A DNA stretch of 64,000 nucleotides from Cucumibacter marinus DSM 18995 (GTDB lineage Bacteria > Pseudomonadota > Alphaproteobacteria > Rhizobiales > Devosiaceae), in contig NZ_KE386978.1 in the NCBI RefSeq assembly GCF_000429865.1, positions 1 to 64,000 of the forward strand, read 5' to 3'. Both the position numbers and the translations under genes were made by a program. Each line of letters begins with the position of its first letter. The first letter of the stretch is position 1. Shown here piece by piece: positions 1 through 64,000 of this stretch. Below the pieces are notes generated by a model, which worked only from the letters and a program-made list of their open reading frames with translations, did no database searches and was not told the DNA's origin.

Positions 1-268
1 GCCGGCCCGGCCGCAAAGGCGATCGGCGATGATCCGGATGAGAGAGGGAGATGGGATCCCGAACGCTGCCTGGCCCGGCGGGCCGACAAGGTCCCAAAGA
101 GACGGTCTGGAATTGCCCGTACCTGGTTGGTGCGGGCAAATGCGGCGGGCCGGCAGCAACAGGATCCGTGTCCACAAGCGCGCAGCGATCCAACACGTGG
201 CAGCAACCCGCGGGCATCGCTGCCGCCATCCGATCTCCTTGTGCCCATTACGAAAATCTCCATCCATA

Positions 269-345
269 CGTACTCAGAGTACGATAGAGGCTTTCGTTCC
301 GTAGTCCACCGAGTTCTCGGATTTATCTGCCGTACTCACAATACG
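269..345 (+). promoter_or_regulatory. Duplicated palindromic operator upstream of the XRE regulator
   Basis: Two 15-bp sites share the left half CGTACTC. The site at 269-283 is a perfect palindrome (CGTACTC-A-GAGTACG). The one at 331-345 is an imperfect copy (CGTACTC-A-CAATACG) ending 4 bases before the ATG at 350. Centre-to-centre spacing is 62 bp. A strong site plus a weak site in front of a small XRE gene is the usual layout for autoregulation, including restriction-modification controller (C) proteins. I did not find the same half-site upstream of the large operon. Confidence 0.6.
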
Positions 346-349
346 GGGC

Positions 350-676
350 ATGGATCTCAGAAAGCAGGTCGGTATCCGCCTCAAGGCCATCCGACAGGAC
401 AAGCAACTCTCCCAGGCCGAACTTGCCGAGCGCATTGACCGCACCGTCGATGCCGTCTCCGCCATCGAGCGCGGCAAGAGCCTGCCCGGTTATGAAACCC
501 TCGAGCGCATGGCCACCGCCCTTGGCGTTCCGGTTACCGAGTTCTTCTCGTTCCAGCAAACCGCCACCTCCCCAAGGCGCGCCCGGCTGATCGCGGAGAT
601 CCACCTCGCTCTTGGCAAGCTCTCCGACAAGGACCTCGCCCGCGCCACCGACATCATTAAAACCCTGGCCGGATAG
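350..676 (+). CDS. XRE-family transcriptional regulator, C-protein-like
   Basis: This 108-residue protein has a Cro/C1-type helix-turn-helix at about residues 5-62. The family signature LSQAELAERI is followed by a recognition-helix stretch with AISAIERGK-like spacing (VSAIERGKSLP) and ALGVPVTEFF at the domain end. The remaining ~45 residues are a short helical tail that probably dimerises. Size and layout resemble controller proteins of restriction-modification and defence loci. The ATG sits just after the second operator, so the protein probably represses or tunes its own promoter. It is transcribed away from the five-gene operon and convergent with the small gene at 859. Whether it also controls the operon promoter, 16 kb away, cannot be told. 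Confidence 0.85.
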   Translation: MDLRKQVGIRLKAIRQDKQLSQAELAERIDRTVDAVSAIERGKSLPGYETLERMATALGVPVTEFFSFQQTATSPRRARLIAEIHLALGKLSDKDLARATDIIKTLAG

Positions 677-858
677 ATCGCGAGGGTTGGGTTGTGCTGG
701 ATCGGTGCAACCCGCAGGGACCGAGGGCGACCCTTGGGCGGCGAAGGATTGCCGGTGCAGTCCGTGGGGACGGGGCAATCGCCGAACGGACAAAATTAGT
801 CGGTGGCAGAACACTCGGCGGTAGATGAGGCGTCCAGGATAGGCGTCTTGGGGGAGCG

Positions 859-1086
859 CTAGTCTCCATCCCCCGTCTCCGGATAGCGAAGCACCAACGC
901 TGCCGCCACCAGATGCCCGGCGTCCCGCAGCACCTCCTCGATATCCTCGAGCTGGCGAACCGCGAGCTCCTGCTGGCCGCCCTTCTCCGATGCTCGTGCT
1001 GCCGCCGCGATCCGGTCAGCCTGCTTCAAACGCAACCGCAGCTTCCCGATGAGTGCCTTCAGCGCCGCCTTCTCGGACCCCATCAT
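859..1086 (-). CDS. Small helical protein of unknown function
   Basis: A 75-residue protein starts at tandem ATGs with a good GGAGG five bases upstream. It is rich in Ala, Lys, Arg, Glu and Leu and is predicted almost wholly helical (KALIGKLRLRLKQADRIAAA, then an acidic LEDIEEVLRDAG stretch). It has no signal peptide or catalytic motif. It lies 106 bp downstream of the HNH gene on the same strand, so it could be the last gene of the defence operon. I do not recognise the family. The Shine-Dalgarno sequence and the position are the main reasons to call it a gene. Confidence 0.5.
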   Translation of the reverse strand: MMGSEKAALKALIGKLRLRLKQADRIAAAARASEKGGQQELAVRQLEDIEEVLRDAGHLVAAALVLRYPETGDGD

Positions 1087-1192
1087 CGCCTCCGTCGTTC
1101 ACGCAGCCGACCAAGCGCCGATTTGCCCAAACAGTCCAGAACCAGCTTCTTCCTGGCAACCTCAACGATTTGGTGAAGAGATCGGGTAGGCA

Positions 1193-1957
1193 TCAATTCT
1201 CACCATCGCGAAACACTCGGGCTCGATGCCAAGCCAGATGCTGCTTGTGACTATCCGTCAGAAGTATTGGGGTTTGCCAGCGCAACTCGGCCCGCCCTAA
1301 CTCGCTCAGTGTGGCCGAAAACAGCGGCTGGCCCTCGTCATCGAACGTTACTAGTCCGCGATCAAAGGCAGCGTCCCAGAGTGCCGACAGCAGCAAGCCG
1401 TTGTGCACATCGAGCCGCTCTGCATTAGTCGCGCAGTCCCTCCAAGGGATGATGTGAGAAGCGCGTAGCAGTGCCGGATCCGTGATTCCGGTGAGGGGAC
1501 AGCTGCCTCGCCAATAGTCCATGAGGCCCGCGCGGAAGACCTCCTGGCCGACACGCTGGACGGTCCACCGCTCGGCCTCGGAGTTCTTGGGTAAATCGCG
1601 GGTGCGGTGTTGGAATTCCCGCAGCGGTGCGTCGGGCAGACTTGCCGCCAACTGATAGATGCGCGGCAACACGGCGTAGAGCGCGCCAAGCGTGTCGAAG
1701 ACATAGCGGGCAAGGCCGGGGCCTGGCATTTTAGCCGAAGGCAGGCCTAGCTCCTCGATGACGCCGGCATGATCGAGGGCTAGGTACCATGGCCCCTGCG
1801 ACCCCGCACCGGCCAGATGTATCGTGCCGTGTGCGGTGGTAGAACCAAAGGCGGCCCAACCCGCGTCGGTGTCGAGATTGCGGCGAAAGCCGTGCTGCCA
1901 GGCGGCCTTCTCACATTCCTTGCGGACGACAAAGGACTGGGGTGCCTCGACTATCAT
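1193..1957 (-). CDS. HNH endonuclease, last large gene of the defence operon
   Basis: The chosen ATG at 1957 overlaps the stop of the upstream ATPase gene as ATGA, a sign of translational coupling; a longer frame from 2077 would run far into that gene. The 254-residue product has its nuclease signature near residues 155-200. This is SHIIPWRD followed by HNGLLLSALWDAAFDRGL, which matches the HNH family with an NGLLL core (pfam13391 type). The first His and central Asn are present, while the position often held by the last His is Trp in this copy, which is not rare in this subfamily. The N-terminal ~130 residues are unassigned and may bind a partner or DNA. It probably supplies the DNA-cutting activity of the system. 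Confidence 0.85.
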   Translation of the reverse strand: MIVEAPQSFVVRKECEKAAWQHGFRRNLDTDAGWAAFGSTTAHGTIHLAGAGSQGPWYLALDHAGVIEELGLPSAKMPGPGLARYVFDTLGALYAVLPRIYQLAASLPDAPLREFQHRTRDLPKNSEAERWTVQRVGQEVFRAGLMDYWRGSCPLTGITDPALLRASHIIPWRDCATNAERLDVHNGLLLSALWDAAFDRGLVTFDDEGQPLFSATLSELGRAELRWQTPILLTDSHKQHLAWHRARVFRDGEN

Positions 1958-3924
1958 AGGTCCATCCTGAAGAGGCGCTGTTCCGCCGGCGTCGAACTCA
2001 TTCGCTGCCTTACGTACTGGTCGTTCTGCAATTTCTTCGGTGGAGCCGTTGTCGTTGTAACAATATATTGGAAGCATGCCGATCCAGCTTCATCCTCCCA
2101 ACCCTGGACCAGTTCGAACAGGCGGGCATACAGCGTCCCGTCAAGGTCCGCCTCGCGCGGGCTGTCATGAATGAGAAAGGCCGGTAAATCCGCTTTTTCT
2201 TCGACCGCCAAGTGCAGCGCTGCAAGGTCAAAGGCAACAATCTTCAGAGAGTCGAGCGCGGCCGTCGAAACCTCGCCCCGGCCAGAGAACTGTGCGTCGA
2301 CCTTCAATCCTTTGCCGTCGAGCTTTATCGCACCATCGACACCTTCAGGAAGCCAGGCGGACATGATCCCCCGATACCGGTCTTCCAAGGCCTGGATCGC
2401 CTGCTGTGCACGTTTCCTCCCCTGTTCCAACTGCGCGCGCACGGTTTCCAGATCATCTGTCGTGAGAGATGTCGGTGCCGCAGTAGCTGAGCTCTGCCGA
2501 AGGGTACGCGCGTCATCGAGCAGACGCCTTGCCTGATAGACCCGGTCCTGGATGTTTGCTGCCGCTTGTTGCGCAGCTCGAAGTGCGGCATCGGCGCCCT
2601 TCGCTTGTTCTTCGGCGGTCCGTATTTCCTGATCGATCTGCGTGATGGCGGCCGCTATGCGTTTTGCTTCGGTTTCGGCACCCTCTGCTTCTTGGTCCAG
2701 ATTTGCCGCCTTCCTCTGTTTCTCTGCGATCTCGGCCTTGATGGCGGCGACGTCGCATCGCTCCAGAGAAATCCCGCACCCCTGTGCCAGCACCTGATCT
2801 ATTGGAACTCGGCAGATCGTGCATACCCGGATACGGCCCTGGCTGATATCGATCTCGCCAACGCTTGCTTCGCTGCGGAGATGTTCGGCCTCACGTCGCT
2901 TACGCTCAGCGTCTCTCTCCTTCGTCTGTCGATCTTCAACGTGCGCTGCTCGCTGGGTGTTGAGATCTGCCAAGCGATCAAGGAGCGCACTGACGTCAGG
3001 AGGAGTCGGCAGTTCTGCCCGCATTGCCTCAGCGAGCGCTGTTTCAGCAAGTGCTACGAGACCCTTCTGGTCGAGCGTGTCATCGAGCTCGACATCCTCC
3101 CCCACACCTAGCGCATTGCGAAGGGCACCTAGTTTCTCGGCCCGTCGCTGCTCACCGTACGCTTGTATCTTGCGCTCTTCGTCTGCGGCGTTTGCAAGCT
3201 CCCGTTCGCGCGCGGCGGCCCGCTGCTCTTCCGCGTCGAGCGCGCGCAGGGCGAGACGCACCATGGTCAGTTTCGCGGTTTCGCTCAAAACCTGCGCGCG
3301 CGAGCGAGTCTGCGTCTTTGATGTCCGCCAAGCCAGAATGTCGCCCAAGCGGCACTCCTGATCGCGCGACAACCATGCCCTGAGCACGTCCCATATATGT
3401 TCGTCACCGACCTCTTGGGGCGATCGTCCGTTGAGGGCGGAAAAGAAGGCCCTCGTGATGATTGGATCGAGTGATGCTGCATCGCCTTCCTGACGCCCTC
3501 GTGCTAAGACGTCCTCGATGCTGTCGGCCTGAGCGACAAAACTGCCGCTCCCCAGACCTAGATTGCGCACGGCGATCCAGCAGATTTCATCGACGATGAC
3601 CTCGGCCGCCACCAGTCCATTCGGTAGCTTCGCCATGAGGCGGGTGCCCTGGCTGTCTGTTGCGAAGGCGGGCTCGCCGAGGCAGGCCCTGAGCAAGCGG
3701 CAGAACGTCGTCTTCCCGCTTCCATGCGCCAGTGCCGACTGGCCGCTGCTGGACATGTCGGGTGTCCACACGATGTTCAGACCGGGCTTGAGCGGGATGT
3801 CCCGTTTGAGGGTCTTAGGATCCTCGAACAGGGCCAGACGGCGTACCCACAGGCGTGGTTCGCGGCGCCCGTTCGGAGCGGTGGGCGGCTGAAAGTGAGG
3901 CGCGAACAGGTCAGCCGGTGCCAT
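1954..3924 (-). CDS. SMC/Rad50-like coiled-coil ATPase with zinc-hook-like cysteines
   Basis: The product has 656 residues. A P-loop (LAHGSGKTTF) lies near residues 65-74. Two coiled-coil arms follow at about 230-270 and 325-358, then 390-515. Between the inner arms is a four-cysteine cluster, CTIC at 368-371 plus Cys383 and Cys390. The Walker B/D-loop region is near 583-593 (FLIHDSPREAD). This order of head, coil, Cys centre, coil, head is that of Rad50/SMC-like proteins, where a CxxC hook dimerises through zinc. Here the centre has four cysteines within one chain. The start overlaps the methyltransferase end by 14 bases. The likely role is an ATP-driven DNA clamp or sensor serving the helicases or the HNH nuclease. 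The family is not firmly identified. Confidence 0.75.
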   Translation of the reverse strand: MAPADLFAPHFQPPTAPNGRREPRLWVRRLALFEDPKTLKRDIPLKPGLNIVWTPDMSSSGQSALAHGSGKTTFCRLLRACLGEPAFATDSQGTRLMAKLPNGLVAAEVIVDEICWIAVRNLGLGSGSFVAQADSIEDVLARGRQEGDAASLDPIITRAFFSALNGRSPQEVGDEHIWDVLRAWLSRDQECRLGDILAWRTSKTQTRSRAQVLSETAKLTMVRLALRALDAEEQRAAARERELANAADEERKIQAYGEQRRAEKLGALRNALGVGEDVELDDTLDQKGLVALAETALAEAMRAELPTPPDVSALLDRLADLNTQRAAHVEDRQTKERDAERKRREAEHLRSEASVGEIDISQGRIRVCTICRVPIDQVLAQGCGISLERCDVAAIKAEIAEKQRKAANLDQEAEGAETEAKRIAAAITQIDQEIRTAEEQAKGADAALRAAQQAAANIQDRVYQARRLLDDARTLRQSSATAAPTSLTTDDLETVRAQLEQGRKRAQQAIQALEDRYRGIMSAWLPEGVDGAIKLDGKGLKVDAQFSGRGEVSTAALDSLKIVAFDLAALHLAVEEKADLPAFLIHDSPREADLDGTLYARLFELVQGWEDEAGSACFQYIVTTTTAPPKKLQNDQYVRQRMSSTPAEQRLFRMDL

Positions 3925-6900
3925 GCCCGAACCTCGCCCACACGATATTGTCCTCCTGCGCGACGGCAGCGGTTATTCGATCTTGGCCGAGCCGCCGGAT
4001 CGCTTGCAGCGCGAACGCAGCGCGCTGCGCGTTGGCAGACTCGGCCCTCAATCCGGCCGGATCGAAATGCCGCCCCCTGATCCAGTCTCCATCATCGCGC
4101 TCTTCGAGCTGGCCCGACGAAATGAGCGTTTCGAATGCGGTGCGCCACGCCGCGTTGATCGGCGGTCGCAAGCGGGTAACGCCCTGCGCCGGCCGCGCCT
4201 CCGCGCCGACCAGTCGGATCCAGTGCGCGCGATCCTCATCGGAGAGCAAGGGGGTCAGGAGGGCTGGCTCGGCCAGGCAGGCGACGAGCATGCGTATGCG
4301 CGAGCCATCTTGAGCGGGATCGCTGATCCAGAGCGCGTATTGAGCGGCATAGCGCAGCCGGTCTTGCGGTTGGATCTGTGCCAGCCATCCCCATGCGCCG
4401 TCGCGCAGTCTGGCAAGCACCGGCAGTTCGATGCGCGGTGTCTCCCCCTGGGTCTCCACTTCTGAACCTAGTCCCAGCGCGTCGAAGGTCCCGTCCGCCT
4501 CCATCCGGTCCCAGGCGGAGAGGACGAGGCGGCGGGTGCGGTATTCGCCGTGTTGACGGATTTCCTTTTCCTTGAGGACGCGGAAGGTTTCCGTGGGGTA
4601 GTCGGGGCCCTTCACGTCGGCAGGATCGAGGATGTAGCGCAGTTCGTCGCGGGTCAGGCTGTAGGCGCGGGCGTAGAAGGCGTCGAGCTCGGCGCGAAGG
4701 AGCGCTCGACGGTCCTCGTCCCAGGCGAAGGGCGGGCCGTCATGGCCCAGATCGCGGGCGAAGGGGGCAAGACTGTGCGAGGTGTAGGTGAGTTCCAGCA
4801 CCCTTGGGGTTATGAATCCGCGCCGCGCAGCAGTGTAGAACTCTGGTGGGAGTATTGGTAACTGTTTGAGATATCCAAAGGTTAGGTGAGTTCCGCCAAC
4901 CGATTGCCGAGCTACAAAGTCGAGAGCAAGTGAACAAAGGCAAGCGAGAAAACCGGCGATGGCATCTGGTTCGAGATCCAGAAAGATCAACGGCGAAGTG
5001 TGCCCGACCGCAGACTCCGGAAAGACGGCGGCGATTGTTGTCCTTTCATTCGTAGCGTTCGTGATATCACGCCAACCCATTAGCCAGTCGCGTGTCCAGT
5101 TGCGATCTCTTAGCCGCTTTGTGACCTCAGTCTCGGGCACCCAATACCGGGCGGTGGGCTCGAATGACGCTTTTCGTTTCTCGGACAGCAGCACGTCGCG
5201 TGCGCTTCCGTCTTTGTCATAAGTGGCCCATCGATGATCGAAATGATGGAACATCTTCGCTTCATACAGCGGTGCGAAACGCTGTGGTCCTCGCGGCCCG
5301 GCGTCGTCAAGATTTAGGACGCCTGCACCTGAGCCTTCGACGGATAGAGCGCCTTGCCTTGGTCGCACACCCTCGGCCACCCATGAAGTTCCATCCTTGA
5401 CATAGCCCGCGTCAGACAAGTTGGCGGCGGTGCTGAACCATTCGGAATCCTCCGCCATGTGCCAAATCCGAGAGTGCAAGCTAACGTTCCAAGGGTTGCC
5501 GGTCGGACCCTTGCTATCCTCGATCAGGACCGGAGCCCGAGTGTAAATTTTTGCTGTCAGTTCGGCGTCCCAACGAGATCGGAATACAGGCGCCGTTTTG
5601 GTATTTGGATTGATGTCGGCAATTTGCTCAGGACTAAGCGTGAAGTTTCGCTCCGCTTCCGCCAACTGTGCAGGCTCAGACAGGAAGAAGGCAAAGCGTG
5701 CTGCTGGTTCGTTGCTTCCGATTGTAAGCAAGCAAAACTTCATGCGGCTGTCGACTGCCGGGAATAAACCTGCTCGGTTTTCGAAGTCTACTAAGCTTGA
5801 AAGACGTTTTTCTTCAACAAGATGAGAGAAAAATGGAGCTGTCGTAGCGTCCGTAGCGATACCCGTGGGAACAATCACACCAGCGCGGCCCTCAGGTCCA
5901 GCTAAGTAGGAGAACAGCTCAGCAAACACCTGATATGTGTTCACATCACCCGCACCTGTGAATGGGAAACGGCCGCCATCTTGGCCGTCGACACGAGCGA
6001 AAGTTGAGATTGCGTCAGAGAAGCGTTTCTCTGCCTGAAAAGCATCCCAGAGCGCTCTTTGCGGCGTACCTTCTTCAGCGTCTCTCAGCTCATTAATTGT
6101 TCGTGTTCGAGCAGCTGCGTTAGGTGCAGATGCAATGTCTGCGTCACGCGCTGCGAAGAATTCTTTCTCTTGAAGCTTAATCCGTTCCCAAGGTGGATTT
6201 CCAAGCACCACATCGAAGCCACCGCGGCCCATGACATCGGGAAACTCCAGCGGCCAGTGGAAGGCGTGGGCAGTTCTCGCCGCGTCCACTGCCGCGCCAA
6301 ACAACGGGCCAAAGGGCTGTACGCCGCGCAACCATTCCCACAGCGTGCCCGAGGTCGGCGCCATCTCCGCTCCCCGGCGCGGCAGACCGTCCGGCCCCGC
6401 AAACTGCCCGCCCCGTGTCCTGGCTAACAGGAAGGCGGCTACGTAAAGGTCACAGGCGGCTTCCAGTTGCCACGCTCCGGCGCCTTGCGCTGTGAGTTCC
6501 CGCAGCTTCCCGGCCTTGGCCTCGATCTGCTCCATCGTGTCCTCCGGCATGGCGCGGAGTTCCGCGAACTCGCGTGTCAGGTCGCGGGCGCGGTTGAAGC
6601 CGAAGCCTTGGGCGATACGGTCGCGTTCCTGCCTTTCGCGTTTGTTCTTCTGGACGTAGTGGCGCGCCACGTTCTTGTCGTCACCAGTCAGCGGCTTGTA
6701 GGCGGCATCGGGGATACCATCCTCCAGCACCTTCAGATCGAACACGCCCAGAAGTGCATCGCCACAACGGATCTGCGCGTCGAAGAAGCCAAGCGGCAGG
6801 CCCGGGTCCACCGTCTCGATCCAGAGCGCGACCTTGGTCAGTTCCACCGCCATCGGGTTGCGGTCCACCCCATGCAGGCAGGAGCGCGCGACATCGCGCA

Positions 6901-8476
6901 GCGCATGTCGGAAGTCGGCGAGCGAGGGCGTGCCCTCGGCCCGGATGCGGGCCAGCCGCGTGGCGATGCGGCGGGCGGCGGCTAGCAGGAAGTGCCCGGA
7001 GCCGCAGGCGGGGTCGATGACCGAGAGCTTCAGCAGCGCTGTGGCGGGATCGTCCGCCTCGGCCTCAGTCTTGTCGAGCACGGGATCAAGCGCAGTGTCC
7101 AAGAGCGCCTGCACGAGGCTGTCGGGCGTGTAGTAGGACCCGGTGGTCTTGCGCTGGTTGCCCTTCTGCTCGGCCGCCTCGGAGGCGAAGACCAGCGTCT
7201 TGCCGTCGGCGCCCAGCTGGGGCTGCAGTTCGAGGAGGGACTCGTAGACCGAGCCCAGTTCCTCAGTCTCCATCGCGCGCCAGTTGACAGGGACCATGCC
7301 GGTTTTGTCGGCGAGCCAGGATAGGCGGTAAAGCGCCTCCATGAAGGCGCGGTTGCGCAGGCGGGCGGTTTCGAGATGGGGCAGCCTGTCCTCGGCGAAG
7401 AGGCCGCCGAGCGCCGGGAGGGCGAGCGCCTCCTGCCCGTGGGCGAGCGCGCGGAAGACGATCTTGATGCCCTCGTAGCGGTCGTGGTGCTTGTCCCAGG
7501 TGGCGGCGCGGTAGCACTGCTTGCGCAGCGCCGCGAGGCTATAGCCCTCAGCATAGAGCGCGCGGGCCTCGGCCTGCGACTTCGCCGGATGGAGCAAGTT
7601 CCGGTCCTCGGCAACCATCAGGAAGATCAGCCGGTAGACGAGGCGGAGGAGCTCGTTGAACCAGGTGGTGAGGTTCACCTCGCCGGATTTCATTTTGGCC
7701 GTGAGCTCGGGGTTGGCCTCAAGGAAGCCCGAGCCCAGCACCTTAAGTGCGATCTGCACCTGGTCGGCCAAACGGTCGCGCGCGGCCTCGCCCTCGCGGG
7801 AGCCTGCCTCGCGCCAGCGCTCTAGCGGGCAGTCGGTTGCCGGAGTGTCGGCGGCGCCGAAACGGGACCGGTGGATGAGGAGCCAGAGCGCGGCGAAGGA
7901 CGCGATGTCCTCGGTCGAGAAGATCTGGGCGAGGTCGGCTTCGATAAATGCGGGGCGCGTCAGGGACGCGTTGTCCCGCATGAGGCGCAGGTGGGTTCCG
8001 TTGGTGACGATGCCCCACAGCGCTTCCTCGGAGTCGTTGAGGTAGTCCTGAAGCGCGAAGGCGGGCGAGCGGGAGCGGTCGACGGACAGGGTTGGGCTGC
8101 GGCGGTCCAACGTCTCGCTCGGTGGCACGACGACCAGCGGAACCCTCCCGCTGGCGATCATGGCAAGCGGCGCATCGGCCGGTGTTAGGTCTTCGAAGCC
8201 GAAGGTCTCCTTGAAGAATCCAGCCACGAAGCGACCTGTTGCGTCCTGTGAGGACGCCTCGAGCTTTTCGAAGGCATCGAAGTGGGATTGGCCGACCCGG
8301 AACGCCGTCGAGATTTCCTCGCGGATCGTAAGACCCTTGCGAACGGCGTAATCCTCCGGCGCCTGTTCCGGGGCATCCCGCTGGTCGATCCTCGCGATCA
8401 TTGCGGGGGCGATGAGATTGCCCTCGAGGCTGAGCGAGGGCCATGCGGACATGTCGGAGATCGGTTTGCGCGCCAT
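3911..8476 (-). CDS. Large N6-adenine DNA methyltransferase (Eco57I/DrmMI/PglX-like)
   Basis: This 1,521-residue enzyme has SAM-binding motif I (DPACGSGHF) near residues 488-496 and the catalytic motif IV (NPPW) near 760-763, with GSYYTP just before the SAM domain, as in Eco57I-type enzymes. The N-terminal ~440 residues are helical and lack an obvious PD-(D/E)XK motif. The part after NPPW should hold the target-recognition domain. I prefer the ATG at 8476, two bases after the upstream stop and preceded by GGGAGAGG, over a TTG at 8482. Known: similar enzymes mark self DNA in DISARM (drmMI) and BREX (pglX). The middle of the gene is markedly poorer in GC than its flanks. Confidence 0.9.
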   Translation of the reverse strand: MARKPISDMSAWPSLSLEGNLIAPAMIARIDQRDAPEQAPEDYAVRKGLTIREEISTAFRVGQSHFDAFEKLEASSQDATGRFVAGFFKETFGFEDLTPADAPLAMIASGRVPLVVVPPSETLDRRSPTLSVDRSRSPAFALQDYLNDSEEALWGIVTNGTHLRLMRDNASLTRPAFIEADLAQIFSTEDIASFAALWLLIHRSRFGAADTPATDCPLERWREAGSREGEAARDRLADQVQIALKVLGSGFLEANPELTAKMKSGEVNLTTWFNELLRLVYRLIFLMVAEDRNLLHPAKSQAEARALYAEGYSLAALRKQCYRAATWDKHHDRYEGIKIVFRALAHGQEALALPALGGLFAEDRLPHLETARLRNRAFMEALYRLSWLADKTGMVPVNWRAMETEELGSVYESLLELQPQLGADGKTLVFASEAAEQKGNQRKTTGSYYTPDSLVQALLDTALDPVLDKTEAEADDPATALLKLSVIDPACGSGHFLLAAARRIATRLARIRAEGTPSLADFRHALRDVARSCLHGVDRNPMAVELTKVALWIETVDPGLPLGFFDAQIRCGDALLGVFDLKVLEDGIPDAAYKPLTGDDKNVARHYVQKNKRERQERDRIAQGFGFNRARDLTREFAELRAMPEDTMEQIEAKAGKLRELTAQGAGAWQLEAACDLYVAAFLLARTRGGQFAGPDGLPRRGAEMAPTSGTLWEWLRGVQPFGPLFGAAVDAARTAHAFHWPLEFPDVMGRGGFDVVLGNPPWERIKLQEKEFFAARDADIASAPNAAARTRTINELRDAEEGTPQRALWDAFQAEKRFSDAISTFARVDGQDGGRFPFTGAGDVNTYQVFAELFSYLAGPEGRAGVIVPTGIATDATTAPFFSHLVEEKRLSSLVDFENRAGLFPAVDSRMKFCLLTIGSNEPAARFAFFLSEPAQLAEAERNFTLSPEQIADINPNTKTAPVFRSRWDAELTAKIYTRAPVLIEDSKGPTGNPWNVSLHSRIWHMAEDSEWFSTAANLSDAGYVKDGTSWVAEGVRPRQGALSVEGSGAGVLNLDDAGPRGPQRFAPLYEAKMFHHFDHRWATYDKDGSARDVLLSEKRKASFEPTARYWVPETEVTKRLRDRNWTRDWLMGWRDITNATNERTTIAAVFPESAVGHTSPLIFLDLEPDAIAGFLACLCSLALDFVARQSVGGTHLTFGYLKQLPILPPEFYTAARRGFITPRVLELTYTSHSLAPFARDLGHDGPPFAWDEDRRALLRAELDAFYARAYSLTRDELRYILDPADVKGPDYPTETFRVLKEKEIRQHGEYRTRRLVLSAWDRMEADGTFDALGLGSEVETQGETPRIELPVLARLRDGAWGWLAQIQPQDRLRYAAQYALWISDPAQDGSRIRMLVACLAEPALLTPLLSDEDRAHWIRLVGAEARPAQGVTRLRPPINAAWRTAFETLISSGQLEERDDGDWIRGRHFDPAGLRAESANAQRAAFALQAIRRLGQDRITAAVAQEDNIVWARFGHGTG

Positions 8477-8478
8477 GA

Positions 8479-11241
8479 TCAAACCTCTCCCGGCATGAGG
8501 ACGAACAAGCCGATCACGTCGGGCGGAAGGACCGCTTCGACGCTAACGCGGGAGATGGAACCGGCCGCGGCACGCAGGCGAGCATGATCTTCGACGAGTT
8601 CCGCTGCCCGCTGATTGACGAAGTCCGCCAAAGGTCCAGCGAGCAGGTCCGGCAGGTCCGCCTTGGCAGCATTGATCATCCGATCTCGTGCGATCTCCGC
8701 GAGGTTTGCAGTGGCGGGCGCGCTGAGCATTTCACGCACGTCTTCGCCGGTCACCGCGACGCCTTTACCCTGGAGGGCAACCAGCGCCGCTTCCTCGGCC
8801 AGAAGCAGCCGCTCCTTTCTGGCGTGGATCGTGAGCTTGTACCGGGCGCGCAGGAGGGCGACGCGAGTCATCGCCGAGACCGCTGTTGTCGGCCATGCAC
8901 CGACGCGGCCAATGCCGAGGTCCGGAAGCGCCTCCTGATCCAGCGAAGCCTCGACAAGGCTCTCAGCGAGCGATGCCGTCAACGGATGGGTTCTCGTTAG
9001 GAGCGACGTCCCAGCGGGAGCAGGCTCTGCGGTGGCGAGCCTGACAGATTTCTCGAGGCCGCGCTGCTCAAGCTTCTCCTTGAGCGTCTGCTGGAGCGCG
9101 TGAACGTGAGCGACGAAGATGTTCCGCTTTTTTTCAAGTGGCACACCGAACCGCGACATCGCGCGCTCAACGAAGAGCTTCGTATCCTCAGGCGAGCCGA
9201 GCAGGCTTCTGACCTTGTCCCACTCCGGCGCCACATCAGCGGGCTTCATCGCGTTCTGGGCGAACCTGGCACGCGATTTCTTCTCGTTCTCGCTGGCATC
9301 GCGCCAACGCGCTTCCATGACCTTCGTGCCATCCTCGAGACGAAGGTCGAGAGTCAGCTGCTTGTGCCCACCACGGCGGAGCATCATTGCGGACATCAGG
9401 GCGTCTGTGACCGGCCCGCGCTCGTCGGGCAGCGGAACCGTCACCCCGGTTGCCTTCCTGATTTCCTCGGCTTTCCGCAGGATTACATCGAGGACGGCAC
9501 CATCGATAGCGCTGTCCGGCGAGAACATCATGATCGAGCGAACCAGCTCGGCCGGCTGGCCGAAGCGGTCCACCCGCCCTTCACGCTGTTGATGCCGGGT
9601 CGGATTCCACGAGAGATCGTAGTGTACGACCGTGTCGAAAAGCTGCTGCAGGTTGATGCCTTCCGAGAGGCAGTCGGTCGCCACCAGGATCCTTTGCGCA
9701 CCTTCTTCCGCATCTTCCAGCGCCATCTCGGCAACACGATCGCGGCGTTCGTCCGGGGTCAGCTCACCAGTTACCGATTCTATGATCAGCTTTGGGAAAG
9801 CCTTCCGCAGGCCTGACTTCACGTGTTCGGCGGTGGCCAAATACCGGCAGAAGACGACCGGGTTGGCCCCACTTTTGATCAACGGCTTGAGCGCACCGAC
9901 GAGGGCGTCGAGCTTTGGATCTTTCGCTTCAACCAGATCGCCAGCCTGATCGATGAGAGCACGGAGTGCGGGGTCATCCGAGAAAGCAGTGCTGGGTTCG
10001 ATGTCCACGGCATCTTCGTCGTCGCCGTCTTCGTCATAGATCTGCGGTTCGAGACGGTCTGCTTCGTTGGCGGCACGATTTCTCAGCGCACTCAACGCTG
10101 CGGCGGGCGAGGAACCAACGCAGCGCATGAGAGCTAGGGTGCCCCAGAACGCGAGGCGCTGATCCCTCTTTTGCTCTCCCGCTTTCGAGACCACCTCGAG
10201 GCAATAGTCCAGAACGGCTTCCTGGAACGCCAAGTGCTCGGGCGAGAGCCGGTAGGCGTGCTCTGTGGTTTCGTGTTTCGGGAATGATCGGTCCTCGTGC
10301 CAATCGCCCTCGACGAGGTCCACGCGACGCCGCTGGACAAAGTGCCTCGCAAGGCGCTCTCGGTATCTGGCACTGTCGAAGTCCAGCGTGGCGAAGTCCT
10401 GGTCGATCAGTGAGAGCAGTCGTGCAAATGCTTCCTCGTCGCCCGAATGCGGTGTGGCCGTGAGCATGATGAGCCGGCGATCCGCGTCCTTCGCGAGTCC
10501 CTGTAGCAACTCGAAACGCTGCTGTTTGCCTTTGTGGGTGCCCACACAAGCGTGGGCTTCATCGACGATCACGAAGTCCGGACAGGCCCGCGCGAACCCC
10601 TCCCTTCGCTTCTCGGCCTTGATGTAATCGAGGCTAACAACCGTGTAGGGATAAGCGTCAAAGAGGGTCTGCGCGAGCGGCAGATTTCTCTCGAGGCGTG
10701 CCGCGGTACCGGAAGTCACCGCGACAGAGTCGATTCCGAACCGATCCTTGAGCTCGATGATCCACTGATCCACAATGTGGGGTGGGCAGAGAACCGAGAA
10801 GGCATCGACTTCGCCGCGATCCATGAACTCGCGCAGGATCAAGCCCGCTTCGATGGTCTTGCCGATACCGACATCGTCCGCGATCAGCATGCGAGGCACT
10901 TGGAGCCTGAGTGCCATGAGCAGTGGCACAAGCTGATATGTGCGAGGTTCGAATGCGAGCTGCGCGGCCGACCGGAACGGGCCGGCGCCGCGGCGAAGTG
11001 TGAGCCGCAGTGCGTCCGCCAAGAGCGCAGCTTTGGCTTGGACGGTAGTGCGCGCATCTTCTGGGAGATCGAACCGCGCTGCTTCGACCGATGCGATTTC
11101 CAGTGTGGGATCCAGGACAACAATGTCGTTTTCGTTTCCCGACAGCGGCCGAAGCGCAAGAATCCCTGCGCTTGGCGCTGGGAGAGCCACCCATTCGCGG
11201 CCTCGGGCCCGAACCAAATCGCCAGGTGAGAAACTCAGCAC
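8479..11241 (-). CDS. SNF2-family helicase, DrmD-like
   Basis: The 920-residue protein carries all helicase landmarks: Walker A DDVGIGKT at 122-129, DEAH at 227-230, TATPHSG near 260, and in the C-terminal RecA-like lobe CLSEGINLQQ and REGRVDRFGQ (motif VI). Such proteins act as ATP-driven DNA translocases; a SNF2 protein of this type is the DrmD hallmark of class 1 DISARM. The start is GTG, placed 5 bases after the stop of the preceding helicase gene, and no better start exists nearby. The stop is 2 bases before the methyltransferase ATG. The C-terminal ~250 residues (helical, Ala/Glu/Arg rich) are unassigned. Confidence 0.9.
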   Translation of the reverse strand: MLSFSPGDLVRARGREWVALPAPSAGILALRPLSGNENDIVVLDPTLEIASVEAARFDLPEDARTTVQAKAALLADALRLTLRRGAGPFRSAAQLAFEPRTYQLVPLLMALRLQVPRMLIADDVGIGKTIEAGLILREFMDRGEVDAFSVLCPPHIVDQWIIELKDRFGIDSVAVTSGTAARLERNLPLAQTLFDAYPYTVVSLDYIKAEKRREGFARACPDFVIVDEAHACVGTHKGKQQRFELLQGLAKDADRRLIMLTATPHSGDEEAFARLLSLIDQDFATLDFDSARYRERLARHFVQRRRVDLVEGDWHEDRSFPKHETTEHAYRLSPEHLAFQEAVLDYCLEVVSKAGEQKRDQRLAFWGTLALMRCVGSSPAAALSALRNRAANEADRLEPQIYDEDGDDEDAVDIEPSTAFSDDPALRALIDQAGDLVEAKDPKLDALVGALKPLIKSGANPVVFCRYLATAEHVKSGLRKAFPKLIIESVTGELTPDERRDRVAEMALEDAEEGAQRILVATDCLSEGINLQQLFDTVVHYDLSWNPTRHQQREGRVDRFGQPAELVRSIMMFSPDSAIDGAVLDVILRKAEEIRKATGVTVPLPDERGPVTDALMSAMMLRRGGHKQLTLDLRLEDGTKVMEARWRDASENEKKSRARFAQNAMKPADVAPEWDKVRSLLGSPEDTKLFVERAMSRFGVPLEKKRNIFVAHVHALQQTLKEKLEQRGLEKSVRLATAEPAPAGTSLLTRTHPLTASLAESLVEASLDQEALPDLGIGRVGAWPTTAVSAMTRVALLRARYKLTIHARKERLLLAEEAALVALQGKGVAVTGEDVREMLSAPATANLAEIARDRMINAAKADLPDLLAGPLADFVNQRAAELVEDHARLRAAAGSISRVSVEAVLPPDVIGLFVLMPGEV

Positions 11242-11246
11242 AACGA

Positions 11247-14200
11247 TTACCCTTTCAATAGATCAAGTAGCTGTTCGGGGACGCCGGCGTCTGCCGATGC
11301 TGGAAGAGCGACAAGTTCCCAGCCTTTGTTGGCTGCTTCATTGGCCATGTCTGCGGAAACCGCCTCGCTTGTGGCGGCGACAAAGTGCCCGCGCCATACG
11401 AATTCGGCTTCCGCACCGGCAAAGCTGAGGCCAATGGTGTCGACCTGCGGGAGACCAGCAGCCTCAAAGGCCTTCAGCCACGGAGACGACGCGCCGTCTG
11501 GCGCGGCCCGCCGCTCAAGCACCGTGCGACCGCGCGCAAGGTCAACCAACAGCTGGGTAACCTCCTCGCTGCCGCAGTCGATCTGCTCATGGTCCGGCTG
11601 GTTGAAGTACGACAACAGGCAGCGGTAGCACCCTCTGACGCAGGCATCGTCGACCTTCTCGGTCAGCAGGCTAGCGTCTCCGCTTGCGACCGCCGCGTCG
11701 ATGTTTTCGAAGTGCATAAGCCCGAGTGCTGTCCGAGCGACCTCGCTTATGGCTTCGGGATTATCCATCAGGCGCGTAAGAACACCGGCCCCTCCCTCCG
11801 TGGCTTCGTAGGCAAGGATGGCGCGGCGGTTGTCGCGAGCTGGAAGTGGCTCACTTAGAATTTCGCCTTCTTCAAGCTGGTAGACGACCTCGATTCCCCG
11901 CAAGAGCGCATGCTGAACGGTGGTTATCGTGCTTGGGTCAAAGTTTTCCGGCTTCTTGAAGCGGAACAGAAGCGCGTTCTTGCGGTCCCTGACGATCGGC
12001 ACAATCCGCACTGGCTTGACTACATCGGGCGGAGCGTCGGTCTCTGCATCCTCGTCGTCTGATTTTGCCCAGTAGCCTGTGCGGGGATCGATATTGAAGC
12101 CGAAGACTGTCTGGTCCTTTCGGCGCTTCAGGCCCTTGTTCAGACGACTAATTTCGGCACTGTTGGCGTATTGCAATGCGAGTAGAGAAGTCTCTCCGCA
12201 TCTGAATTCCGCGTTCGTGACCTGTAACTGGTGGTCCTTCGTCGGCCACGAAAATACGGTCTGGATGTCGAAGCCCTGCCGAACGCGCTCTTCATCGTTC
12301 GCGGTGATGCGCTCAGTGGGTGCGGCTTCCACATTGTCGATGCGGAGCGTGCGCTTGATGGGCACCTCTCCGGCCATGTGTGCGTCGCAGCCATGGCAGC
12401 GCTCTACCTCTCCTTCGTGGCAGGCTCCGCAGTTGGCGCAAATGTAGATGTCCTTGGTCGCGAGCTCCGATCCGTCGCCCTCGCGAACCTCGGGAGGGAG
12501 CTTTGCCTTCATCACCCGGTAGGCGCGACCTTCGTGGTAGATCAGACTGCGCGGTCCAAACTCCGATATCGCAAGGAAGCGCGCGCGAGAGAGGAACGAG
12601 CCAGTCTTTCCCTCGCCCGGCACGAAGGCGTAGAGCGGCAGGCGCGGGAAGTTGTAGCCGGGCAAGAAGCCCTCGGTCGCGAGGTAGCGGTACGAATAGA
12701 AGTCCGATCCGTTCGATGCCTTTCCTTGTTCGAGGATCGCAATCTGGTCGCTGGCCTGCATCTGTGCGGCCTTGATTTTGCGACGGTCGCCGGCCGAGAG
12801 ACCTGTTATCTCTGAGCGGGCGTTGGCTTCGGCCAATTGAGTACGAGCAGAGTTGTAAAGTTCGCGCCAACGGTCGAACGCTCGATTGAACTCCTTGGGA
12901 GCGTTCATCGCCACGTGAAGCACGAACTCCTCCGGGTCGTCCATCCAGACGGGAAGTGCCCCTTGATCAGCGGCCAAAATCTGATCGAGCACCCGCTGCA
13001 TTGGTCCATGCGCACGAGAGACGAGATCGGCTTTCGAAATGCTGTCAAGGATCACTTCTTTAAGCGGATAGCGATCGCCACCAAGGTCTAGGATGTCTGG
13101 GATATCCGGTGAGAGAGCCAGGCGACTCTCCGCGAGCCAGACAGCATGGAGGTGGGAGCGGACCAGTTCTTCGTTCGTGATATCCAGCGCAGGCGGGCGC
13201 ACGACACCCGCCACCATGTCATTGCGGCGCTCGAAGAAGTACTGGTCGTGTGGAGAACCCGATGCGCAGTACGTCACCACAACCGCTGCCTGGCCGGACC
13301 GGCCCGAGCGGCCGGCGCGCTGCGCGTAGTTGGCGGGAGTCGGAGGGACGTTCCTCAAGTAGACCGCATTGAGCGCCGAGATGTCGACCCCAAGCTCCAT
13401 CGTCGGCGAGCAGAACAGCGCCGGGAGGAACTGGTCAGATTCCCCGGTGGCCTTGATTTCGGTTCGATGCTCCGAGGTGTTGAGGTTTTCGAGGTCGTCG
13501 TCTTCGAACCTGAACCGCCACTCGCGCCATTCACGCTGCCTTTGGGAAACCTGCGCGGTGTGCTCGCGCCCCTCCAGCCCCCAATAGGCGCTATGACCCG
13601 ATGCCAGATCGTCCGCAATCGATGCGTACAGATCGTGGAAATATCGGTTTCCTCGTCTACTCTCGTCGGAGAGCGCGGGCCCGGGGACAAGGCGGACGGC
13701 AGAGGGCGTCAGCCGCCAGCCTACCAGATCAGCGTCGAGCTCGACCGGGACAATTAAACCCTCATCGGCGAATAGCTCGAGCAAGCGCGAGAAGAACTCG
13801 AGGTAATCGTCCCGCCCGAGCTTCGTGCCCAGCACGCTCTTTTTGTTGATGAGCCGCGCAATGCGGGAGTTGTGACCGGCGCGAAGGAGTGTCTGTTCCT
13901 CACGAAGGCCCACGGCGTTCTTGCCTGGTGCGCGCAAAAGCAGAGCCGACCGCCCGCGCGGGTTCTCCTTGGCATCTATCGCCCACGGAGCGCGCAACAG
14001 CGATCGTGATTTCTGCGCGACGCCGTCCAGGACAGTCAGGTCCAAGGCTTCCGTGTTGACAGCAAGGCCTTCGAGCATTGCGCCCAGCACGGTCTCTAGC
14101 AGGATGGCTCTCTGCTTTTCGGATTGATCGCCGAGCTCGGGCAAGACTGTCATCAGCCTTTCTCGGTCTGATGCCATATCTGCGACGCCGACGAACCTAA

Positions 14201-16427
14201 CATCGAGAAGCTTCAGAACGGAGAGGCTGGGGTTGGTGTAGCGCCAACCCCTGCGGAGATCAGTCCACACTCGATGAGCGAGAACCTTTGCGAGTGCGCG
14301 CTGGGCGTCTTCCCGAATGACGGCGCCAGCCGATGGATCGAGCATCCAGTGGGCGCGCGCGTCTTTGTTTGCAGACGTGAAGCCAAGCGCCTTGACGACG
14401 CTCAGACCGAACTCATCTTCCGTCAGGCCCTCGGGCCCTGCTGCAATTATCGCCCGCAGAATGGCCCCACGGAGAAGGCTCACGAACAGAAAATCGTTGA
14501 AGTGGCCGGACTGAAGCGCCGCGTCTTGCCGATTGTCCGTGAACCCCAGCAGCTTGCGCTTCGTTTTCGGAACGCCGCTCGTCGGCTTGTTCATCCACTC
14601 GAGAGCGCTGGAAACGAGAAGCGTCGTGGCGGAGCTCCGACCTTCCCCGGACAGTCCGGCTAGCTTGCTCCGCTCGCGCATCCCCTGATTGGGCTCGTCC
14701 TTGCAGCAGAGGCAGAATGCGAACTTTCCAGGGATGAACCAGAATTCTCGGCCACCAGCGCCATGCCGGCCGTCTGGCGTCACGACATAGGAGATGGGCG
14801 CGCGCTTCTTGCGATAGGATCGAAGCCGCTCGATGCCGTTGCGCTCTTCCAGCCAGCTCTCGGGATAACCGTTCAGATCACCGTCGAATGCGAAGTCGGG
14901 ATCATTTGCCGTAGCCGGACAGAGATATCCTGCCACATCATCATCGTCTTCGGATTCCAGCGGTGTATCGTCGATATTGCGGGGGACAAACCTGATGTGG
15001 CCGTCATCCTCGTTCTTGGTGACAACGTGGTATTCGTGTCCGCAGTTCCTGCAGAAGCGTGTTGGGTAAAGCCGGTTACCCGGAGCATCGGGATCCTCTA
15101 GCTGACCCTCGAACAGAACGGTGCGCGGCTTGTCTGTAAGCGTGGTGAAGATCTCACCAGCGCCGGAAATAAACCTGTGCAACTTGAATGCGAGGAACGC
15201 TCCGTCCCCCGTCCCACCGCGATGATCTTCGGGAAGGCTTACCAGCGTCAGGAAGCCTTCGAGCTGCGTCTGACACTGCTCTGCGTCGACCCCACTGTCG
15301 TCGGCCAATCGTTTGACGGCGTCCTCGAAGGGTATGGGCTTCTTTCGTTTCAGCTCCAGCCCGTCATCGAGGCCGAGCGCAAGCTCCGCCCACACCGCGA
15401 GCGGGTGCTTCCTGAGCTGCTCGTCGTCCAAGCTCGTTGGAAGAGGTTGTCGCACCACATCAGCCAGTGTGGCGGTCGCTTGCGCAAGGGTGATACTGTC
15501 GTCAGTAGACCGCTGCAGCGACTCATCTATTACGGCATCCGGGCCGATCTCGGAGCCGAAGAGCCTGGTCGCAACTTTGGCCACAGCGACCGCTCGGCTT
15601 TCCTCGGTGCCTTCGGAGGCCATCGTCGCCGATGTGCCTATGCAGATCGGAGCTTTGTCCGGGGAGCACCGATCACGCAGGCGCCGAACGAGCACCGCCA
15701 CATCCGCGCCTTGGCGCCCTCTGTAGGTGTGCAGTTCGTCGAGGATGATGAATTCAAGACCGGTTGCGTTCTTGACCACCTGAGCGTCGAGGTCGTCTTG
15801 GCGGGTCAGCAGAAGCTCCGCCATCATGTAGTTCGTGAGCAGGATATCTGGCGGATTGGCCGCGATCCGCTGACGTTCCTCTTGGCTCTCTTGCCCCGTG
15901 TAGCGTTTGACAACTGGCCTAAGGGCGTCAGGAAGCCCTGACTGTCCAATGAATCTGTCGATTTCCTTCATCTGGCTGTTTGCCAGAGCATTCATCGGAT
16001 AGACGATAATCGCGCGGGTTGTACGAGGCTTACCAGCACGTAGGGCCCGAATGATGGCGTCGACAATTGGCACGAAGAAGCACAACGACTTGCCGGAGCC
16101 GGTTCCTGTCGTGACGACAAAGCTCTTTCCGGATTTCGCCTTGGCAATCGACTCTGCCTGGTGTCGATGAAATCGGAGGGGTTTCTCGCCGAACCGGAAA
16201 ACTTGTCCGGTTCCTTCGTCCAAGTCACCTGAAGCGATCAGGTCATCCACGGTGGGACCCGAAAGATATCTAGGATTCAAGGATAGCAGGGCATCGGGCC
16301 AGAACCGACCGGCATCATACTGTGCATCAATCGCCGCCCGAAGATCCCCCGCACGGATGGCGCTGAAAGAACGCGAGAAACGTTCATAGGATTCTACAAT
16401 ATGATGATCAAAACTGAATGCTTTCAT
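11247..16427 (-). CDS. Giant DEAH-box helicase with C-terminal DUF1998 region
   Basis: The 1,726-residue product has a Walker A TGTGSGKS near residue 108 and a DELH box near 231. GTSATM and, in the second lobe, a QRAGRSGR motif VI follow. Cysteine pairs suggest zinc sites (CRNCGH, CLCC, CANCGACHEGEVERC). The C-terminal DUF1998 region has YEATEGGAGVL and a CVRGCYRCLLSYF cluster near 1600, followed by ~120 unassigned residues. DUF1998 helicases occur in MrfA/YprA repair enzymes, Druantia DruE and, as separate proteins, DISARM DrmA plus DrmB. The length fits a DrmA-DrmB fusion or a DruE relative. The ATG at 16427 is favoured by GGAAAA 6 bases upstream; an earlier ATG at 16451 lacks a good site. 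It is the first gene of the operon. Confidence 0.9.
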   Translation of the reverse strand: MKAFSFDHHIVESYERFSRSFSAIRAGDLRAAIDAQYDAGRFWPDALLSLNPRYLSGPTVDDLIASGDLDEGTGQVFRFGEKPLRFHRHQAESIAKAKSGKSFVVTTGTGSGKSLCFFVPIVDAIIRALRAGKPRTTRAIIVYPMNALANSQMKEIDRFIGQSGLPDALRPVVKRYTGQESQEERQRIAANPPDILLTNYMMAELLLTRQDDLDAQVVKNATGLEFIILDELHTYRGRQGADVAVLVRRLRDRCSPDKAPICIGTSATMASEGTEESRAVAVAKVATRLFGSEIGPDAVIDESLQRSTDDSITLAQATATLADVVRQPLPTSLDDEQLRKHPLAVWAELALGLDDGLELKRKKPIPFEDAVKRLADDSGVDAEQCQTQLEGFLTLVSLPEDHRGGTGDGAFLAFKLHRFISGAGEIFTTLTDKPRTVLFEGQLEDPDAPGNRLYPTRFCRNCGHEYHVVTKNEDDGHIRFVPRNIDDTPLESEDDDDVAGYLCPATANDPDFAFDGDLNGYPESWLEERNGIERLRSYRKKRAPISYVVTPDGRHGAGGREFWFIPGKFAFCLCCKDEPNQGMRERSKLAGLSGEGRSSATTLLVSSALEWMNKPTSGVPKTKRKLLGFTDNRQDAALQSGHFNDFLFVSLLRGAILRAIIAAGPEGLTEDEFGLSVVKALGFTSANKDARAHWMLDPSAGAVIREDAQRALAKVLAHRVWTDLRRGWRYTNPSLSVLKLLDVRFVGVADMASDRERLMTVLPELGDQSEKQRAILLETVLGAMLEGLAVNTEALDLTVLDGVAQKSRSLLRAPWAIDAKENPRGRSALLLRAPGKNAVGLREEQTLLRAGHNSRIARLINKKSVLGTKLGRDDYLEFFSRLLELFADEGLIVPVELDADLVGWRLTPSAVRLVPGPALSDESRRGNRYFHDLYASIADDLASGHSAYWGLEGREHTAQVSQRQREWREWRFRFEDDDLENLNTSEHRTEIKATGESDQFLPALFCSPTMELGVDISALNAVYLRNVPPTPANYAQRAGRSGRSGQAAVVVTYCASGSPHDQYFFERRNDMVAGVVRPPALDITNEELVRSHLHAVWLAESRLALSPDIPDILDLGGDRYPLKEVILDSISKADLVSRAHGPMQRVLDQILAADQGALPVWMDDPEEFVLHVAMNAPKEFNRAFDRWRELYNSARTQLAEANARSEITGLSAGDRRKIKAAQMQASDQIAILEQGKASNGSDFYSYRYLATEGFLPGYNFPRLPLYAFVPGEGKTGSFLSRARFLAISEFGPRSLIYHEGRAYRVMKAKLPPEVREGDGSELATKDIYICANCGACHEGEVERCHGCDAHMAGEVPIKRTLRIDNVEAAPTERITANDEERVRQGFDIQTVFSWPTKDHQLQVTNAEFRCGETSLLALQYANSAEISRLNKGLKRRKDQTVFGFNIDPRTGYWAKSDDEDAETDAPPDVVKPVRIVPIVRDRKNALLFRFKKPENFDPSTITTVQHALLRGIEVVYQLEEGEILSEPLPARDNRRAILAYEATEGGAGVLTRLMDNPEAISEVARTALGLMHFENIDAAVASGDASLLTEKVDDACVRGCYRCLLSYFNQPDHEQIDCGSEEVTQLLVDLARGRTVLERRAAPDGASSPWLKAFEAAGLPQVDTIGLSFAGAEAEFVWRGHFVAATSEAVSADMANEAANKGWELVALPASADAGVPEQLLDLLKG

Positions 16428-16700
16428 AATATTTTCCAAATAACATAGCATCTATTCTTAAATACGAATTCACATCTACTCTTATTAACTCTAAGTCACT
16501 GTCCATACATTAGTGATTTTTGCGCCATTCGCACTGAAAGAAAATTTCTGAATACAAACAATAATTGCTATGCTCTCGATTAGTGAAACTCCGCTAGGGC
16601 CCTCCAGTTCGAGTATTGAAACCCGTGATGCCCATCAAGACAATAGGTCACTTGGTGCATTATCACTGTTGAGGCTGCGTATGGGCGCAGCGCGATACAC
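16428..16700. promoter_or_regulatory. AT-rich divergent control region between defence operon and integration module
   Basis: The stretch 16440-16570 is strikingly AT-rich compared with everything around it (for example TTAACTCTAAG and AAAGAAAATTTCTG) and separates two divergent operons, so it most likely carries the operon promoter. I cannot pick one -35/-10 pair with confidence. No copy of the XRE half-site CGTACTC is present. Confidence 0.4.
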
Positions 16701-16774
16701 TTGAACCGCGCAGATCGGAAAGAGCGGAACGGCACTCGACTTCCCCTGCGAAGCAAGCATTGGTGGGTGTGCGC

Positions 16775-16839
16775 CCGGTTCCGGGCCTTGGTCAGTAGCA
16801 GGCCGGCAATGGTGCCGGGTGTTGACCAAGGAGAACCGG
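16775..16839 (+). promoter_or_regulatory. Nested inverted repeat covering the DUF3489 ribosome-binding site
   Basis: Three perfect stems nest inside one another. CCGGTTC (16775-16781) pairs with GAACCGG (16833-16839); CCTTGGTCA (16786-16794) pairs with TGACCAAGG (16823-16831); CCGGCA (16803-16808) pairs with TGCCGG (16813-16818) around an ATGG loop. The structure ends two bases before the ATG at 16842, and the Shine-Dalgarno AGGAG (16829-16833) lies in its right arm. As RNA it would mask translation start of the recombinase operon. As DNA it could be an operator or a recombination site. Confidence 0.6.
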
Positions 16840-16841
16840 AC

Positions 16842-17390
16842 ATGGACAGCAACAGCAGCGACCTCACGGAAAGCGGGCGCAAGGATCGCAAGGGTGCCTC
16901 ACACGCAATTTCAGCAGAAAACACATCGAGTGGATCAGCGAAGCTGACCAGGGCGTCCAAGTCCGCGATGATCGTTGAAGCACTTCAGTCACCCGGTGGT
17001 ACATCCATTGCGAACTTGTGCGCGAGCACAGGTTGGCAGAGCCATTCGGTGCGGGCGGCCCTGACCGGATTGAAAAAGAAAGGTCACGTGATCATCCGCA
17101 CGCGGGTTGGGGATCAAAGCATCTATGCGATCTCTCCCACTTCGGTCGCAGCAAGTAATGTGCCTGCGCCCGCCTCTGGCAGCTCCGCTGAACCTACGGC
17201 CGACGAGGAGGCTGCAGGCTCCATCACGGACGTTGCTTCGAATGCATCGGACCCGACGACGAAGACAAGGGCGATCGGTCGCCGGTCCTCTTCAAAAACG
17301 GCGAAGTCCAAGGGGCCCGATGCCAAAGCCCCCGAGGCCTCCCGCAAACGCTCGGCGCGCTCCGCCGCAAAGACCCGGGGCAAGAAGTGA
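16842..17390 (+). CDS. DUF3489-type winged-helix protein, first gene of integration module
   Basis: The protein has 182 residues. Residues ~40-105 form a likely winged helix (MIVEALQSPGGTSIANLC, then RAALTGLKKKGHVI and YAI), the pattern of DUF3489 proteins. The last ~75 residues are a low-complexity basic tail rich in Ala, Ser, Lys and Arg. The ATG at 16842 is preceded by AGGAG, and an upstream in-frame start at 16701 is not supported by a ribosome site. Its last bases overlap the next gene as GTGA. In alphaproteobacterial elements this protein regularly travels with DUF2924 and a serine recombinase. A DNA-binding accessory or regulatory role is inferred. Confidence 0.75.
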   Translation: MDSNSSDLTESGRKDRKGASHAISAENTSSGSAKLTRASKSAMIVEALQSPGGTSIANLCASTGWQSHSVRAALTGLKKKGHVIIRTRVGDQSIYAISPTSVAASNVPAPASGSSAEPTADEEAAGSITDVASNASDPTTKTRAIGRRSSSKTAKSKGPDAKAPEASRKRSARSAAKTRGKK

Positions 17391-17893
17391 GCACCGGAAC
17401 ACCATTAGTCGCCCTCGCTGGGCTGGACATGATGGATCGCACCGAGCTTGGGGCGGTGTGGCGGTCACTGTTTGGCTCGCCACCACCGCATCGGTTCAGC
17501 CAGACCATGATGCGATCGGTCATCGGTTTCGAGATCCAGGCACGAGAACGAGGCGGGCTCAATGCCCGCCTCAAACGGCAGTTAAACACACTGCAAAAGC
17601 AGTTCGGCAGGTCAGAGGCAATGGGGACAGGTTCCCCGGCCGATATGAAGGGCGGCGGTTTGACTACCGAGACACCCTCGATTCCTCATCGCGTCTGCCA
17701 ACCATTGGTCCAACCCGGGACCCGCCTGATCCGCGAATGGAATGGCGTCAGCCACGTGGTTGAAGTCACCGAACATGGAGCCGAATGGAACGGCAAGCAC
17801 TACGGCTCCCTGTCCTCTGTCGCCCGCGCGATCACCGGTGCCCACTGGTCAGGGCCACGCTTCTTCGGCCTGACCGCACGGAGGAAGGCATGA
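17387..17893 (+). CDS. DUF2924 domain protein
   Basis: This 168-residue protein begins at a GTG that overlaps the upstream stop (GTGA) and ends overlapping the recombinase start (ATGA), so all three genes are translationally coupled. The C-terminal half has the DUF2924 pattern: PGTRLIREWNGVSHVVEV, an EWNGKHYGSLSSVARAITG stretch and SGPRFFGL. The fold is a small beta-rich module seen almost only beside serine recombinases in alphaproteobacterial islands and prophages. The biochemical role is unknown. Co-occurrence suggests a recombination partner, perhaps a directionality or DNA-binding factor. Confidence 0.85.
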   Translation: MSTGTPLVALAGLDMMDRTELGAVWRSLFGSPPPHRFSQTMMRSVIGFEIQARERGGLNARLKRQLNTLQKQFGRSEAMGTGSPADMKGGGLTTETPSIPHRVCQPLVQPGTRLIREWNGVSHVVEVTEHGAEWNGKHYGSLSSVARAITGAHWSGPRFFGLTARRKA

Positions 17894-19719
17894 CCGGGAC
17901 AAAGCAGGTAGCTGATGACTCGGCCGACACGCCAAGCCGTGCGAGAGGTGAGAACGCGGGGGCTTCACCAGCAAGCTCGAACCGGCGAGGGTCATCGTCC
18001 GCTCGGCAGCCTCGTATTCGATGCGCGATCTATACCCGCAAGAGTTCGGAGGAAGGGCTCGAGCAAGACTTCAACTCTCTCGACGCCCAGTTCGAAGCGG
18101 CGTCGGCCTACATCATGAGCCAGCACCATGAAGGCTGGCGGCAGATCAACACCCGATATGATGATGGCGGGATCTCAGGAGGAACACTGGACCGTCCCGG
18201 CCTTGTCAGGCTGATGGCCGATATCAAAGCCGGCCGCATCGACATGGTTGTCGTTTACAAGATTGACAGGCTCACCCGGTCGCTGGCCGACTTCGCGAAG
18301 CTCGTCGAGACCTTCGAGGCCCATCAATGTTCCTTCGTCTCGGTGACCCAGTCGTTCAATACCTCGACTTCCATGGGCCGGCTGACGCTCAATGTGCTGC
18401 TATCCTTCGCCCAGTTCGAGCGCGAGGTGACCGCAGAGCGGATCCGGGACAAGATCGCTGCCTCCAAGAAGAAGGGGATGTGGATGGGAGGAACCATTCC
18501 CCTTGGATACGACCGACACCCGGATCCGCAGATGCGGCACCTCGTGATCAACGAGAACGAATCCTCAACGGTCCGCCGCTTGTTCACGCTTTACCAACAG
18601 CTTGGCTGCGTCAACAAGGTAATCCAGCAAGCCAACCGCGAAGGTCTGAGATCGAAGATCCACAGCCGACGCGACGGCAGCACTGTCGGTGGCAACCCGT
18701 TCTCAACGGGTCAGATATACTATCTGCTGCGCAACCCCACCTATCTCGGCCTTGTCAGGCACAAGCAGACCACCTTCCCGGGGCAGCATCAGCCGATTAT
18801 CGACAAGGACCTCTGGGACAACGTCCAGGATCAGCTCAAGCTCGGCTCAGCGCGCAAGCGATCAACGCAAGAGGGCCCATCGCCAACGCGGACTCGCCAA
18901 TCGCCACTGATCGGCAAGCTGTTTGACGAGCAGGGTCAACGCCTGACACCGAGCCATGCCAGCAAAAAGGGCAAGCGGCATCGCTACTACGTCTCGCGTC
19001 ACCTGGTCACCGGCAGAGTCGCGTCAGACGCAAGGCAACGGGGCTTGCGACTTCCAGCTGGCTCGCTCGAGGATCATGTCGCTGCCTCAGTGGCGAACCA
19101 TCTCACCACCGCCACTCAACAACACAGGCTCACCATTGCTCCAGACGCAGCCGCGGGCTCGTCCCTGATCAGGAAGGCACAGGAGATATCGCAAGAGCCC
19201 TCCGGCCTCCTCTCCTGTGTCGCCCGCATCACCCTCGGAAAGGGCGAGATCACGACCCGACTTGATGAGCATCAACTCGGCAAAGCACTCGACATTGACC
19301 CAGGTCAGCTCTCGGAAGATGTCCTGACCTTCACAGCATCGTTTCAGCTCAGGCGCCGGGGTGTCGAGGCAAAGCTGATTTCCCCCATCACAACCCCTTC
19401 CCCTGATCGCAAGCTGATCGAGGTCCTTGCGAAGGCCCATGGCTGGCTCGCCCGCCACCGCAGGGGCGAGACCCTGAAGCAGATTGCAGAGACGGAGGGT
19501 CACGCGGAATACTATGTTAGTACACGCATCAAGCTGGCCTTCCTCTCTCCCCGTATCCAGGAGGCCATCCTCTCGGGCACCCAGCCATCGGACCTTTCGC
19601 TCGAGACCCTTATGAAGCGCAGGATCCCCATCGAATGGCAGGCCCAGGAAACACGCTTCGGTTTCTCAACCATCGACCGGCAAGACGCCGGTTCCGTGTA
19701 CCGCCCTCTCGTTCGGTAG
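17890..19719 (+). CDS. Large serine recombinase (integrase)
   Basis: The 609-residue protein starts at an ATG overlapping the previous stop; a longer frame from 17785 would invade that gene. After a ~45-residue Ser/Arg-rich leader, the resolvase domain shows the catalytic serine in YTRKSSEEG (about residue 52) and the arginines of KIDRLTRSLADF. A recombinase domain follows (IPLGYDR, then NPTYLGLVRHK). The next segment (LTPSHASKKGKRHRYYVS) stands where other large serine integrases have a zinc ribbon but has no cysteines, a variant common in alphaproteobacteria. A C-terminal helical domain completes it. It probably integrates and excises the island. Confidence 0.93.
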   Translation: MTGTKQVADDSADTPSRARGENAGASPASSNRRGSSSARQPRIRCAIYTRKSSEEGLEQDFNSLDAQFEAASAYIMSQHHEGWRQINTRYDDGGISGGTLDRPGLVRLMADIKAGRIDMVVVYKIDRLTRSLADFAKLVETFEAHQCSFVSVTQSFNTSTSMGRLTLNVLLSFAQFEREVTAERIRDKIAASKKKGMWMGGTIPLGYDRHPDPQMRHLVINENESSTVRRLFTLYQQLGCVNKVIQQANREGLRSKIHSRRDGSTVGGNPFSTGQIYYLLRNPTYLGLVRHKQTTFPGQHQPIIDKDLWDNVQDQLKLGSARKRSTQEGPSPTRTRQSPLIGKLFDEQGQRLTPSHASKKGKRHRYYVSRHLVTGRVASDARQRGLRLPAGSLEDHVAASVANHLTTATQQHRLTIAPDAAAGSSLIRKAQEISQEPSGLLSCVARITLGKGEITTRLDEHQLGKALDIDPGQLSEDVLTFTASFQLRRRGVEAKLISPITTPSPDRKLIEVLAKAHGWLARHRRGETLKQIAETEGHAEYYVSTRIKLAFLSPRIQEAILSGTQPSDLSLETLMKRRIPIEWQAQETRFGFSTIDRQDAGSVYRPLVR

Positions 19720-19808
19720 CCATCGCGGCGCCCGACGCTCGTCGGAATCACAGTCCCAGCATAGAGTGATCGCGGACGCAGAGGTCATACCGACCGCCAT
19801 CGGCACAG

Positions 19809-20134
19809 CAGGGAATCCATCAATTCCCTGCTCTTTTCCCTGTTAATTCCCTGCCCGACATTCCGGTGAGCAAACCTGACATCCAATAACCGACTGAAAT
19901 TACTCAGGATTCAGCGTCATAACGCCTTATCTCAGAGGCCCCGAAACAAAATATTCCCTGATAATTTCCCTGTTAGCAGGGAAATCCGCAAACCCCTCCG
20001 ACCCAAAGCCGGCTCTGAGACATTCACCTGAAATCGCGCCAAATCTCTCCCCCAACGCGGTCTCAGACAGACGCGGTAAATCCCAAGCCACCGAAAACTC
20101 GGCGCTATTCAGGGAAACTCTTGGGAACAGGGAA
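19809..20134. repeat. Nine CAGGGAA/TTCCCTG heptamers in the integrase-tRNA gap
   Basis: Exact copies begin at 19809, 19824, 19836, 19847, 19954, 19966, 19977, 20110 and 20128. Five are in TTCCCTG orientation and four in CAGGGAA, some forming small inverted pairs. By simple counting a given 7-mer should appear far less than once here. The gap 19720-20149 shows no gene. The location between a recombinase and a tRNA 3' end suggests binding sites for the recombinase or an accessory factor, or relics of repeated insertions. Confidence 0.7.
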
Positions 20135-20149
20135 ATCGTGCAGTGTGGG

Positions 20150-20224
20150 TGGCTGGGGCGGCAGGATTCGAACCTGCGAATGGCGGCACCAAAAGCCGCT
20201 GCCTTACCACTTGGCGACGCCCCA
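20150..20224 (-). tRNA. tRNA-Gln (anticodon TTG)
   Basis: The acceptor strand TGGGGCG pairs with CGCCCCA, followed by discriminator G and an encoded CCA. The anticodon stem GCGGC/GCCGC closes the seven-base loop TTTTGGT, giving anticodon TTG. The T-arm holds GGTTCGAATCC. Its 3' end faces the island, making it the probable integration target. Confidence 0.95.
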
Positions 20225-20266
20225 AAACGCGTTTTGAGCGGGTATCCCCGCCGCGCGACGGGCTGG

Positions 20267-20295
20267 TCTATAGCTGCTTTGCCGGGGCTGTGCAA
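20267..20295 (-). promoter_or_regulatory. Promoter of tRNA-Gln
   Basis: On the minus strand TTGCAC (20295-20290), a 17-base spacer and TATAGA (20272-20267) match the sigma-70 consensus closely. The -10 lies about 43 bases upstream of the mature tRNA 5' end. Confidence 0.75.
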
Positions 20296-20323
20296 CACTC
20301 GCCAATTGAGGGAAAACCAATGC

Positions 20324-20352
20324 TTGAACCGGCGCGGGCTTGCCGATATAAA
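20324..20352 (+). promoter_or_regulatory. Promoter of tRNA-Pro
   Basis: TTGAAC (20324-20329), a 17-base spacer and TATAAA (20347-20352) form a strong sigma-70 promoter 48 bases before the tRNA. It is divergent from the tRNA-Gln promoter. Confidence 0.75.
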
Positions 20353-20400
20353 GCCGCTCGCCCGGGGCCGCTTTGCAAGGCTGCGGGCGCACATCACTGA

Positions 20401-20477
20401 CGGAGTATAGCGCAGCCTGGTAGCGCACCTCGTTCGGGACGAGGGGGTCGCAGGTTCAAATCCTGCTACTCCGACCA
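20401..20477 (+). tRNA. tRNA-Pro (anticodon CGG)
   Basis: Acceptor arms CGGAGTA/TACTCCG are followed by discriminator A and an encoded CCA. The anticodon stem CCTCG/CGAGG encloses the loop TTCGGGA, anticodon CGG. The T-loop segment GGTTCAAATCC is normal. A terminator follows four bases after the CCA. Confidence 0.95.
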
Positions 20478-20480
20478 TTA

Positions 20481-20508
20481 AAACGGCGGTCTTCGGGCCG
20501 CCGTTTTT
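20481..20508 (+). terminator. Rho-independent terminator of tRNA-Pro
   Basis: An 11-bp stem AAACGGCGGTC / GGCCGCCGTTT with a TTCG tetraloop and one T-G wobble runs into a T tract. Confidence 0.85.
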
Positions 20509-20554
20509 GTTTGTCCCAACCCCATCCCTGACAAAAAAGGTCGGCCTGACAAGA

Positions 20555-20580
20555 AAAGGCCGGCGCGAACGCCGGCCTTT
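20555..20580 (-). terminator. Rho-independent terminator downstream of bioY
   Basis: The stem AAAGGCCGGCG / CGCCGGCCTTT has a four-base loop and, on the minus strand, continues into TTTTCTT. It lies 39 bases after the bioY stop. Confidence 0.75.
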
Positions 20581-20619
20581 GTGATTCACGGGGCTGATTG
20601 CCCGAATAGACCGTCAGGG

Positions 20620-21243
20620 TCATCCCTTGCGCGAGGCGGAGAGCTGCCAGCCGCCAACAACCGTGAGGGCAGCGAGGGCCATTTTGAGAATGTCCCAGAC
20701 GATGAAGGGCTGGATGGCCTTGGCAAAGGCGGATGCCAGCACGTTGGACTGGTCGATCCAGCCGGCCTGCCCCGAAAGGGCGATCAGCCAGACATAACCG
20801 AAGGCGAAGACGACGGCATCGGCGATCAACATGGCGCCGAACAGCGCGATGAAGTTGCGCGATGCGCCGCGGTCAGCCGCCAGGCCGATGATCAAGGCCA
20901 TGGGCAGATGGCCGAGCAGGAAGCCGCCGGTGGGGCCCATCAGGTAGAGCGGGCCAGCTGCGGCGCCGGCGAAGACGGGCATGCCGGCAACACCCTGGAG
21001 CAGGTAGAGCGCCACGGTGGCCACGCCGAGGCGGGCACCGAAGCCTGCAGCGATGGCGGCAACGGCCAGGGTCTGCAGTGTCACCGGCACCGGCCAGACA
21101 GGCACTTGTATTTTCGCCGAAATCCACAGCACAATCGAACCGGCGACCGCCAGGAGGGCATAGGTCAACAGCCGCGCCACCCCGGAATCGGGGATAAAGG
21201 CGGCGGCAAGAGACGATTGGGATTGGGCACTGCTGCGAGCCAT
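20620..21243 (-). CDS. bioY: Biotin transporter BioY (ECF S component)
   Basis: The 207-residue membrane protein has about six hydrophobic helices. It shows the BioY signatures QVPVWPVPVTLQTLAV near residue 46 and YLMGPTGGFLLGH near 100. BioY captures biotin; with BioM/BioN it forms an energy-coupled importer, and in many alphaproteobacteria it works alone or with shared modules, since no bioMN lies nearby. The ATG at 21243, preceded by AGAGGG, is preferred to an upstream in-frame ATG at 21303. It is divergent from the hydrolase gene at 21320. I saw no convincing BioR box in the short shared promoter region. Confidence 0.92.
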   Translation of the reverse strand: MARSSAQSQSSLAAAFIPDSGVARLLTYALLAVAGSIVLWISAKIQVPVWPVPVTLQTLAVAAIAAGFGARLGVATVALYLLQGVAGMPVFAGAAAGPLYLMGPTGGFLLGHLPMALIIGLAADRGASRNFIALFGAMLIADAVVFAFGYVWLIALSGQAGWIDQSNVLASAFAKAIQPFIVWDILKMALAALTVVGGWQLSASRKG

Positions 21244-21319
21244 GGGAGACCCTCTTTTGATTATGGAAATACCCGGTGTTCTTAGAATGCCGGGGCCAAG
21301 CAAGCAAGTGCGGGCTTGA

Positions 21320-22243
21320 ATGTCCCCATCCCCGCCTGAACCCCATTACAGCCTCGATTTCAACGCGCGGCCCGGCGAACCGGTGCGCATCGATGCGGGT
21401 ATTGTGCGGGTCATTGCCAATAATCCGGGCGCCTTTACCTTTACCGGCACCAACAGCTTCATCCTCGGCGATGCCCGGGTGGCGGTCGTCGATCCTGGCC
21501 CGAAGGATCCCGCGCATCTCGATGCGCTGATCGGCGCCATCAAGGGCCGCAAGGTCGATGCGATCCTTTTGACCCACACGCACAGGGACCACAGCGCGCT
21601 GGCTCTCGAGTTGCAGCGCCGGACAAAGGCGCCGCTCGTGTTTGCCGGCCCGCACCGCCCCTCGCGCAAGACCGGCCCATTCGAGCCCAATCCGGTTGGC
21701 CGTTCCTCGGATACCGGCCTGTCGCCCGACCAGACGCTCCTGGATGGCGAGACGATCCGGCTCGACGGGCTCGGGGTCCGGGTGGTTTCAACCCCCGGGC
21801 ACTGCGCCAATCACGTGTGTTTCGCTCTCGCCGGCACGCCTTATCTCTTGTCGGGCGACCATGTGATGGGCTGGTCCTCGACCGTGATCGCCGATCCGGA
21901 CGGGGCGGTTGCGCCCTATCTGAGTTCGCTCGACCGGTTGCAGGCAATCTCACAGACCCATTACCTGCCGGCCCATGGCGGGGAAATCCGCGACGGGAAG
22001 CGGCAGGCGCTGGCGCTCAAGGCGCATCGCGAAAAGCGCAATACCGAAATTCTCACGGCCCTCGGCAAGGCCCCCATGAGTGCCGGGGAACTGCGGGCGC
22101 TCATTTATCCGGACATCCATGCCGGCGCGCGTCTTGCCGCACTGATGACGCTCAAGGCGCATCTGCATTATTTGAAGGATGAGGGGCTGGTGGGTGTGGC
22201 CGGTTTCGGGCCCTGGCAGAAGTTCCGCCGCGCGAAGCCCTAG
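21320..22243 (+). CDS. Metallo-beta-lactamase-fold hydrolase (LACTB2-like)
   Basis: The protein has 307 residues. Zinc ligands are visible in THTHRDHS (about 84-91), PGHCANH (about 158-164), SGDH (about 178) and PAHGG (about 220). A C-terminal winged-helix-like segment (LRALIYPDIHAGARLAAL) is typical of the LACTB2/RNase-Z-like hydrolase group. Substrates in this group vary (thioesters, RNA, nucleotides), and nothing nearby decides among them. Its stop overlaps the end of the convergent DUF1499 gene by four bases. Confidence 0.88.
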   Translation: MSPSPPEPHYSLDFNARPGEPVRIDAGIVRVIANNPGAFTFTGTNSFILGDARVAVVDPGPKDPAHLDALIGAIKGRKVDAILLTHTHRDHSALALELQRRTKAPLVFAGPHRPSRKTGPFEPNPVGRSSDTGLSPDQTLLDGETIRLDGLGVRVVSTPGHCANHVCFALAGTPYLLSGDHVMGWSSTVIADPDGAVAPYLSSLDRLQAISQTHYLPAHGGEIRDGKRQALALKAHREKRNTEILTALGKAPMSAGELRALIYPDIHAGARLAALMTLKAHLHYLKDEGLVGVAGFGPWQKFRRAKP

Positions 22244-23058
22244 TTGTCCGCTTCTTCAGCCAGAGGCTCGGCACCGCTCTCCAGCTCGGTTTCCCCATCG
22301 GGAACCGGCGGTTCAGCGGGCTCGGCTTCGGCCAGGCGTTCGTCGAGAGCCTTCAAGAAGGCTTCGATCCGCTGACCGTTCCGGCCCAGGTCATGCCCGG
22401 CTGCGTATGAAACCGAGCGCATGTCGAGCGCCGTACCGCCGGGCTCCGCGGCGAGCCGGATCACCACTTCGTCGCGCCAGCCCCAAAGCGTCATGTCGAT
22501 CATGTTGAGGCGCGTTGCCCCACCCGTCTCACCGGGTTCGACCTCGGCGATCACCTGCCAGCCCCAGTTAAGGGCAATGGCACGCACATGGTCCTCGAGC
22601 GCCAAGGGACCCATAGGGTAATGGCGGGTGACCGCATCGGGAAAGGCGCTGGCGATTTCGTCAGGGGTTGCCGAAGGGGCATCCTGATAGAGCAGCGTGC
22701 CGACAATGCCAGGCGGGTCGTCAAAGTCGGTCGAAACATCGCGCGCCATGGGCATGGTCAGGCCCATGACCGCCGCAGAGACAGCCGGGACGGCGCACAC
22801 AAGACCGACGACCACGGCAAAGCTGGCCGCGCCCCATCCCCGGTCTCCGGTGACCCAGAGCCGCGACCATGCGAGCAGGCCCAGAAGGAGCGACACGATG
22901 CCCGCCAGCAAGGTGACGGGCGCAATTATGTTGAACAGTTCGGACGACAGCATGCCCGCGCGGTGCATCAGGATCGAGATCACCAGCACCGGCAAAACCA
23001 GCCGTGCGATGCGGCGGGCCCAGATTGATAGGCGCGAGATGCGGACGGGCAGCCTCAT
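22240..23058 (-). CDS. DUF1499 membrane protein
   Basis: The 272-residue protein has three hydrophobic helices in the first ~105 residues. A DUF1499 domain follows at about 120-250, with the usual endings VVIRLA...TALDMRSVSYAAGHDLGRN and RIEAFLKAL. The tail is acidic, rich in Glu, Ala and Pro. DUF1499 proteins have no settled function. The next gene on the same strand (M48 peptidase) ends 54 bases upstream, so the two may share a transcript concerned with the cell envelope. Confidence 0.8.
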   Translation of the reverse strand: MRLPVRISRLSIWARRIARLVLPVLVISILMHRAGMLSSELFNIIAPVTLLAGIVSLLLGLLAWSRLWVTGDRGWGAASFAVVVGLVCAVPAVSAAVMGLTMPMARDVSTDFDDPPGIVGTLLYQDAPSATPDEIASAFPDAVTRHYPMGPLALEDHVRAIALNWGWQVIAEVEPGETGGATRLNMIDMTLWGWRDEVVIRLAAEPGGTALDMRSVSYAAGHDLGRNGQRIEAFLKALDERLAEAEPAEPPVPDGETELESGAEPLAEEADN

Positions 23059-23112
23059 CTGCTTGGGCTCCCCGCCAGGTCTGCACCGGTCAATATCGTG
23101 GCCATGGATCCG

Positions 23113-24231
23113 CTACTCCGAGCACATGCGCCGGATGGCCTTCCAGCCCTTGGCGGTGAAGGCCGGTTCGCCGCCATCCGAAAAACTGGCGAAAAGCGCA
23201 CGGCGCTCGTCGGTCAGGGGGTGAGAGCTGAGCAACGACAAGGCCCGTTCAGCGTCTCCACCGCCGGCCACATCGACCAGCATGTCGCCCATGGGCTCGA
23301 GACCGAATCCGAGCCGGTCGGCCGCCGCGATGGCAAAATTGTCCGCCGAGCGTTCCGCCTCCCGCGAAAAGCGGGAATCGATCAGTGCCTGCCCGACCAC
23401 CGCGCCGACCGACAGACCTGTGGCATCGCCGAGCACCAGGGCCACCAACAGGCCTGAACCCGCAGTTGCGACTGCATTCTCCATGCCGTGCCTTTCGACC
23501 ACATGACCAATTTCGTGGGCCAGCACGCCGGCAAAGGCATCGGGATCGTCCGAGGCCTTGAGCAGTGCGGAAAAATAGAAGATGCGCCCGCCGGGCAGCG
23601 CGAAGGCATTCTGGATCGGCGAACGGATCACGCTGACCCTGACATCGAACGGCGTATCCACGTCCTCAAGCACCCGGTCGACAAACCGGGCAATGGCCAG
23701 ATTGGCCGGCGAGTTCGGGTCGGGGTCGCATTGCACGAGCCCCCTGCCCTCGGCCCCGAAAACGGTCTCGACCTGTTCGAGCACGCGGTCGCCCAGATCA
23801 GCCTCGAATTCGGGCGGGATCACCGCAACGATCTGGCGGGCGATCAACGGCACCCCGAAGATGAACGCGCCGATCACAACCACCAGCGCCATGGTCGAGA
23901 CGACCAGGAATCGCAATTGCTCGAACCGGTCGACATGGCTGGCGCGGCGCAGGGTCGGCAGCGCCTGACGGAACGATTGAACCTGCTCGAAGCCATGCAC
24001 GGCAATGCGGGCATTGGCGTTGCGGGCATCCGAGGAAGCGATGACAACACAATTGCGAGCCTCGGCAGCCGGGCGCAGTGAAGACCGCGGCCATCGCCCG
24101 ATCTCGCGACCGGTCGCCGGGTCGGCAATCGTCAGAAAGCCGGATTCGGCGGAACTGCCGGTGACCGTTACGGTGACCGGTTGGGGACGCGCGGTCTCGC
24201 CGTCGAAATATCGCGCTTCGACCACCGCCAT
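23113..24231 (-). CDS. M48-family membrane metallopeptidase
   Basis: The 372-residue protein has one transmembrane segment near residues 108-130 (LVVSTMALVVVIGAFIFGV). The zinc-binding HEIGHVVERHG motif lies near 235-245, and the third-ligand motif is in EAERSADNFA. The start ATG overlaps the stop of the upstream DUF898 gene by one base (TGATG), indicating coupling. M48 enzymes of this layout degrade or mature envelope proteins. The N-terminal ~100 residues form a separate beta-rich domain before the membrane helix. Confidence 0.88.
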   Translation of the reverse strand: MAVVEARYFDGETARPQPVTVTVTGSSAESGFLTIADPATGREIGRWPRSSLRPAAEARNCVVIASSDARNANARIAVHGFEQVQSFRQALPTLRRASHVDRFEQLRFLVVSTMALVVVIGAFIFGVPLIARQIVAVIPPEFEADLGDRVLEQVETVFGAEGRGLVQCDPDPNSPANLAIARFVDRVLEDVDTPFDVRVSVIRSPIQNAFALPGGRIFYFSALLKASDDPDAFAGVLAHEIGHVVERHGMENAVATAGSGLLVALVLGDATGLSVGAVVGQALIDSRFSREAERSADNFAIAAADRLGFGLEPMGDMLVDVAGGGDAERALSLLSSHPLTDERRALFASFSDGGEPAFTAKGWKAIRRMCSE

Positions 24232-25427
24232 CAGTAGCCTCCCACATTGAGCGCATCGGCAAGGCCCTCACCGAAGCTTGGCGATTCTTCGCCCAATGCC
24301 TTGGTCGCATCGAGAAACTCGGCATTGTCGATGGTCGCGCTACGCACCATCATGCGCCAGAAGGTGAAGCTGATGAAGAGTTCGGCCACGATTGCCATCA
24401 CTGCCATGATCCCGAGATAGGCGAAGATCCCCAGGACCACGAGATAGGGCTGGAACTGGGCGAGCAGTTCTTCGGCATCGAAGCCCGTTTCGCCCGTGCC
24501 AAAGGTGGCGGCGGCGCCCCCTACAACCATTCCGAAGACAATGCTGACCAGCGTGAAGGCCACGATCAGCATGCCGACATAGGCCAGATACATGCCGATC
24601 AGCGAACGGGCACGGATATGCACGCTGAGCCGCGCCGGACCAATCGCGAGCCGCGACATGAACCGGCTGCGCTCCCGCGCGACGATCACAGGAATGGCGA
24701 CCAGCACCACGATGGTGAGGAGAACGGCAAGCCAGATGATGGCGCCCGGTCCGCCGCCGCGGTCGGACAAAACCTGTTCGGCCATCAGAGCGATGCAGAT
24801 CGCGCCGAGAACCCAGAACAGGTAAAAGGGGCCGGCGATCTGGGCCCATGATCCGGAGAAGGAGAACTGCTTGTCGCCGAACCAGGTGTTGTTGAACCGG
24901 TACCGGAACAGGCTTGCGGACATGAAAGGGTAGACGAGCCCGAGCGTGATCGCCAGCAAGATGTACCAGCCGAAACGCATGAAGGCGTATTTCCAGGCAC
25001 TGCCGGTCTGGTGCAACCGAATGCCGCGCCACAGCGTTCGGGTCAGCCTGTAGCGACGGGACCGGAACAGCGCGAAACCGGCCAGGAAGAACAGCAGCAC
25101 GCCGACGACAATCGTGCCGATCCCGGCGGCCTGCGGGTTCTGGGTGCCGAGATAAATGAGCACCAGATAGATCGGGATGAAGATCACCAGCGCCAGCAGA
25201 AAGCCGAAAAGCAGTTCGCGTGCATTGCCGGTATATTCAAGCGGATCACCACCGATGAAGGTATTCGACCAGTAGAACCGGCGCTTCTGGGTGACGAGCC
25301 AGAAACGATAGATGCCGATCGTTGGAATGAACAGCAGATAGCCAGCCGTCAGGAGCCCCAGAAGCTGTGTTCTGAGACCGGCAAACTGTCCCCTGATCCG
25401 CCGCACTTGCGGGTCGAGTTGCTCCAT
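24231..25427 (-). CDS. DUF898/YjgN-family inner-membrane protein
   Basis: The 398-residue protein is highly hydrophobic with around eight predicted membrane helices. The pattern FYWSNTFIGGDPLEYTGNARE near residues 50-70, with YRFNNTWFGDKQFSFSG near 175, repeats the DUF898 hallmark twice. No transport or enzymatic function is established for YjgN proteins. It is translationally coupled to the M48 peptidase downstream, as YjgN and M48 genes often are, so the two may form one envelope quality-control unit. Confidence 0.85.
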   Translation of the reverse strand: MEQLDPQVRRIRGQFAGLRTQLLGLLTAGYLLFIPTIGIYRFWLVTQKRRFYWSNTFIGGDPLEYTGNARELLFGFLLALVIFIPIYLVLIYLGTQNPQAAGIGTIVVGVLLFFLAGFALFRSRRYRLTRTLWRGIRLHQTGSAWKYAFMRFGWYILLAITLGLVYPFMSASLFRYRFNNTWFGDKQFSFSGSWAQIAGPFYLFWVLGAICIALMAEQVLSDRGGGPGAIIWLAVLLTIVVLVAIPVIVARERSRFMSRLAIGPARLSVHIRARSLIGMYLAYVGMLIVAFTLVSIVFGMVVGGAAATFGTGETGFDAEELLAQFQPYLVVLGIFAYLGIMAVMAIVAELFISFTFWRMMVRSATIDNAEFLDATKALGEESPSFGEGLADALNVGGY

Positions 25428-25496
25428 ACTGCGTCCTCACTTCGCCCCAGCGTCCCGAGAAAGGGGAAGCCTAGAAGTGATGGCACACCGCGATAA

Positions 25497-26147
25497 TCAA
25501 GGGAACAGTCTTTGTACGGCCCAATCCGCGCCGGAATCATCCCGCCGGTAGACCAGGCGATCATGCAGCCGGAACTCGCCATTCTGCCAGAACTCGATAT
25601 AGAGCGGGGTCACCAGAAAGCCAGACCAATGGTCCGGGCGCGGCACATCGGCGCCCTCGAAACGGGTTTCAAGGTCCCTAACCCGGTCGATGAGCGCCTG
25701 CCGGCTTTCGAGCGCGCGGGACTGGATCGAGGCATGGGCGCCGATCTGCGAGCCACGCGGACGGGTGGCAAAATAGGCATCGGCGGTAGCATCCGGTACA
25801 GGCTCTACGGTGCCGCGAATGCGAATCTGCCGGGCGCTTGATTTCCAGTAGAAATTCAGTGCCGCGCGGGGTTGGCCCAGGAGTTCGCGCCCTTTGGCAC
25901 TCTCGAAGTTGGTGAAGAAGGTGAAGCCCTCATCGGTCCGCGCCTTGAGCAAAACGATTCGCACATCGGGCAGCCCGTCGGCGTCGACCGTCGCCAATGA
26001 CATGGCATTGTGATTGTCCGGCTCGGTCCGTTCGGCCTCGGCCAGCCAGGCGTCGAAAACCGCAAAGGGATCCGGTTTTTGTGCCCCGTCATCCGCAAAC
26101 AGATCAGGAAAACTGGCGGTTTGATCCATTGTCGAGGTGGCGATCAT
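25497..26147 (-). CDS. pdxH: Pyridoxamine/pyridoxine 5'-phosphate oxidase
   Basis: PdxH oxidises pyridoxine- or pyridoxamine-5'-phosphate to pyridoxal phosphate with FMN. The 216-residue length is normal. Family signatures are present: FFTNFESAKGREL and ALNFYWKSSARQIRI (FMN site), SRALESRQAL, and the C-terminal RLHDRLVYRR followed by W..QRL.P. The ATG at 26147 has GGAG about ten bases upstream; a second ATG at 26129 is possible, and the longer frame from 26348 lacks support. It is divergent from the DnaJ-type gene, a pairing conserved in Hyphomicrobiales. Confidence 0.93.
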   Translation of the reverse strand: MIATSTMDQTASFPDLFADDGAQKPDPFAVFDAWLAEAERTEPDNHNAMSLATVDADGLPDVRIVLLKARTDEGFTFFTNFESAKGRELLGQPRAALNFYWKSSARQIRIRGTVEPVPDATADAYFATRPRGSQIGAHASIQSRALESRQALIDRVRDLETRFEGADVPRPDHWSGFLVTPLYIEFWQNGEFRLHDRLVYRRDDSGADWAVQRLFP

Positions 26148-26289
26148 GGTCCGGGCTCCGGTGGGCTTGGAATGGGCTGCCGCGCAGGCGGGATAGTTTG
26201 CCGCGCTGGACATTGCGGAGGGCGATACGCATATATGAGCCGAGAGAAAGGACCTGGCAACAGGCCACAACACACAGATATTACATACG

Positions 26290-27264
26290 ATGCGCGACCC
26301 ATATACCGTATTGGGTGTGCCGCGGTCTGCGGGCGACAAAGAGATCAAATCGGCCTATCGCAAGCTGGCCAAGGCCTATCACCCTGACCAAAACAAGGAC
26401 GATCCGAAGGCACAGGCGAAATTCGCCGAGGCCACGGCGGCCTATGACCTTTTGTCCGACAAGACCAAGCGCGGCCAGTTCGACCGTGGCGAGATCGATG
26501 CCGAAGGCAATCCCAAGTTCTCCGGCTTCGATTTTTCCGGCATGGGTGGCGGAATGGGCGGCGGCGCCGGCGGGGCCCGCGCCCGGCGTGGTGCCGGCGG
26601 ACAGACCGGCGGCCCGGGCGGCTTTTCGGCCGAAGACATTCTGCGCGAGTTCATGGGCGGTTTTTCGGGCGCCGGCATGGGCGGCGCCGGCCCGCGGCCC
26701 GGTGCAGGTGCCGGTTTCGGCGCCGGTCCCGGCGCAGGTGCTGCTTCGACCAAGGGTCAGGACCTCACGGCCTCGATCAAGGTGACGCTCGAGCAGGTGC
26801 ATTCGGGCGCCTCCGTGCCGGTGCGGCTGCAGAATGGCAAGACGCTCTCGGTCAAGCTGCCCAAGGATGCCGAAGACGGCCAGCAGGTGCGTCTGAAGGG
26901 CCAGGGCAGCCCCTCCCCGCTCGGCGGGCAGCCCGGTGATGCGATCGTCACCTTGCGGATGGAACGCCACAAGCGCTTCCGGCGGGAAGGACATGACTTG
27001 CGGGTCGATGTACCGATCACGCTCTACGAAGCGGTGTTGGGCGGCAAGATCCGCGTCCCGACGCTCGAGGGCGCGGTCGAACTCAACGTTCCCGCCGGGG
27101 TCGATACCAGCAAGGCGCTGCGCCTCAAGGGCAAGGGCCTTGCGGGCAAGGGCGATCTGATGGTCCGGCTCAATATCGTCCTTCCCGAAGGCGGGGATGC
27201 GGATCTCGAGAGCCTGATGCGGTTCTGGCGCGATCAGAAGACCTACAAGGTGCGCGACAACTAG
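26290..27264 (+). CDS. DnaJ-family co-chaperone without zinc domain (CbpA type)
   Basis: The 324-residue protein has a J domain at 1-68 with the HPD motif in YHPDQN, which stimulates DnaK ATPase. A long Gly/Ala-rich linker (about 80-155) follows, then the DnaJ C-terminal substrate-binding domains ([24 protein letters not shown]). The CxxCxGxG zinc repeats of DnaJ are absent, so it is a type II co-chaperone. The repetitive linker ([19 protein letters not shown]) is longer than in E. coli CbpA. It stands alone, divergent from pdxH. Confidence 0.92.
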
Positions 27265-27279
27265 GCCGCGCGCCGGCGC

Positions 27280-27660
27280 CTACATATTGTTGACATGCAG
27301 GATGTTGCCATCAGGGTCCTTGAACCAGGCCCCGCGCATGGGACCGGCACTGTGCACATTGCCGTCGAGCGTCATGCCCGGCAGGTCGGGATAACGCTCG
27401 AAAACGACCCCCGCTGCCTCGAGCTGATTCATGACCGCGTCGAAATCGTCTCCACACCCCCATACGGCGGCGTTGGCGCGATTGGTGCCGGCTTCTTCCG
27501 AAACATAGACAATCAGCCGGGTATCGCCCGTCCTGTAGGTGAGAACCGTCTCGAAGGGTTCGCCCTCGAGTTCCAGCCCGAGCATGCCGGAATAGAAATC
27601 GCGTGCCCTGCCGATATCCTTGACCGGGGCCATCGCGGAAGAGGCCTGGTCCTTGAACAT
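27280..27660 (-). CDS. VOC-family (glyoxalase-like) protein
   Basis: The 126-residue protein is a single vicinal-oxygen-chelate unit: IGRARDFYSGMLGLEL at about 15-30, then AAVWGCGDDFDAV and the C-terminal AWFKDPDGNILHV with an Asp/His-containing strand. Such proteins bind a divalent metal and act on small electrophiles or aromatic substrates, or merely bind them. Context gives no substrate. It is convergent with the DnaJ-type gene. Confidence 0.85.
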   Translation of the reverse strand: MFKDQASSAMAPVKDIGRARDFYSGMLGLELEGEPFETVLTYRTGDTRLIVYVSEEAGTNRANAAVWGCGDDFDAVMNQLEAAGVVFERYPDLPGMTLDGNVHSAGPMRGAWFKDPDGNILHVNNM

Positions 27661-27723
27661 GGCGTCCTCCTTTCAGAACGCCGATCATACCACACCCGGA
27701 AGTTCCGGGAGACAACTCGCTGG

Positions 27724-28680
27724 TCATCCGCGCGGCGCGGCGGCGCGGCGCAGGCGGTCGTTGATCGCTTCGCCGAGGCCCCGATCCGGGATCGGCATGA
27801 CGGCGATCTTGTCGGCGCCCGAGGCATCGAGCGCGCGCAGATGTGCGAATAGGTTGCGCGCGGCCTCTGCAAGGTCCCCGGTCTGGCTGAGGTTCAGTAT
27901 CGGCCCATCATGAGCGGGTGCTTCAGCGCCAAAGGCCAGCAAGACCTCGCCGGGTCCAACGTTTTCCGCATTGAGGCGCATTGAGGCCCGGGGGGCATAA
28001 TGCGAGGCCAACATGCCGGGCGAGCGAATACCGCCCTCGGGGTCGGCATCGCGCGGGGCGAAGCCGGTGACCTTGGCGATCTCCTCGCGGGCGATGGCGC
28101 CGGGCCGCAATTGCACCAGCATGTCGCCATCGACAGCGATGATGGTCGATTCAACGCCCGAATGGCAGGGTCCGCCATCGAGCACGGGCACCTGACCGTC
28201 GAAGCCTTCAATCACCGCATCTGCGGTTGTTGGCGACAACCGGCCGGACGGGTTGGCCGAGGGGGCAGCCAGAGGCATGCCGACCCTGGCGATCAGCTCT
28301 TGTGCAACCGGGTGGTCGGGCACGCGCAGCCCGATTGTCGGCAGCCCGGCCGTCACGAGATCGGACAGCGCCGCGTCGGCCCTTCGCGGCAGCACCAGGG
28401 TCAGCGGGCCGGGCCAGAACGCTTCTGCGAGCTTCAGCGCCAGTGGCGGAAACTCGGCGATGCCCTGCGCCATCTCAAGATCGGCACAATGGGCGATCAG
28501 CGGATTGAAGCGCGGCCGGCCCTTGGTCTCATAGAGTCTGAGCACCGCATCATCGTTCGCTGCGTCGGCGGCAAGGCCGTAAACGGTCTCGGTCGGCATG
28601 GCGACAATCCCGCCCTGCCGCAGGATCGACGCGGCGCGATCGAGGGTAACCTCAGGGGATGCGGTGACCGGTGTGTTCAT
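27724..28680 (-). CDS. L-threonylcarbamoyladenylate synthase (Sua5 type)
   Basis: The 318-residue product joins a YrdC domain (about 1-210) to a C-terminal Sua5 domain, linked by SPGMLASHYAP. YrdC hallmarks include PTETVYGLAADA near residue 29, KGRPRFNPL, and LAAPSANPSGRLSPTTA. The enzyme condenses threonine, bicarbonate and ATP for the t6A modification at tRNA position 37. The ATG at 28680 starts the conserved domain; a very long frame reaching 30027 is antisense to neighbours and rejected. It is divergent from the HDAC-family gene. Confidence 0.93.
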   Translation of the reverse strand: MNTPVTASPEVTLDRAASILRQGGIVAMPTETVYGLAADAANDDAVLRLYETKGRPRFNPLIAHCADLEMAQGIAEFPPLALKLAEAFWPGPLTLVLPRRADAALSDLVTAGLPTIGLRVPDHPVAQELIARVGMPLAAPSANPSGRLSPTTADAVIEGFDGQVPVLDGGPCHSGVESTIIAVDGDMLVQLRPGAIAREEIAKVTGFAPRDADPEGGIRSPGMLASHYAPRASMRLNAENVGPGEVLLAFGAEAPAHDGPILNLSQTGDLAEAARNLFAHLRALDASGADKIAVMPIPDRGLGEAINDRLRRAAAPRG

Positions 28681-28743
28681 CGACGCTGTTTGACAAGCGG
28701 GCTTCGCAAGGTCAAGAACACGGTAAGCAACCGGGACAGCGCC

Positions 28744-29682
28744 TTGACCACCCTTTTGTACGTTCAGCCCAACAGCGACGACCATGTGACCCCACCCGGT
28801 CACCCGGAGCGACCTGACCGCTTGAAGCGACTCAAGACGCTTTTCGACAGCGATCGGTTCGAGGGGATCGAGCGTCACGAGGTCGAACCGGCGGATTATG
28901 CCTTGGCCGAAACCGTGCATTCCGCCCATTTCATCGAACAGGTTCTGTCCACCCGGCCCGCCGAGGGCATCGCCCAGCTCGACCCGGACACCTATATCTC
29001 GCCAAAATCGCTCGAGGTGGCGAGTACAGCGCTGGGCGCGGCGCTGTCGGCGCTCGACAGCGTAATGCAGGGCGAGGCGAATAATGCCTTTTGCGCCATG
29101 CGTCCGCCGGGACATCATGCGGAGCGCGACAAGCCGATGGGGTTCTGCCTCGTCAACACCATTGCCGTTGCCGCGCATATGGCGCGCGAGAAACACGGGG
29201 CCGAGCGTGTGGCCATCGTCGATTTCGATGTTCACCACGGCAATGGCACGCAGAACATCTTCGAGACCGTGCCGGACGTCTTCTACGCCTCCAGCCATCA
29301 GGCTCCTCTTTACCCGGGTACCGGGGACGCCAGCGAAACCGGTGTCGGCAATATCGTGAATGTGCCGCTTGCCGCGCATAGCGACGGATCGGCGATGCGC
29401 GAGGCCTATAATGATCGCATCCTGCCGGCGCTGAATGCCTTTTCCCCCGATGTTCTCCTCGTCTCGGCCGGGTTTGACGCCGACACCCGCGACCCGCTGG
29501 CCCAGCTCGACTGGGGGCCTCAAGACTTCGCCTGGGTCACCGGAAAACTCATGGATATCGCGGAGCGGCGATGCTCGAACCGGCTGGTGTCCCTGCTTGA
29601 GGGTGGATATGACCTCGAAGGGCTCGCCGACGGGGTTGAAGCGCATCTCAACATGCTCTTCAAAGGCACGACAACTGGCTGA
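28744..29682 (+). CDS. Histone-deacetylase-family amidohydrolase
   Basis: The 312-residue protein shows RPPGHHAERDKPMGFC near residue 120, the zinc-binding VDFDVHHGNGTQ near 160 and SAGFDADTRDP near 245. These place it among bacterial class II HDAC-like enzymes that remove acetyl or acyl groups from amines such as acetylpolyamines. No ATG fits; a TTG at 28744 aligns with the usual N-terminus and has a weak GGGAC upstream. The next gene, xseB, starts nine bases after its stop, an arrangement frequent in alphaproteobacteria. Confidence 0.9.
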   Translation: MTTLLYVQPNSDDHVTPPGHPERPDRLKRLKTLFDSDRFEGIERHEVEPADYALAETVHSAHFIEQVLSTRPAEGIAQLDPDTYISPKSLEVASTALGAALSALDSVMQGEANNAFCAMRPPGHHAERDKPMGFCLVNTIAVAAHMAREKHGAERVAIVDFDVHHGNGTQNIFETVPDVFYASSHQAPLYPGTGDASETGVGNIVNVPLAAHSDGSAMREAYNDRILPALNAFSPDVLLVSAGFDADTRDPLAQLDWGPQDFAWVTGKLMDIAERRCSNRLVSLLEGGYDLEGLADGVEAHLNMLFKGTTTG

Positions 29683-29691
29683 GGAACGGGT

Positions 29692-29943
29692 ATGGCCGAG
29701 AACAAACACGCCGATATCGCGAAGCTGAGCTTCGAGGATGCGCTGAGCGAACTCGAAGGAATCGTCGGCAAGCTCGAAGGCGGCCAGGCGCCGCTGCAGG
29801 AATCCATAGATATCTATGAGCGCGGCGCCGCGCTCAAGGCGCATTGCGAGAAGCTGCTCAAGAGCGCTGAAGCCCGCATCGAGAAGATCACGCTCGGGGC
29901 GGATGGCACGCCAAAGGGAACCGAACCGCTCGACGCGGATTAA
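29692..29943 (+). CDS. xseB: Exodeoxyribonuclease VII small subunit
   Basis: The 83-residue protein matches XseB throughout: [20 protein letters not shown] near residue 8, [14 protein letters not shown] and a C-terminal [11 protein letters not shown]. With the large subunit XseA it degrades single-stranded DNA in mismatch repair and recombination. xseA is not in the window. It lies directly after the HDAC-family gene, probably co-transcribed. Confidence 0.93.
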
Positions 29944-30027
29944 TATAGCGCTGGCTTGTGCCGGCGCGCCTGCTATTTGGATACCAGGCGCAAGACAACG
30001 CGCGAACACAGTTTCTGGGGACGTCAT

Positions 30028-30588
30028 ATGAACCGCTCAGTCGCCATTCTGCTTGCCCTTGTGGTCATCCTGGCCGCGATCGTCATCTTCATGCTGGTGC
30101 CGAAAGGCACACCGCCCGAAGACAGTGCCGACGCAGGCGCCACAGTGGAAACAAGCCAGCCGGCAGTCGAAGAAGAACCCGCCCCCGAACCCGCTTCACA
30201 AGACGAGCAGGTTGTGGCCGGCGGGCTGACCGTGAGTGGGGCCTATGCGCCGCGCGCGCCCGAAGGCATGCGCAATGCCGCGGTGTTCTTCACGCTTTCC
30301 AATGACGGCGCCGGGCGGCAGCTCACCTCGGCAGCGACCAATGTCTCCTCAGGCGCGGAGCTGCACGAAACGGTGATGCAGAACGGTGTCGCCCATATGC
30401 GGGCGGTCGACATGATCCCGGTAGCATCGGGCGAAAGTGTCACATTCGGCCCCAATGGCCTGCACGTTATGATGATTGGGCTCGACCATGCCCTGCAGCC
30501 CGGCGACACGATCATTCTGTCTCTGGGTTTCGCCGATGGCGGCTCGGTCGAGGTCGAAGTGCCGGTGACCGACACTTCGGGCAACTGA
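30028..30588 (+). CDS. PCu(A)C-type periplasmic copper chaperone
   Basis: The 186-residue protein has an N-terminal membrane anchor or signal (residues ~5-26) and an acidic Pro/Glu linker (32-65). A DUF461/PCu(A)C domain follows, with the copper ligands in HETVMQNGVAHMRAVDMIPV and GLHVMMIG. Known: PCu(A)C delivers Cu(I) to the CuA or CuB site of cytochrome oxidase. The ATG at 30028 begins the hydrophobic helix and follows GGGGACGT. The SCO1 gene starts 28 bases downstream, so the two form a cytochrome-oxidase copper-loading pair. Confidence 0.88.
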   Translation: MNRSVAILLALVVILAAIVIFMLVPKGTPPEDSADAGATVETSQPAVEEEPAPEPASQDEQVVAGGLTVSGAYAPRAPEGMRNAAVFFTLSNDGAGRQLTSAATNVSSGAELHETVMQNGVAHMRAVDMIPVASGESVTFGPNGLHVMMIGLDHALQPGDTIILSLGFADGGSVEVEVPVTDTSGN

Positions 30589-30615
30589 TCGCACTCCAGT
30601 CGGGGATACATCACG

Positions 30616-31221
30616 GTGAGCCTTCGCAGCCTCAGGCTGATTCTCTGGTCGCTGGTCGGGATCGTTTTGGTCGCGGCCACAGTTCTGTTCGTCTGGCGTC
30701 AGGTCGAGGGCCGGCCCGTCGTGCCCCGGCAGCTGGGCGGCGAATTTGCGCTTCAGATGGCGAGCGGCGGCACCTTCACCGATGAGGACCTCAAGGGCAC
30801 GCCGACACTCATGTTTTTCGGCTACACCTTCTGTCCTGATGTTTGTCCTACGACCCTGTTCGAATCGACCACGTGGCGGAACGAACTCGATCTCACCCCG
30901 GACGATCTCAGGATCGTTTTCGTGTCCGTCGATCCCGAGCGCGATACGCCGGAACTCATTGCCAACTACCTGACGAGCTTCCCCGGCGAAGTGGTCGGGT
31001 TGACCGGCGACCAGAGCGCTATCGACCAGATCTCGACCGCCTACGGCGTTGTCGCGGAGAAGGTCGATGCCGAAGGGGCGAGCGACTATCTCGTCAATCA
31101 CACGGCAACCGTCTTCATGCTCGACGAGAACGGGCAATTCGCCGGCACGATTGCCTATGGCGAAAACCGCGATACGGCGCTTGCAAAGTTACGCCGGTTG
31201 ACCGGTACCGATGCCGGATAG
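30616..31221 (+). CDS. SCO1/SenC-family copper chaperone/thiol reductase
   Basis: The 201-residue protein starts at GTG and has one N-terminal membrane helix (residues ~9-28). A thioredoxin fold follows with the metal-binding FCPDVCP motif near residue 75 and the conserved distal histidine in VNHTATVFMLD. SCO proteins prepare the CuA centre of cytochrome c oxidase. It follows the PCu(A)C gene and overlaps the next gene, tlyA, by 11 bases. Confidence 0.92.
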   Translation: MSLRSLRLILWSLVGIVLVAATVLFVWRQVEGRPVVPRQLGGEFALQMASGGTFTDEDLKGTPTLMFFGYTFCPDVCPTTLFESTTWRNELDLTPDDLRIVFVSVDPERDTPELIANYLTSFPGEVVGLTGDQSAIDQISTAYGVVAEKVDAEGASDYLVNHTATVFMLDENGQFAGTIAYGENRDTALAKLRRLTGTDAG

Positions 31222-31954
31222 GCAGCGCCTCGACGTCGCGCTCGAGAAACGCGGGCTCGCCCGTTCCCGGGCGCGCGCGGCGGATGCAATCCGGCGCGGC
31301 ACGGTGATGGTCAACGGCCGCGCGGCGCTCAAGCCCGGCCAGAACGTAACCGAGGCCGACGAAATCACCATTGCGGATCCTGCGTCGCGCTATGTATCGC
31401 GGGCAGCACTCAAGCTGATCGCCGGGCTCGATGCGGCAGGGATCGGGGTTGAAGGCAGGATCTGTCTTGACCTTGGTGCCTCGACCGGCGGATTCACCCA
31501 GGTGCTCATCGAGCGCGGTGCGGCCCGCGTCTTTGCCGTCGATGTCGGGCACGACCAGCTCGACCCCGAGGTCGCGGAGAACCCGTCCGTCATTGAACTC
31601 GAAGGCACGGACGCCAGGAACCTGACCCGTTCCGAGATCCCTGATCCGCCCGATTTGCTGGTCTGCGATGCCAGCTTCATCTCACTCGAAAAATTGCTCC
31701 CGGCGGCGTTGGCGCTGTGCGCGGCCAGGGCCGAGGCTGTTCTTCTCATCAAGCCGCAATTCGAGGTCGGGCGCGAGAATGTCGGCAAGGGCGGCATCGT
31801 GCGGGACCGCACCGCAATCGATGCCGCGGTGAGCCGGGTCATCGGTTTCATGGCCGAGAAGGGCTGGCGGCATCTGATTACTGCCCCCTCGCCCATTGAC
31901 GGCGGGGACGGGAATACCGAATTCATAGCGGCATTCGCGTGCGGCAAAGCCTGA
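31211..31954 (+). CDS. tlyA: TlyA-family rRNA 2'-O-methyltransferase
   Basis: The protein has 247 residues. An N-terminal S4 RNA-binding domain (RLDVALEKRGLARSRARAAD, then VNGRAALKPG) is followed by an FtsJ-like Rossmann domain with the SAM motif LDLGASTGGFTQVL near residue 88. LVCDASFISL and LIKPQFEVGRENVGKGG follow. TlyA methylates ribose in 16S and/or 23S rRNA; some homologues are called haemolysin A. It overlaps the SCO1 gene by 11 bases, suggesting one transcript. Confidence 0.92.
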   Translation: MPDRQRLDVALEKRGLARSRARAADAIRRGTVMVNGRAALKPGQNVTEADEITIADPASRYVSRAALKLIAGLDAAGIGVEGRICLDLGASTGGFTQVLIERGAARVFAVDVGHDQLDPEVAENPSVIELEGTDARNLTRSEIPDPPDLLVCDASFISLEKLLPAALALCAARAEAVLLIKPQFEVGRENVGKGGIVRDRTAIDAAVSRVIGFMAEKGWRHLITAPSPIDGGDGNTEFIAAFACGKA

Positions 31955-32007
31955 TCCTTAACGCTTGCCGCGCACAATGGCACGTCGTTTCCATTCGCCC
32001 GGCCAAT

Positions 32008-32343
32008 ATGATCAAGCTTTTCATCATCATCGCTGCCCTCATGATCTTCGTGGTTGGCGCCATCACCGCGCCGACCCCGATCCCGATCGGCGTGCCGCTG
32101 ATGGCGCTTTCGTTGTTCATGCTGATCTCGGTGAGCAATACGGCGCGCCGGGCGGTCAAGCGCGCACGATATCGCTGGGAGCGGCTCGACGGGTGGATCA
32201 TCTGGCTGGAGGACCGTGCCAAGGGAAAGGTTGGCGACACGCTCAAGAACACCCGTCCGCGCCGGCGAAAACCGGGTCCGCGCCCGCCAAAGACCGGCTC
32301 CGGGGACAACCGGTCGGACGATAACGCCAATGGAAATGCCTAG
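32008..32343 (+). CDS. Small membrane protein, unknown
   Basis: The 111-residue protein has two hydrophobic stretches (IKLFIIIAALMIFVVGAI and IGVPLMALSLFMLISVS) and a basic tail rich in Arg, Lys and Pro. The first part (TAPTPIPIGVPL) resembles short two-helix membrane proteins of unknown role. The ATG at 32008 sits right before the first helix; a frame opening at 31939 overlaps tlyA and adds an unlikely leader. It is convergent with ribB, only three bases apart. Confidence 0.6.
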   Translation: MIKLFIIIAALMIFVVGAITAPTPIPIGVPLMALSLFMLISVSNTARRAVKRARYRWERLDGWIIWLEDRAKGKVGDTLKNTRPRRRKPGPRPPKTGSGDNRSDDNANGNA

Positions 32344-32346
32344 GGG

Positions 32347-33468
32347 TTAGTCGCGGTCGAAGATTTCGGTATCCGCGATCTCGATGCCGAAACCCGACAG
32401 CCCGACATAGTGCCGGCTGCGGGATGCCAGCAGGTGAATGCGGCGCACGCCGACATCCTTCAGGATCTGGGCGCCGAGTCCGATCTCGCGCCATTCCTCT
32501 TCGCGTGCCTTGGCACTGTCATGGCCTTCATAGGCAGGCCGGGCATTGTCACCATGCTCTGAGACACCGGCGGTGCCTTCGCGCAGATACACAAGCACGC
32601 CCCTGCCCGCCTCGGCGATCTCCTTGAGCGCGCCATCGAGCGACTGGCGCTTGCCGAACACGTCCTCGACGATGTTCTCGCGCTGAAGGCGCACAGGCAC
32701 AGGATCCGATCCGCCGATATCGCCGATCACCACCGCCAGGTGCTGCACGCGATCAAAGGGCGTCGAATAGGCATGGGCCACTGCCTTGCCGACTACGGTC
32801 TGCATCGGGAAGCTGCCGACGCGCTCGACGAGTTTTTCGCGGCGCTGGCGATAGGCGATCATATCGGAGACCGACACGTAGCGCAGATTGTGCTCTTCGG
32901 CGAAGGCCTTGACGTCCGGCCCGCGCTTGACGGTGCCATCGTCATTGACCAGTTCGCAGATCACCCCGACTTCGGGCAGTTCGGCCATGCGGCAGAGATC
33001 AACCGCGGCCTCGGTATGGCCCGAGCGCATCAGCACCCCGCCGCGCCGGGCGACCAGCGGAAAGATGTGGCCGGGCCGTGCGAAATCGGCGGCGCCGACA
33101 TTGTCATTGGTGAGCGCCCGGACGGTTGCCGTGCGATCATCGGCGGAAATGCCGGTCGTCGTGCCGTGCCGAAAATCCACCGAGACGGTGAAGGCCGTCG
33201 AAAGCGGTGCGTCGTTCTGGGCGACCATCGGGTCGAGATGCAGGTCCCGGGCGCGCTCGGCGGTCAGCGGCGCGCAGACGATGCCGCAGGTGTGGCGGAT
33301 GATGAAGGCCATTTTCTGCGCCGTCGCAGCACTGGCGGCCATGACCAGGTCGCCTTCGTTCTCGCGGTCGTCATCGTCGGTGACAACCACCATCTCGCCC
33401 GCCGCAATGGCAGCAATGGCTGCCTGGACGGCAGCGTCGCGCTTCTGGTCTTCGGTCATGTCGCTCAT
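32347..33468 (-). CDS. ribB: 3,4-dihydroxy-2-butanone-4-phosphate synthase with decayed GTP-cyclohydrolase II domain (RibBX)
   Basis: The 373-residue protein has an intact RibB domain at 1-205, with VVTDDDDRENEGDLV, GIVCAPL, RPGHIFPL and RSGHTEAAVDL. RibB converts ribulose 5-phosphate to the four-carbon riboflavin precursor. The C-terminal half aligns with RibA, but the zinc-binding cysteine motif is gone: where RibA has a Cys-rich segment, this has VRLQRENIVEDVFGKRQSL with no Cys, so cyclohydrolase activity is very unlikely. Known: such RibBX hybrids occur in proteobacteria. It lies one base after aroC on the same strand. Confidence 0.92.
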   Translation of the reverse strand: MSDMTEDQKRDAAVQAAIAAIAAGEMVVVTDDDDRENEGDLVMAASAATAQKMAFIIRHTCGIVCAPLTAERARDLHLDPMVAQNDAPLSTAFTVSVDFRHGTTTGISADDRTATVRALTNDNVGAADFARPGHIFPLVARRGGVLMRSGHTEAAVDLCRMAELPEVGVICELVNDDGTVKRGPDVKAFAEEHNLRYVSVSDMIAYRQRREKLVERVGSFPMQTVVGKAVAHAYSTPFDRVQHLAVVIGDIGGSDPVPVRLQRENIVEDVFGKRQSLDGALKEIAEAGRGVLVYLREGTAGVSEHGDNARPAYEGHDSAKAREEEWREIGLGAQILKDVGVRRIHLLASRSRHYVGLSGFGIEIADTEIFDRD

Positions 33469-33469
33469 T

Positions 33470-34591
33470 CTATTCGCCGTCCGCCGGGAAGCCGATGCCC
33501 GCCTCGCGCCCGGTCTGGCCGCGATGCCTGAGGTAATGGTCGGCCAGTACCAGCGCCATCATCGCCTCGCCGATCGGCACGGCGCGAATACCGACGCAGG
33601 GGTCGTGACGGCCCTTGGTGACGATGTCCGTGTCCTGGTTCTCGGTGGTCACCGTCTCGCGCGGGGTTAGAATCGAGGAGGTCGGCTTGACCGCAAAGCG
33701 TGCCACAACCGGATCGCCGTTTGAAATGCCGCCCAGGATGCCCCCGGCCTTGTTCGATTTGAAATAGGGCATGGCGGGACCGGCGCGCATTTCGTCGGCA
33801 TTGGCTTCACCGGTCAGTTCGGCAGCTTCGAAGCCGGCGCCGATCTCGACCGCCTTGACGGCGTTAATGCTCATCATGGCCGAGGCGATATCCTGATCGA
33901 GCTTGCCATAGACCGGGGCACCGAGGCCGACCGGCACGTTCTCGGCCACGACCTCGATGATGGCGCCGACGGAGGAGCCGGCCTTGCGGACACCGTCGAG
34001 ATATTCGGCCCAGTGTTCAGCAGCGACCGGATCAGCACAGAAGAAGGGATTGTTGTCGACTTCATCCCAGTCGAAATTCGCATAGTCGATCTTGTGCGGG
34101 CCGATCTGCACCAGCGAGGCGCGAATGACGATATCCGGGATCACGAGCCGGGCGACGGCGCCGGCGGCAACCCGGGCCGCGGTTTCGCGCGCCGAAGAGC
34201 GCCCGCCGCCGCGATAGTCGCGGATGCCGTATTTCTGTTGATAGGTGAAATCGGCATGGCCGGGCCGGTACTTGTCCCGGATCTCCGAATAATCCTTGGA
34301 GCGCTGATCGACATTCTCGATCATCAGCGAGATCGGCGTCCCCGTGGTGCGCAATCCGCCGGTGCGTTCGTCCTCGAACACGCCGGAGAGAATCTTCACC
34401 TGGTCAGGCTCGCGGCGCTGGGTGGTAAAGCGCGACTGGCCGGGGCGACGGCGGTCCATATGGTGCTGGATATCGGCCTCGGAAATCGCCAGACCCGGCG
34501 GGCAGCCATCGACCACCGCGCCTAGCGCCGGCCCGTGGCTTTCGCCCCAGGTGGTGAAGCGAAACAGATGGCCGAATGAATTGTGGGACAT
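33470..34591 (-). CDS. aroC: Chorismate synthase
   Basis: The 373-residue length is normal. Signatures are [18 protein letters not shown] at the N-terminus, [13 protein letters not shown] near residue 48, [20 protein letters not shown] near 125, and a C-terminal stretch with [17 protein letters not shown]. The enzyme forms chorismate from EPSP using reduced FMN, the last common step to aromatic amino acids. It is the first gene of a short aroC-ribB transcript. Confidence 0.95.
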
Positions 34592-34669
34592 GAAAGACTG
34601 GTCCAGTTGGCCGCCGAATGGGTTCGCGCTGTTCTAGGGAGCGCGGGCCATGCCGTCAATCGCGAGGGT

Positions 34670-34810
34670 GGAGAGGGAGGGTCCCCCGTCCCGTCCTCGC
34701 CCTTCGACAGGCTCAGGATGAGGGCATGAGGCAATTGCTACAGACAACCACCTGTCACCCCGGCGAAAGCCGGATTCACCGCAGAGAATGTGGCGAGGTT
34801 CATCCAGGAA
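34670..34810. repeat. Dispersed-type intergenic repeat relics
   Basis: The gap between aroC and the phosphatase contains CCCTTCGACAGGCTCAGGAT, followed by TCACCCCGGCGAAAGCCGG. Both are motifs I recognise as highly repeated intergenic sequences in many alphaproteobacteria. No gene is visible here. A related CCTTCGA/GGATGAG pair recurs at 38020-38110. Confidence 0.5.
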
Positions 34811-34838
34811 TTCAGCGCCACCCAGACCGAGTTCGGCC

Positions 34839-35468
34839 TCAGGCCGAGTTGGCCAGCTCCGAGGCGTGGATGACCATGCGGTCGGGGGTGAAGTGGATGA
34901 CGCTGTCTTGCGGGGTCGGCCAGTTGACGATCTCGAGCACCGGCACATCGTAAAAGATCTGCCGCAGGGCGCGCATGATGCCGCCATGGGCGACGATTAC
35001 CATCGGGCGGTCAATCGAGGCGGCGAAGGGCTTCACGCGTTCGGTGAGGTCGGCATAGCTTTCTCCGCCCTCCGGCCGGTAGTGCCAGAAACTCGCGTCG
35101 CGCTCACCGGTGGCCGGCACGCCTTCGGCGGCCAGCTCGTGCCACATCCGCCCTTCCATCACCCCGAAAGTGATCTCCAGCAGACGATCATCGAGATCGA
35201 CGGCCGGCAATTCGCCCTCAAAGGCAGCCCTGACCCGTTCCATGGTTTCGCGGGTGCGCCCGAGTGGCGAGGCGCGCCAGTTGAAGTCCGCCGGGTCATG
35301 GCCGTTGTGCGCCATCAGGTCACGCAATAGCGGGCCATTGGCATCGGCCTGGGCCTGGCCCTTTGGGTTTAGCGGAATATCGCGCTGGCCCTGATAGCGG
35401 CCTTCGGCATTCCAATCGGTCTCACCGTGCCGGATGAAATAGATGTCCGGTCGCGTTGCTATGGTCAT
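34839..35468 (-). CDS. Histidine phosphatase (phosphoglycerate mutase-like)
   Basis: The 209-residue protein shows the catalytic IRHGETDWNAEGR near residue 12, SPLGRTRETM near 67, acid catalyst region LLEITFGVMEGR and VIVAHGGIMRAL near 153. Cofactor-independent small-molecule phosphatases of this kind act on sugar phosphates or nucleotides; the substrate is not evident. The ATG at 35468 is preferred to a TTG two codons earlier. It follows fabI by 21 bases on the same strand, a linkage common in Hyphomicrobiales. Confidence 0.88.
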   Translation of the reverse strand: MTIATRPDIYFIRHGETDWNAEGRYQGQRDIPLNPKGQAQADANGPLLRDLMAHNGHDPADFNWRASPLGRTRETMERVRAAFEGELPAVDLDDRLLEITFGVMEGRMWHELAAEGVPATGERDASFWHYRPEGGESYADLTERVKPFAASIDRPMVIVAHGGIMRALRQIFYDVPVLEIVNWPTPQDSVIHFTPDRMVIHASELANSA

Positions 35469-35489
35469 GATCAATCGGCAGGCCGGGGC

Positions 35490-36293
35490 CTATTCGCCGT
35501 CCTTGTCCTTGAGAACCGCCATGCCCATGATGTTGTAGCCGCCATCGACATAGTGCAGTTCGCCGGTGACACCGCTCGCCAAGTCGGAAAGCAGGTACAT
35601 GGCGGCATTGCCCACCTCGTCGATGGTGACGTTGCGGCGCAGGGGGGCAGTGCCTTCCTGATAGGCCAGCATGGTGCGGAAATCGGAAATGCCGGAGGCG
35701 GCCAGCGTCTTGATGGCGCCTGCGGAGATGGCGTTGACGCGGATATTCTGCGGCCCGAGATCGGAGGCGAGATAGCGCACCGAACATTCGAGCGCGGCCT
35801 TGGCGACGCCCATCACGTTGTAGTTCGGGGTCACCTTGGTGGAGCCGTGATAGGTCAGGGTCAGCATGGATCCGCCATCGGTCATCAGCGCTTCGGCGCG
35901 CTTGGCGACGGCAGTGAAGGAATAGACCGAGATGTTCATGGTCAGCGCGAAATTCTCAGCGCTTGTCTCGATATAGCGGCCTTCGAGTTCTTCCTTGTTG
36001 GAGAAGCCGATGGCGTGGACGAGGAAATCGAGCTTGCCCCATTTTTGCTTGAGGGTGTCGAAGGTGGCGTCCATCGCCTCGTCATTGGTGACGTCGCATT
36101 CGACAAGGATGTCGGACCCGAGTTCGGCGGCAAGCGGTTCGACACGGCGCTTGAGCGCTTCGCCCTGATAGGAGAAGGCCAGCTCGGCGCCCTGGGCGTG
36201 CAGGGCCTTGGCGATGCCCCAGCCGATCGAGCGGTTGTTGGCCACGCCCATGATCAGGCCGCGCTTGCCCTGCATCAGATTTCCTTCCGCCAT
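35490..36293 (-). CDS. fabI: Enoyl-ACP reductase (NADH), FabI
   Basis: The 267-residue short-chain reductase has the dinucleotide site [18 protein letters not shown] near residue 14, and the catalytic Tyr/Lys pair in [35 protein letters not shown] follows it. It carries out the last reduction of each fatty-acid elongation cycle and is the triclosan target. The ATG at 36293 has AAAGGA seven bases upstream; an upstream in-frame ATG lies within that ribosome-site region and is rejected. It is divergent from the FAD-linked oxidase gene. Confidence 0.95.
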
Positions 36294-36398
36294 AACGGTA
36301 TCCTTTCGCATCGCGTTTCGCCGGGTTGTGACATAAGGCATTCCCCCCGGCAAGTTTGTGCTTTTCTGATTCAGCAAGCCTGCATATCTTCCCCCACC

Positions 36399-37829
36399 AT
36401 GACAGACCAGAACAGCAAAATCGAAGGAAACGGCATCCTTGAGAGCCTTGCCGGCCTGATCGATGCGCGTGACGTAATTGCGCCCGGGGCGGACATGGAG
36501 GGGTATATCCATGAGCACCGGCACTTCTATCACACGCCCGCTGCGGCGGTGGTGACCCCGCGCGATATCGAGAGCATTCAGCGAATCGTCAAATGGGCGA
36601 ACGAGACCGGTCACGCGATCATTCCCCAGGGCGGGAATACCGGGCTCGTGGGCGGCCAGGTCCCCAAATCCGGCCAGGAAATCATCCTCGCGCTCAAGCA
36701 TCTCAACCAGGTGCGGCGGGTCGACCCGGTGGCCGGGGTGATGGTGTGCGAGGCCGGTGTCACCGTGCATGAAGCGCAGCAAGCCGCCGAGGCCGTCGAC
36801 CGGCTCTATCCGCTGTCGCTCGCCTCGGAGGGCACGGCACAGATCGGGGGAACGCTATCGACCAATGCGGGCGGTGTGAATGCGCTGACCTATGGCAATG
36901 CGCGGGATCTGTGTTTCGGGATCGAGGCGGTGTTGCCGGACGGGCGGATCTATGAAGACCTCTCGGCGCTTCGCAAGGACAATACCGGCTATTCGCTGCG
37001 GAACCTGTTGATCGGAGCCGAAGGCACGCTCGGGATCATCACGGCGGCGTCTCTGCGGCTGTTCCCGCGGCCCAAGGCGTTCGAGACCGCCTATATCAAC
37101 GTGGAAGACCCCGAGGCTGCGATCCGTCTCCACGACATTCTCAAGGCGGCGGCAGGCAGCCGGCTGACCTCCATCGAGCTCATTCCCCGGATCGGGGTGG
37201 AACTGCAACTCAAGCACGGACTGATCGACCGCGACCCGGCAGCGAGTGAAAGCCCCTGGCATGTGTTGGCGGAAATTTCCCTGTTTGGTGCGGACGAGCC
37301 GGGCCGGCTGATGGCAGCGCTCGAAACCGCGTTTGAGGAAGGCGTCGTCACCGACGCGGCATTGGCGGAAAACCTCACCCATCGCGAACTGATGTGGAAG
37401 CAGCGGGAATCGATGTCCGAATGCCAGAGTCGGGAAGGCGATGCGATCAAGCATGACGTCTCGGTGCCGGTGACAGCGGTCCCAGAGCTCATCGCGCGGG
37501 GTGACGAAGCCTGCGAGAAGCTCGTGCCCGGCATCCGCTCGGTCGCCTTTGGACATCTGGGCGACGGCAATGTGCATTATGATTTCGTGCAGCCGGCCGC
37601 GATGGCAAAAGGCGAGTTCAAGGCACATTTCGACGCCCTGCACGAGGTGATTTATGGCATTGTCGCCGATCTGGGCGGATCGTTCTCGGCCGAGCACGGA
37701 ATCGGCCAGATGAAGGTCGGGCAGTTGGCGCGGGTCAAGAACCCTGTGGCACTCGACATGATGCGGCAGATCAAATCCGTGCTCGACCCCAACCGCGTCC
37801 TGAACCCCGGCAAGGTGATCGAGGGGTAG
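36399..37829 (+). CDS. FAD-linked 2-hydroxyacid dehydrogenase (GlcD/D2HGDH-like)
   Basis: The 476-residue protein has the FAD-binding loop [15 protein letters not shown] near residue 75, [11 protein letters not shown] near 150 and [15 protein letters not shown] near 205. The C-terminal metal-linked motif [11 protein letters not shown] and AEHGIGQMK end it. This is the VAO-family pattern of D-2-hydroxyglutarate, D-lactate and glycolate dehydrogenases. The close fit to single-gene (not GlcDEF) enzymes favours D-2-hydroxyglutarate or D-lactate as substrate. It stands alone. The start at 36399 has only a weak ribosome site. Confidence 0.9.
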
Positions 37830-37877
37830 GCAGGCGCGATCTCCTGACCGTTGGCCATGTCGCTACCTCAACCTCCG

Positions 37878-38115
37878 CGCCGTCCCGGACTTGATCCGGG
37901 ACCGTCGTGCCGCACTCGATGCGGCCCCGGCTCGGAGGCCGGGGCAGCCCGTGAGAAGGCAAGCCACAGCCCCCATCGTTGGCCTGTAAAAGGATGATCT
38001 ATCCGGCATACTGACACCCTCGCCCTTCGAGGCTCGGCTGCGCCTCGCACCTCAGGGTGAGGGCTTGAAGCTGCATCTCCGCCCTTATCCCGAGCACTTC
38101 GAAGGATGAGCAACA
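37878..38115. repeat. Intergenic repeat block after the FAD-linked dehydrogenase
   Basis: The gene-free stretch 37830-38140 contains CCCGGACTTGATCCGGGACC (a near-perfect inverted repeat), CCCTTCGAGGCTCGGCTGCG with CTCAGGGTGAGG, and CCGAGCACTTCGAAGGATGAG. These match classes of palindromic repeats scattered between genes in alphaproteobacteria. No coding signal is seen. Confidence 0.55.
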
Positions 38116-38140
38116 CGGTCCGACGACACCAACTAGCTTC

Positions 38141-38935
38141 CTAGAACAACTCTCCCTGCCCGCTCGGTTTGGCGGGCTTGTCCAGCTTGGCGGCTTTGGC
38201 CGGTTTGGCGGCAGCGGCGCGTTTTTTGGGGCTGGGTGGCGGGCCATCGGTGCCGGCGGCGTCGAGATCGATGGGCTGGATGAGCTCGGGACCCTCGACG
38301 CGGGTGGAGCCAACCCGGCGATCGACGGGGAAGGCGACAATGCCGAGGTCCCAAATCGGCTCGACCACGGTGAGCGCTTCCTTTTTGCGGATATTGGCAG
38401 TGTCGAGCCAGAGATCAAACTGATGCGCGCGCAATGCGACCGGGGTTCGCGGATGGATCTTCGCTAGGTCACCCGTGGCCGGCTGGGTCAGGATGGCGGC
38501 GGTATCGACAACCTCGCCATTGGGCCCTTCCCAGCTGGTCATCAGGCCGGCAAGCGCAAAGAACCCCCCGTCTTCAGGATGGACATAGAAGGGCTGTTTC
38601 TGGTTTCCTGGCCCCTTCTTCCATTCATAATAGCCCGAGGCGGGGATGATGCAGCGGCCGTGGCTCATGGCGTCGCGAAAACTGGGCTTTTCTGCCGCAC
38701 TTTCGACCCTCGCATTGATCAGTAGCGGAAAATCGCTTGGATCCTTGACCCAACCCGGCACCAAGCCCCAGCGCACCAACAGGCTTTCGCGCCCGTTATT
38801 CGGGCCGCGCCGGATCGCCACGACAGGCTGGGTGGGTGCAATGTTGTACCGAGGCGGAAAATCGAGCGGATTGTCGATCCGGGTCATCTCGCGCAGGCGC
38901 GAAGCGGGAAAGGCAAGAGCAAAACGCGGGCACAT
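38141..38935 (-). CDS. SOS-response-associated peptidase (YedK/HMCES, abasic-site protein)
   Basis: The 264-residue protein starts Met-Cys (MCPRFAL), so after Met removal Cys is N-terminal, as required for the thiazolidine crosslink to abasic sites in single-stranded DNA. Other conserved elements are RYNIAPTQPV, LLINARVESAAEKPSFRDA (active-site Asn), CIIPASGYYEWKK (Glu) and HPRTPV (His). Most homologues read MCGRF, so Pro for Gly at position 3 is unusual. A ~45-residue C-terminal tail rich in Pro, Ala and Lys extends past the usual end and may bind DNA or partners. Confidence 0.9.
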   Translation of the reverse strand: MCPRFALAFPASRLREMTRIDNPLDFPPRYNIAPTQPVVAIRRGPNNGRESLLVRWGLVPGWVKDPSDFPLLINARVESAAEKPSFRDAMSHGRCIIPASGYYEWKKGPGNQKQPFYVHPEDGGFFALAGLMTSWEGPNGEVVDTAAILTQPATGDLAKIHPRTPVALRAHQFDLWLDTANIRKKEALTVVEPIWDLGIVAFPVDRRVGSTRVEGPELIQPIDLDAAGTDGPPPSPKKRAAAAKPAKAAKLDKPAKPSGQGELF

Positions 38936-39017
38936 GGGCAGTCCTTTGGCAGCGCACGACGATAGCCGGGCCATCCTGTTCTTGCCAATGGCGCGATATC
39001 GCCGCAAGACAAGCATC

Positions 39018-39407
39018 ATGAAACCCAATGGTGTTTCCATCGCCGTTTTCCGGGGCCGCGACGTGCTGCTCGTCAAGCGCGGCAAGGCGCCCTATCTCGA
39101 CTATTGGTCGTTTCCCGGTGGCCGGATCGAAGACGGTGAAGCGACAGCCGGGGCCGCGCTGCGCGAGTTGCGGGAGGAGACGGGGCTGGCGGTTGCCAAC
39201 CCCCGTTCGCTCGGGGTCTTCGCCGCCGGCGAAGGCGGGTATGTCCTCGAGGTGTTCGTGGCGCGATATGAAGGCGGTGAACCGGTTGCGGCGGACGACG
39301 CGGCAGACGTCGCCTTCGTACCCCATGACGATTTGTCAGGCTATCTGGTGACCCCGGACCTGCCCGCGCTGCTGCCGCGCGCCTATGCCCGTCTCACCGA
39401 GGCGTGA
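39018..39407 (+). CDS. NUDIX hydrolase
   Basis: The 129-residue protein contains a full Nudix box, GGRIEDGEATAGAALRELRE followed by ETG, starting near residue 34. It hydrolyses a nucleoside diphosphate linked to another moiety; the short length and lack of extra domains leave the substrate open (ADP-ribose or oxidised nucleotides are possible). It is divergent from the YedK-type gene, which is at least consistent with a nucleotide-damage role. Confidence 0.88.
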   Translation: MKPNGVSIAVFRGRDVLLVKRGKAPYLDYWSFPGGRIEDGEATAGAALRELREETGLAVANPRSLGVFAAGEGGYVLEVFVARYEGGEPVAADDAADVAFVPHDDLSGYLVTPDLPALLPRAYARLTEA

Positions 39408-39470
39408 GGCACCTTGATTTGCCGCCTCCGGCTGCTTCGCCGCTAATGGCGGAAAAGGGAGGATAGCGGC

Positions 39471-40478
39471 ATGCGGACTTGGCAGGCGGGATTGGTCGTG
39501 CTGACGATGGCGGCGCTGGTGCTGCCGGTTCAGATTCAGGCGCAGGACCTGCTGCCGCCGCAGGCGCAGAACACGCGCTGGGCCGGTGAAGGCTGGGAAA
39601 CCGACTTCTCCCGCGCAACCGTCGATTTCACCGAGATTGTCAATGTGATCGGACGGGACAATATCCCCGCCATCGACGATCCGGGCTTCGCGCCGGTGGG
39701 CGAGGTATCCGACATCCCGGACCGGGAACCGGTGATCGCGCTCGAGATCGACGGCGATGCCCGCGGCTATCCCCTGCGGATCATGATGTGGCACGAGATC
39801 GTCAATGACACGGTGGGCGGTGTGCCGGTGGCGGTGACATACTGCCCCTTGTGCAACACCGCGCTTGTCTTCCGCCGCGAGATTGCGGGCGAGCCGGTGA
39901 CATTCGGCACATCGGGCAAACTCAGGCATTCCGATCTCATCATGTATGACCGTAAGACCCAGAGCTGGTGGCAACAATTCACCGGTGAGGGGATCGTCGG
40001 TGTCCATGCGGGGGACAAACTCGATGCAATCCCCTCATTGTTGATGAGCTTTGCCGACTTCAAGACCGAGCACCCCGACGGGCAGGTGCTGCAACCCGAG
40101 GCGTCGCGGCTGAATGTGAACGGTCGCAACCCTTATGTGCGTTATGATTCGACACCGATCCCGTTCCTGTTTCGGGGCGAACTGCCCGAGGACATCGAGG
40201 CAATGGAACGGGTTGTGATCGTGCAGCGCGAAGAACCCGTGGCAGTGGCGCTGTCGCATCTCAACGCCAATGCGCCCCTGACCTACAAGGATCATCGCTT
40301 CACATGGCAAGCCGGTCAGGCCTCGGCCCTCGACACGGGGACGATCTCGGAAGGGCGCGATATCGGCAGTGTCACGGTGACCCGTGATGGCGAGCCGGTG
40401 GTGTTCGAGATTACCTTCGCCTTTGCCGCCCGGGCCTTTTATCCCGATCTTGAGATTCTCCAGTCGCTTGCCGAATAG
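39471..40478 (+). CDS. Secreted DUF3179 protein
   Basis: The 335-residue protein has a signal peptide of about 25 residues ending IQA-QD. A DUF3179 domain follows, with VAVTYCPLCNTALVFRR (CxxC) near residue 125 and RKTQSWWQQFTGEG near 160. DUF3179 proteins are periplasmic or secreted and of unknown function; the CxxC and an invariant Trp pair suggest metal or redox chemistry. It is followed by a small secreted protein gene 38 bases on. Confidence 0.85.
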   Translation: MRTWQAGLVVLTMAALVLPVQIQAQDLLPPQAQNTRWAGEGWETDFSRATVDFTEIVNVIGRDNIPAIDDPGFAPVGEVSDIPDREPVIALEIDGDARGYPLRIMMWHEIVNDTVGGVPVAVTYCPLCNTALVFRREIAGEPVTFGTSGKLRHSDLIMYDRKTQSWWQQFTGEGIVGVHAGDKLDAIPSLLMSFADFKTEHPDGQVLQPEASRLNVNGRNPYVRYDSTPIPFLFRGELPEDIEAMERVVIVQREEPVAVALSHLNANAPLTYKDHRFTWQAGQASALDTGTISEGRDIGSVTVTRDGEPVVFEITFAFAARAFYPDLEILQSLAE

Positions 40479-40516
40479 CCTTGCTGCTGCCCCATTGCGG
40501 GCGATAAAAGCGGGCC

Positions 40517-40888
40517 ATGCGGCGCTTGATCCTGATCCTGACAGCGATATTCACCCTGGCGGGAACCACCCTGCCCGGCTTTGCTGTCGATCCGCCTTAC
40601 CAGGCGCAGCTCGAAAGACTGACCAAAGTCATGGGAAGCCTGCACTATTTGCACCCGCTTTGCGGGCATGAGGAAATCGACTGGCGCCTGCAGGCCGCCG
40701 ACCTCATCGATCTCGATCAGCCGGACGAAGACCGGCGTTCGCGGCTGGTTGGGGCCTTCAATGATGGATACCGGGATTTCGCCCGGCTGCACCAGCGCTG
40801 CGGAGATGCCGAGATGCTGGCGCTGGAGCGGTTTCTGACCGAGGCGGAAACCCTGTCCCGGGAGATCCATGCGCGGTTTGCCGAGTGA
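40517..40888 (+). CDS. TIGR02301-family secreted protein
   Basis: This 123-residue protein has a signal peptide (about 1-23). A conserved body with LGSLHYLHPLCG-like sequence (MGSLHYLHPLCG), WRLQAADLID, then FNDGYRDFARLHQRCGDAE, matches the alphaproteobacterial TIGR02301 family. The two cysteines probably form a disulphide. Function unknown. Confidence 0.75.
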   Translation: MRRLILILTAIFTLAGTTLPGFAVDPPYQAQLERLTKVMGSLHYLHPLCGHEEIDWRLQAADLIDLDQPDEDRRSRLVGAFNDGYRDFARLHQRCGDAEMLALERFLTEAETLSREIHARFAE

Positions 40889-40927
40889 AAGCGCGCTATC
40901 GGATTAACGGTGTTTTGTGATACCGTG

Positions 40928-40942
40928 TTAACCTTTCAGTAA
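40928..40942. promoter_or_regulatory. Near-consensus CtrA-type site
   Basis: TTAA-N7-GTAA at 40928-40942 differs by one base from the CtrA consensus TTAA-N7-TTAA. It lies 62 bases before the small gene at 41005. Confidence 0.35.
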
Positions 40943-41004
40943 CATGCAACACGCCTGTGGCGGGCGGGCGTGTTAATGCATTTGCGTCCAGAAAAGAGTA
41001 GCTG

Positions 41005-41265
41005 ATGTTTGACAGTCTGTGGGGAACCGGCAAGTTCGAGCGCGACAACGAAGCGCGCCAGCTCGCCCTCGAATATCTCGCCGATGCCTGGTCGAGCGCC
41101 GAGGAAGACGGCGTTCAGGGCGAAGCGCTCGCGCATGCGGCGCTGTTTGCCGCCATCGCCACGCTTGTGCGCCACTATGGCGAGGATGCCGTGGCCGATC
41201 TGGTCGAAAAGCTGCCGGAGCGCGTGCGATTCGGCGATTACAGCATCGACAGGACCATGCAATAG
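41005..41265 (+). CDS. Small conserved-looking acidic protein, unknown
   Basis: The 86-residue protein is soluble, acidic and mostly helical (ARQLALEYLADAWSSAEEDG, HAALFAAIATLVRHYGEDAV). It has no signal peptide and no catalytic signature. Codon use matches neighbouring genes, and a possible CtrA site stands just upstream, which supports a real gene. I do not recognise the family. It could be a small regulator or adaptor. Confidence 0.65.
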   Translation: MFDSLWGTGKFERDNEARQLALEYLADAWSSAEEDGVQGEALAHAALFAAIATLVRHYGEDAVADLVEKLPERVRFGDYSIDRTMQ

Positions 41266-41346
41266 GCCCTGATCCGGCCCGGGGCGCGGATCGCGCCTCG
41301 ACCCGCAATGGCGCGCGGCGCGCCTTATCGAGAAGGACATAAGCCT

Positions 41347-41997
41347 ATGCGCCCGGCCGCAGACCTGAGACGGTGGCGGGGGCGCAGTGTTCCGCGTCTC
41401 GCCTTTGTCAGCCTTGTTGTTGCGCTTTGCGCGCAGGGACTGCCCGGTCTCGCTTCGACACAACCGGATTCCGCTGGCATCGCCACTGCTGAACCGGCGG
41501 TGGAACCGGATCTCAGGTCTGATTCCTCAGATCATGCTGCGATCAGGCGCGATCTGTCGGTGTTGCCGGCACCCGTTGCGGCAACGCGCGACGCTCTGAT
41601 CGCTGCGGCACTGACCGGTGATGTCGAGGCGCTGCGCCCGCTGGTGGAAAGCCAGGACCGGCCGCCTAATGTTTCATTTGGCGTAACGACGGATGCCATC
41701 GACCATCTGCGCACGGCGTCAAATGACGGCGCGGGACGCGAATTGCTCGGCATCCTGGCGGAATTGCTCGAAGCGCCCTATTCGATCATCGGGGAAGATA
41801 GCGGCGAGCCGATCTATGTCTGGCCCGCCTTTTCGGCCATGGATCTCGATGCGCTTTCGCCGCGAGAACTGGTGGAAACCTACAAGATCGTCAGCCATTC
41901 CGATCTCGAGGAAATGCGCGCCTTTGGCGGCTGGTATTTCTACCGGGTCGGCATCGCGGCCAATGGCGACTGGCTCTATTTCATCGCCGGGGACTGA
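41347..41997 (+). CDS. Exported hypothetical protein
   Basis: The 216-residue protein has a basic N-terminus and a signal-type helix (LAFVSLVVALCAQGLPGLA) ending near residue 37. The body carries a helical segment (AATRDALIAAALTGDVEAL) like the start of an ankyrin-type repeat and ends with GGWYFYRVGIAANGDWLYFI. The ATG at 41347 follows AAGGAC; an upstream start at 41308 is less likely. Stop and the pyrC stop are 5 bases apart, convergent. Function not recognised. Confidence 0.7.
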   Translation: MRPAADLRRWRGRSVPRLAFVSLVVALCAQGLPGLASTQPDSAGIATAEPAVEPDLRSDSSDHAAIRRDLSVLPAPVAATRDALIAAALTGDVEALRPLVESQDRPPNVSFGVTTDAIDHLRTASNDGAGRELLGILAELLEAPYSIIGEDSGEPIYVWPAFSAMDLDALSPRELVETYKIVSHSDLEEMRAFGGWYFYRVGIAANGDWLYFIAGD

Positions 41998-42002
41998 GCG
42001 CC

Positions 42003-43340
42003 TCAGGCGCCGGGAACCAGCGCCTCGCCGAAGCGGATCGGCTGCCCCTGAGAGGCGCCGGTCAACTCGCCCTGCCACATGACCATATTGCCGCGCACCA
42101 TGGTGCCGACCGGCCAGCCGGTGACGGTGACACCGTCATAGGGGGTCCACCCGGCCCGTGAGGCGACCCACTCATTGGTGATGGTCTCGCGCTTCTTCAG
42201 ATCGATGATGGTGAAATCGGCATCATAGCCGACTGCGATGCGGCCCTTGCCGGCAATCTGGAACAGGCGCTGGGGGCCGTGGCTGGTCATGTCGACAAAC
42301 CGCTCGAGGGTCAGCCGCCCGGCATTCACATGGTCGAGCATAATCGGCACCAGCGTCTGCACGCCCGTCATGCCCGAGGGCGAATTCGGATAAGGCTCGT
42401 CCTTTTCCTCGCGGGTATGGGGCGCATGGTCGGAACCAAGGATATCGGCAACGCCATTGTCGACGCCCCGCCAGATGCCCTCACGATGGGCCGCATTGCG
42501 CACCGGCGGGTTCATCTGGGCATAGGTCCCGAGCCGGTCATAGGCGGTCTCGTCGAGCGTCAGGTGATGGGGGGTGACCTCGACGCTCGCCACATCCTTG
42601 TGATCGGCGAGATAGACGATTTCCTCGGCGGTCGAGATGTGCAGCACGTGAATGCGCTTGCCGGTCTTGTGGGCGAGGCCGACAAGGCGTTTCGTACACA
42701 TCAGCGCTGCCTCGACATCGCGCCAGACCGGGTGTGAGCGGGGATCGTTTTCGATGCGCTCGGGTTTGCGGGCCTCGAGCCGGGGCTCATCCTCCGAATG
42801 GAAAGCGGCGCGGCGGGAGATAGCGCGGAGGATCGCTTCGACACCGCCATCGTCCTCGACCAGAAGATTGCCGGTCGAGGAGCCCATGAAGACCTTCACT
42901 CCGGCGCAACCGGGCAGTTTCTCGAGCATGGGCAACTCGGCGGTATTCTCGCGCGTTCCCCCGACATAGAAGGCGAAGTCGCAATGCATGCGGTTGGTTG
43001 CGCGGGCGATCTTGTCCTCGAACGCCTCGACATTGGTCGTGGTAGGGTTGGTGTTGGGCATTTCGAAGACGCCGGTCACGCCACCCATGACCGCGCTCAG
43101 CGAACCGGATTCGAGGTCTTCCTTGTGGGTGCCGCCCGGCTCGCGAAAGTGGACCTGAGTGTCGATGACGCCGGGCAGGATGTGCAGCCCCCTGCAGTCA
43201 ACGGTCCGGTCCGCGCTGGCGTTGGAAAGATCGCCGATGGCAGCGATACGGCCATTTGTGACCGCGATATCGGCCTCGGCGCGACCGGCGTGGTTCACAA
43301 GGGTGGCGCCCGTCAAGACGAGGTCATATCTATCAGTCAT
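42003..43340 (-). CDS. pyrC: Dihydroorotase
   Basis: The 445-residue amidohydrolase has DTQVHFREPGGTHKEDLES near residue 60 (two metal-binding His), VTPHHL near 230, and GSDHAPHTREEK near 295. It closes carbamoyl-aspartate to dihydroorotate in pyrimidine synthesis. The layout is that of class I dihydroorotases. A related hydantoinase-type amidohydrolase cannot be fully excluded from motifs alone. The ATG at 43340 starts at the conserved N-terminus; an upstream extension to 43568 is antisense to ygfZ. No other pyr gene is adjacent. Confidence 0.88.
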   Translation of the reverse strand: MTDRYDLVLTGATLVNHAGRAEADIAVTNGRIAAIGDLSNASADRTVDCRGLHILPGVIDTQVHFREPGGTHKEDLESGSLSAVMGGVTGVFEMPNTNPTTTNVEAFEDKIARATNRMHCDFAFYVGGTRENTAELPMLEKLPGCAGVKVFMGSSTGNLLVEDDGGVEAILRAISRRAAFHSEDEPRLEARKPERIENDPRSHPVWRDVEAALMCTKRLVGLAHKTGKRIHVLHISTAEEIVYLADHKDVASVEVTPHHLTLDETAYDRLGTYAQMNPPVRNAAHREGIWRGVDNGVADILGSDHAPHTREEKDEPYPNSPSGMTGVQTLVPIMLDHVNAGRLTLERFVDMTSHGPQRLFQIAGKGRIAVGYDADFTIIDLKKRETITNEWVASRAGWTPYDGVTVTGWPVGTMVRGNMVMWQGELTGASQGQPIRFGEALVPGA

Positions 43341-43419
43341 TGAGGTCTCCGGCGCTGCGTAAGGGTGATGGCGCCGGTTTAACGGGGCAAAGGCTCCCGG
43401 ACAAGGTGAAGGAGCAAGG

Positions 43420-44274
43420 ATGAGCGAAATAGCCAGGCTCGATCGGGGAATCGTGCGGATTGCCGGAGAAGACGCGCAAAAGCTGCTGCACGACACGCTG
43501 ACGGCAAACTTCCGCTCGCCTTTTGACGGGCGCGGCAAGTGGTGGGCGCTCCTCACCCCGCAGGGCAAGGTTATGTTTGCCGGGCTGGTAGCCGAGCACG
43601 ACGGCGCCTACTGGTTCGAACTGCCCATGGCCGACACCGCCGCCTTTGTGAAGCGCATGACGCTCTATCGTCTGCGCGCCAAGGTGGAGATCGAGGACCT
43701 TTCCGAATCCCATGCGCTGGGCTGGAGCGCGGAATTCCCCACCACCAGCAGCGGGTTCACCTATGCCGATGGCCGCGCCGAAGGGCTCGGCATGCGGGTG
43801 ATTGCGCCGATGGCCGAAGCGGAAGCCTGGACGGGCAATGCAGCGGCCTTCGAGGCCGCGCGGATCCGTGCCGGGATCATCGATGTCGGCGTCGATGTCC
43901 CGCAATCGGATGTATTCCCGCATGATATCGGCATGGACCAGACCGGCAGCATCGATTTCAGGAAGGGATGCTTTGTGGGCCAGGAAGTGGTCTCACGCAT
44001 GCAGCACAAGTCCAAGCTGCGCAAACGCCCGGTGCTGGTGCATGCCGAGGTTGAACTGACGCCCGGCGACACCGTAACCAGCGCCGACAAGCCCGTCGGC
44101 GAAATCCTGGCGGCTCATGGCGGGCACGGCGTGATGGTGGCGCGGCTCGACCGGGTCAAGGATGCGCTGGCCTGCACCATCGGCGATGTGGCCGTCAGTC
44201 TTGAGGTGCCCGGCTGGGCGAGCTACGATTTTGACGACTCGCCGGCAGGCGAAACCAGCGATCAAGAGGGCTGA
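43420..44274 (+). CDS. ygfZ: YgfZ/GcvT-like folate-binding protein
   Basis: The 284-residue protein belongs to the YgfZ branch of the GcvT fold, shown by KGCFVGQEVVSRMQHK near residue 185. The cysteine in KGC[FY]xGQE is the family hallmark, needed with tetrahydrofolate for maintenance of certain iron-sulfur enzymes such as MiaB. The N-terminal AGEDAQKLLHDTLTANFRS and TPQGKVMFAG are also typical. An HD hydrolase gene follows 15 bases on. Confidence 0.9.
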   Translation: MSEIARLDRGIVRIAGEDAQKLLHDTLTANFRSPFDGRGKWWALLTPQGKVMFAGLVAEHDGAYWFELPMADTAAFVKRMTLYRLRAKVEIEDLSESHALGWSAEFPTTSSGFTYADGRAEGLGMRVIAPMAEAEAWTGNAAAFEAARIRAGIIDVGVDVPQSDVFPHDIGMDQTGSIDFRKGCFVGQEVVSRMQHKSKLRKRPVLVHAEVELTPGDTVTSADKPVGEILAAHGGHGVMVARLDRVKDALACTIGDVAVSLEVPGWASYDFDDSPAGETSDQEG

Positions 44275-44289
44275 GCCCGGGGGACCATC

Positions 44290-44910
44290 ATGGCGCGCAC
44301 ACAGGCTCGGGCCTGGCAGCGGATGCTGTCGGGCCGCAGGCTCGATTTGCTGGATCCCTCCCCGCTCGATATCGAGTTGACCGACATTGCCCATGGTCTG
44401 GCGCGGGTGGCGCGGTGGAACGGGCAGACCGGCGGCGACTATGCCTATTCGGTAGCCCAACATTCGGTGCTGGTGCTCGAGGTCGCAGCCGCCTTGAAGC
44501 CGGAAATCGACGACAAGGGACGGCTGCACGCGCTGCTGCACGATGCGCCCGAATATGTCATGGGCGATATCATCTCGCCTTTGAAGGCGGCGATGGGCGG
44601 CGACTACAAGGATGTCGAAAAGCGCCTGCTGGGTGCCATCCAGCTGCGATTCTCCTTGCCGGCCATTACCCCCTCCGCAACCGCCAAACTGATCAAGGCG
44701 GCGGACCGTGAGGCGGCCTATCACGAAGCTGTCAATCTCGCCGGATTCGAGCCGGATGAAGCGCGGCGCTATTTCGGCGCCCCCGCCCTACCCGGTTTCG
44801 ATCTTCCCGGTTTTGAACAGTTGATTCGTCCCTGGCCCACCCAGCAGGCGCATGACCGGTTCATCGAGGCCTTTGACGCGCTCGCACCAGCGCCAACCGG
44901 ACTGCGCTAA
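44290..44910 (+). CDS. HD-domain hydrolase (YfbR-like)
   Basis: The 206-residue protein shows the HD metal ligands in VAQHSVLVLEVA (His) and ALLHDAPEYVMGDIISPLK (His-Asp), with a second Asp in KAADREAAYHEA. This resembles YfbR-type 5'-nucleotidases that dephosphorylate deoxynucleoside monophosphates. It lies just downstream of ygfZ, a frequent pair in Hyphomicrobiales. Confidence 0.85.
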   Translation: MARTQARAWQRMLSGRRLDLLDPSPLDIELTDIAHGLARVARWNGQTGGDYAYSVAQHSVLVLEVAAALKPEIDDKGRLHALLHDAPEYVMGDIISPLKAAMGGDYKDVEKRLLGAIQLRFSLPAITPSATAKLIKAADREAAYHEAVNLAGFEPDEARRYFGAPALPGFDLPGFEQLIRPWPTQQAHDRFIEAFDALAPAPTGLR

Positions 44911-44952
44911 ACCCTTACGGGTATTCCAAAATATTGAAATCGTTACAATTTT

Positions 44953-44977
44953 ATCGATTAACTGCGTGTTAATCGAT
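44953..44977. promoter_or_regulatory. Perfect CtrA-type site in a 10-bp inverted repeat
   Basis: ATCGATTAAC and GTTAATCGAT form a perfect inverted repeat with a 5-base spacer. It contains TTAA-N7-TTAA (44958-44972), the consensus of the alphaproteobacterial cell-cycle regulator CtrA. A half-site TTAACCAG follows at 45015. The gene at 45047 is the likely target. Confidence 0.6.
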
Positions 44978-45046
44978 GCTTTGCGCCGCCCGGCGAGATA
45001 TGGTTGATAACCAGTTAACCAGTGTCTCAATTCGGGAGTAGCAGAC

Positions 45047-45592
45047 ATGAACACCCCCCTTGCCGTAACGACCGTATTCGCCGTTACCGTGCTGGGAACC
45101 GGCGCCCTCATGTCGGGCCACAGTCTCACCATGCCGGCTTTTGCCGATGAATCGCCGGCACCGGCGATGGCGATCGATCCGAGCCAGCTGGTGAAGATCG
45201 ATGGGCGCAGCTACAAGGTCACGTTCGACGACACGGTCGACATGGTCCCCACATCCCAGGCCAGCGTCACCAAGGTCGGTTATGGCCGCAGCCAGCAGGT
45301 GAAAGTGGTGTGGAGTACGACCGGGGTCTATTCGACTGACGCCCTGGCCTCGCCAAATGTGCTTTATCCCGGCGTTACAGTTGAACGGGCGTGGGCGGCA
45401 GACACCGCGCAGGTGGCAGCGAACATGGCGCTCGCCAGTTCCTTTACCTTCATGGCAGGCCCGCTCGAGATCAAGCGGGCCGGCGAGCCCGGCTACTTCC
45501 TTACCCAGGAGATCCCGGGAGGCGGTGGCAGAGCCATCCTGACGGACACCGGAAACTGTATCGAATCCGACAGCTTTGTGAGCTGCTTCTAG
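45047..45592 (+). CDS. Exported hypothetical protein under a CtrA-type site
   Basis: The 181-residue protein has an N-terminal export signal of about 33 residues (VFAVTVLGTGALMSG region, cut near AFA-DE). A soluble domain follows, with SYKVTFDDTVDMV, KVGYGRSQQVKVVWSTTGV and two cysteines near the end (GNCIESDSFVSCF). I do not recognise the family. The strong CtrA-type palindrome plus half-site upstream suggests cell-cycle control, as for envelope or flagellum-associated proteins. Confidence 0.7.
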   Translation: MNTPLAVTTVFAVTVLGTGALMSGHSLTMPAFADESPAPAMAIDPSQLVKIDGRSYKVTFDDTVDMVPTSQASVTKVGYGRSQQVKVVWSTTGVYSTDALASPNVLYPGVTVERAWAADTAQVAANMALASSFTFMAGPLEIKRAGEPGYFLTQEIPGGGGRAILTDTGNCIESDSFVSCF

Positions 45593-45658
45593 GGAAAGGT
45601 TCTGGTGGCCGCTCCGCTCCCGCGGTGAACCCCGCCCTCTCTACCGCGCGAGGCGCCG

Positions 45659-46783
45659 CTAGGCCCCTCTGAACCGGTAGAAGACGTGCAGTCCGATCCG
45701 GGTAACGCGCTTCATGCGCGGTGCCCAATGCGGGCTGACATAGGTGGCGTGGTAGTGGGTCGCGTTGGCCACTTCGGAGAGATAGACGTTCCCGTCGATC
45801 ACATCGCGGGCGATCTTTTCGGCCTGCGCCCAGGCCTTGGGCTCGTTCACATGCTCGGGAATGCCGTCACAGGCAAATGAGAACTGGCAGCGATTGCGCC
45901 AGGTCTGGTTCTGGTAGACCACCGCGCAGATGGTTCCAGGATAAGCCTTGTGCTTGACTCGGTTGCGCACGACTTGCCCCACGGCGACCTGTCCGCGATA
46001 GGATTCGCTTCGCGCTTCGAAATAGATCGCTTCGGCCATGCATTTGAACTCGCGCGCGGAAACGTCGAGCGCGGGTTGCATGGTGCCGCGGTGAACGGTC
46101 TCGGGTGCGCTGTCGCGGGCATAGGCGAGCTGACGCGGCACCGCAACCGGGAACGGAATCGAGGGATCGCGCACGACTTCGCCGGACAGCGCCGAAATGG
46201 CGTCGAGCGCGGCGTTGGAAGAGTTGACGTTGCGCCCGGACAGGGCTGCAAGACGTATGCGCTGTTCGGTCTCGGCGAGACGGCGCTCCTCGGCCTTCTT
46301 GTCGTCGGCGGCCTTGCGGGCGGCTTCTGCCTCCTTGCGGACCTTGTCGAGCCGCGCCTCGGCAATGGCAATCCGGGTGGGCGCAAAGAGTTCTGCGATC
46401 TCGATGGCGGTGTGTCTGGGGCGCGCACGGTCGCGCTTGGCGGCGCGGTTGGGACCCCGGAAAACGGTCTGATGGAAAGGATCGGCTGCAGCGACCGCCA
46501 GAACCGGCGTGGCGGTGACGGCATCGGTCACGGTGTTATCGACGCCAAGGCTGGCGGCGGCAAGCTGCATCTGAGCAATCTCGGGATCCATGGCCGGCCC
46601 CGGTACCGTGAGGAACGGAGTGGCGGGCACTGCCCAGCACAAAAAGCCGACAACGGTCAGAGTGGTGACCCGGACCAGCCCGTCGATCAATCTCAATACC
46701 CGTCGGGCAGGTCTTTTACGCCGGTCAAACGCCATAGATACGCAACTACTACACACACTGAAAACCGAGCGGATGCATCGCAT
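45659..46783 (-). CDS. Cell-wall hydrolase (SleB/Hydrolase_2)
   Basis: The protein has about 374 residues. An N-terminal membrane or signal helix (TTLTVVGFLCWAVPATPF) is followed by a Lys/Glu/Ala-rich coiled stretch (ARLDKVRKEAEAARKAADDK). The C-terminal catalytic domain has FKCMAEAIYFEARSESYRGQ (catalytic Glu) and RCQFSFACDG. SleB-type enzymes cleave peptidoglycan glycan strands as lytic transglycosylases. The start is uncertain: the ATG at 46783 has GGGGAA upstream, while ATGs at 46735 and 46798 lack ribosome sites. The palindrome TCAATG-N5-CATTGA lies at 46801-46817. Confidence 0.83.
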   Translation of the reverse strand: MRCIRSVFSVCSSCVSMAFDRRKRPARRVLRLIDGLVRVTTLTVVGFLCWAVPATPFLTVPGPAMDPEIAQMQLAAASLGVDNTVTDAVTATPVLAVAAADPFHQTVFRGPNRAAKRDRARPRHTAIEIAELFAPTRIAIAEARLDKVRKEAEAARKAADDKKAEERRLAETEQRIRLAALSGRNVNSSNAALDAISALSGEVVRDPSIPFPVAVPRQLAYARDSAPETVHRGTMQPALDVSAREFKCMAEAIYFEARSESYRGQVAVGQVVRNRVKHKAYPGTICAVVYQNQTWRNRCQFSFACDGIPEHVNEPKAWAQAEKIARDVIDGNVYLSEVANATHYHATYVSPHWAPRMKRVTRIGLHVFYRFRGA

Positions 46784-47021
46784 TCGCCTGTTCCCCATCA
46801 TCAATGATTAACATTGATGACCGGTAAACGCGGGTGATCGGGCGCGGTCGGGGCGCTGGCGTGACACGGTAAGGGTGATTTGCGGGCCGATTACAGGCGT
46901 CCGGCCGGCGATTTCTGGGCGGTGCGGGAGACAGCGTTCGCGTGGAATCGGAGCGTCACCGACACTTGAGTGGTCGCATTGTTGTTGCGAAAAACCGGCA
47001 TCCGTTTCTTCGCACGATGGT

Positions 47022-49397
47022 CTAGGCGGCGGCCATCTGGGCCAGTACCAGGCGGGAAACCGGCACCCGGTAGGGCGAACAACTCACATAGTCGATGGGG
47101 AGCTTAGAGAAGAATCGCAGGGATTTCGGATCGCCTGCATGTTCGCCGCAGATCCCGATCCTGAGATGAGGATTGGCATCCCTGCCCCGCTCGATGGCCA
47201 TCTTGATCAATTCGCCCACGCCGTCCTGATCGATGGTGACGAAGGGGTCGTGATCGAAAATGTTCTTGCGCCGATAGGGGGCGAGGAAGGCCGGGGCATC
47301 GTCGCGGGAGATGCCATAAGTGGTCTGGGTCAGATCGTTCGTGCCGAACGAGAAGAAATCGACATGGCGGGCAATCTCCCCGGCGCGGAAGCAGGCGCGC
47401 GGCAATTCGATCATGGTGCCGAACAGCACCGAGAGATGCGCGTCCTCGACAATGCGCTCCGCATCGAGCAGGCCCATGACCTGTTTGCGGACCCAGGCGA
47501 CCTCGCGCGACGAGGCCACGAACGGCACCATGATCTCGAGCTGCATGGGGCCGAGCCGGTCGGCGGCGGTGCGCAGCCCCGCGATCAGTGCCCGCACCTG
47601 CATGTCGAGGATGTCGGGATGCGAGATGGCCAGCCTGCAGCCGCGATGGCCAAGCATGGGGTTGACCTCGTCGAGCCGGTCTAGCCGGGCGCGCAACACC
47701 CTCACCGACAGGCCGAGCGAGGCCGCGGTTTCCTCGATATCCTCTTCGGTGCGCGGAAGGAATTCATGCAGTGGCGGATCGAAAAGGCGCACCGTGACCG
47801 GCTTGCCGGGCATGACGGCGAACAGATCGGCGTAGTCACCGGCCTGGTACTGCACGAGGCCCTTGAGCGCTTCGGTGCGGTCAGTTTCGGATTCGGAGAG
47901 AATGAGGCGCCGGAGCGCCACCATGCGCTCGGCGGAAAAGAACATGTGCTCTGAGCGGGCGAGGCCGATCCCTTCGGCGCCGAATGACAGCGCAGTGCGC
48001 GCCGCCTCGACGGTTTCCACATTGGTGCGTACGGCGATAGTGCGCTTGCCGTCGGCCCAATCGAGCAGCTTGCCGATCGCGCCCCCCATCGAGGGACGCG
48101 AGAGCGGCAAAGCGTCCTGATAGATCTGGCCAGTGGTGCCCTCGATGGTGATCTTGTCGCCTGCAGAAAAGGTGCGGTTGCCGATCTGGCAGGTCATCGC
48201 CTCATGATCGATCTGCAGCGAGCGGACACCCGCGACGCATGGTTTGCCGGTGATGCGGGCGACCACGGCGGCGTGGCTGGTCATGCCGCCACGGGCGGTG
48301 AGAATGCCGGTGGCCGCCTTCATGCCTTCGATGTCGGTGGGGCCGGTCTCGATGGCGACGAGGATGCAATGCTTGCCGCGGGCGCGGGTGCGGGCCGCAT
48401 CCTCGGGCGAGAAGACAATCTCGCCGCTGGCGGCCCCCGGCGACACGCCGAGGCCCGTCTCGATCGGCTCGGTGCGTGATTTGGAGGCAAGGCGCGGATG
48501 CAGCAATTGCGGGATCTGCTCGGCATCGATGCTGGAGACGGCCTGAAGCGGGGACCAGACACCGGATTCGACCCGGTCGCGTGCGGCTTCGAGGATCGCG
48601 GCAGCGCCGACCTGAACCGGTCTTGCCGAGAGGAAGACCAGGGATTGGCCTGAACCGGCAACCAGGCAGGCCATGTGTTCGCCGGCAGCCGCATCGACCA
48701 CGGCGGCGATTTTGCTGGCGCGGTCACCAAGCCGTGACAGACCTTCATGAGTGGAGCCAGCGATGGCGGTCGGTCCCATGGCTCCCGTCTGTGCATCGCG
48801 GGAAAGGAATTGCGCCAGCGCGCCCGGCGCCATGGACTGCACGATGACGATCTCGTGGTCGCGGGCGCGGCGTTCGGTTTCCTCCACCCAGACCGGACCG
48901 GTCAGACCGTAAGAATCAAAAGCGCGCTGAATGGCGCGGGCGAGCGGCCTGTCGGTATCGATGGATTCGGCAGGGCTGCCCGGGGCCGGCACGTCGAGCC
49001 GTGCGCGTGCCAGCCCGGCCTGATGCACGGGCGCGGAGGTGCGCACGGCAAGCGGCGGCGGTGACTGGTTGGGCGGCACGAGCTTCAAAAGGTTGGTCAC
49101 CCAGGCGCTGAGCAGTTTGCTCTCCCGCCCTTTTTCTGCCTGCAACGCCTCCCAGGCGCCACGGGTGATGACCACGGTGGGGCAGACGGGCAGACCGGCG
49201 CGGGAGACCGCATCCAGCCATTTCGCCTTGCCGGTCAACAGGCGCCGCTGCGCCGCCGAAAGGCTGGCGCTGCCCCGGGCCGGGGCGATGGCCACAATCT
49301 CTTGTTCGGGGGCGAGGGACACGGTCGACCACTTTGAAGGGCAATGCGAATTTCGTGCATATTGCCTGTCACGGCGGCGCGCCGCAACCACAGCCAT
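47022..49397 (-). CDS. Pyruvate phosphate dikinase-like PEP-utilising enzyme with reduced ATP-grasp domain
   Basis: The 791-residue protein ends with a full-length PEP/pyruvate TIM barrel (GAEGIGLARSEHMFF, FDPPLHEFLP, NPMLGHRGCRL, FSFGTNDLTQTTYG, IGICGEHAG) and has the phospho-histidine loop ARGGMTSHAAVVAR. The region before it is ~370 residues instead of ~455 in classical PPDK. It lacks the Gly-rich GGKGANLAEM-type ATP site, reading LLTGKAKWLDAVSRAGLPVC instead. It may have lost or altered the nucleotide reaction. The start at 49397 has no clear ribosome site, and a GTG at 49322 is possible. It is divergent from ispH. Confidence 0.8.
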   Translation of the reverse strand: MAVVAARRRDRQYARNSHCPSKWSTVSLAPEQEIVAIAPARGSASLSAAQRRLLTGKAKWLDAVSRAGLPVCPTVVITRGAWEALQAEKGRESKLLSAWVTNLLKLVPPNQSPPPLAVRTSAPVHQAGLARARLDVPAPGSPAESIDTDRPLARAIQRAFDSYGLTGPVWVEETERRARDHEIVIVQSMAPGALAQFLSRDAQTGAMGPTAIAGSTHEGLSRLGDRASKIAAVVDAAAGEHMACLVAGSGQSLVFLSARPVQVGAAAILEAARDRVESGVWSPLQAVSSIDAEQIPQLLHPRLASKSRTEPIETGLGVSPGAASGEIVFSPEDAARTRARGKHCILVAIETGPTDIEGMKAATGILTARGGMTSHAAVVARITGKPCVAGVRSLQIDHEAMTCQIGNRTFSAGDKITIEGTTGQIYQDALPLSRPSMGGAIGKLLDWADGKRTIAVRTNVETVEAARTALSFGAEGIGLARSEHMFFSAERMVALRRLILSESETDRTEALKGLVQYQAGDYADLFAVMPGKPVTVRLFDPPLHEFLPRTEEDIEETAASLGLSVRVLRARLDRLDEVNPMLGHRGCRLAISHPDILDMQVRALIAGLRTAADRLGPMQLEIMVPFVASSREVAWVRKQVMGLLDAERIVEDAHLSVLFGTMIELPRACFRAGEIARHVDFFSFGTNDLTQTTYGISRDDAPAFLAPYRRKNIFDHDPFVTIDQDGVGELIKMAIERGRDANPHLRIGICGEHAGDPKSLRFFSKLPIDYVSCSPYRVPVSRLVLAQMAAA

Positions 49398-49479
49398 TGC
49401 CGCAGGTTAAGGCGCGGGCCGGGCAATTGCGATCCTGCACGATCTTGACTTCGCCATATCGAAAGCGCATGTCCGGGCC

Positions 49480-50439
49480 ATGGCCAAGACCGACCCACTT
49501 GAAATCATTCTGTGCGCCCCGCGCGGCTTTTGCGCCGGGGTGGACCGTGCCATCCAGATCGTGGAGCTGGCGCTCCAGAAATACGGTGCGCCGGTTTATG
49601 TGCGGCACGAGATCGTGCACAACAAATATGTCGTCGACAGCCTGAAGGCGAAGGGCGCAGTCTTTGTCGAGGAACTCGACGAGATCCCCGACACCGAGGC
49701 GCCAGTGGTTTTTTCGGCGCATGGAGTGCCCAAGAAAGTGCCGCTGGATGCCGAAAAGCGGGCCATGTTCTATCTCGATGCGACCTGTCCACTCGTCTCC
49801 AAGGTACATGTCGAGGCCCAGCGCCATCATGCCGATGGCATGGAAGTGCTGCTGATCGGTCATGCCGGACATCCCGAAGTGATCGGTACGATGGGACAAT
49901 TGCCCGATGGCGCCATCAGCCTGATCGAGACCGTCGACGATGTGGCGGCGTTCGAGCCCCGCGATCCGGAAAAGCTGGCCTTCGTGACCCAGACGACATT
50001 GTCGGTCGATGACACGGCCAACATCGTCGCGGCGCTCAAGGCGCGGTTCCCGGCGATTCAGGGTCCGCACAAGGAGGACATCTGCTACGCCACCACCAAT
50101 CGGCAGGAAGCGGTCAAGCAGATCGCGCCTGAAGTCGATGCCATGATCGTGGTCGGTGCCCCGAACTCCTCGAACTCCATGCGCCTGGTCGAAGTCGCAG
50201 AGCGCTCGGGTTGCCCGAGGGCCGCGCTGGTGCAGCGCGCCAGCGATATCGACTGGGATTTCTTCGCCGGCATTTCGAGGCTTGGCGTGACCGCCGGTGC
50301 TTCGGCACCCGAACAGCTCGTCGATGAGATCATCGAGGCCTTCGGCGCGCGCTATGACATCTCGGTGTCCTCGAATGTGACCGCGCGGGAGACCATCTCG
50401 TTCAACCTGCCGAAAGAATTGCGGGCCGTGCCCGCATGA
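49480..50439 (+). CDS. ispH: 4-Hydroxy-3-methylbut-2-enyl diphosphate reductase
   Basis: The 319-residue enzyme has the three cluster cysteines in [23 protein letters not shown] and [13 protein letters not shown]'s neighbour region (GCPRAAL / [10 protein letters not shown]). The substrate-binding [10 protein letters not shown] and FSAHGVP are present. IspH makes IPP and DMAPP from HMBPP using a [4Fe-4S] cluster, the last MEP-pathway step. The stop overlaps the GNAT gene start as ATGA. Confidence 0.95.
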
Positions 50440-50981
50440 GCGAGCGAACGACCGTCCTGACAAGCGACAGGCTGGTCTTTTCTACCTGGCTCGACACCGA
50501 TCTCGACGACATCTTCGCCCTGCATTCCGACCCTGAAGTGACCCGCTATATCAGCGCGCGCGGCAAGCCCGAGAGCCGTGAGCGCGGACGCGAGCGGCTC
50601 AGCCAATGGGCAGCGGACCACGCCCGGCACGGGTTCTGCAAGTTCCGCGTCACGAGCCGCGACCGCGGAGATTTCCTCGGTCGCGCCGGCTTCGGTATGC
50701 TGGGAAGCGGAGGGGACGGCGAGGCGGTTCCAGAGCTCGGCTACGCCCTTTGCCGGTCGGCATGGGGACAGGGCTATGCAAGTGAGGCGTCGATGGCCCT
50801 CAGGGACTGGTTTTTCAATGAGGGGTTCGGCGACCGGTTCATTGCCTTTGCCGACCTTGAAAACCCGGGATCCTTGCGCGTGCTCGAAAAGATCGGCATG
50901 CGCCGGACTCATCAGGCGCCGCTTGAATCCGGTGCCCTTTTTCAATTCTTCGACCTGACGCGAGACGAGTGGCGTGGCTGA
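50436..50981 (+). CDS. GNAT-family N-acetyltransferase (RimJ/RimL type)
   Basis: The 181-residue protein fits the Acetyltransf_3 pattern. It begins [21 protein letters not shown] and has [19 protein letters not shown] (acetyl-CoA loop Q/RxxGxG/A) near residue 100 and [15 protein letters not shown] near 145. These enzymes acetylate protein N-termini or small molecules; the target is unknown. It overlaps ispH (4 bases) and rnhA (8 bases), so the three genes are co-translated. Confidence 0.88.
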
Positions 50982-51435
50982 TACCGTAATAATCCATACC
51001 GATGGCGCCTGCTCGGGCAATCCCGGCCCCGGCGGCTGGGGAGCCTTGCTGGAATTCAACGGCAAGACCAAGGCGCTCAAGGGCGGCGAGGCGGAAACCA
51101 CCAATAACCGCATGGAGTTGACCGCGGCCATCGAGGCCCTCAGCGCGCTCAAGCGCCCCTGCAAGGTCGAGCTGCATACGGACAGTTCCTACGTCAAGGA
51201 CGGCATCACCAAGTGGATCCATGGCTGGAAACGCAATGGCTGGAAGACGGCGCAGAAGAAGCCGGTGAAAAATGCCGAACTGTGGCAGGCGCTGGATGAG
51301 GCGCTCAAGCGCCACGATGTGAGCTTTCACTGGGTCAAGGGTCATGCCGGGCATGACGGCAATGAGCGGGCCGACGAACTGGCCAATGAGGGCATGGAGC
51401 CGTTCAAGCCAAGGAAGCGCAAGGCGGCTTCCTAG
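50974..51435 (+). CDS. rnhA: Ribonuclease HI
   Basis: The 153-residue enzyme keeps all four catalytic acids: Asp in [16 protein letters not shown], Glu in NNRMELTAA, Asp in [10 protein letters not shown] and Asp in [10 protein letters not shown]. It removes RNA from RNA-DNA hybrids. The start is a GTG at 50974, overlapping the GNAT gene. The basic C-terminus (KPRKRKAAS) may help nucleic-acid binding. Confidence 0.96.
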
Positions 51436-51456
51436 CCAGGAGGCAGGTGCGCCCCC

Positions 51457-52263
51457 TCACCCCTCCAGCAGCCGGGCGCTCAATTCCTTGGCGAGGCGGG
51501 CGGCGAGCATCGCCGTCATGCCATTCACGTCGCGGTGGGGATTCAGCTCAACGATGTCGGCGCCGACCAGGTCGGCATCGAGCCGATGGATGAGGTCAAT
51601 GACCTGGCGCGAACTCAGCCCGCCCGGCTCGATATGGCTGACGCCGGGAGCATAGGCAGGGTCGATACCATCGAGGTCGATGGTGACATAGAGAGGGCCA
51701 TCGAAGCGCAGCGCCGTGACGTTGCGCCAGTCCTTCATCTCGTAAATCTCGACGCCGTGGCGCTTGGCCTGGTTGCGCTGGTGCTCGTTGAGCGTTCGTA
51801 TGCCGACCTGGACGAGGCGCGCGACCTTCTTGGTCTCCATGATGCGTGCGAAGACCGAGGCATGGGAATAAGGGTTGTCGTCGAAATCTGCATAGAGATC
51901 GGCATGGGCATCGATCTGCAGGATATTGAGGTCCTCGTGGAAATCGAGATGCGCCTCAATGAGCGGCCAGGTCACCGAATGGTCGCCGCCGAATGACAGC
52001 ACACGATGCTCATTGGCCAGCAGCGCGGTGGCCGCTGCCTTGATGGCGGTGAAGGCGCTCTCGCCCTTGAGGTCGGTGACCGCGATATCGCCGGCATCGT
52101 GCCAGTCTTCGCTGGCGCCGAGATCGACCCCGGTTTCGGTCCACATATTGGCCGAAGGCGAGTGAATGGCTTCCCGGATACGGGCCGGCGCCAGCGCCGC
52201 GCCGGTCAGATAGCTCGAATTGACGTCGTGCGGAATGCCGAGGAGCGAGACGCTCTGTGCCAA
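51457..52263 (-). CDS. Ureohydrolase (agmatinase/arginase family)
   Basis: The 268-residue protein carries the binuclear manganese motifs SFGGDHSVTW near residue 92, IDAHADLYADF near 117 and TIDLDGIDPAYAPG near 198. Family members hydrolyse arginine, agmatine or guanidino acids to urea. The spacing fits agmatinase-like enzymes slightly better than arginases, but the substrate cannot be assigned from motifs. It lies between rnhA (convergent) and glyS (same strand, 24 bases upstream). Confidence 0.85.
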   Translation of the reverse strand: MAQSVSLLGIPHDVNSSYLTGAALAPARIREAIHSPSANMWTETGVDLGASEDWHDAGDIAVTDLKGESAFTAIKAAATALLANEHRVLSFGGDHSVTWPLIEAHLDFHEDLNILQIDAHADLYADFDDNPYSHASVFARIMETKKVARLVQVGIRTLNEHQRNQAKRHGVEIYEMKDWRNVTALRFDGPLYVTIDLDGIDPAYAPGVSHIEPGGLSSRQVIDLIHRLDADLVGADIVELNPHRDVNGMTAMLAARLAKELSARLLEG

Positions 52264-52287
52264 ACCGGTTCCCCCAAACGCGTGTCC

Positions 52288-54330
52288 CTATCCGGCCACC
52301 TTAGAGAAATCCGCGATCAAATGCATCGTATTCCGCAGCCGCGCCAGGATGTTGAGCCGGCCGGCGCGGATTTCGGGATCGGGATCGTTGACCAGCACCT
52401 TGTCGAAGAAGGCATCGACCGGCTCGCGCAGCCCGGCCAGCTGATCGAGCGCATCGGCGAAATCGCCCTCGGCGATCGCGGCGGACACGGCCTCCTCGCA
52501 GACGATGACGGCGCTTGCCAGCGCGTGGCTCTCGTCGCTCGGAAGGCTGGCGGTGTCGACCGACCCGTCAAAGGCTTTGCCGTCCTTCTTTTCCTCGGCG
52601 GCGAGGATGTTGGCGGCACGGCGGTAGCCGGCGAGAAGATTGGCACCGGCATCGGAGCCGAGAAATGCCGACAGGGCCTCGACCCGGCGGGTGATCACCA
52701 GCATGTCGGCGCTCGTCTCCGAGATCACAGCGTCAACGAGATCATGCCGTGCGCCCTGATCCCGCAGCATGACCTTGAGCCGGTCATGGAAGAAGGACAG
52801 GAGATCCGAAGGCGCCTCGACGAGGCCGTCAGAAAGGTCAAGCGAAATCCCATTCTCGACCAGCATGCGGATGACGCCGAGCGCAGCGCGGCGCAGCGCA
52901 AAGGGATCCTTGGAGCCCGTGGGCTTTTCGTCGATGGCAAAGAAACCGGTCAGCAGATCGAGCTTGTCGGCCAGCGCCACCGCAATCGAGACCGGCTCGG
53001 TGGGCACCTCATCGGACGGGCCGAGCGGCTTGTAGTGCATCTCGATGGCGGTCGCGACGGCTTCGCTTTCGCCCTGGGCCGTGGCGTAGTAGCGCCCCAT
53101 CAGGCCCTGCAGTTCGGTGAACTCAAACACCATCTCGGTGGCCAGGTCCGCCTTGGCGATCAGCGCGGCGCGCTCTGCTTCTGCCCGGCTGGCACCGATC
53201 CGATCGGCGATGGTGCCCGCCAGACCCACGAGGCGATCGACGCGGGCGCGCTGGGTTCCGAGCTTTTCGTGGAAGATCACGCTTTCGAGCCGCGGCAGGC
53301 GATCCTCGAGCGGGGTCTTGATGTCGGAATCATAGAAGAACTTGGCGTCCGACAGGCGGGCGCGGATGACGCGCTCATTGCCCGCGACAATCGTCTTGCC
53401 GCCATCGCTTGCGACAAGGTTCGAGACGAGGATGAAGCGATTGGCGAGCTTGCCGGTCTTTTGGTCGCGCAGGCAGAAGCATTTCTGGTTGGCGCGGATG
53501 GTGGTGATGATCACCTCTTCGGGCAGCGAGAGGAATTCGGGGTCGAACGCGCCCATCATCACGACGGGGAATTCGACGAGCCCTGCGACTTCCTCGAGCA
53601 GACCCTCATCCGAAATCACCTCCAGGCCAGCGGCGAAAGCGAGATGCTCGGCATCGGTGCGGATCATGTCGATCCGACGGTCGAGATCGACGATCACTTT
53701 CGCCTTCTCTAGTGCGGGCTGGTAATCCTCGAAACGGCGCACGCGGATAGCGTCCGGCGCCATGAAGCGGTGGCCGAAGGTCAGATCGGTGCTGTGAATG
53801 CCGTCGACCTCGAATGAAATCGTCTCGGTCTCGTCATTGTCGGTCGCAAACACCGCCAGAACCGCGCGCAGCGGGCGCACCCAGGTCATGGTGCCCGAGC
53901 CCCAGCGCATCGACTTGGCCCAGGGGAAACTCTTGATCACTTTGGGCACAAGCGCGCCGATGATCTCGGGGGCGGGCTCGCCCGGCTTTTCGGTCACGGC
54001 GACGTAGAAATCGCCCTTTTTGGGGTCCGACTGCACGGTCGCCTGATCGACGCTGGCGAGACCGGCTGCACGCAGGAAGCCTTCGATGGCCTTTTCGGGT
54101 GCATCGGTGCGCGGTCCCTTGCGCTCTTCACGGCGGTCGGGCGAACTGGCCGGCAGGCCGGAGACGGTCAGCGCCAGGCGGCGCGGCGTCACAAAGGCCT
54201 TTGCGCCGGCATAGGTCAGACCCGCTTCGACGAGACCATCGGTCACCATTTTCTTGAGGGTGTCGGCGGCGCGGCGCTGAAAGCGCGCGGGAATCTCTTC
54301 CGAGAACAGTTCAAGCAGCAATTCGGGCAT
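52288..54330 (-). CDS. glyS: Glycine-tRNA ligase beta subunit
   Basis: The 680-residue protein starts with the family signature [20 protein letters not shown]. It contains [37 protein letters not shown], the HD-like [20 protein letters not shown] region and a C-terminal anticodon-recognition domain with [17 protein letters not shown]. It works with GlyQ (60021-60944) as an alpha2-beta2 synthetase. The two genes, normally adjacent, are separated here by about 5.7 kb that includes DUF2207/LemA and the lipoprotein array. Confidence 0.95.
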
Positions 54331-54451
54331 TGCGAAGGTCCGGCCAGTCCAAGAATATGCGGGCCCAGAAGTATGCGGGCGGGCTTGCGTAACAAGCCGC
54401 TCGATGAATGTCTATTGCCAACTCGTCAGACCGGAGCGCCCCTACGCCATC

Positions 54452-54973
54452 ATGACCGCCTCTCCGCCGAACAATGGCCGGCTCCCGGTTACCCCCGAAG
54501 TTCTCACAGAGGCGCGGGCGATGATTGCCGCCGCACGGCATGCGGCGCTTGGCAGCCTGTCGCCCGAGGATGGCTGGCCGGTTGTGACGCGGATCGGGAT
54601 CGCTCCCTTTGAGCAGGGCCGGGTGGCAGCGCTGGTTTCCGGGCTCACGGCCCATACCCCGGCGCTCCTCAACGATGAGAGGTGCGCCTTGATGATCGGG
54701 GAAACGGGCAAAGGCGATCCGCTCGCCCATCCGCGGCTGATGCTGAAGTGCGAAGCGCGGGCTGTGCGGCGGGACGATGCCGCGTTTGCTGCGGTGCGTG
54801 CCGCCTGTCTCACCGCACAGCCCAAGTCAGCGCTCTATGCGGACCTGCCGGATTTCATCGGCATCGTGTTCACGCCCCTCAGCGTCAGCTTCAATGCCGG
54901 GTTCGGGCGCGCCTATGCGTTCGAGGGTGCGTTGCTGGACGGCGGATCAGAAGCGGGCGCAGGCAACCCTTGA
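54452..54973 (+). CDS. HugZ-like pyridoxamine-oxidase-fold protein
   Basis: The 173-residue protein has the split-barrel flavin/haem fold pattern: ARHAALGSLSPEDGWPVVTRIGI near residue 30, ALLNDERCALMIGE near 70 and DPLAHPRLMLKCEAR near 90. A terminal ADLPDFIGIVFTPLSVSFNAGFGRAY matches HugZ-like proteins involved in haem handling. The ATG at 54452 opens the conserved part. The last 27 bases overlap the end of the convergent gene at 54947. Confidence 0.82.
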   Translation: MTASPPNNGRLPVTPEVLTEARAMIAAARHAALGSLSPEDGWPVVTRIGIAPFEQGRVAALVSGLTAHTPALLNDERCALMIGETGKGDPLAHPRLMLKCEARAVRRDDAAFAAVRAACLTAQPKSALYADLPDFIGIVFTPLSVSFNAGFGRAYAFEGALLDGGSEAGAGNP

Positions 54974-55435
54974 TCGGCCGATTTCCGCGTAATCGGGCTC
55001 GATGCGCTCGGGGTCGACGTAAAAGCCGCGTGTTGCGGCAATAGGAGCAGCCAGTTCGTCAGGCGCTTGATCGGAGATCAGCGCGAAAATCTCGGGCGGG
55101 GCGGTGCCATAGGTTCGGTAGAAGAAGTCAGGAAATTGCCTGATCAGGAAGGGATCTGCCGTTGCCACGCAAACCGCCGCAAAGGGTATGCCGGCGATAT
55201 CAAGCCCGCCCTCGACCCGCCAGCAATTCTCGCCGTCCTGACTGAAGGCCGGTGCGGCTGGATCGATAGCACCTGCGTCGGCAAGACTTAACAGGAGCGG
55301 CAGGGCCTGCGGCGTGTCATGGCAGGCGATCAGCTTCTGGATATGCCAGTCGCGCGCGTCATCAGCCAGGACAGGAGACGCCAGCAATAACAGGCTGACC
55401 AGCGCTGCCAGTGCCCGATCGGCAAGCGAGGTCAC
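54947..55435 (-). CDS. Secreted hypothetical protein
   Basis: The 162-residue protein has a clear signal peptide (ALAALVSLLLLASPVLA-DD). The mature part has four cysteines (LIACHD, GENCWR, AAVCVA, RVACARF) that could form two disulphides. No family is recognised. Its start overlaps the stop of the DUF2207 gene by four bases, so it is probably the last gene of the LemA-DUF2207 transcript. Confidence 0.7.
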   Translation of the reverse strand: MTSLADRALAALVSLLLLASPVLADDARDWHIQKLIACHDTPQALPLLLSLADAGAIDPAAPAFSQDGENCWRVEGGLDIAGIPFAAVCVATADPFLIRQFPDFFYRTYGTAPPEIFALISDQAPDELAAPIAATRGFYVDPERIEPDYAEIGRSRVACARF

Positions 55436-57402
55436 CAGCCGCCGCCGCCGCCGCCGCCGCCCCCGCCGCCGGAGAATCCGCCCCCGCCCGAAAAGCCGGA
55501 GGAGGAGGACGAAGATGGCTGGGCCGCGACCATCGCCGTGGCAAGGCCGGCGGTCATGGCACCCATATCGGACGACAGGTTGGAGGGGCGCAGATTTGAG
55601 CCCGAATACCAGACCGGCTTGTAGCCGGTATCGACATCGCGCACGGCATTGCGGGCCAGTTCGCCTTCGAAATGCTCGGTCCAGGGCTTTTCGACGCCGA
55701 GCGCGATGGCATAAGGCAGGATTGCCTCGAAGCGGGAGACGGTCATTTCCGGCTCCTTGTTGATGTTGAGGCGTTCCTTTTCGGCAGTCTCCAGATACAT
55801 CTTGAAGCCGTCGATCTCGTCCATGCGCTTGCGGCCCTGAACGGTGGGCGCGCGCATGAGGACGGCGAACAGGGCATTGATGGCCACGATGGTAATGGCT
55901 GCAATGGCGCCGGTGTTGAAATTCACCTCGGTGCCGAGCGCAAACACCACCGGCAGGAAGTTGAAGGCGAAGATCGTCACGATGCCGATGGCGATGAAGC
56001 GCGCCGCGCCTGCCACCAGGATCAGCCGGGAAATGGCGGATGACAGGGTGACGATGAAGATGCCGCCGATAAAGGCGAAGATCAGCCAGAGCGGTTCGAG
56101 GATGCCGGTAACCAGCAGGCCGCCCAGCGCCAAGACGGAAATCGCGACGCCAAGGAAGATATGGCCCGTGTTGCGGTTGAAATAGGCGCGCCGGTTTTCA
56201 TCCTCGATGACCTTGAGGAACGCCTTCTGCTTTTCGTGAAGGGTGGCACCGGTGGACTTGTCGATAACCACCTCACCGCGCGAGCGCAGCCAGTCGTAAA
56301 GCACCTTTTCGCCGGGCGGCAATTCGACGGAATCGGCATCGGTCACTTCGAACCGCGTTTTCTTGCCGGTCTTGCGGATCAGGATCAGCCCCTTGGTCGC
56401 CAGTGATACGATGCCGGCGGTGAAGGCCGTCCAGCCCGACTTCTTCCAGCCCATGCGGTGGATGTAATGCACCAGCGCCGGGGAATAGCCCTTGGGCGGA
56501 TAGAACAGGGGCACGATGGTGCCCTTTTTCGGGTCGCGGCCCACCGAGTCCCAGGCGAAGAAATTGTAGAGCAGCACGATCAGCACGGCGATGCCTGGAA
56601 ACACCAGGTCGCGGTGATCTGAGAGGAAATAGACTGCCTTCTGGGTCGTATCGGGTTCCGTCAGCACGCCTTTGTTGAAGGCGACAGCCACCGACATCCC
56701 TTCATAGGGGGCAAAGGCTTCGGTGGCGCGCACGATGACCCGGTTATCAGCGGTCATCTGCACGCTGGCGCGGCTTTCGGTCGAGCCCTGCTCGCCGGTG
56801 AAAACGCGCACTTCATCGATCACCGCGCCTTCGGGCAGGGTGACGGAGGCGACCGCGTTCTCGATCGGAAAGGTCCAGAAATTGCCGGTCGCGTTCCAGT
56901 AGAGTTCGTCGTGATCGGAAAACCGCCGGCCCTGCCGGGTCATGGTGTAGCGGATGGTGTAATCGTAGACGCCGGGATCGAGGAAGACGTCGGATTCCCC
57001 GACATAGATCCGGGTGCCATCGCGGATCGATTCTGTGAACCAGTTTTCGGGCTGACCGTCCCGCGTGACAGCCACCACCTCGAGGTTGGACCGCACGCGG
57101 CTGCCATCGTCGTTTTCGAGGACTGTCGGGATATCGCGGAAGATGCCGCGGCGGATATCGCGCCCCTCGGCGCGCACCTGAATGTGTTCGGTCACATCGA
57201 CGCTGCCATTCTTGAGCAGCGTAATGTCAGCGGAGAACGAGCGGATGACCTCGGCGGCCTGGGCCGGCACCAGCATCAGCGCGAAGCACAGCGCCAGCAG
57301 GGCGCGGATGACCACCCTGCCCGTGGTCAGGCTTCGAACCGGGTTTTTGGCCAGATCTCTGACCGGATTTCTGCCCCCTTGGGCCTCAGGAAAACGAAAC
57401 AT
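55432..57402 (-). CDS. DUF2207 membrane protein with Gly-rich tail
   Basis: The 656-residue protein has an export signal (LLALCFALMLVPAQAA) after a ~32-residue leader. The periplasmic DUF2207 domain holds IRSFSADITLLKNGSVDVTE, HDELYWNATGNFWTFPI and VEVT-type strands, followed by several membrane helices. The C-terminus is a Ser run followed by a long Gly run ending in Trp, as in many LemA-associated DUF2207 proteins. The ATG at 57402 overlaps the LemA gene by 17 bases and is the only ATG; a GTG nearer the signal helix is an alternative. Function unknown, envelope-located. Confidence 0.85.
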   Translation of the reverse strand: MFRFPEAQGGRNPVRDLAKNPVRSLTTGRVVIRALLALCFALMLVPAQAAEVIRSFSADITLLKNGSVDVTEHIQVRAEGRDIRRGIFRDIPTVLENDDGSRVRSNLEVVAVTRDGQPENWFTESIRDGTRIYVGESDVFLDPGVYDYTIRYTMTRQGRRFSDHDELYWNATGNFWTFPIENAVASVTLPEGAVIDEVRVFTGEQGSTESRASVQMTADNRVIVRATEAFAPYEGMSVAVAFNKGVLTEPDTTQKAVYFLSDHRDLVFPGIAVLIVLLYNFFAWDSVGRDPKKGTIVPLFYPPKGYSPALVHYIHRMGWKKSGWTAFTAGIVSLATKGLILIRKTGKKTRFEVTDADSVELPPGEKVLYDWLRSRGEVVIDKSTGATLHEKQKAFLKVIEDENRRAYFNRNTGHIFLGVAISVLALGGLLVTGILEPLWLIFAFIGGIFIVTLSSAISRLILVAGAARFIAIGIVTIFAFNFLPVVFALGTEVNFNTGAIAAITIVAINALFAVLMRAPTVQGRKRMDEIDGFKMYLETAEKERLNINKEPEMTVSRFEAILPYAIALGVEKPWTEHFEGELARNAVRDVDTGYKPVWYSGSNLRPSNLSSDMGAMTAGLATAMVAAQPSSSSSSGFSGGGGFSGGGGGGGGGGGW

Positions 57403-57958
57403 TCGGGACCGAGCGCTCCACCTCGTTCTCGAGTTCGAAATACTCTGCCTTGGTGAAGGAGAAGGCATTGGCGACGATGTTCGAGGGAAAGCTTTCGACC
57501 TGGACGTTGAGATTGCGCACGGCGCCATTGTAGTAGCGGCGGGCCAGCTGGATCTCGTCTTCGACGGTGCGCAGTGCATCCTGGAATTCGAGGAAGGTCG
57601 TGTTCGCCTTGAGATCCGGATAGGCCTCAGCGACCGCAATCAGCTTGCCAAGCGCGCCGGAAAGCAGACCCTCAAGACGACCGCGCTCAGCCGGCCCGGC
57701 ATCGCCGCTTGCCTGCTGCACTGCAGCGCGGGCGCTCGTGACCGCATCGAGCGTTTCGCGCTCATGGGTCATGTAACCTTTGACAGTTTCCATCAGGTTG
57801 GGAATGAGATCCCAGCGCCGCTTGAGCTGGACGTCGATGCCCGACCAGCCCTCTTCGACCAGCTGCCGGTTCTTCACCAGCCCGTTATAGATGACGATCG
57901 CATAACCGGCGACGGCAATGATGATGACGAGAAGGATCAGCCCGAGTTCCATCCCCAA
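57386..57958 (-). CDS. LemA family protein
   Basis: The 190-residue protein has an N-terminal membrane helix (GLILLVIIIAVAGYAIVIYNGLV), then the LemA core WSGIDVQLKRRWDLIPNLME and ETLDAVTSARAAV, ending in FPSNIVANAFSFTKAEYFELE. LemA proteins are small coiled-coil membrane proteins usually paired with DUF2207/TPM proteins, as here (17-base overlap). Role unsettled. Confidence 0.92.
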   Translation of the reverse strand: MGMELGLILLVIIIAVAGYAIVIYNGLVKNRQLVEEGWSGIDVQLKRRWDLIPNLMETVKGYMTHERETLDAVTSARAAVQQASGDAGPAERGRLEGLLSGALGKLIAVAEAYPDLKANTTFLEFQDALRTVEDEIQLARRYYNGAVRNLNVQVESFPSNIVANAFSFTKAEYFELENEVERSVPNVSFS

Positions 57959-58127
57959 CCCCTTGTGCTGGCGCGCAGCATGCCCTGCGCGTTCACCCGG
58001 CGCCCGAAGCAGGCGCGGTTCTCCCGCAGTCTATACGGGCAGGATGGCGTTTCAATGTTTTTGCGGCGCTATGAAGGGGTTACCCCAGAAACCGCCAGCA
58101 GGTCCGGTCAAGGGAACCCGACTCGGA

Positions 58128-58319
58128 CGGTTGGTCTTGGCGGGTCAGTCTTGTCGGGTCAGTCTTGGCAGGCCGGTCTTGGTAGGCCGGACTTGGCAGG
58201 CCGGTCCTGGCGGGTTGGGCTTGGTAGGTTGGGCTTGGCAGGTTGGACTTGGCAGGTTGGCATAGGAAGGTCGGAGAAGGTCGGACTTGTCAGGTCGGAC
58301 TTGGAAGGCCGATGTCGGA
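58128..58319. repeat. 14-bp G/T-rich tandem repeat (minisatellite)
   Basis: About 13 imperfect copies of AGGYYGGNCTTGGY run head to tail. Well-phased units start at 58142, 58156, 58170, 58184, 58198, 58212, 58226, 58240, 58254, 58278, 58292 and 58306. One 10-base truncated unit lies at 58268-58277. A degenerate unit begins at 58128. The plus strand is almost free of A and very rich in G and T. The period of 14 is not a multiple of three, so a coding repeat is unlikely, though all frames stay open because the unit lacks stops. The rest of the gap 57959-58588 shows nothing identifiable. Confidence 0.85.
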
Positions 58320-58588
58320 AGACCGGGTTATTGAGATCCGTCAACATAGCGGGTCTGGCGAGATCACACGGTCGGGATCGAGGCGCCGTGCACTGCCCGG
58401 CGCGAATGGCCCGGGACGCAAGAACCGCTTCTCACGGAGGGTCGAATCATGAAGGGCCGAAGCACTAAGGGAAAGAACAAAAAGGCCAGGCGCGCAGCAG
58501 ACCGCCCGGCAAAATTGCCGGACGGTCCGTCACTTGGTTTCGCAACCCGGCTGCAGTCACCGCCCCCGGGACACTTCACACCGTTCGC

Positions 58589-58762
58589 TTACGGCACGTA
58601 GACGTCGTCTTCGTGGTTGGCAATGATCAGCGCACCGCCGATCAGGACCTTGGCCGCGAGCAGCGCGCAGATTTCTTCGTTGTCGTAGCATGGATCGCCC
58701 GGCTGGCAGGCGGCAACGCCCAGCCCCAGTGCCATCACGGTCGCGAGTTTGAGTGCCTTCAC
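58589..58762 (-). CDS. Array lipoprotein, copy 1 (last in transcription order)
   Basis: This 57-residue product starts with GTG, the only copy to do so, behind GGGGAAACC. It has a Lys-containing signal (MKALKLATVMALGLGVAAC) with lipobox VAAC, lipidated Cys19, then Cys25 and Cys32 in QPGDPCYDNEEIC. A hydrophobic segment ALLAAKVLIGGALIIAN follows. The charged tail HEDDVYVP is unique to this copy. It lies 20 bases after copy 2 and is followed by no obvious terminator. Confidence 0.8.
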   Translation of the reverse strand: MKALKLATVMALGLGVAACQPGDPCYDNEEICALLAAKVLIGGALIIANHEDDVYVP

Positions 58763-58782
58763 GTGGTTTCCCCGTCAGCCGA

Positions 58783-58956
58783 TCAGGTGACCGGCTTTTT
58801 CTCATCGTTGTTGGCGACGATCAGTGCACCACCGATCAGGACCTTGGCCGCGAGCAGTGCGCAGATCTCTTCGTTGTCGTAGCACGGATCACCCGGCTGG
58901 CAGGCGGCGACGCCGAGGCCCAATGCCATCACGGTTGCGAGTTTAAGAGCTTTCAT
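58783..58956 (-). CDS. Array lipoprotein, copy 2
   Basis: The 57-residue paralogue has a strong GGAGGAAG ribosome site. Signal, lipobox and the three cysteines are as in copies 1, 3 and 6. The hydrophobic segment ends IVAN, and the tail NDEKKPVT is the only one with a net basic stretch. The difference from its neighbours is mainly in synonymous codons and the tail. Confidence 0.82.
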   Translation of the reverse strand: MKALKLATVMALGLGVAACQPGDPCYDNEEICALLAAKVLIGGALIVANNDEKKPVT

Positions 58957-58979
58957 GTCCAGCTTCCTCCGTCGACCGA

Positions 58980-59144
58980 TCAGACTTCGTCTTCTTGATT
59001 AGCGATGATCAGCGCGCCACCGATCAGCACCTTGGCCGCGAGCAGCGCACAGATCTCTTCGTTGTCGTAGCACGGGTCACCCGGCTGGCAGGCGGCAACG
59101 CCAAGACCCAATGCCATGACAGTTGCGAGTTTAAGAGCCCTCAT
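58980..59144 (-). CDS. Array lipoprotein, copy 3
   Basis: The 54-residue paralogue starts ATG AGG behind AGAAGGGAAG. It reads MRALKLATVMALGLGVAAC, then CQPGDPCYDNEEIC and ALLAAKVLIGGALIIAN, with the short acidic tail QEDEV. An in-frame extension to 59180 is not needed. The protein is presumed anchored in the outer or inner membrane by Cys19; after Cys19 there is Gln, not Asp, so by the usual rule it would go to the outer membrane. Confidence 0.85.
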   Translation of the reverse strand: MRALKLATVMALGLGVAACQPGDPCYDNEEICALLAAKVLIGGALIIANQEDEV

Positions 59145-59194
59145 TGTCTTCCCTTCTCCAAATTGAAACGGGCCGCACAAGGCGACCCGTCCGA

Positions 59195-59362
59195 TTAATC
59201 GATTTCTTCGTCGTGATTAGCCACGATCAGCGCTCCACCGATCAGGACCTTGGCTGCAAGCAATGCGCAGATCTCTTCATTGTCGTAGCAAGGATCGCCC
59301 GGCTGACAGGCGGCTACGCCCAGACCCAGCGCGGTGATGACCGCCAGTTTCAATGCTCTCAT
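59195..59362 (-). CDS. Array lipoprotein, copy 4
   Basis: The 55-residue paralogue has a slightly different signal (MRALKLAVITALGLGVAAC) and tail HDEEID. The mature core CQPGDPCYDNEEICALLAAK is identical in protein to copies 1-3 and 6 but uses different codons (TGT, CCT, AAT, TTG, GCA), so the copies are not recent identical duplications. It is the first gene after the internal terminator and may have its own promoter in the 86-base gap upstream. Confidence 0.82.
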   Translation of the reverse strand: MRALKLAVITALGLGVAACQPGDPCYDNEEICALLAAKVLIGGALIVANHDEEID

Positions 59363-59403
59363 TGGACTACCCCCGAATTACGGTCGTTCGCGACCGATTT
59401 GCC

Positions 59404-59433
59404 AAAAAAAGCCCGGACCGCTTCAGTCCGAGC
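59404..59433 (-). terminator. Rho-independent terminator inside the lipoprotein array
   Basis: On the minus strand GCTCGGAC pairs with GTCCGGGC (one T-G wobble) around a seven-base loop and is followed by seven T. It separates copies 6 and 5 from copies 4-1. Confidence 0.8.
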
Positions 59434-59448
59434 CGTATTCAATCAGTC

Positions 59449-59613
59449 CTAGCGATCCCGGTCTTCGTGGTTGGCGATCAGAATGCCGCCGACAACGACC
59501 TTGGCCGCGAGCAGCGCGCAGATCTCTTCCTTGTCGTAGCACGAGTCGCCCGGCTGGCAGGCGGCAACGCCCAGACCCAGCGCCGTCACGATCGCGAATT
59601 TCAAAGCTCTCAT
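59449..59613 (-). CDS. Array lipoprotein, copy 5 (most divergent)
   Basis: The 54-residue paralogue differs most: the signal is MRALKFAIVTALGLGVAAC, and the mature part reads CQPGDSCYDKEEIC (Ser for Pro, Lys for Asn). The hydrophobic segment is one residue shorter, AAKVVVGGILIAN, and the tail is HEDRDR. All three cysteines and the EEICALLAAKV core are kept, indicating selection on them. It is followed by the terminator at 59404-59433. Confidence 0.82.
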   Translation of the reverse strand: MRALKFAIVTALGLGVAACQPGDSCYDKEEICALLAAKVVVGGILIANHEDRDR

Positions 59614-59646
59614 GGCGTCCTCCTCACGAGAATCTCCGACGGGTCA

Positions 59647-59820
59647 TCAGCCCGGTGAGTGTTCTTCTTCGTTGTTGGCGATGATCAATGCGCCACCGAT
59701 CAGCACCTTGGCGGCGAGCAGCGCGCAGATTTCTTCGTTGTCATAGCACGGATCCCCCGGCTGGCAGGCGGCAACGCCCAGACCCAGCGCCATGACGGTT
59801 GCGAGTTTCAAAGCCTTCAT
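59647..59820 (-). CDS. Array lipoprotein, copy 6 (first in transcription order)
   Basis: The 57-residue paralogue has signal MKALKLATVMALGLGVAAC, core CQPGDPCYDNEEIC, segment ALLAAKVLIGGALIIAN and tail NEEEHSPG. As the first gene it should carry the array's main promoter in the 200-base gap before glyQ. There TTAA-N7-TTAC (59916-59930) is one base off a CtrA site. The gene family is not one I recognise; the sizes and the lipobox are reminiscent of small entericidin-like lipoproteins, but the three-cysteine core is different. Confidence 0.82.
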   Translation of the reverse strand: MKALKLATVMALGLGVAACQPGDPCYDNEEICALLAAKVLIGGALIIANNEEEHSPG

Positions 59821-59915
59821 TGATGTCTCCCTCAGACCGATCCCTCAGCGCCCTTGCCCCACGGCTCCGCCCTCACAAAGCGAATCCCCGCGGCCGGCGC
59901 CGTTTTGCCAGAGTA

Positions 59916-59930
59916 TTAACGGATGTTTAC
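59916..59930. promoter_or_regulatory. Near-consensus CtrA-type site upstream of the lipoprotein array
   Basis: TTAA-CGGATGT-TTAC differs from TTAA-N7-TTAA at the final base. It lies 96 bases upstream of the first array gene, in a gap (59821-60020) with no other feature. Confidence 0.3.
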
Positions 59931-60020
59931 CGCCCTGCAATGGCCGGAAAGCCGCCACAATTCATCCACAGTCGGGACGTGGCAGTTTTGCAACAGGTGA
60001 ATTGCCCGGAAATCCGGGGG

Positions 60021-60944
60021 TCAGGCGCCGCCGCCGGCGGTCTTGAGCCAGGCCGCGCCGCAGGCCTTGGAGAGGTCGCGGATGCGCAGGATGTAGCTCT
60101 GGCGTTCGGTGACCGAGATCACCCCGCGGGCATCGAGCATGTTGAAAGCATGGGAGGCGCGCAGCACCTGCTCATAGGCGGGAACGGCCATGGTGTGGCG
60201 CTCGCCTTCGTCCCCCGCCTCGAGAATGGCGCGGCACTCGTTTTCCGCGTCCTTGAAGTGGCGGAACAGGATCTCGGTGTCGGCGGTCTCGAAATTGTAT
60301 TTCGATTGTTCCTGCTCGTTCTGCAGGAACACATCGCCATAGCTCACCCGGTCATTGCCGCTACGGCCGTTGAAGTTGAGATCGTAGACGTTCTCGACAT
60401 CCTGCACATACATAGCAAGGCGCTCGAGACCATAGGTGATCTCGCCGGCGACCGGGTTGCATTCAAAGCCGGCGACCTGCTGAAAATAGGTGAACTGGCT
60501 GACTTCCATGCCGTCGCACCAGCACTCCCAGCCCAGACCCCAGGCGCCGAGTGTCGGGTTTTCCCAGTCATCTTCGACGAAGCGGATATCGTGCTTCTCG
60601 CGGTCGATGCCGATGGCATAAAGCGAATTGAGATAGAGGTCCTGGATATCGGGGGGCGAAGGTTTGAGGATCACCTGGAACTGGTAATAGTGCTGCAACC
60701 GGTTGGGGTTATCGCCATAGCGCCCGTCGGTCGGGCGGCGCGAAGGCTGCACATAGGCCGCGTTCCAGGGCCTGGGGCCGAGCGCGCGCAACGCCGTGGC
60801 CGTGTGCGAGGTGCCCGCACCCATATTCATGTCATAGGGCTGCAGGATGACGCAGCCCTTGTCCGCCCAATAGTTCTGGAGCGTGAAGATCAGCCCCTGG
60901 AAAGAATTCCGGGGGTCCATGTGGGCGGGGATATCGGCGGTCAT
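60021..60944 (-). CDS. glyQ: Glycine-tRNA ligase alpha subunit
   Basis: The 307-residue catalytic subunit has [40 protein letters not shown] and [20 protein letters not shown] (class II motif 2 region). [19 protein letters not shown] and [15 protein letters not shown] follow. It charges tRNA-Gly together with GlyS. The ATG at 60944 fits the family N-terminus; an upstream TTG at 60965 is less likely. glyS is encoded about 5.7 kb downstream on the same strand. Confidence 0.95.
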
Positions 60945-61076
60945 TTCGGGTGCGGTCCGGGCCAAATCTGGGAAGCGGCGCGACCCTATGAGCGCGAACC
61001 GGGCGGGTCAAGCGGTCAACCGGTCCCCGCGCATCGGATTGCTGTCAAAAAGGGGCGGAACCGGCTTGCATCCCCC

Positions 61077-61307
61077 CTAGCCGCGGCGCTCGTCATCCTT
61101 GTTGGTCTCGTCGCCGCTGCGGGGACGATAGACGCCGTCTTCGTCGCGTTTGAGTTCGATGACGTCGGGCCGCTTGGACTCGGCGCGGTCGCGCTTACGG
61201 GTGTCATCATCAACGGTCTTGAAATAGTCGCTGAACGAGCGCGCAATGGCGCGGATGCCGAAAAACAGCACGGCAAAGACAACGACGAGCAGAATAAGTC
61301 GGGTCAA
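61077..61307 (-). CDS. Small single-pass membrane protein, unknown
   Basis: The 76-residue protein has an N-terminal membrane helix (LILLVVVFAVLFFGIRAIA). A strongly charged cytoplasmic tail (DDDTRKRDRAESKRP, then ELKRDEDGVYRPRSGDETNK) follows. It sits between the S49 peptidase and glyQ on the same strand, 23 bases after the peptidase. A small protein at this spot is common in Hyphomicrobiales. Function unknown. Confidence 0.7.
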   Translation of the reverse strand: MTRLILLVVVFAVLFFGIRAIARSFSDYFKTVDDDTRKRDRAESKRPDVIELKRDEDGVYRPRSGDETNKDDERRG

Positions 61308-61330
61308 ACAAAGTCTCCTTCACCGGCCGA

Positions 61331-62200
61331 TTATAGACCGAAACGGTTCCAGTGCAGGCGGTCTTCTATGGCGGCCACGAGATCGTGTCCGATCGAACCG
61401 GCACCGGCCTCGACCCGCGCGAATGGCAGGCGCGGCAGCGAGAACAGCCCCCGCTTGGGCTTGATCGGCAAGACCTTGACCTTCTCGCCAAAGCGGGCGC
61501 GCAGGGTCGAGTGCATGTCGCCGATGGCATCGATCAGGCCGTATTCGATGGCGCGTCTTGCGGTCCAGAACTCGCCGGTGAACAGGTCGACATCGCCCTT
61601 CAGCTTGTGGCCTCGGCGCTCTTTCACCCAATCGATGAAAACCTCATGGATGTCGTTTTCCATCTGCTTGATGCGGGCGACATCCTCTTCCTTCTCGGGC
61701 AAGAATGCATCGAGCGTCGATTTGTTCTTGCCGGCGGTATAGAGGCGGCGCTCGATCCCGAGCTTGGCGATCGCGTCGACAAAGCCGAACATGGCCATGA
61801 TCACCCCGATCGACCCTACAATCGAGGACGGGTCGGCGATGATCTCGTCACCGGCCGTGGCGATGAAATAGCCGCCCGACGCCGCAACATCTTCGGTGAA
61901 GACAAGCACCTGCTTGTCCTTTTCGGCAGCAAGGTCGCGGATATATTTGGCGATCAGCCGGGACTGGACGGCCGAGCCGCCGGGCGAGTTGACGACGATA
62001 GCGACGGCCGGCGCATTCTTGACGCCGAAGGCGCGGCGCAATAGCGGCCCGACCGAAGCGATATTGAGACGGCCGGCGCGGATATCGCTGTCGATAACAC
62101 CCTGAAGGCGGACCAGCGGAATGACGGTCTCGGAGCGCCCGGTCAGGCGAGCGAGCCAGGGGGCCTTGGGTTTATCGGTCATGGCATCGATGTGCGACAT
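61331..62200 (-). CDS. S49-family peptidase (SppA/SohB-like)
   Basis: The 289-residue single-domain protein shows VVNSPGGSAVQSRLIAKYI, the nucleophile serine in EDVAASGGYFIATAGDEI near residue 105 and the general-base lysine region TAGKNKSTLDAFLP near 160. SppA enzymes degrade cleaved signal peptides in the membrane. No obvious membrane helix is present, so the protein may associate peripherally or be cytoplasmic. The ATG at 62200 is chosen; 62182 is a possible alternative. Confidence 0.9.
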   Translation of the reverse strand: MSHIDAMTDKPKAPWLARLTGRSETVIPLVRLQGVIDSDIRAGRLNIASVGPLLRRAFGVKNAPAVAIVVNSPGGSAVQSRLIAKYIRDLAAEKDKQVLVFTEDVAASGGYFIATAGDEIIADPSSIVGSIGVIMAMFGFVDAIAKLGIERRLYTAGKNKSTLDAFLPEKEEDVARIKQMENDIHEVFIDWVKERRGHKLKGDVDLFTGEFWTARRAIEYGLIDAIGDMHSTLRARFGEKVKVLPIKPKRGLFSLPRLPFARVEAGAGSIGHDLVAAIEDRLHWNRFGL

Positions 62201-62275
62201 GTCATTGTTCCGCCTGGTTCGAGTTGCGGGCCGTCCTCGCCCTTTGCTCCGCAATGTAGGAAGCGCATCGCGCTT

Positions 62276-63058
62276 CTACCAGTCCAGGCGGGATTTGCCG
62301 CGCAATATCGCATTCACCGGTTCGGTGAACGGTCCGCCCTCATGTTCGTGCAGCGCCAGCGCCGGCAGCAGCGACAGGGGTGCGCGCGAGCCCTTGGTAC
62401 CGCGCATCAGGATGCGGCTGGCCGGCAAACCGGGGGCCGGGCAGACCGGCAGGATACGAATGGCACCCAGCCGTTTGGCAAAGGACGCCAGCATGCGCGA
62501 CAGCGCTTCGGCGCGGTGGATGAAGACGATATCTGCCCCTGCGCGCGCCGTGGTGACCGCCGCGCGGACCCACAGATCGAGAGCCTGATTGTTGTGGAAA
62601 TGCGCCGACGCCACGTCCGGATCATGCGGCGGGGTGGCAGTCAGCCAGTGAAAATACGGCGGATTGGCGATCACGACATCGAATCTGTTGGGCAGGATTC
62701 CCGCCGCCTCGCGCACCGCGGCGCCATCGGTGACATCGCAGCAGACCGCCCTGCCCCGCCCGCCCGCATTGGCGGAAAGATTGCGGGTGCACATGGCGAT
62801 GGCCGCCTCGGATTTGTCGGCGAAGGTTCCCACCAGCGCCGGCGATCCCGACAGCGCGACAAGCCCGGCAACCCCGGTTCCGCAGCCCATATCCAGCAAT
62901 TCGCCGCTCGCGCCATTCACCGAGGCGCCGAGCAGAACCGAATCCACCCCGGCGCGGAAACCGGACGCAGGCTGTTCGATCCACAGCCGGTCGCCCAAAA
63001 AGGCGTCGCGTGTGGCAGTTTGGCGTTTTACATCTGGTGTCGGCTGGTCTACGGACAT
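62276..63058 (-). CDS. tRNA1(Val) adenine-37 N6-methyltransferase-like protein
   Basis: The 260-residue protein has FRAGVDSVLLGASV, SAM motif I ELLDMGCGTGVAGLVAL near residue 55 and the N6-adenine motif FDVVIANPPYF near 125. This is the TrmN6/YfiC arrangement. E. coli TrmN6 modifies A37 of tRNA1(Val). It is divergent from the polyprenyl synthetase gene, a conserved alphaproteobacterial pair. Confidence 0.88.
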   Translation of the reverse strand: MSVDQPTPDVKRQTATRDAFLGDRLWIEQPASGFRAGVDSVLLGASVNGASGELLDMGCGTGVAGLVALSGSPALVGTFADKSEAAIAMCTRNLSANAGGRGRAVCCDVTDGAAVREAAGILPNRFDVVIANPPYFHWLTATPPHDPDVASAHFHNNQALDLWVRAAVTTARAGADIVFIHRAEALSRMLASFAKRLGAIRILPVCPAPGLPASRILMRGTKGSRAPLSLLPALALHEHEGGPFTEPVNAILRGKSRLDW

Positions 63059-63182
63059 CTCAACCGGCTGGGTGCAACCTCTCCTGCATAGCTAAGCAGC
63101 CTTGGCATGCGACGACAAGCTCAGCCTGAACTGGCGCCGGTGGGCGAGGAGCCGCCAGCGCTCCGAAACGCATGGGATCAGG

Positions 63183-64000
63183 ATGGACGCGGCAAAGTCA
63201 GCACCGCAGACCTCAGCACCGGACAGCATCGGGGAACTGGTCAGCCTGACCGGGCCCGGCATGGACCGCGTCAATGCGCTGATCTTGGAGCGGGCCGGTT
63301 CGCATGTCGAAATGGTCCCCGAAGTGGCCCACCACCTCATCGAGGCCGGCGGCAAGCGGCTACGCCCGATGCTGACCATCGCCAGCGCGCTGTTGAGCGG
63401 CGGACCGGACGGGTCCGAAGTCAATTACGCGGCCTCGGTCGAGTTCATGCACACGGCAACGCTGCTGCATGACGACGTGGTCGATGAAAGCGAACAGCGG
63501 CGCGGCAAGCCTGCTGCTCGCATGGTCTGGGGTAACCAGGCCAGTGTGCTGGTCGGGGATTTCCTGTTGGGCCAGGCCTTCATGATGATGGTCGAAGCCG
63601 GCAATCTCGACGCGCTCGGTGTGTTGAGCCGGGCGGCGGCGATCATTGCCGAAGGTGAAGTGCTGCAATTGGCCAAGGCCGGCGATCTTGACGCGAGCGA
63701 AGACGATTATTTCGCCGTGATCGAAGCCAAGACCGCCGCGCTTTTTGCCGCTGCGACGGAAGTCGGCGCCATTGCAGGCGGCACGGATGATGCCGGACGG
63801 ACCGCGCTCAGAGATTATGGCCATGCGCTCGGCATCGCCTTCCAGCTCATCGACGATGTGCTCGATTTCGGCGGTGCGAGCGGCGTTCTGGGCAAGAATG
63901 TCGGAGACGACCTGCGCGAGGGCAAGATGACCCTGCCGGTGATCCTGCTGCTTCAGCGCGGGGGCGCAGAGGCCCGCGCTCTCATTGAGAAGACGCTCGG
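63183..64000 (+). CDS. Polyprenyl synthetase, partial (runs off the right edge)
   Basis: The reading frame from ATG 63183 stays open to the window end (272 residues seen). It contains GGKRLRPML near residue 53, the first Asp-rich motif LLHDDVVDESEQRRGKPAAR near 92, and the second, FQLIDDVLDFGG, near 220. GKNVGDDLREGKMTLPV follows. These are the hallmarks of trans long-chain prenyl diphosphate synthases that make the ubiquinone side chain (octaprenyl or decaprenyl); chain length cannot be read reliably. About 60-70 residues should lie beyond position 64000. Confidence 0.9.
   Translation, partial: MDAAKSAPQTSAPDSIGELVSLTGPGMDRVNALILERAGSHVEMVPEVAHHLIEAGGKRLRPMLTIASALLSGGPDGSEVNYAASVEFMHTATLLHDDVVDESEQRRGKPAARMVWGNQASVLVGDFLLGQAFMMMVEAGNLDALGVLSRAAAIIAEGEVLQLAKAGDLDASEDDYFAVIEAKTAALFAAATEVGAIAGGTDDAGRTALRDYGHALGIAFQLIDDVLDFGGASGVLGKNVGDDLREGKMTLPVILLLQRGGAEARALIEKTL

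What the first reader, a model, noticed from the sequence alone, without database searches (positions are those of the whole stretch)
1193..16427. Five-gene defence-type operon of unusual composition
Seen: giant DEAH+DUF1998 helicase, SNF2 helicase, 1,521-residue N6-adenine methyltransferase, zinc-hook-like SMC ATPase and HNH nuclease, joined by gaps of 2-5 bases or overlaps of 4-14 bases. Known: DISARM class 1 has SNF2 (DrmD), methylase (DrmMI), helicase (DrmA), DUF1998 (DrmB) and PLD (DrmC); Druantia has a DUF1998 helicase. Inference: this is a DISARM-related system in which DrmA and DrmB activities sit in one chain and the PLD protein is replaced by an ATPase plus HNH pair. I cannot recall a named type with this exact set.
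Basis: partly seen in the sequence, partly recalled or inferred. Interest (0 to 1): 0.85.

Follow-up and report, generated by a model that had tools for sequence, protein, structure and literature searches.

The report
ARMADA-type defence operon with Lamassu-like sensor
Five adjacent bacterial genes form what looks like an anti-virus system of the recently named ARMADA kind, to which a DNA-sensing ATPase of the Lamassu family has been attached through a special tail on the DNA-marking enzyme, and comparison with relatives suggests that this sensor is a plug-in part that moves between different DNA-cutting defence systems.

Summary
The five genes are real and correctly placed. The first three (single-chain YprA/DUF1998 helicase, RapA/BrxHII-like SNF2 helicase, PglX-like N6-adenine methyltransferase) have the gene set and order of ARMADA Type I (PMC12458937), not DISARM. 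The other two are not a pair: in loci with 4.5 kb or more downstream, HNH occurs in 25 of 28 with the ATPase and 23 of 29 without. HNH follows the state of the Vsr nuclease domain fused to the helicase: degenerate, as here, HNH in 55 of 57 rows; intact, 4 of 18 (essentially one nested event). The ATPase is closer to LmuB (Lamassu) than to chromosomal SMC. Its presence coincides without exception with a C-terminal tail of the methyltransferase (33 of 33 with, 0 of 35 without; 17 of 17 independent pairs). Tail and ATPase co-vary (r 0.95) far more than the tail does with the rest of its own protein (0.05-0.56). The same tail plus ATPase sits on one Type III restriction (Res) subunit (E 1.7e-35). 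Best reading: an ARMADA I variant with a portable LmuB-type sensor docked through a host-enzyme tail, possibly LmuC-like (weak fold evidence). Function is untested.

The parts
11247..16427 (-). YprA-family (DruE/ARMADA-like) helicase with C-terminal MZB/DUF1998, 1,726 aa; first gene of the operon
   Evidence: Pfam DEAD 6.5e-26, MZB 5.5e-08; PADLOC DruE1 4.7e-80; motifs GTGSGKS at 108, DELH at 228
11250..11594 (-). C-terminal Vsr-type nuclease domain, degenerate (AEFVWRGHFVAATSE in place of the DFxY...DGPHH motif of intact relatives)
   Evidence: alignments of 74 and 86 helicases
8479..11241 (-). SNF2/RapA-like helicase (BrxHII/DrmD-like), 920 aa
   Evidence: Pfam SNF2-rel_dom, Helicase_C; NCBIfam DrmD 4.8e-82, below its cut-off; PADLOC PDLC02853 1.3e-200 full length
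3911..8476 (-). PglX/DrmMI-like N6-adenine DNA methyltransferase, 1,521 aa (motifs DPACGSGHF, NPPW)
   Evidence: Pfam Eco57I, N6_Mtase; PADLOC DrmMI 6.3e-77; motifs
4553..6685 (-). hyper-variable part of the methyltransferase (residues about 600-1310), presumed to hold the target recognition domain
   Evidence: identity to L017 falls from 0.86-0.97 to 0.5-0.69 here; residues 1000-1310 show no correlation with the core genes
3914..4507 (-). C-terminal tail of the methyltransferase (from about residue 1326), predicted helical/winged-helix domain, seen only with the ATPase
   Evidence: 33/33 versus 0/35; 17/17 independent pairs; model pLDDT 83.4; LmuC chains at ranks 2-4 by VIA-align, Z 4.7-4.9
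1954..3924 (-). LmuB-family SMC/Rad50-like ATPase, 656 aa, Walker A HGSGKT, Walker B HDSPRE, DUF2326 C-terminus
   Evidence: profile-profile with 11 LmuB proteins 588 columns, E 3.5e-22, against 116 columns, E 4.1e-06 for chromosomal-type SMC
2812..2823 (-). CxxC zinc-hook motif (CTIC) at the middle of the coiled coil
1193..1957 (-). HNH endonuclease, 254 aa; C-terminal nuclease domain like VcaM4I, N-terminal domain with weak resemblance to YjbR
   Evidence: Pfam HNH_2; model pLDDT 95.5; 6yex E 5.1e-36, Z 17.1; YjbR Z 5.5

Best explanation
This is a variant of ARMADA Type I, a restriction-like anti-phage system. Inferred working: the methyltransferase marks host DNA at a site set by its exchangeable recognition region; the two helicases engage and travel on unmarked or abnormal DNA; cutting, once done by the Vsr nuclease domain fused to the YprA helicase, is now done by the separate HNH nuclease because the Vsr domain has decayed. 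A LmuB-family (Lamassu) SMC ATPase is added as an optional sensor of DNA ends or unusual structures and is tethered to the complex by a tail domain of the methyltransferase that plays the part of the Lamassu middle component LmuC. Tail plus ATPase form a plug-in cassette that is gained, lost and exchanged as a unit and also occurs on a Type III restriction subunit. Shown here: gene content and order, Vsr degeneration, LmuB relationship, strict coupling of tail and ATPase, and their presence on a Type III system. Inferred: defence function, the order of events, the physical docking, what the ATPase senses, and that HNH is the working nuclease.
For: ARMADA gene set and order in the window and most relatives (exceptions in the full report). 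Vsr motif degenerate here; HNH in 55/57 Vsr-degenerate and 4/18 Vsr-intact rows. ATPase: best PADLOC match LmuB (3.8e-16); profile-profile with LmuB E 3.5e-22 over 588 columns (6.1e-34 with the options), control against chromosomal-type SMC E 4.1e-06 over 116 coiled-coil columns; ATP-binding ends alone 1.6e-8 and 4.9e-5 against 2.6e-4 and 0.05. Tail: 33/33 vs 0/35, 31/31 vs 0/35 by downstream length alone; 18 changes, 17/17 independent pairs, p 1.5e-5. Tail-ATPase identity r 0.95 (partial 0.94); methyltransferase residues 1000-1310, just before the tail, r 0.07 with the ATPase. Same tail followed by same ATPase on Type III Res in L174 (E 1.7e-35 in a two-sequence search); reverse search with that tail gives 4 plasmid records, all methyltransferases at ARMADA loci. 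ATPase-first: 7 of 9 places in ARMADA, 1 Type III R-M, 1 remnant. All four ARMADA II genes are needed, non-abortive (PMC12458937).
Against: No experiment. The LmuC link rests on fold only: Foldseek E 0.39-2.9, Z 4.7-4.9, tied with Orc1 winged helices at 5.0 and below the level the tool calls telling; no sequence match, though the LmuC groups, which I named by position alone, fail the same test with each other. LmuB subgroups 3 and 4 match the ATPase only over 93 and 77 columns (E 1.7e-10, 1e-5). The main sample is the 80 best of 511 relatives, biased to near kin. Vsr decay is one or two events; the pair test had one pair. Contiguity could contribute to tail-ATPase co-inheritance, and the ATPase also correlates with the core at 0.51-0.54. 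Only one Type III case is strong; L168 is weak. One ATPase locus has only a tail fragment upstream (L152). HNH occurs in 29 loci without the ATPase. PDB profile matches to LmuB lie among general coiled coils.
Confidence: 0.62

Rival explanations
1. A DISARM-like system in which an ATPase plus HNH pair replaces the PLD nuclease DrmC. The two would act as a Septu-like unit.
For: SNF2 and methyltransferase match DrmD and DrmMI models; ATPase and HNH are adjacent here and in many relatives.
Against: Helicase is DruE-like rather than DrmA-like and single-chain; ATPase and HNH presence independent (28/31 vs 29/35, p 0.48; 25/28 vs 23/29); HNH co-varies with the core genes (r 0.90-0.94), the ATPase only at 0.51-0.54; ATPase-HNH raw r 0.56, partial 0.23.
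Confidence: 0.08
2. The ATPase is a separate Lamassu-like abortive-infection module that merely hitch-hikes in the operon and kills the cell when ARMADA fails; the tail is only the fused remnant of its LmuC gene.
For: LmuB relationship; the tail lies where the small middle gene lies in Lamassu loci, directly upstream of LmuB; other genes (GmrSD, HD, UvrD-like, RT) use the same slot.
Against: No effector gene between methyltransferase and ATPase in the window; the fusion is kept in 33 of 33 loci and also occurs on a Type III Res, which is unexpected of a free-standing module.
Confidence: 0.2
3. Tail and ATPase regulate modification, not restriction: the SMC arm positions or silences the methyltransferase (for example during replication), and HNH plus helicases restrict by themselves.
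For: The docking point here is the methyltransferase; 29 loci have HNH and no ATPase and presumably restrict without it.
Against: On the Type III system the same tail is on Res, the restriction subunit, not on Mod.
Confidence: 0.12

Closest known systems
ARMADA Type I (Bell et al. 2025, PMC12458937)
   Same: YprA-family single-chain helicase, then BrxHII-like helicase, then PglX-like methyltransferase, in that order; Vsr-type C-terminal domain on the helicase
   Different: Vsr domain degenerate here; LmuB-family ATPase, methyltransferase tail and HNH nuclease are not mentioned for Type I in the main text (term searches; supplements not seen)
Lamassu / ABC-3C / DdmABC
   Same: LmuB-family Rad50-like ATPase of about 650 aa with zinc hook (PMC10586767, passages); a domain directly upstream of it with LmuC-like fold (weak)
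   Different: no LmuA effector, LmuC-like part fused to the methyltransferase, ATPase inside a restriction-like operon
DISARM class 1
   Same: DrmD-like SNF2 helicase and DrmMI-like methyltransferase
   Different: no split DrmA/DrmB, no PLD DrmC, helicase nearer DruE
VcaM4I and TagI (modification-dependent HNH endonucleases)
   Same: C-terminal HNH nuclease domain (6yex Z 17.1 over 136 residues; 6ghs Z 9.2 over 103)
   Different: no match of the N-terminal half to their EVE or SRA domains was listed (not excluded); weak YjbR-like fold (Z 5.5)
Druantia
   Same: DruE-type helicase (best PADLOC match)
   Different: SNF2 helicase and methyltransferase instead of the other Druantia genes

Membership tests
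ARMADA Type I | YprA-family helicase with DUF1998 module in one chain | tested here: met
   DEAD and MZB in one 1,726 aa protein
ARMADA Type I | Order YprA, then BrxHII/RapA-like helicase, then PglX-like methyltransferase | tested here: met
ARMADA Type I | Absence of the Type II gene ArmD (GajB-like helicase with RelE-like domain) | tested here: met
   no such gene among the five proteins or the four window neighbours scanned; the contig begins 1.2 kb past HNH
ARMADA Type I | Helicase falls in the ARMADA I clade with the published representatives | not tested
   representative proteins (e.g. WP_108720193.1) were not fetched
ARMADA Type I | BrxA-like, zinc-binding and MarR-like insertions in the helicase | not tested
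   the helicase was not modelled
ARMADA Type I | C-terminal Vsr nuclease predicted active (described for the type, not stated as required) | tested here: not met
   catalytic motif degenerate in window; intact in 20 of 86 helicases aligned
Lamassu | LmuB-family SMC-like ATPase | tested here: met
   588 columns, E 3.5e-22, against E 4.1e-06 for chromosomal-type SMC; subgroups 5e-15, 1e-15, 1.7e-10, 1e-5
Lamassu | LmuA effector gene of the LmuA-LmuC-LmuB triad | tested here: not met
   the gene upstream of the ATPase is the ARMADA methyltransferase
Lamassu | LmuC-type middle component | tested here: inconclusive
   fold rank only; sequence tests empty but the groups named LmuC also fail with each other
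DISARM class 1 | DrmA and DrmB as separate genes | tested here: not met
   one chain
DISARM class 1 | PLD nuclease DrmC | tested here: not met
   no PLD domain in the five proteins (Pfam)
Septu-like ATPase plus HNH pair | ATPase and HNH inherited as a pair | tested here: not met
   independent presence, p 0.48; 25/28 vs 23/29
any of these | Protects against phage | not testable with these tools
   needs plaque assays

The most novel reading that the evidence does not exclude
Lamassu-type LmuB ATPases exist as a portable 'sensor cassette' (a LmuC-like docking domain fused to the C-terminus of a host enzyme, plus the ATPase) that plugs into unrelated restriction systems, at least the ARMADA methyltransferase and the Type III Res subunit, making cutting conditional on a second signal such as DNA ends or replication structures; and in this ARMADA lineage the cutting role was handed over from a fused Vsr domain to a separate HNH nuclease.
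Probability: 0.45. Interest if true: 0.82.

Novelty: new variant of a known kind. Interest (0 to 1): 0.68.

Why it matters
If right, restriction-like defence systems can be upgraded by a transplantable SMC sensor, so the signal that unleashes cutting need not be methylation state alone. It gives a defined docking domain to test, links two defence families (ARMADA and Lamassu) by a shared part, and offers natural before/after pairs: L019 and L020 are 99% identical in the helicase, yet only one has the cassette. It also shows how a fused nuclease may be replaced by a separate one, through a clade in which some members have both.

Tried and rejected
Rejected: DISARM membership and the ATPase-HNH pair. 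PADLOC's 'DpdE' full-length match of the SNF2 protein (PDLC02853) taken as a Dpd system: rejected, because no other full-length Dpd match stands among the best 25 models listed per protein (lists of three proteins were cut at 25). Hma system: the HmaA model matches the SNF2 protein at 5.1e-49, best stretch 76-402 only.

Led nowhere: sequence comparison of the tail with LmuC; phmmer of the ATPase against the PDB (none); profile of the ATPase against the PDB gives LmuB chains at E 3e-4 but among unrelated coiled coils, some ranked higher; phage collection blastn for the Type III case (none); viral contigs with the L174 ATPase (only itself); 60 genomes (2 of 60, both already found). The tree tests of Vsr against HNH had a single independent pair. 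A paper that I recall as treating ABC ATPases in conflict systems is not held; a passage of PMC12839542 says that couplings of OLD-type ABC ATPases with nucleases in restriction-like systems were reported before, so that part of the theme may have precedents I could not read.

Rules and dropped rows: L064 (same contig as L013) and L030 (identical to L029) are left out of the final counts but are in those. Counts take a locus if the gene is seen or if enough sequence follows, which favours presence; one search repeats two of them by sequence length alone. In one search the HNH state of 11 rows (L097, L099, L102-L105, L150, L151, L164-L166) was entered by hand; L101 was left uncounted. In three 'intact, no HNH' rows (L014, L016, L104) the helicase gene comes last and little sequence follows it; in L102 and L150 mobile elements lie in the slot. 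The outgroup chosen is not one side of any branch, so the root is approximate.
Full report
OBSERVATION. Five minus-strand genes are present as described. Pfam assigns DEAD plus MZB, SNF2/Helicase_C, Eco57I/N6_Mtase, DUF2326 and HNH_2. The junctions are a 5-base gap, a 2-base gap, a 14-base and a 4-base overlap. Most HNH orthologues are 250-270 aa, which places its start at the ATGA overlap at 1957. The window lies at the very start of contig C4 of a 3.71 Mb genome.

WHAT THE FIRST THREE GENES ARE. The large helicase matches Druantia DruE best (4.7e-80) and DrmA weakly; the SNF2 protein matches DrmD and BrxH models and a full-length PADLOC 'DpdE' model; the methyltransferase matches DrmMI and, less well, PglX models. 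Bell et al. 2025 (PMC12458937; I read parts 1-3 of 8, the figure legends and term passages) define ARMADA by a YprA-family helicase nearest Druantia plus a BrxHII/RapA-like helicase and a PglX-like methyltransferase. Type I generally has the order YprA, BrxHII-like, PglX-like, which is the order here. They describe the C-terminal domain of the helicase as a predicted active Vsr nuclease, and show for a Type II system that all four genes are needed and that protection is non-abortive. Term searches of the main text find no SMC or Lamassu, and the one HNH is in the reference list; the supplements were not seen. I could not place the window helicase on their tree.

RELATIVES. In 385 genomes of the class, 7 (own included) hold the SNF2 protein at E 1e-60 and 2 the ATPase at E 1e-20. 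One scan of genome contigs with an alignment of seven SNF2 proteins gave 511 relatives, of which the best 80 were kept. With six loci and the window, 87 loci were compared, 85 after removing two duplicates. The order YprA-SNF2-methyltransferase holds in most; exceptions include L014 and L016 (helicase last) and loci with extra genes in between (for example L084, L091, L096). The ATPase is seen in 34 and HNH in 60 of the 87. Between methyltransferase and HNH lies a slot that is empty, or holds the ATPase, and/or GmrSD, HD, DUF932, M78-peptidase-like, PD-(D/E)XK, UvrD-like or unknown proteins.

HNH AND THE VSR DOMAIN. The helicase tail of the window reads AEFVWRGHFVAATSE where intact relatives read DFxY...DGPHH. 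On a helicase tree of 86 rows, the rows nearest the chosen root are intact without HNH where countable; one clade of eight is intact with HNH in 4; and the large clade that holds the window is degenerate with HNH in 55 of 57 countable rows (exceptions L095 and L105; in L105 an IS21 element follows the methyltransferase). Intact rows have HNH in 4 of 18, but three of the 14 without it (L014, L016, L104) have the helicase last with little sequence after it, and two (L102, L150) have mobile elements in the slot. The first sample gave 53/54 against 4/12. Because the Vsr state changes only once or twice on the trees, this is essentially one nested event and the independent-pair tests, with one pair, decide nothing. 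HNH has a confident model (pLDDT 95.5); its nuclease half is like VcaM4I (6yex: E 5.1e-36; Z 17.1, rmsd 5.6, 136 residues), and its first half weakly resembles YjbR (Z 5.5, rmsd 4.0, 98 residues). For VcaM4I and TagI I saw only the listing and start of the abstracts (PMC7897488, PMC6212794).

THE ATPASE AND HNH ARE NOT A PAIR. Among 66 countable, de-duplicated loci HNH is present in 28 of 31 with the ATPase and 29 of 35 without (Fisher p 0.48). Counting only loci with 4.5 kb or more after the methyltransferase, it is 25 of 28 and 23 of 29. Two Burkholderiaceae plasmids carry ARMADA with the ATPase, an intact Vsr motif and no HNH.

THE ATPASE AND THE METHYLTRANSFERASE TAIL ARE A PAIR. The methyltransferase continues about 150-200 residues past its core only in loci with the ATPase: 34 of 34 against 0 of 36, 33 of 33 against 0 of 35 without duplicates, 31 of 31 against 0 of 35 by sequence length alone. 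Without the ATPase the protein ends at most 35 residues after the core. On a FastTree tree of YprA plus SNF2 with 63 scored rows the ATPase changes state 18 times, and the tail goes the same way in 17 of 17 independent pairs (sign test 1.5e-5). Over 276 pairs of 24 loci, tail and ATPase identities correlate at 0.95 (partial 0.94 given YprA and SNF2); the tail correlates at 0.56, 0.38 and 0.05 with the N-terminal, middle and 1000-1310 parts of its own protein. Residues 1000-1310 correlate at 0.07 with the ATPase and about 0 with the core genes; the ATPase correlates with the core at 0.51-0.54; HNH, YprA, SNF2 and methyltransferase residues 1-600 correlate with each other at 0.90-0.98. So the operon is a mosaic of three parts: core plus HNH, a freely exchanged recognition region, and tail plus ATPase. 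An example is the window against Tropicimonas isoalkanivorans (L017): DNA identity is 0.86-0.97 in all 32 bins from 16.1 kb to 6.8 kb, then 0.44-0.69 through the rest of the methyltransferase and the ATPase, and 0.66-0.70 in HNH. L019 and L020 are 99% identical in the helicase, but only L020 has tail and ATPase.

PORTABILITY. Starting from the ATPase alone (398 genomes of the phylum, 9 with a match at E 1e-15, own included), 7 of the 9 places outside the window lie in ARMADA operons, one is a remnant (L172), and one (L168) follows a Type III Mod-Res pair. Of 10 plasmid records with an ATPase match, 7 lie at ARMADA loci (coordinates), one (L152) has ATPase and HNH with only a piece of the tail and no helicase within 14 kb, and two Priestia records are partial matches, the one looked at (L153) being to a DUF2326 protein in another setting. 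In a viral-collection contig (L174) the ATPase follows a Type III system whose Res protein, after its RE_endonuc domain (911-1021), carries the tail (1042-1204; E 1.7e-35 in a two-sequence search, 5.5e-28 among the frames of that contig). The reverse search with that Res tail in 72,556 plasmids finds four records, all methyltransferases at ARMADA loci. For L168 the tail is only suggestive: no shuffle of 2,000 reaches the real score with two of the profiles, but 65 and 149 do with the two subtype profiles.

WHAT THE ATPASE IS. It has Walker A HGSGKT, Walker B HDSPRE and, in 25 of 33 aligned members, CxxC at the hinge; a subtype of 8 lacks CxxC. Its best PADLOC match is LmuB (3.8e-16). Against a profile of 11 LmuB proteins from loci fetched here it aligns over 588 columns at E 3.5e-22 (6.1e-34 with the options); against a profile of six chromosomal-type SMC proteins over 116 coiled-coil columns at E 4.1e-06. 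With the ATP-binding ends alone the figures are 1.6e-8 and 4.9e-5 for LmuB, 2.6e-4 and 0.05 for chromosomal-type SMC. Against LmuB subgroups 1-4 the E-values are 5e-15, 1e-15, 1.7e-10 and 1e-5, the first two as good as those between LmuB subgroups (9.5e-14, 7.9e-15, 3.3e-7). Other Rad50-like families were not compared. LmuB is described as Rad50-like, about 650 aa, often with a zinc hook, and as the likely sensor (PMC10586767, passages). In 11 of the 14 LmuB loci fetched a small gene lies directly upstream of LmuB; I took it for LmuC by position and size alone. In the window the methyltransferase tail occupies that place. The tail model (pLDDT 83.4) has LmuC of 9ny5 as first Foldseek hit, with 9uxh and 9hqu also in the top 50 (E 0.39, 2.2, 2.9, not significant); VIA-align puts the three at ranks 2-4 of 743 chains (Z 4.7-4.9, rmsd 4.3-5.2, 113-125 residues over model 73-217), tied with Orc1 winged helices, and warns that Z under 8 may mean only a common arrangement. 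Profile tests find no LmuC match, but the LmuC groups do not match each other either. I treat LmuC identity as plausible, not shown.

MECHANISM. Most likely: site-specific methylation protects the host; the helicases act on unprotected or abnormal DNA; HNH cuts; the LmuB-type ATPase, held on the complex by the methyltransferase tail, adds a check on DNA ends or structures. On the Type III system the tail sits on Res, which argues that the ATPase acts on restriction rather than modification. All of this beyond gene content is inference.

NOVELTY. The parent kind is known (ARMADA). The variant (Vsr-dead, HNH-bearing, with LmuB-type ATPase and methyltransferase tail) and the portable tail-ATPase cassette did not turn up in the term searches, in a library that lacks most subscription journals; most of those papers were seen only as listings. 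Earlier reports of ABC ATPases in restriction-like systems exist (cited in a passage of PMC12839542) and could not be read.

Noticed in passing
G000 contig C14, locus L141:3974-8759 (-): The same genome has a second LmuB-type ATPase (815 aa, PADLOC LmuB 5.5e-44) with two upstream genes (193 and 588 aa) in Lamassu-like order; PADLOC names neither LmuC nor LmuA (the 588 aa protein matches PDC-S65 weakly).
   Followed up: partly
window 16701-19719 (+) and 20150-20477: DUF3489, DUF2924 and a large serine recombinase adjoin the operon, near tRNA-Gln and tRNA-Pro genes, suggesting the border of an integrated element.
   Followed up: no
window 350-676 (+): A small HTH regulator lies beyond the HNH end of the operon on the opposite strand.
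   Followed up: no
L029 and L030: Identical helicase and SNF2 proteins (over the tree's columns) in a Hyphomonas MAG and a Thauera MAG; recent transfer or a binning error.
   Followed up: no
L087:19927-22797 and L090:20024-22792: A reverse-transcriptase-like protein (RVT_1 in L087; L090 in the same cluster) follows the ATPase in two Vsr-intact loci in which no HNH was seen.
   Followed up: no
L150:9686-14002, L151:9686-14002: Methyltransferase matches the family at model positions 9-768 and then only from about 1317 (the tail): the recognition region is not recognisable while the tail is kept.
   Followed up: partly
PADLOC model PDLC02853: A model named DpdE matches the ARMADA SNF2 helicase over its full length (667 bits), so such loci may be mislabelled as Dpd fragments.
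   Followed up: no
L152:13950-16737: On a Paracoccus versutus plasmid the ATPase and HNH remain, with only the last piece of the methyltransferase tail and no helicase found in 14 kb upstream; a truncated operon.
   Followed up: partly
window 1954-3924, Walker B (residues 586-591): The residue after the Walker B Asp is Ser or Cys in all 33 aligned ATPases (HDSPR/HDCPR) instead of the usual Glu, reminiscent of the Glu-to-Gln change reported for LmuB; ATP hydrolysis may be slow.
   Followed up: no
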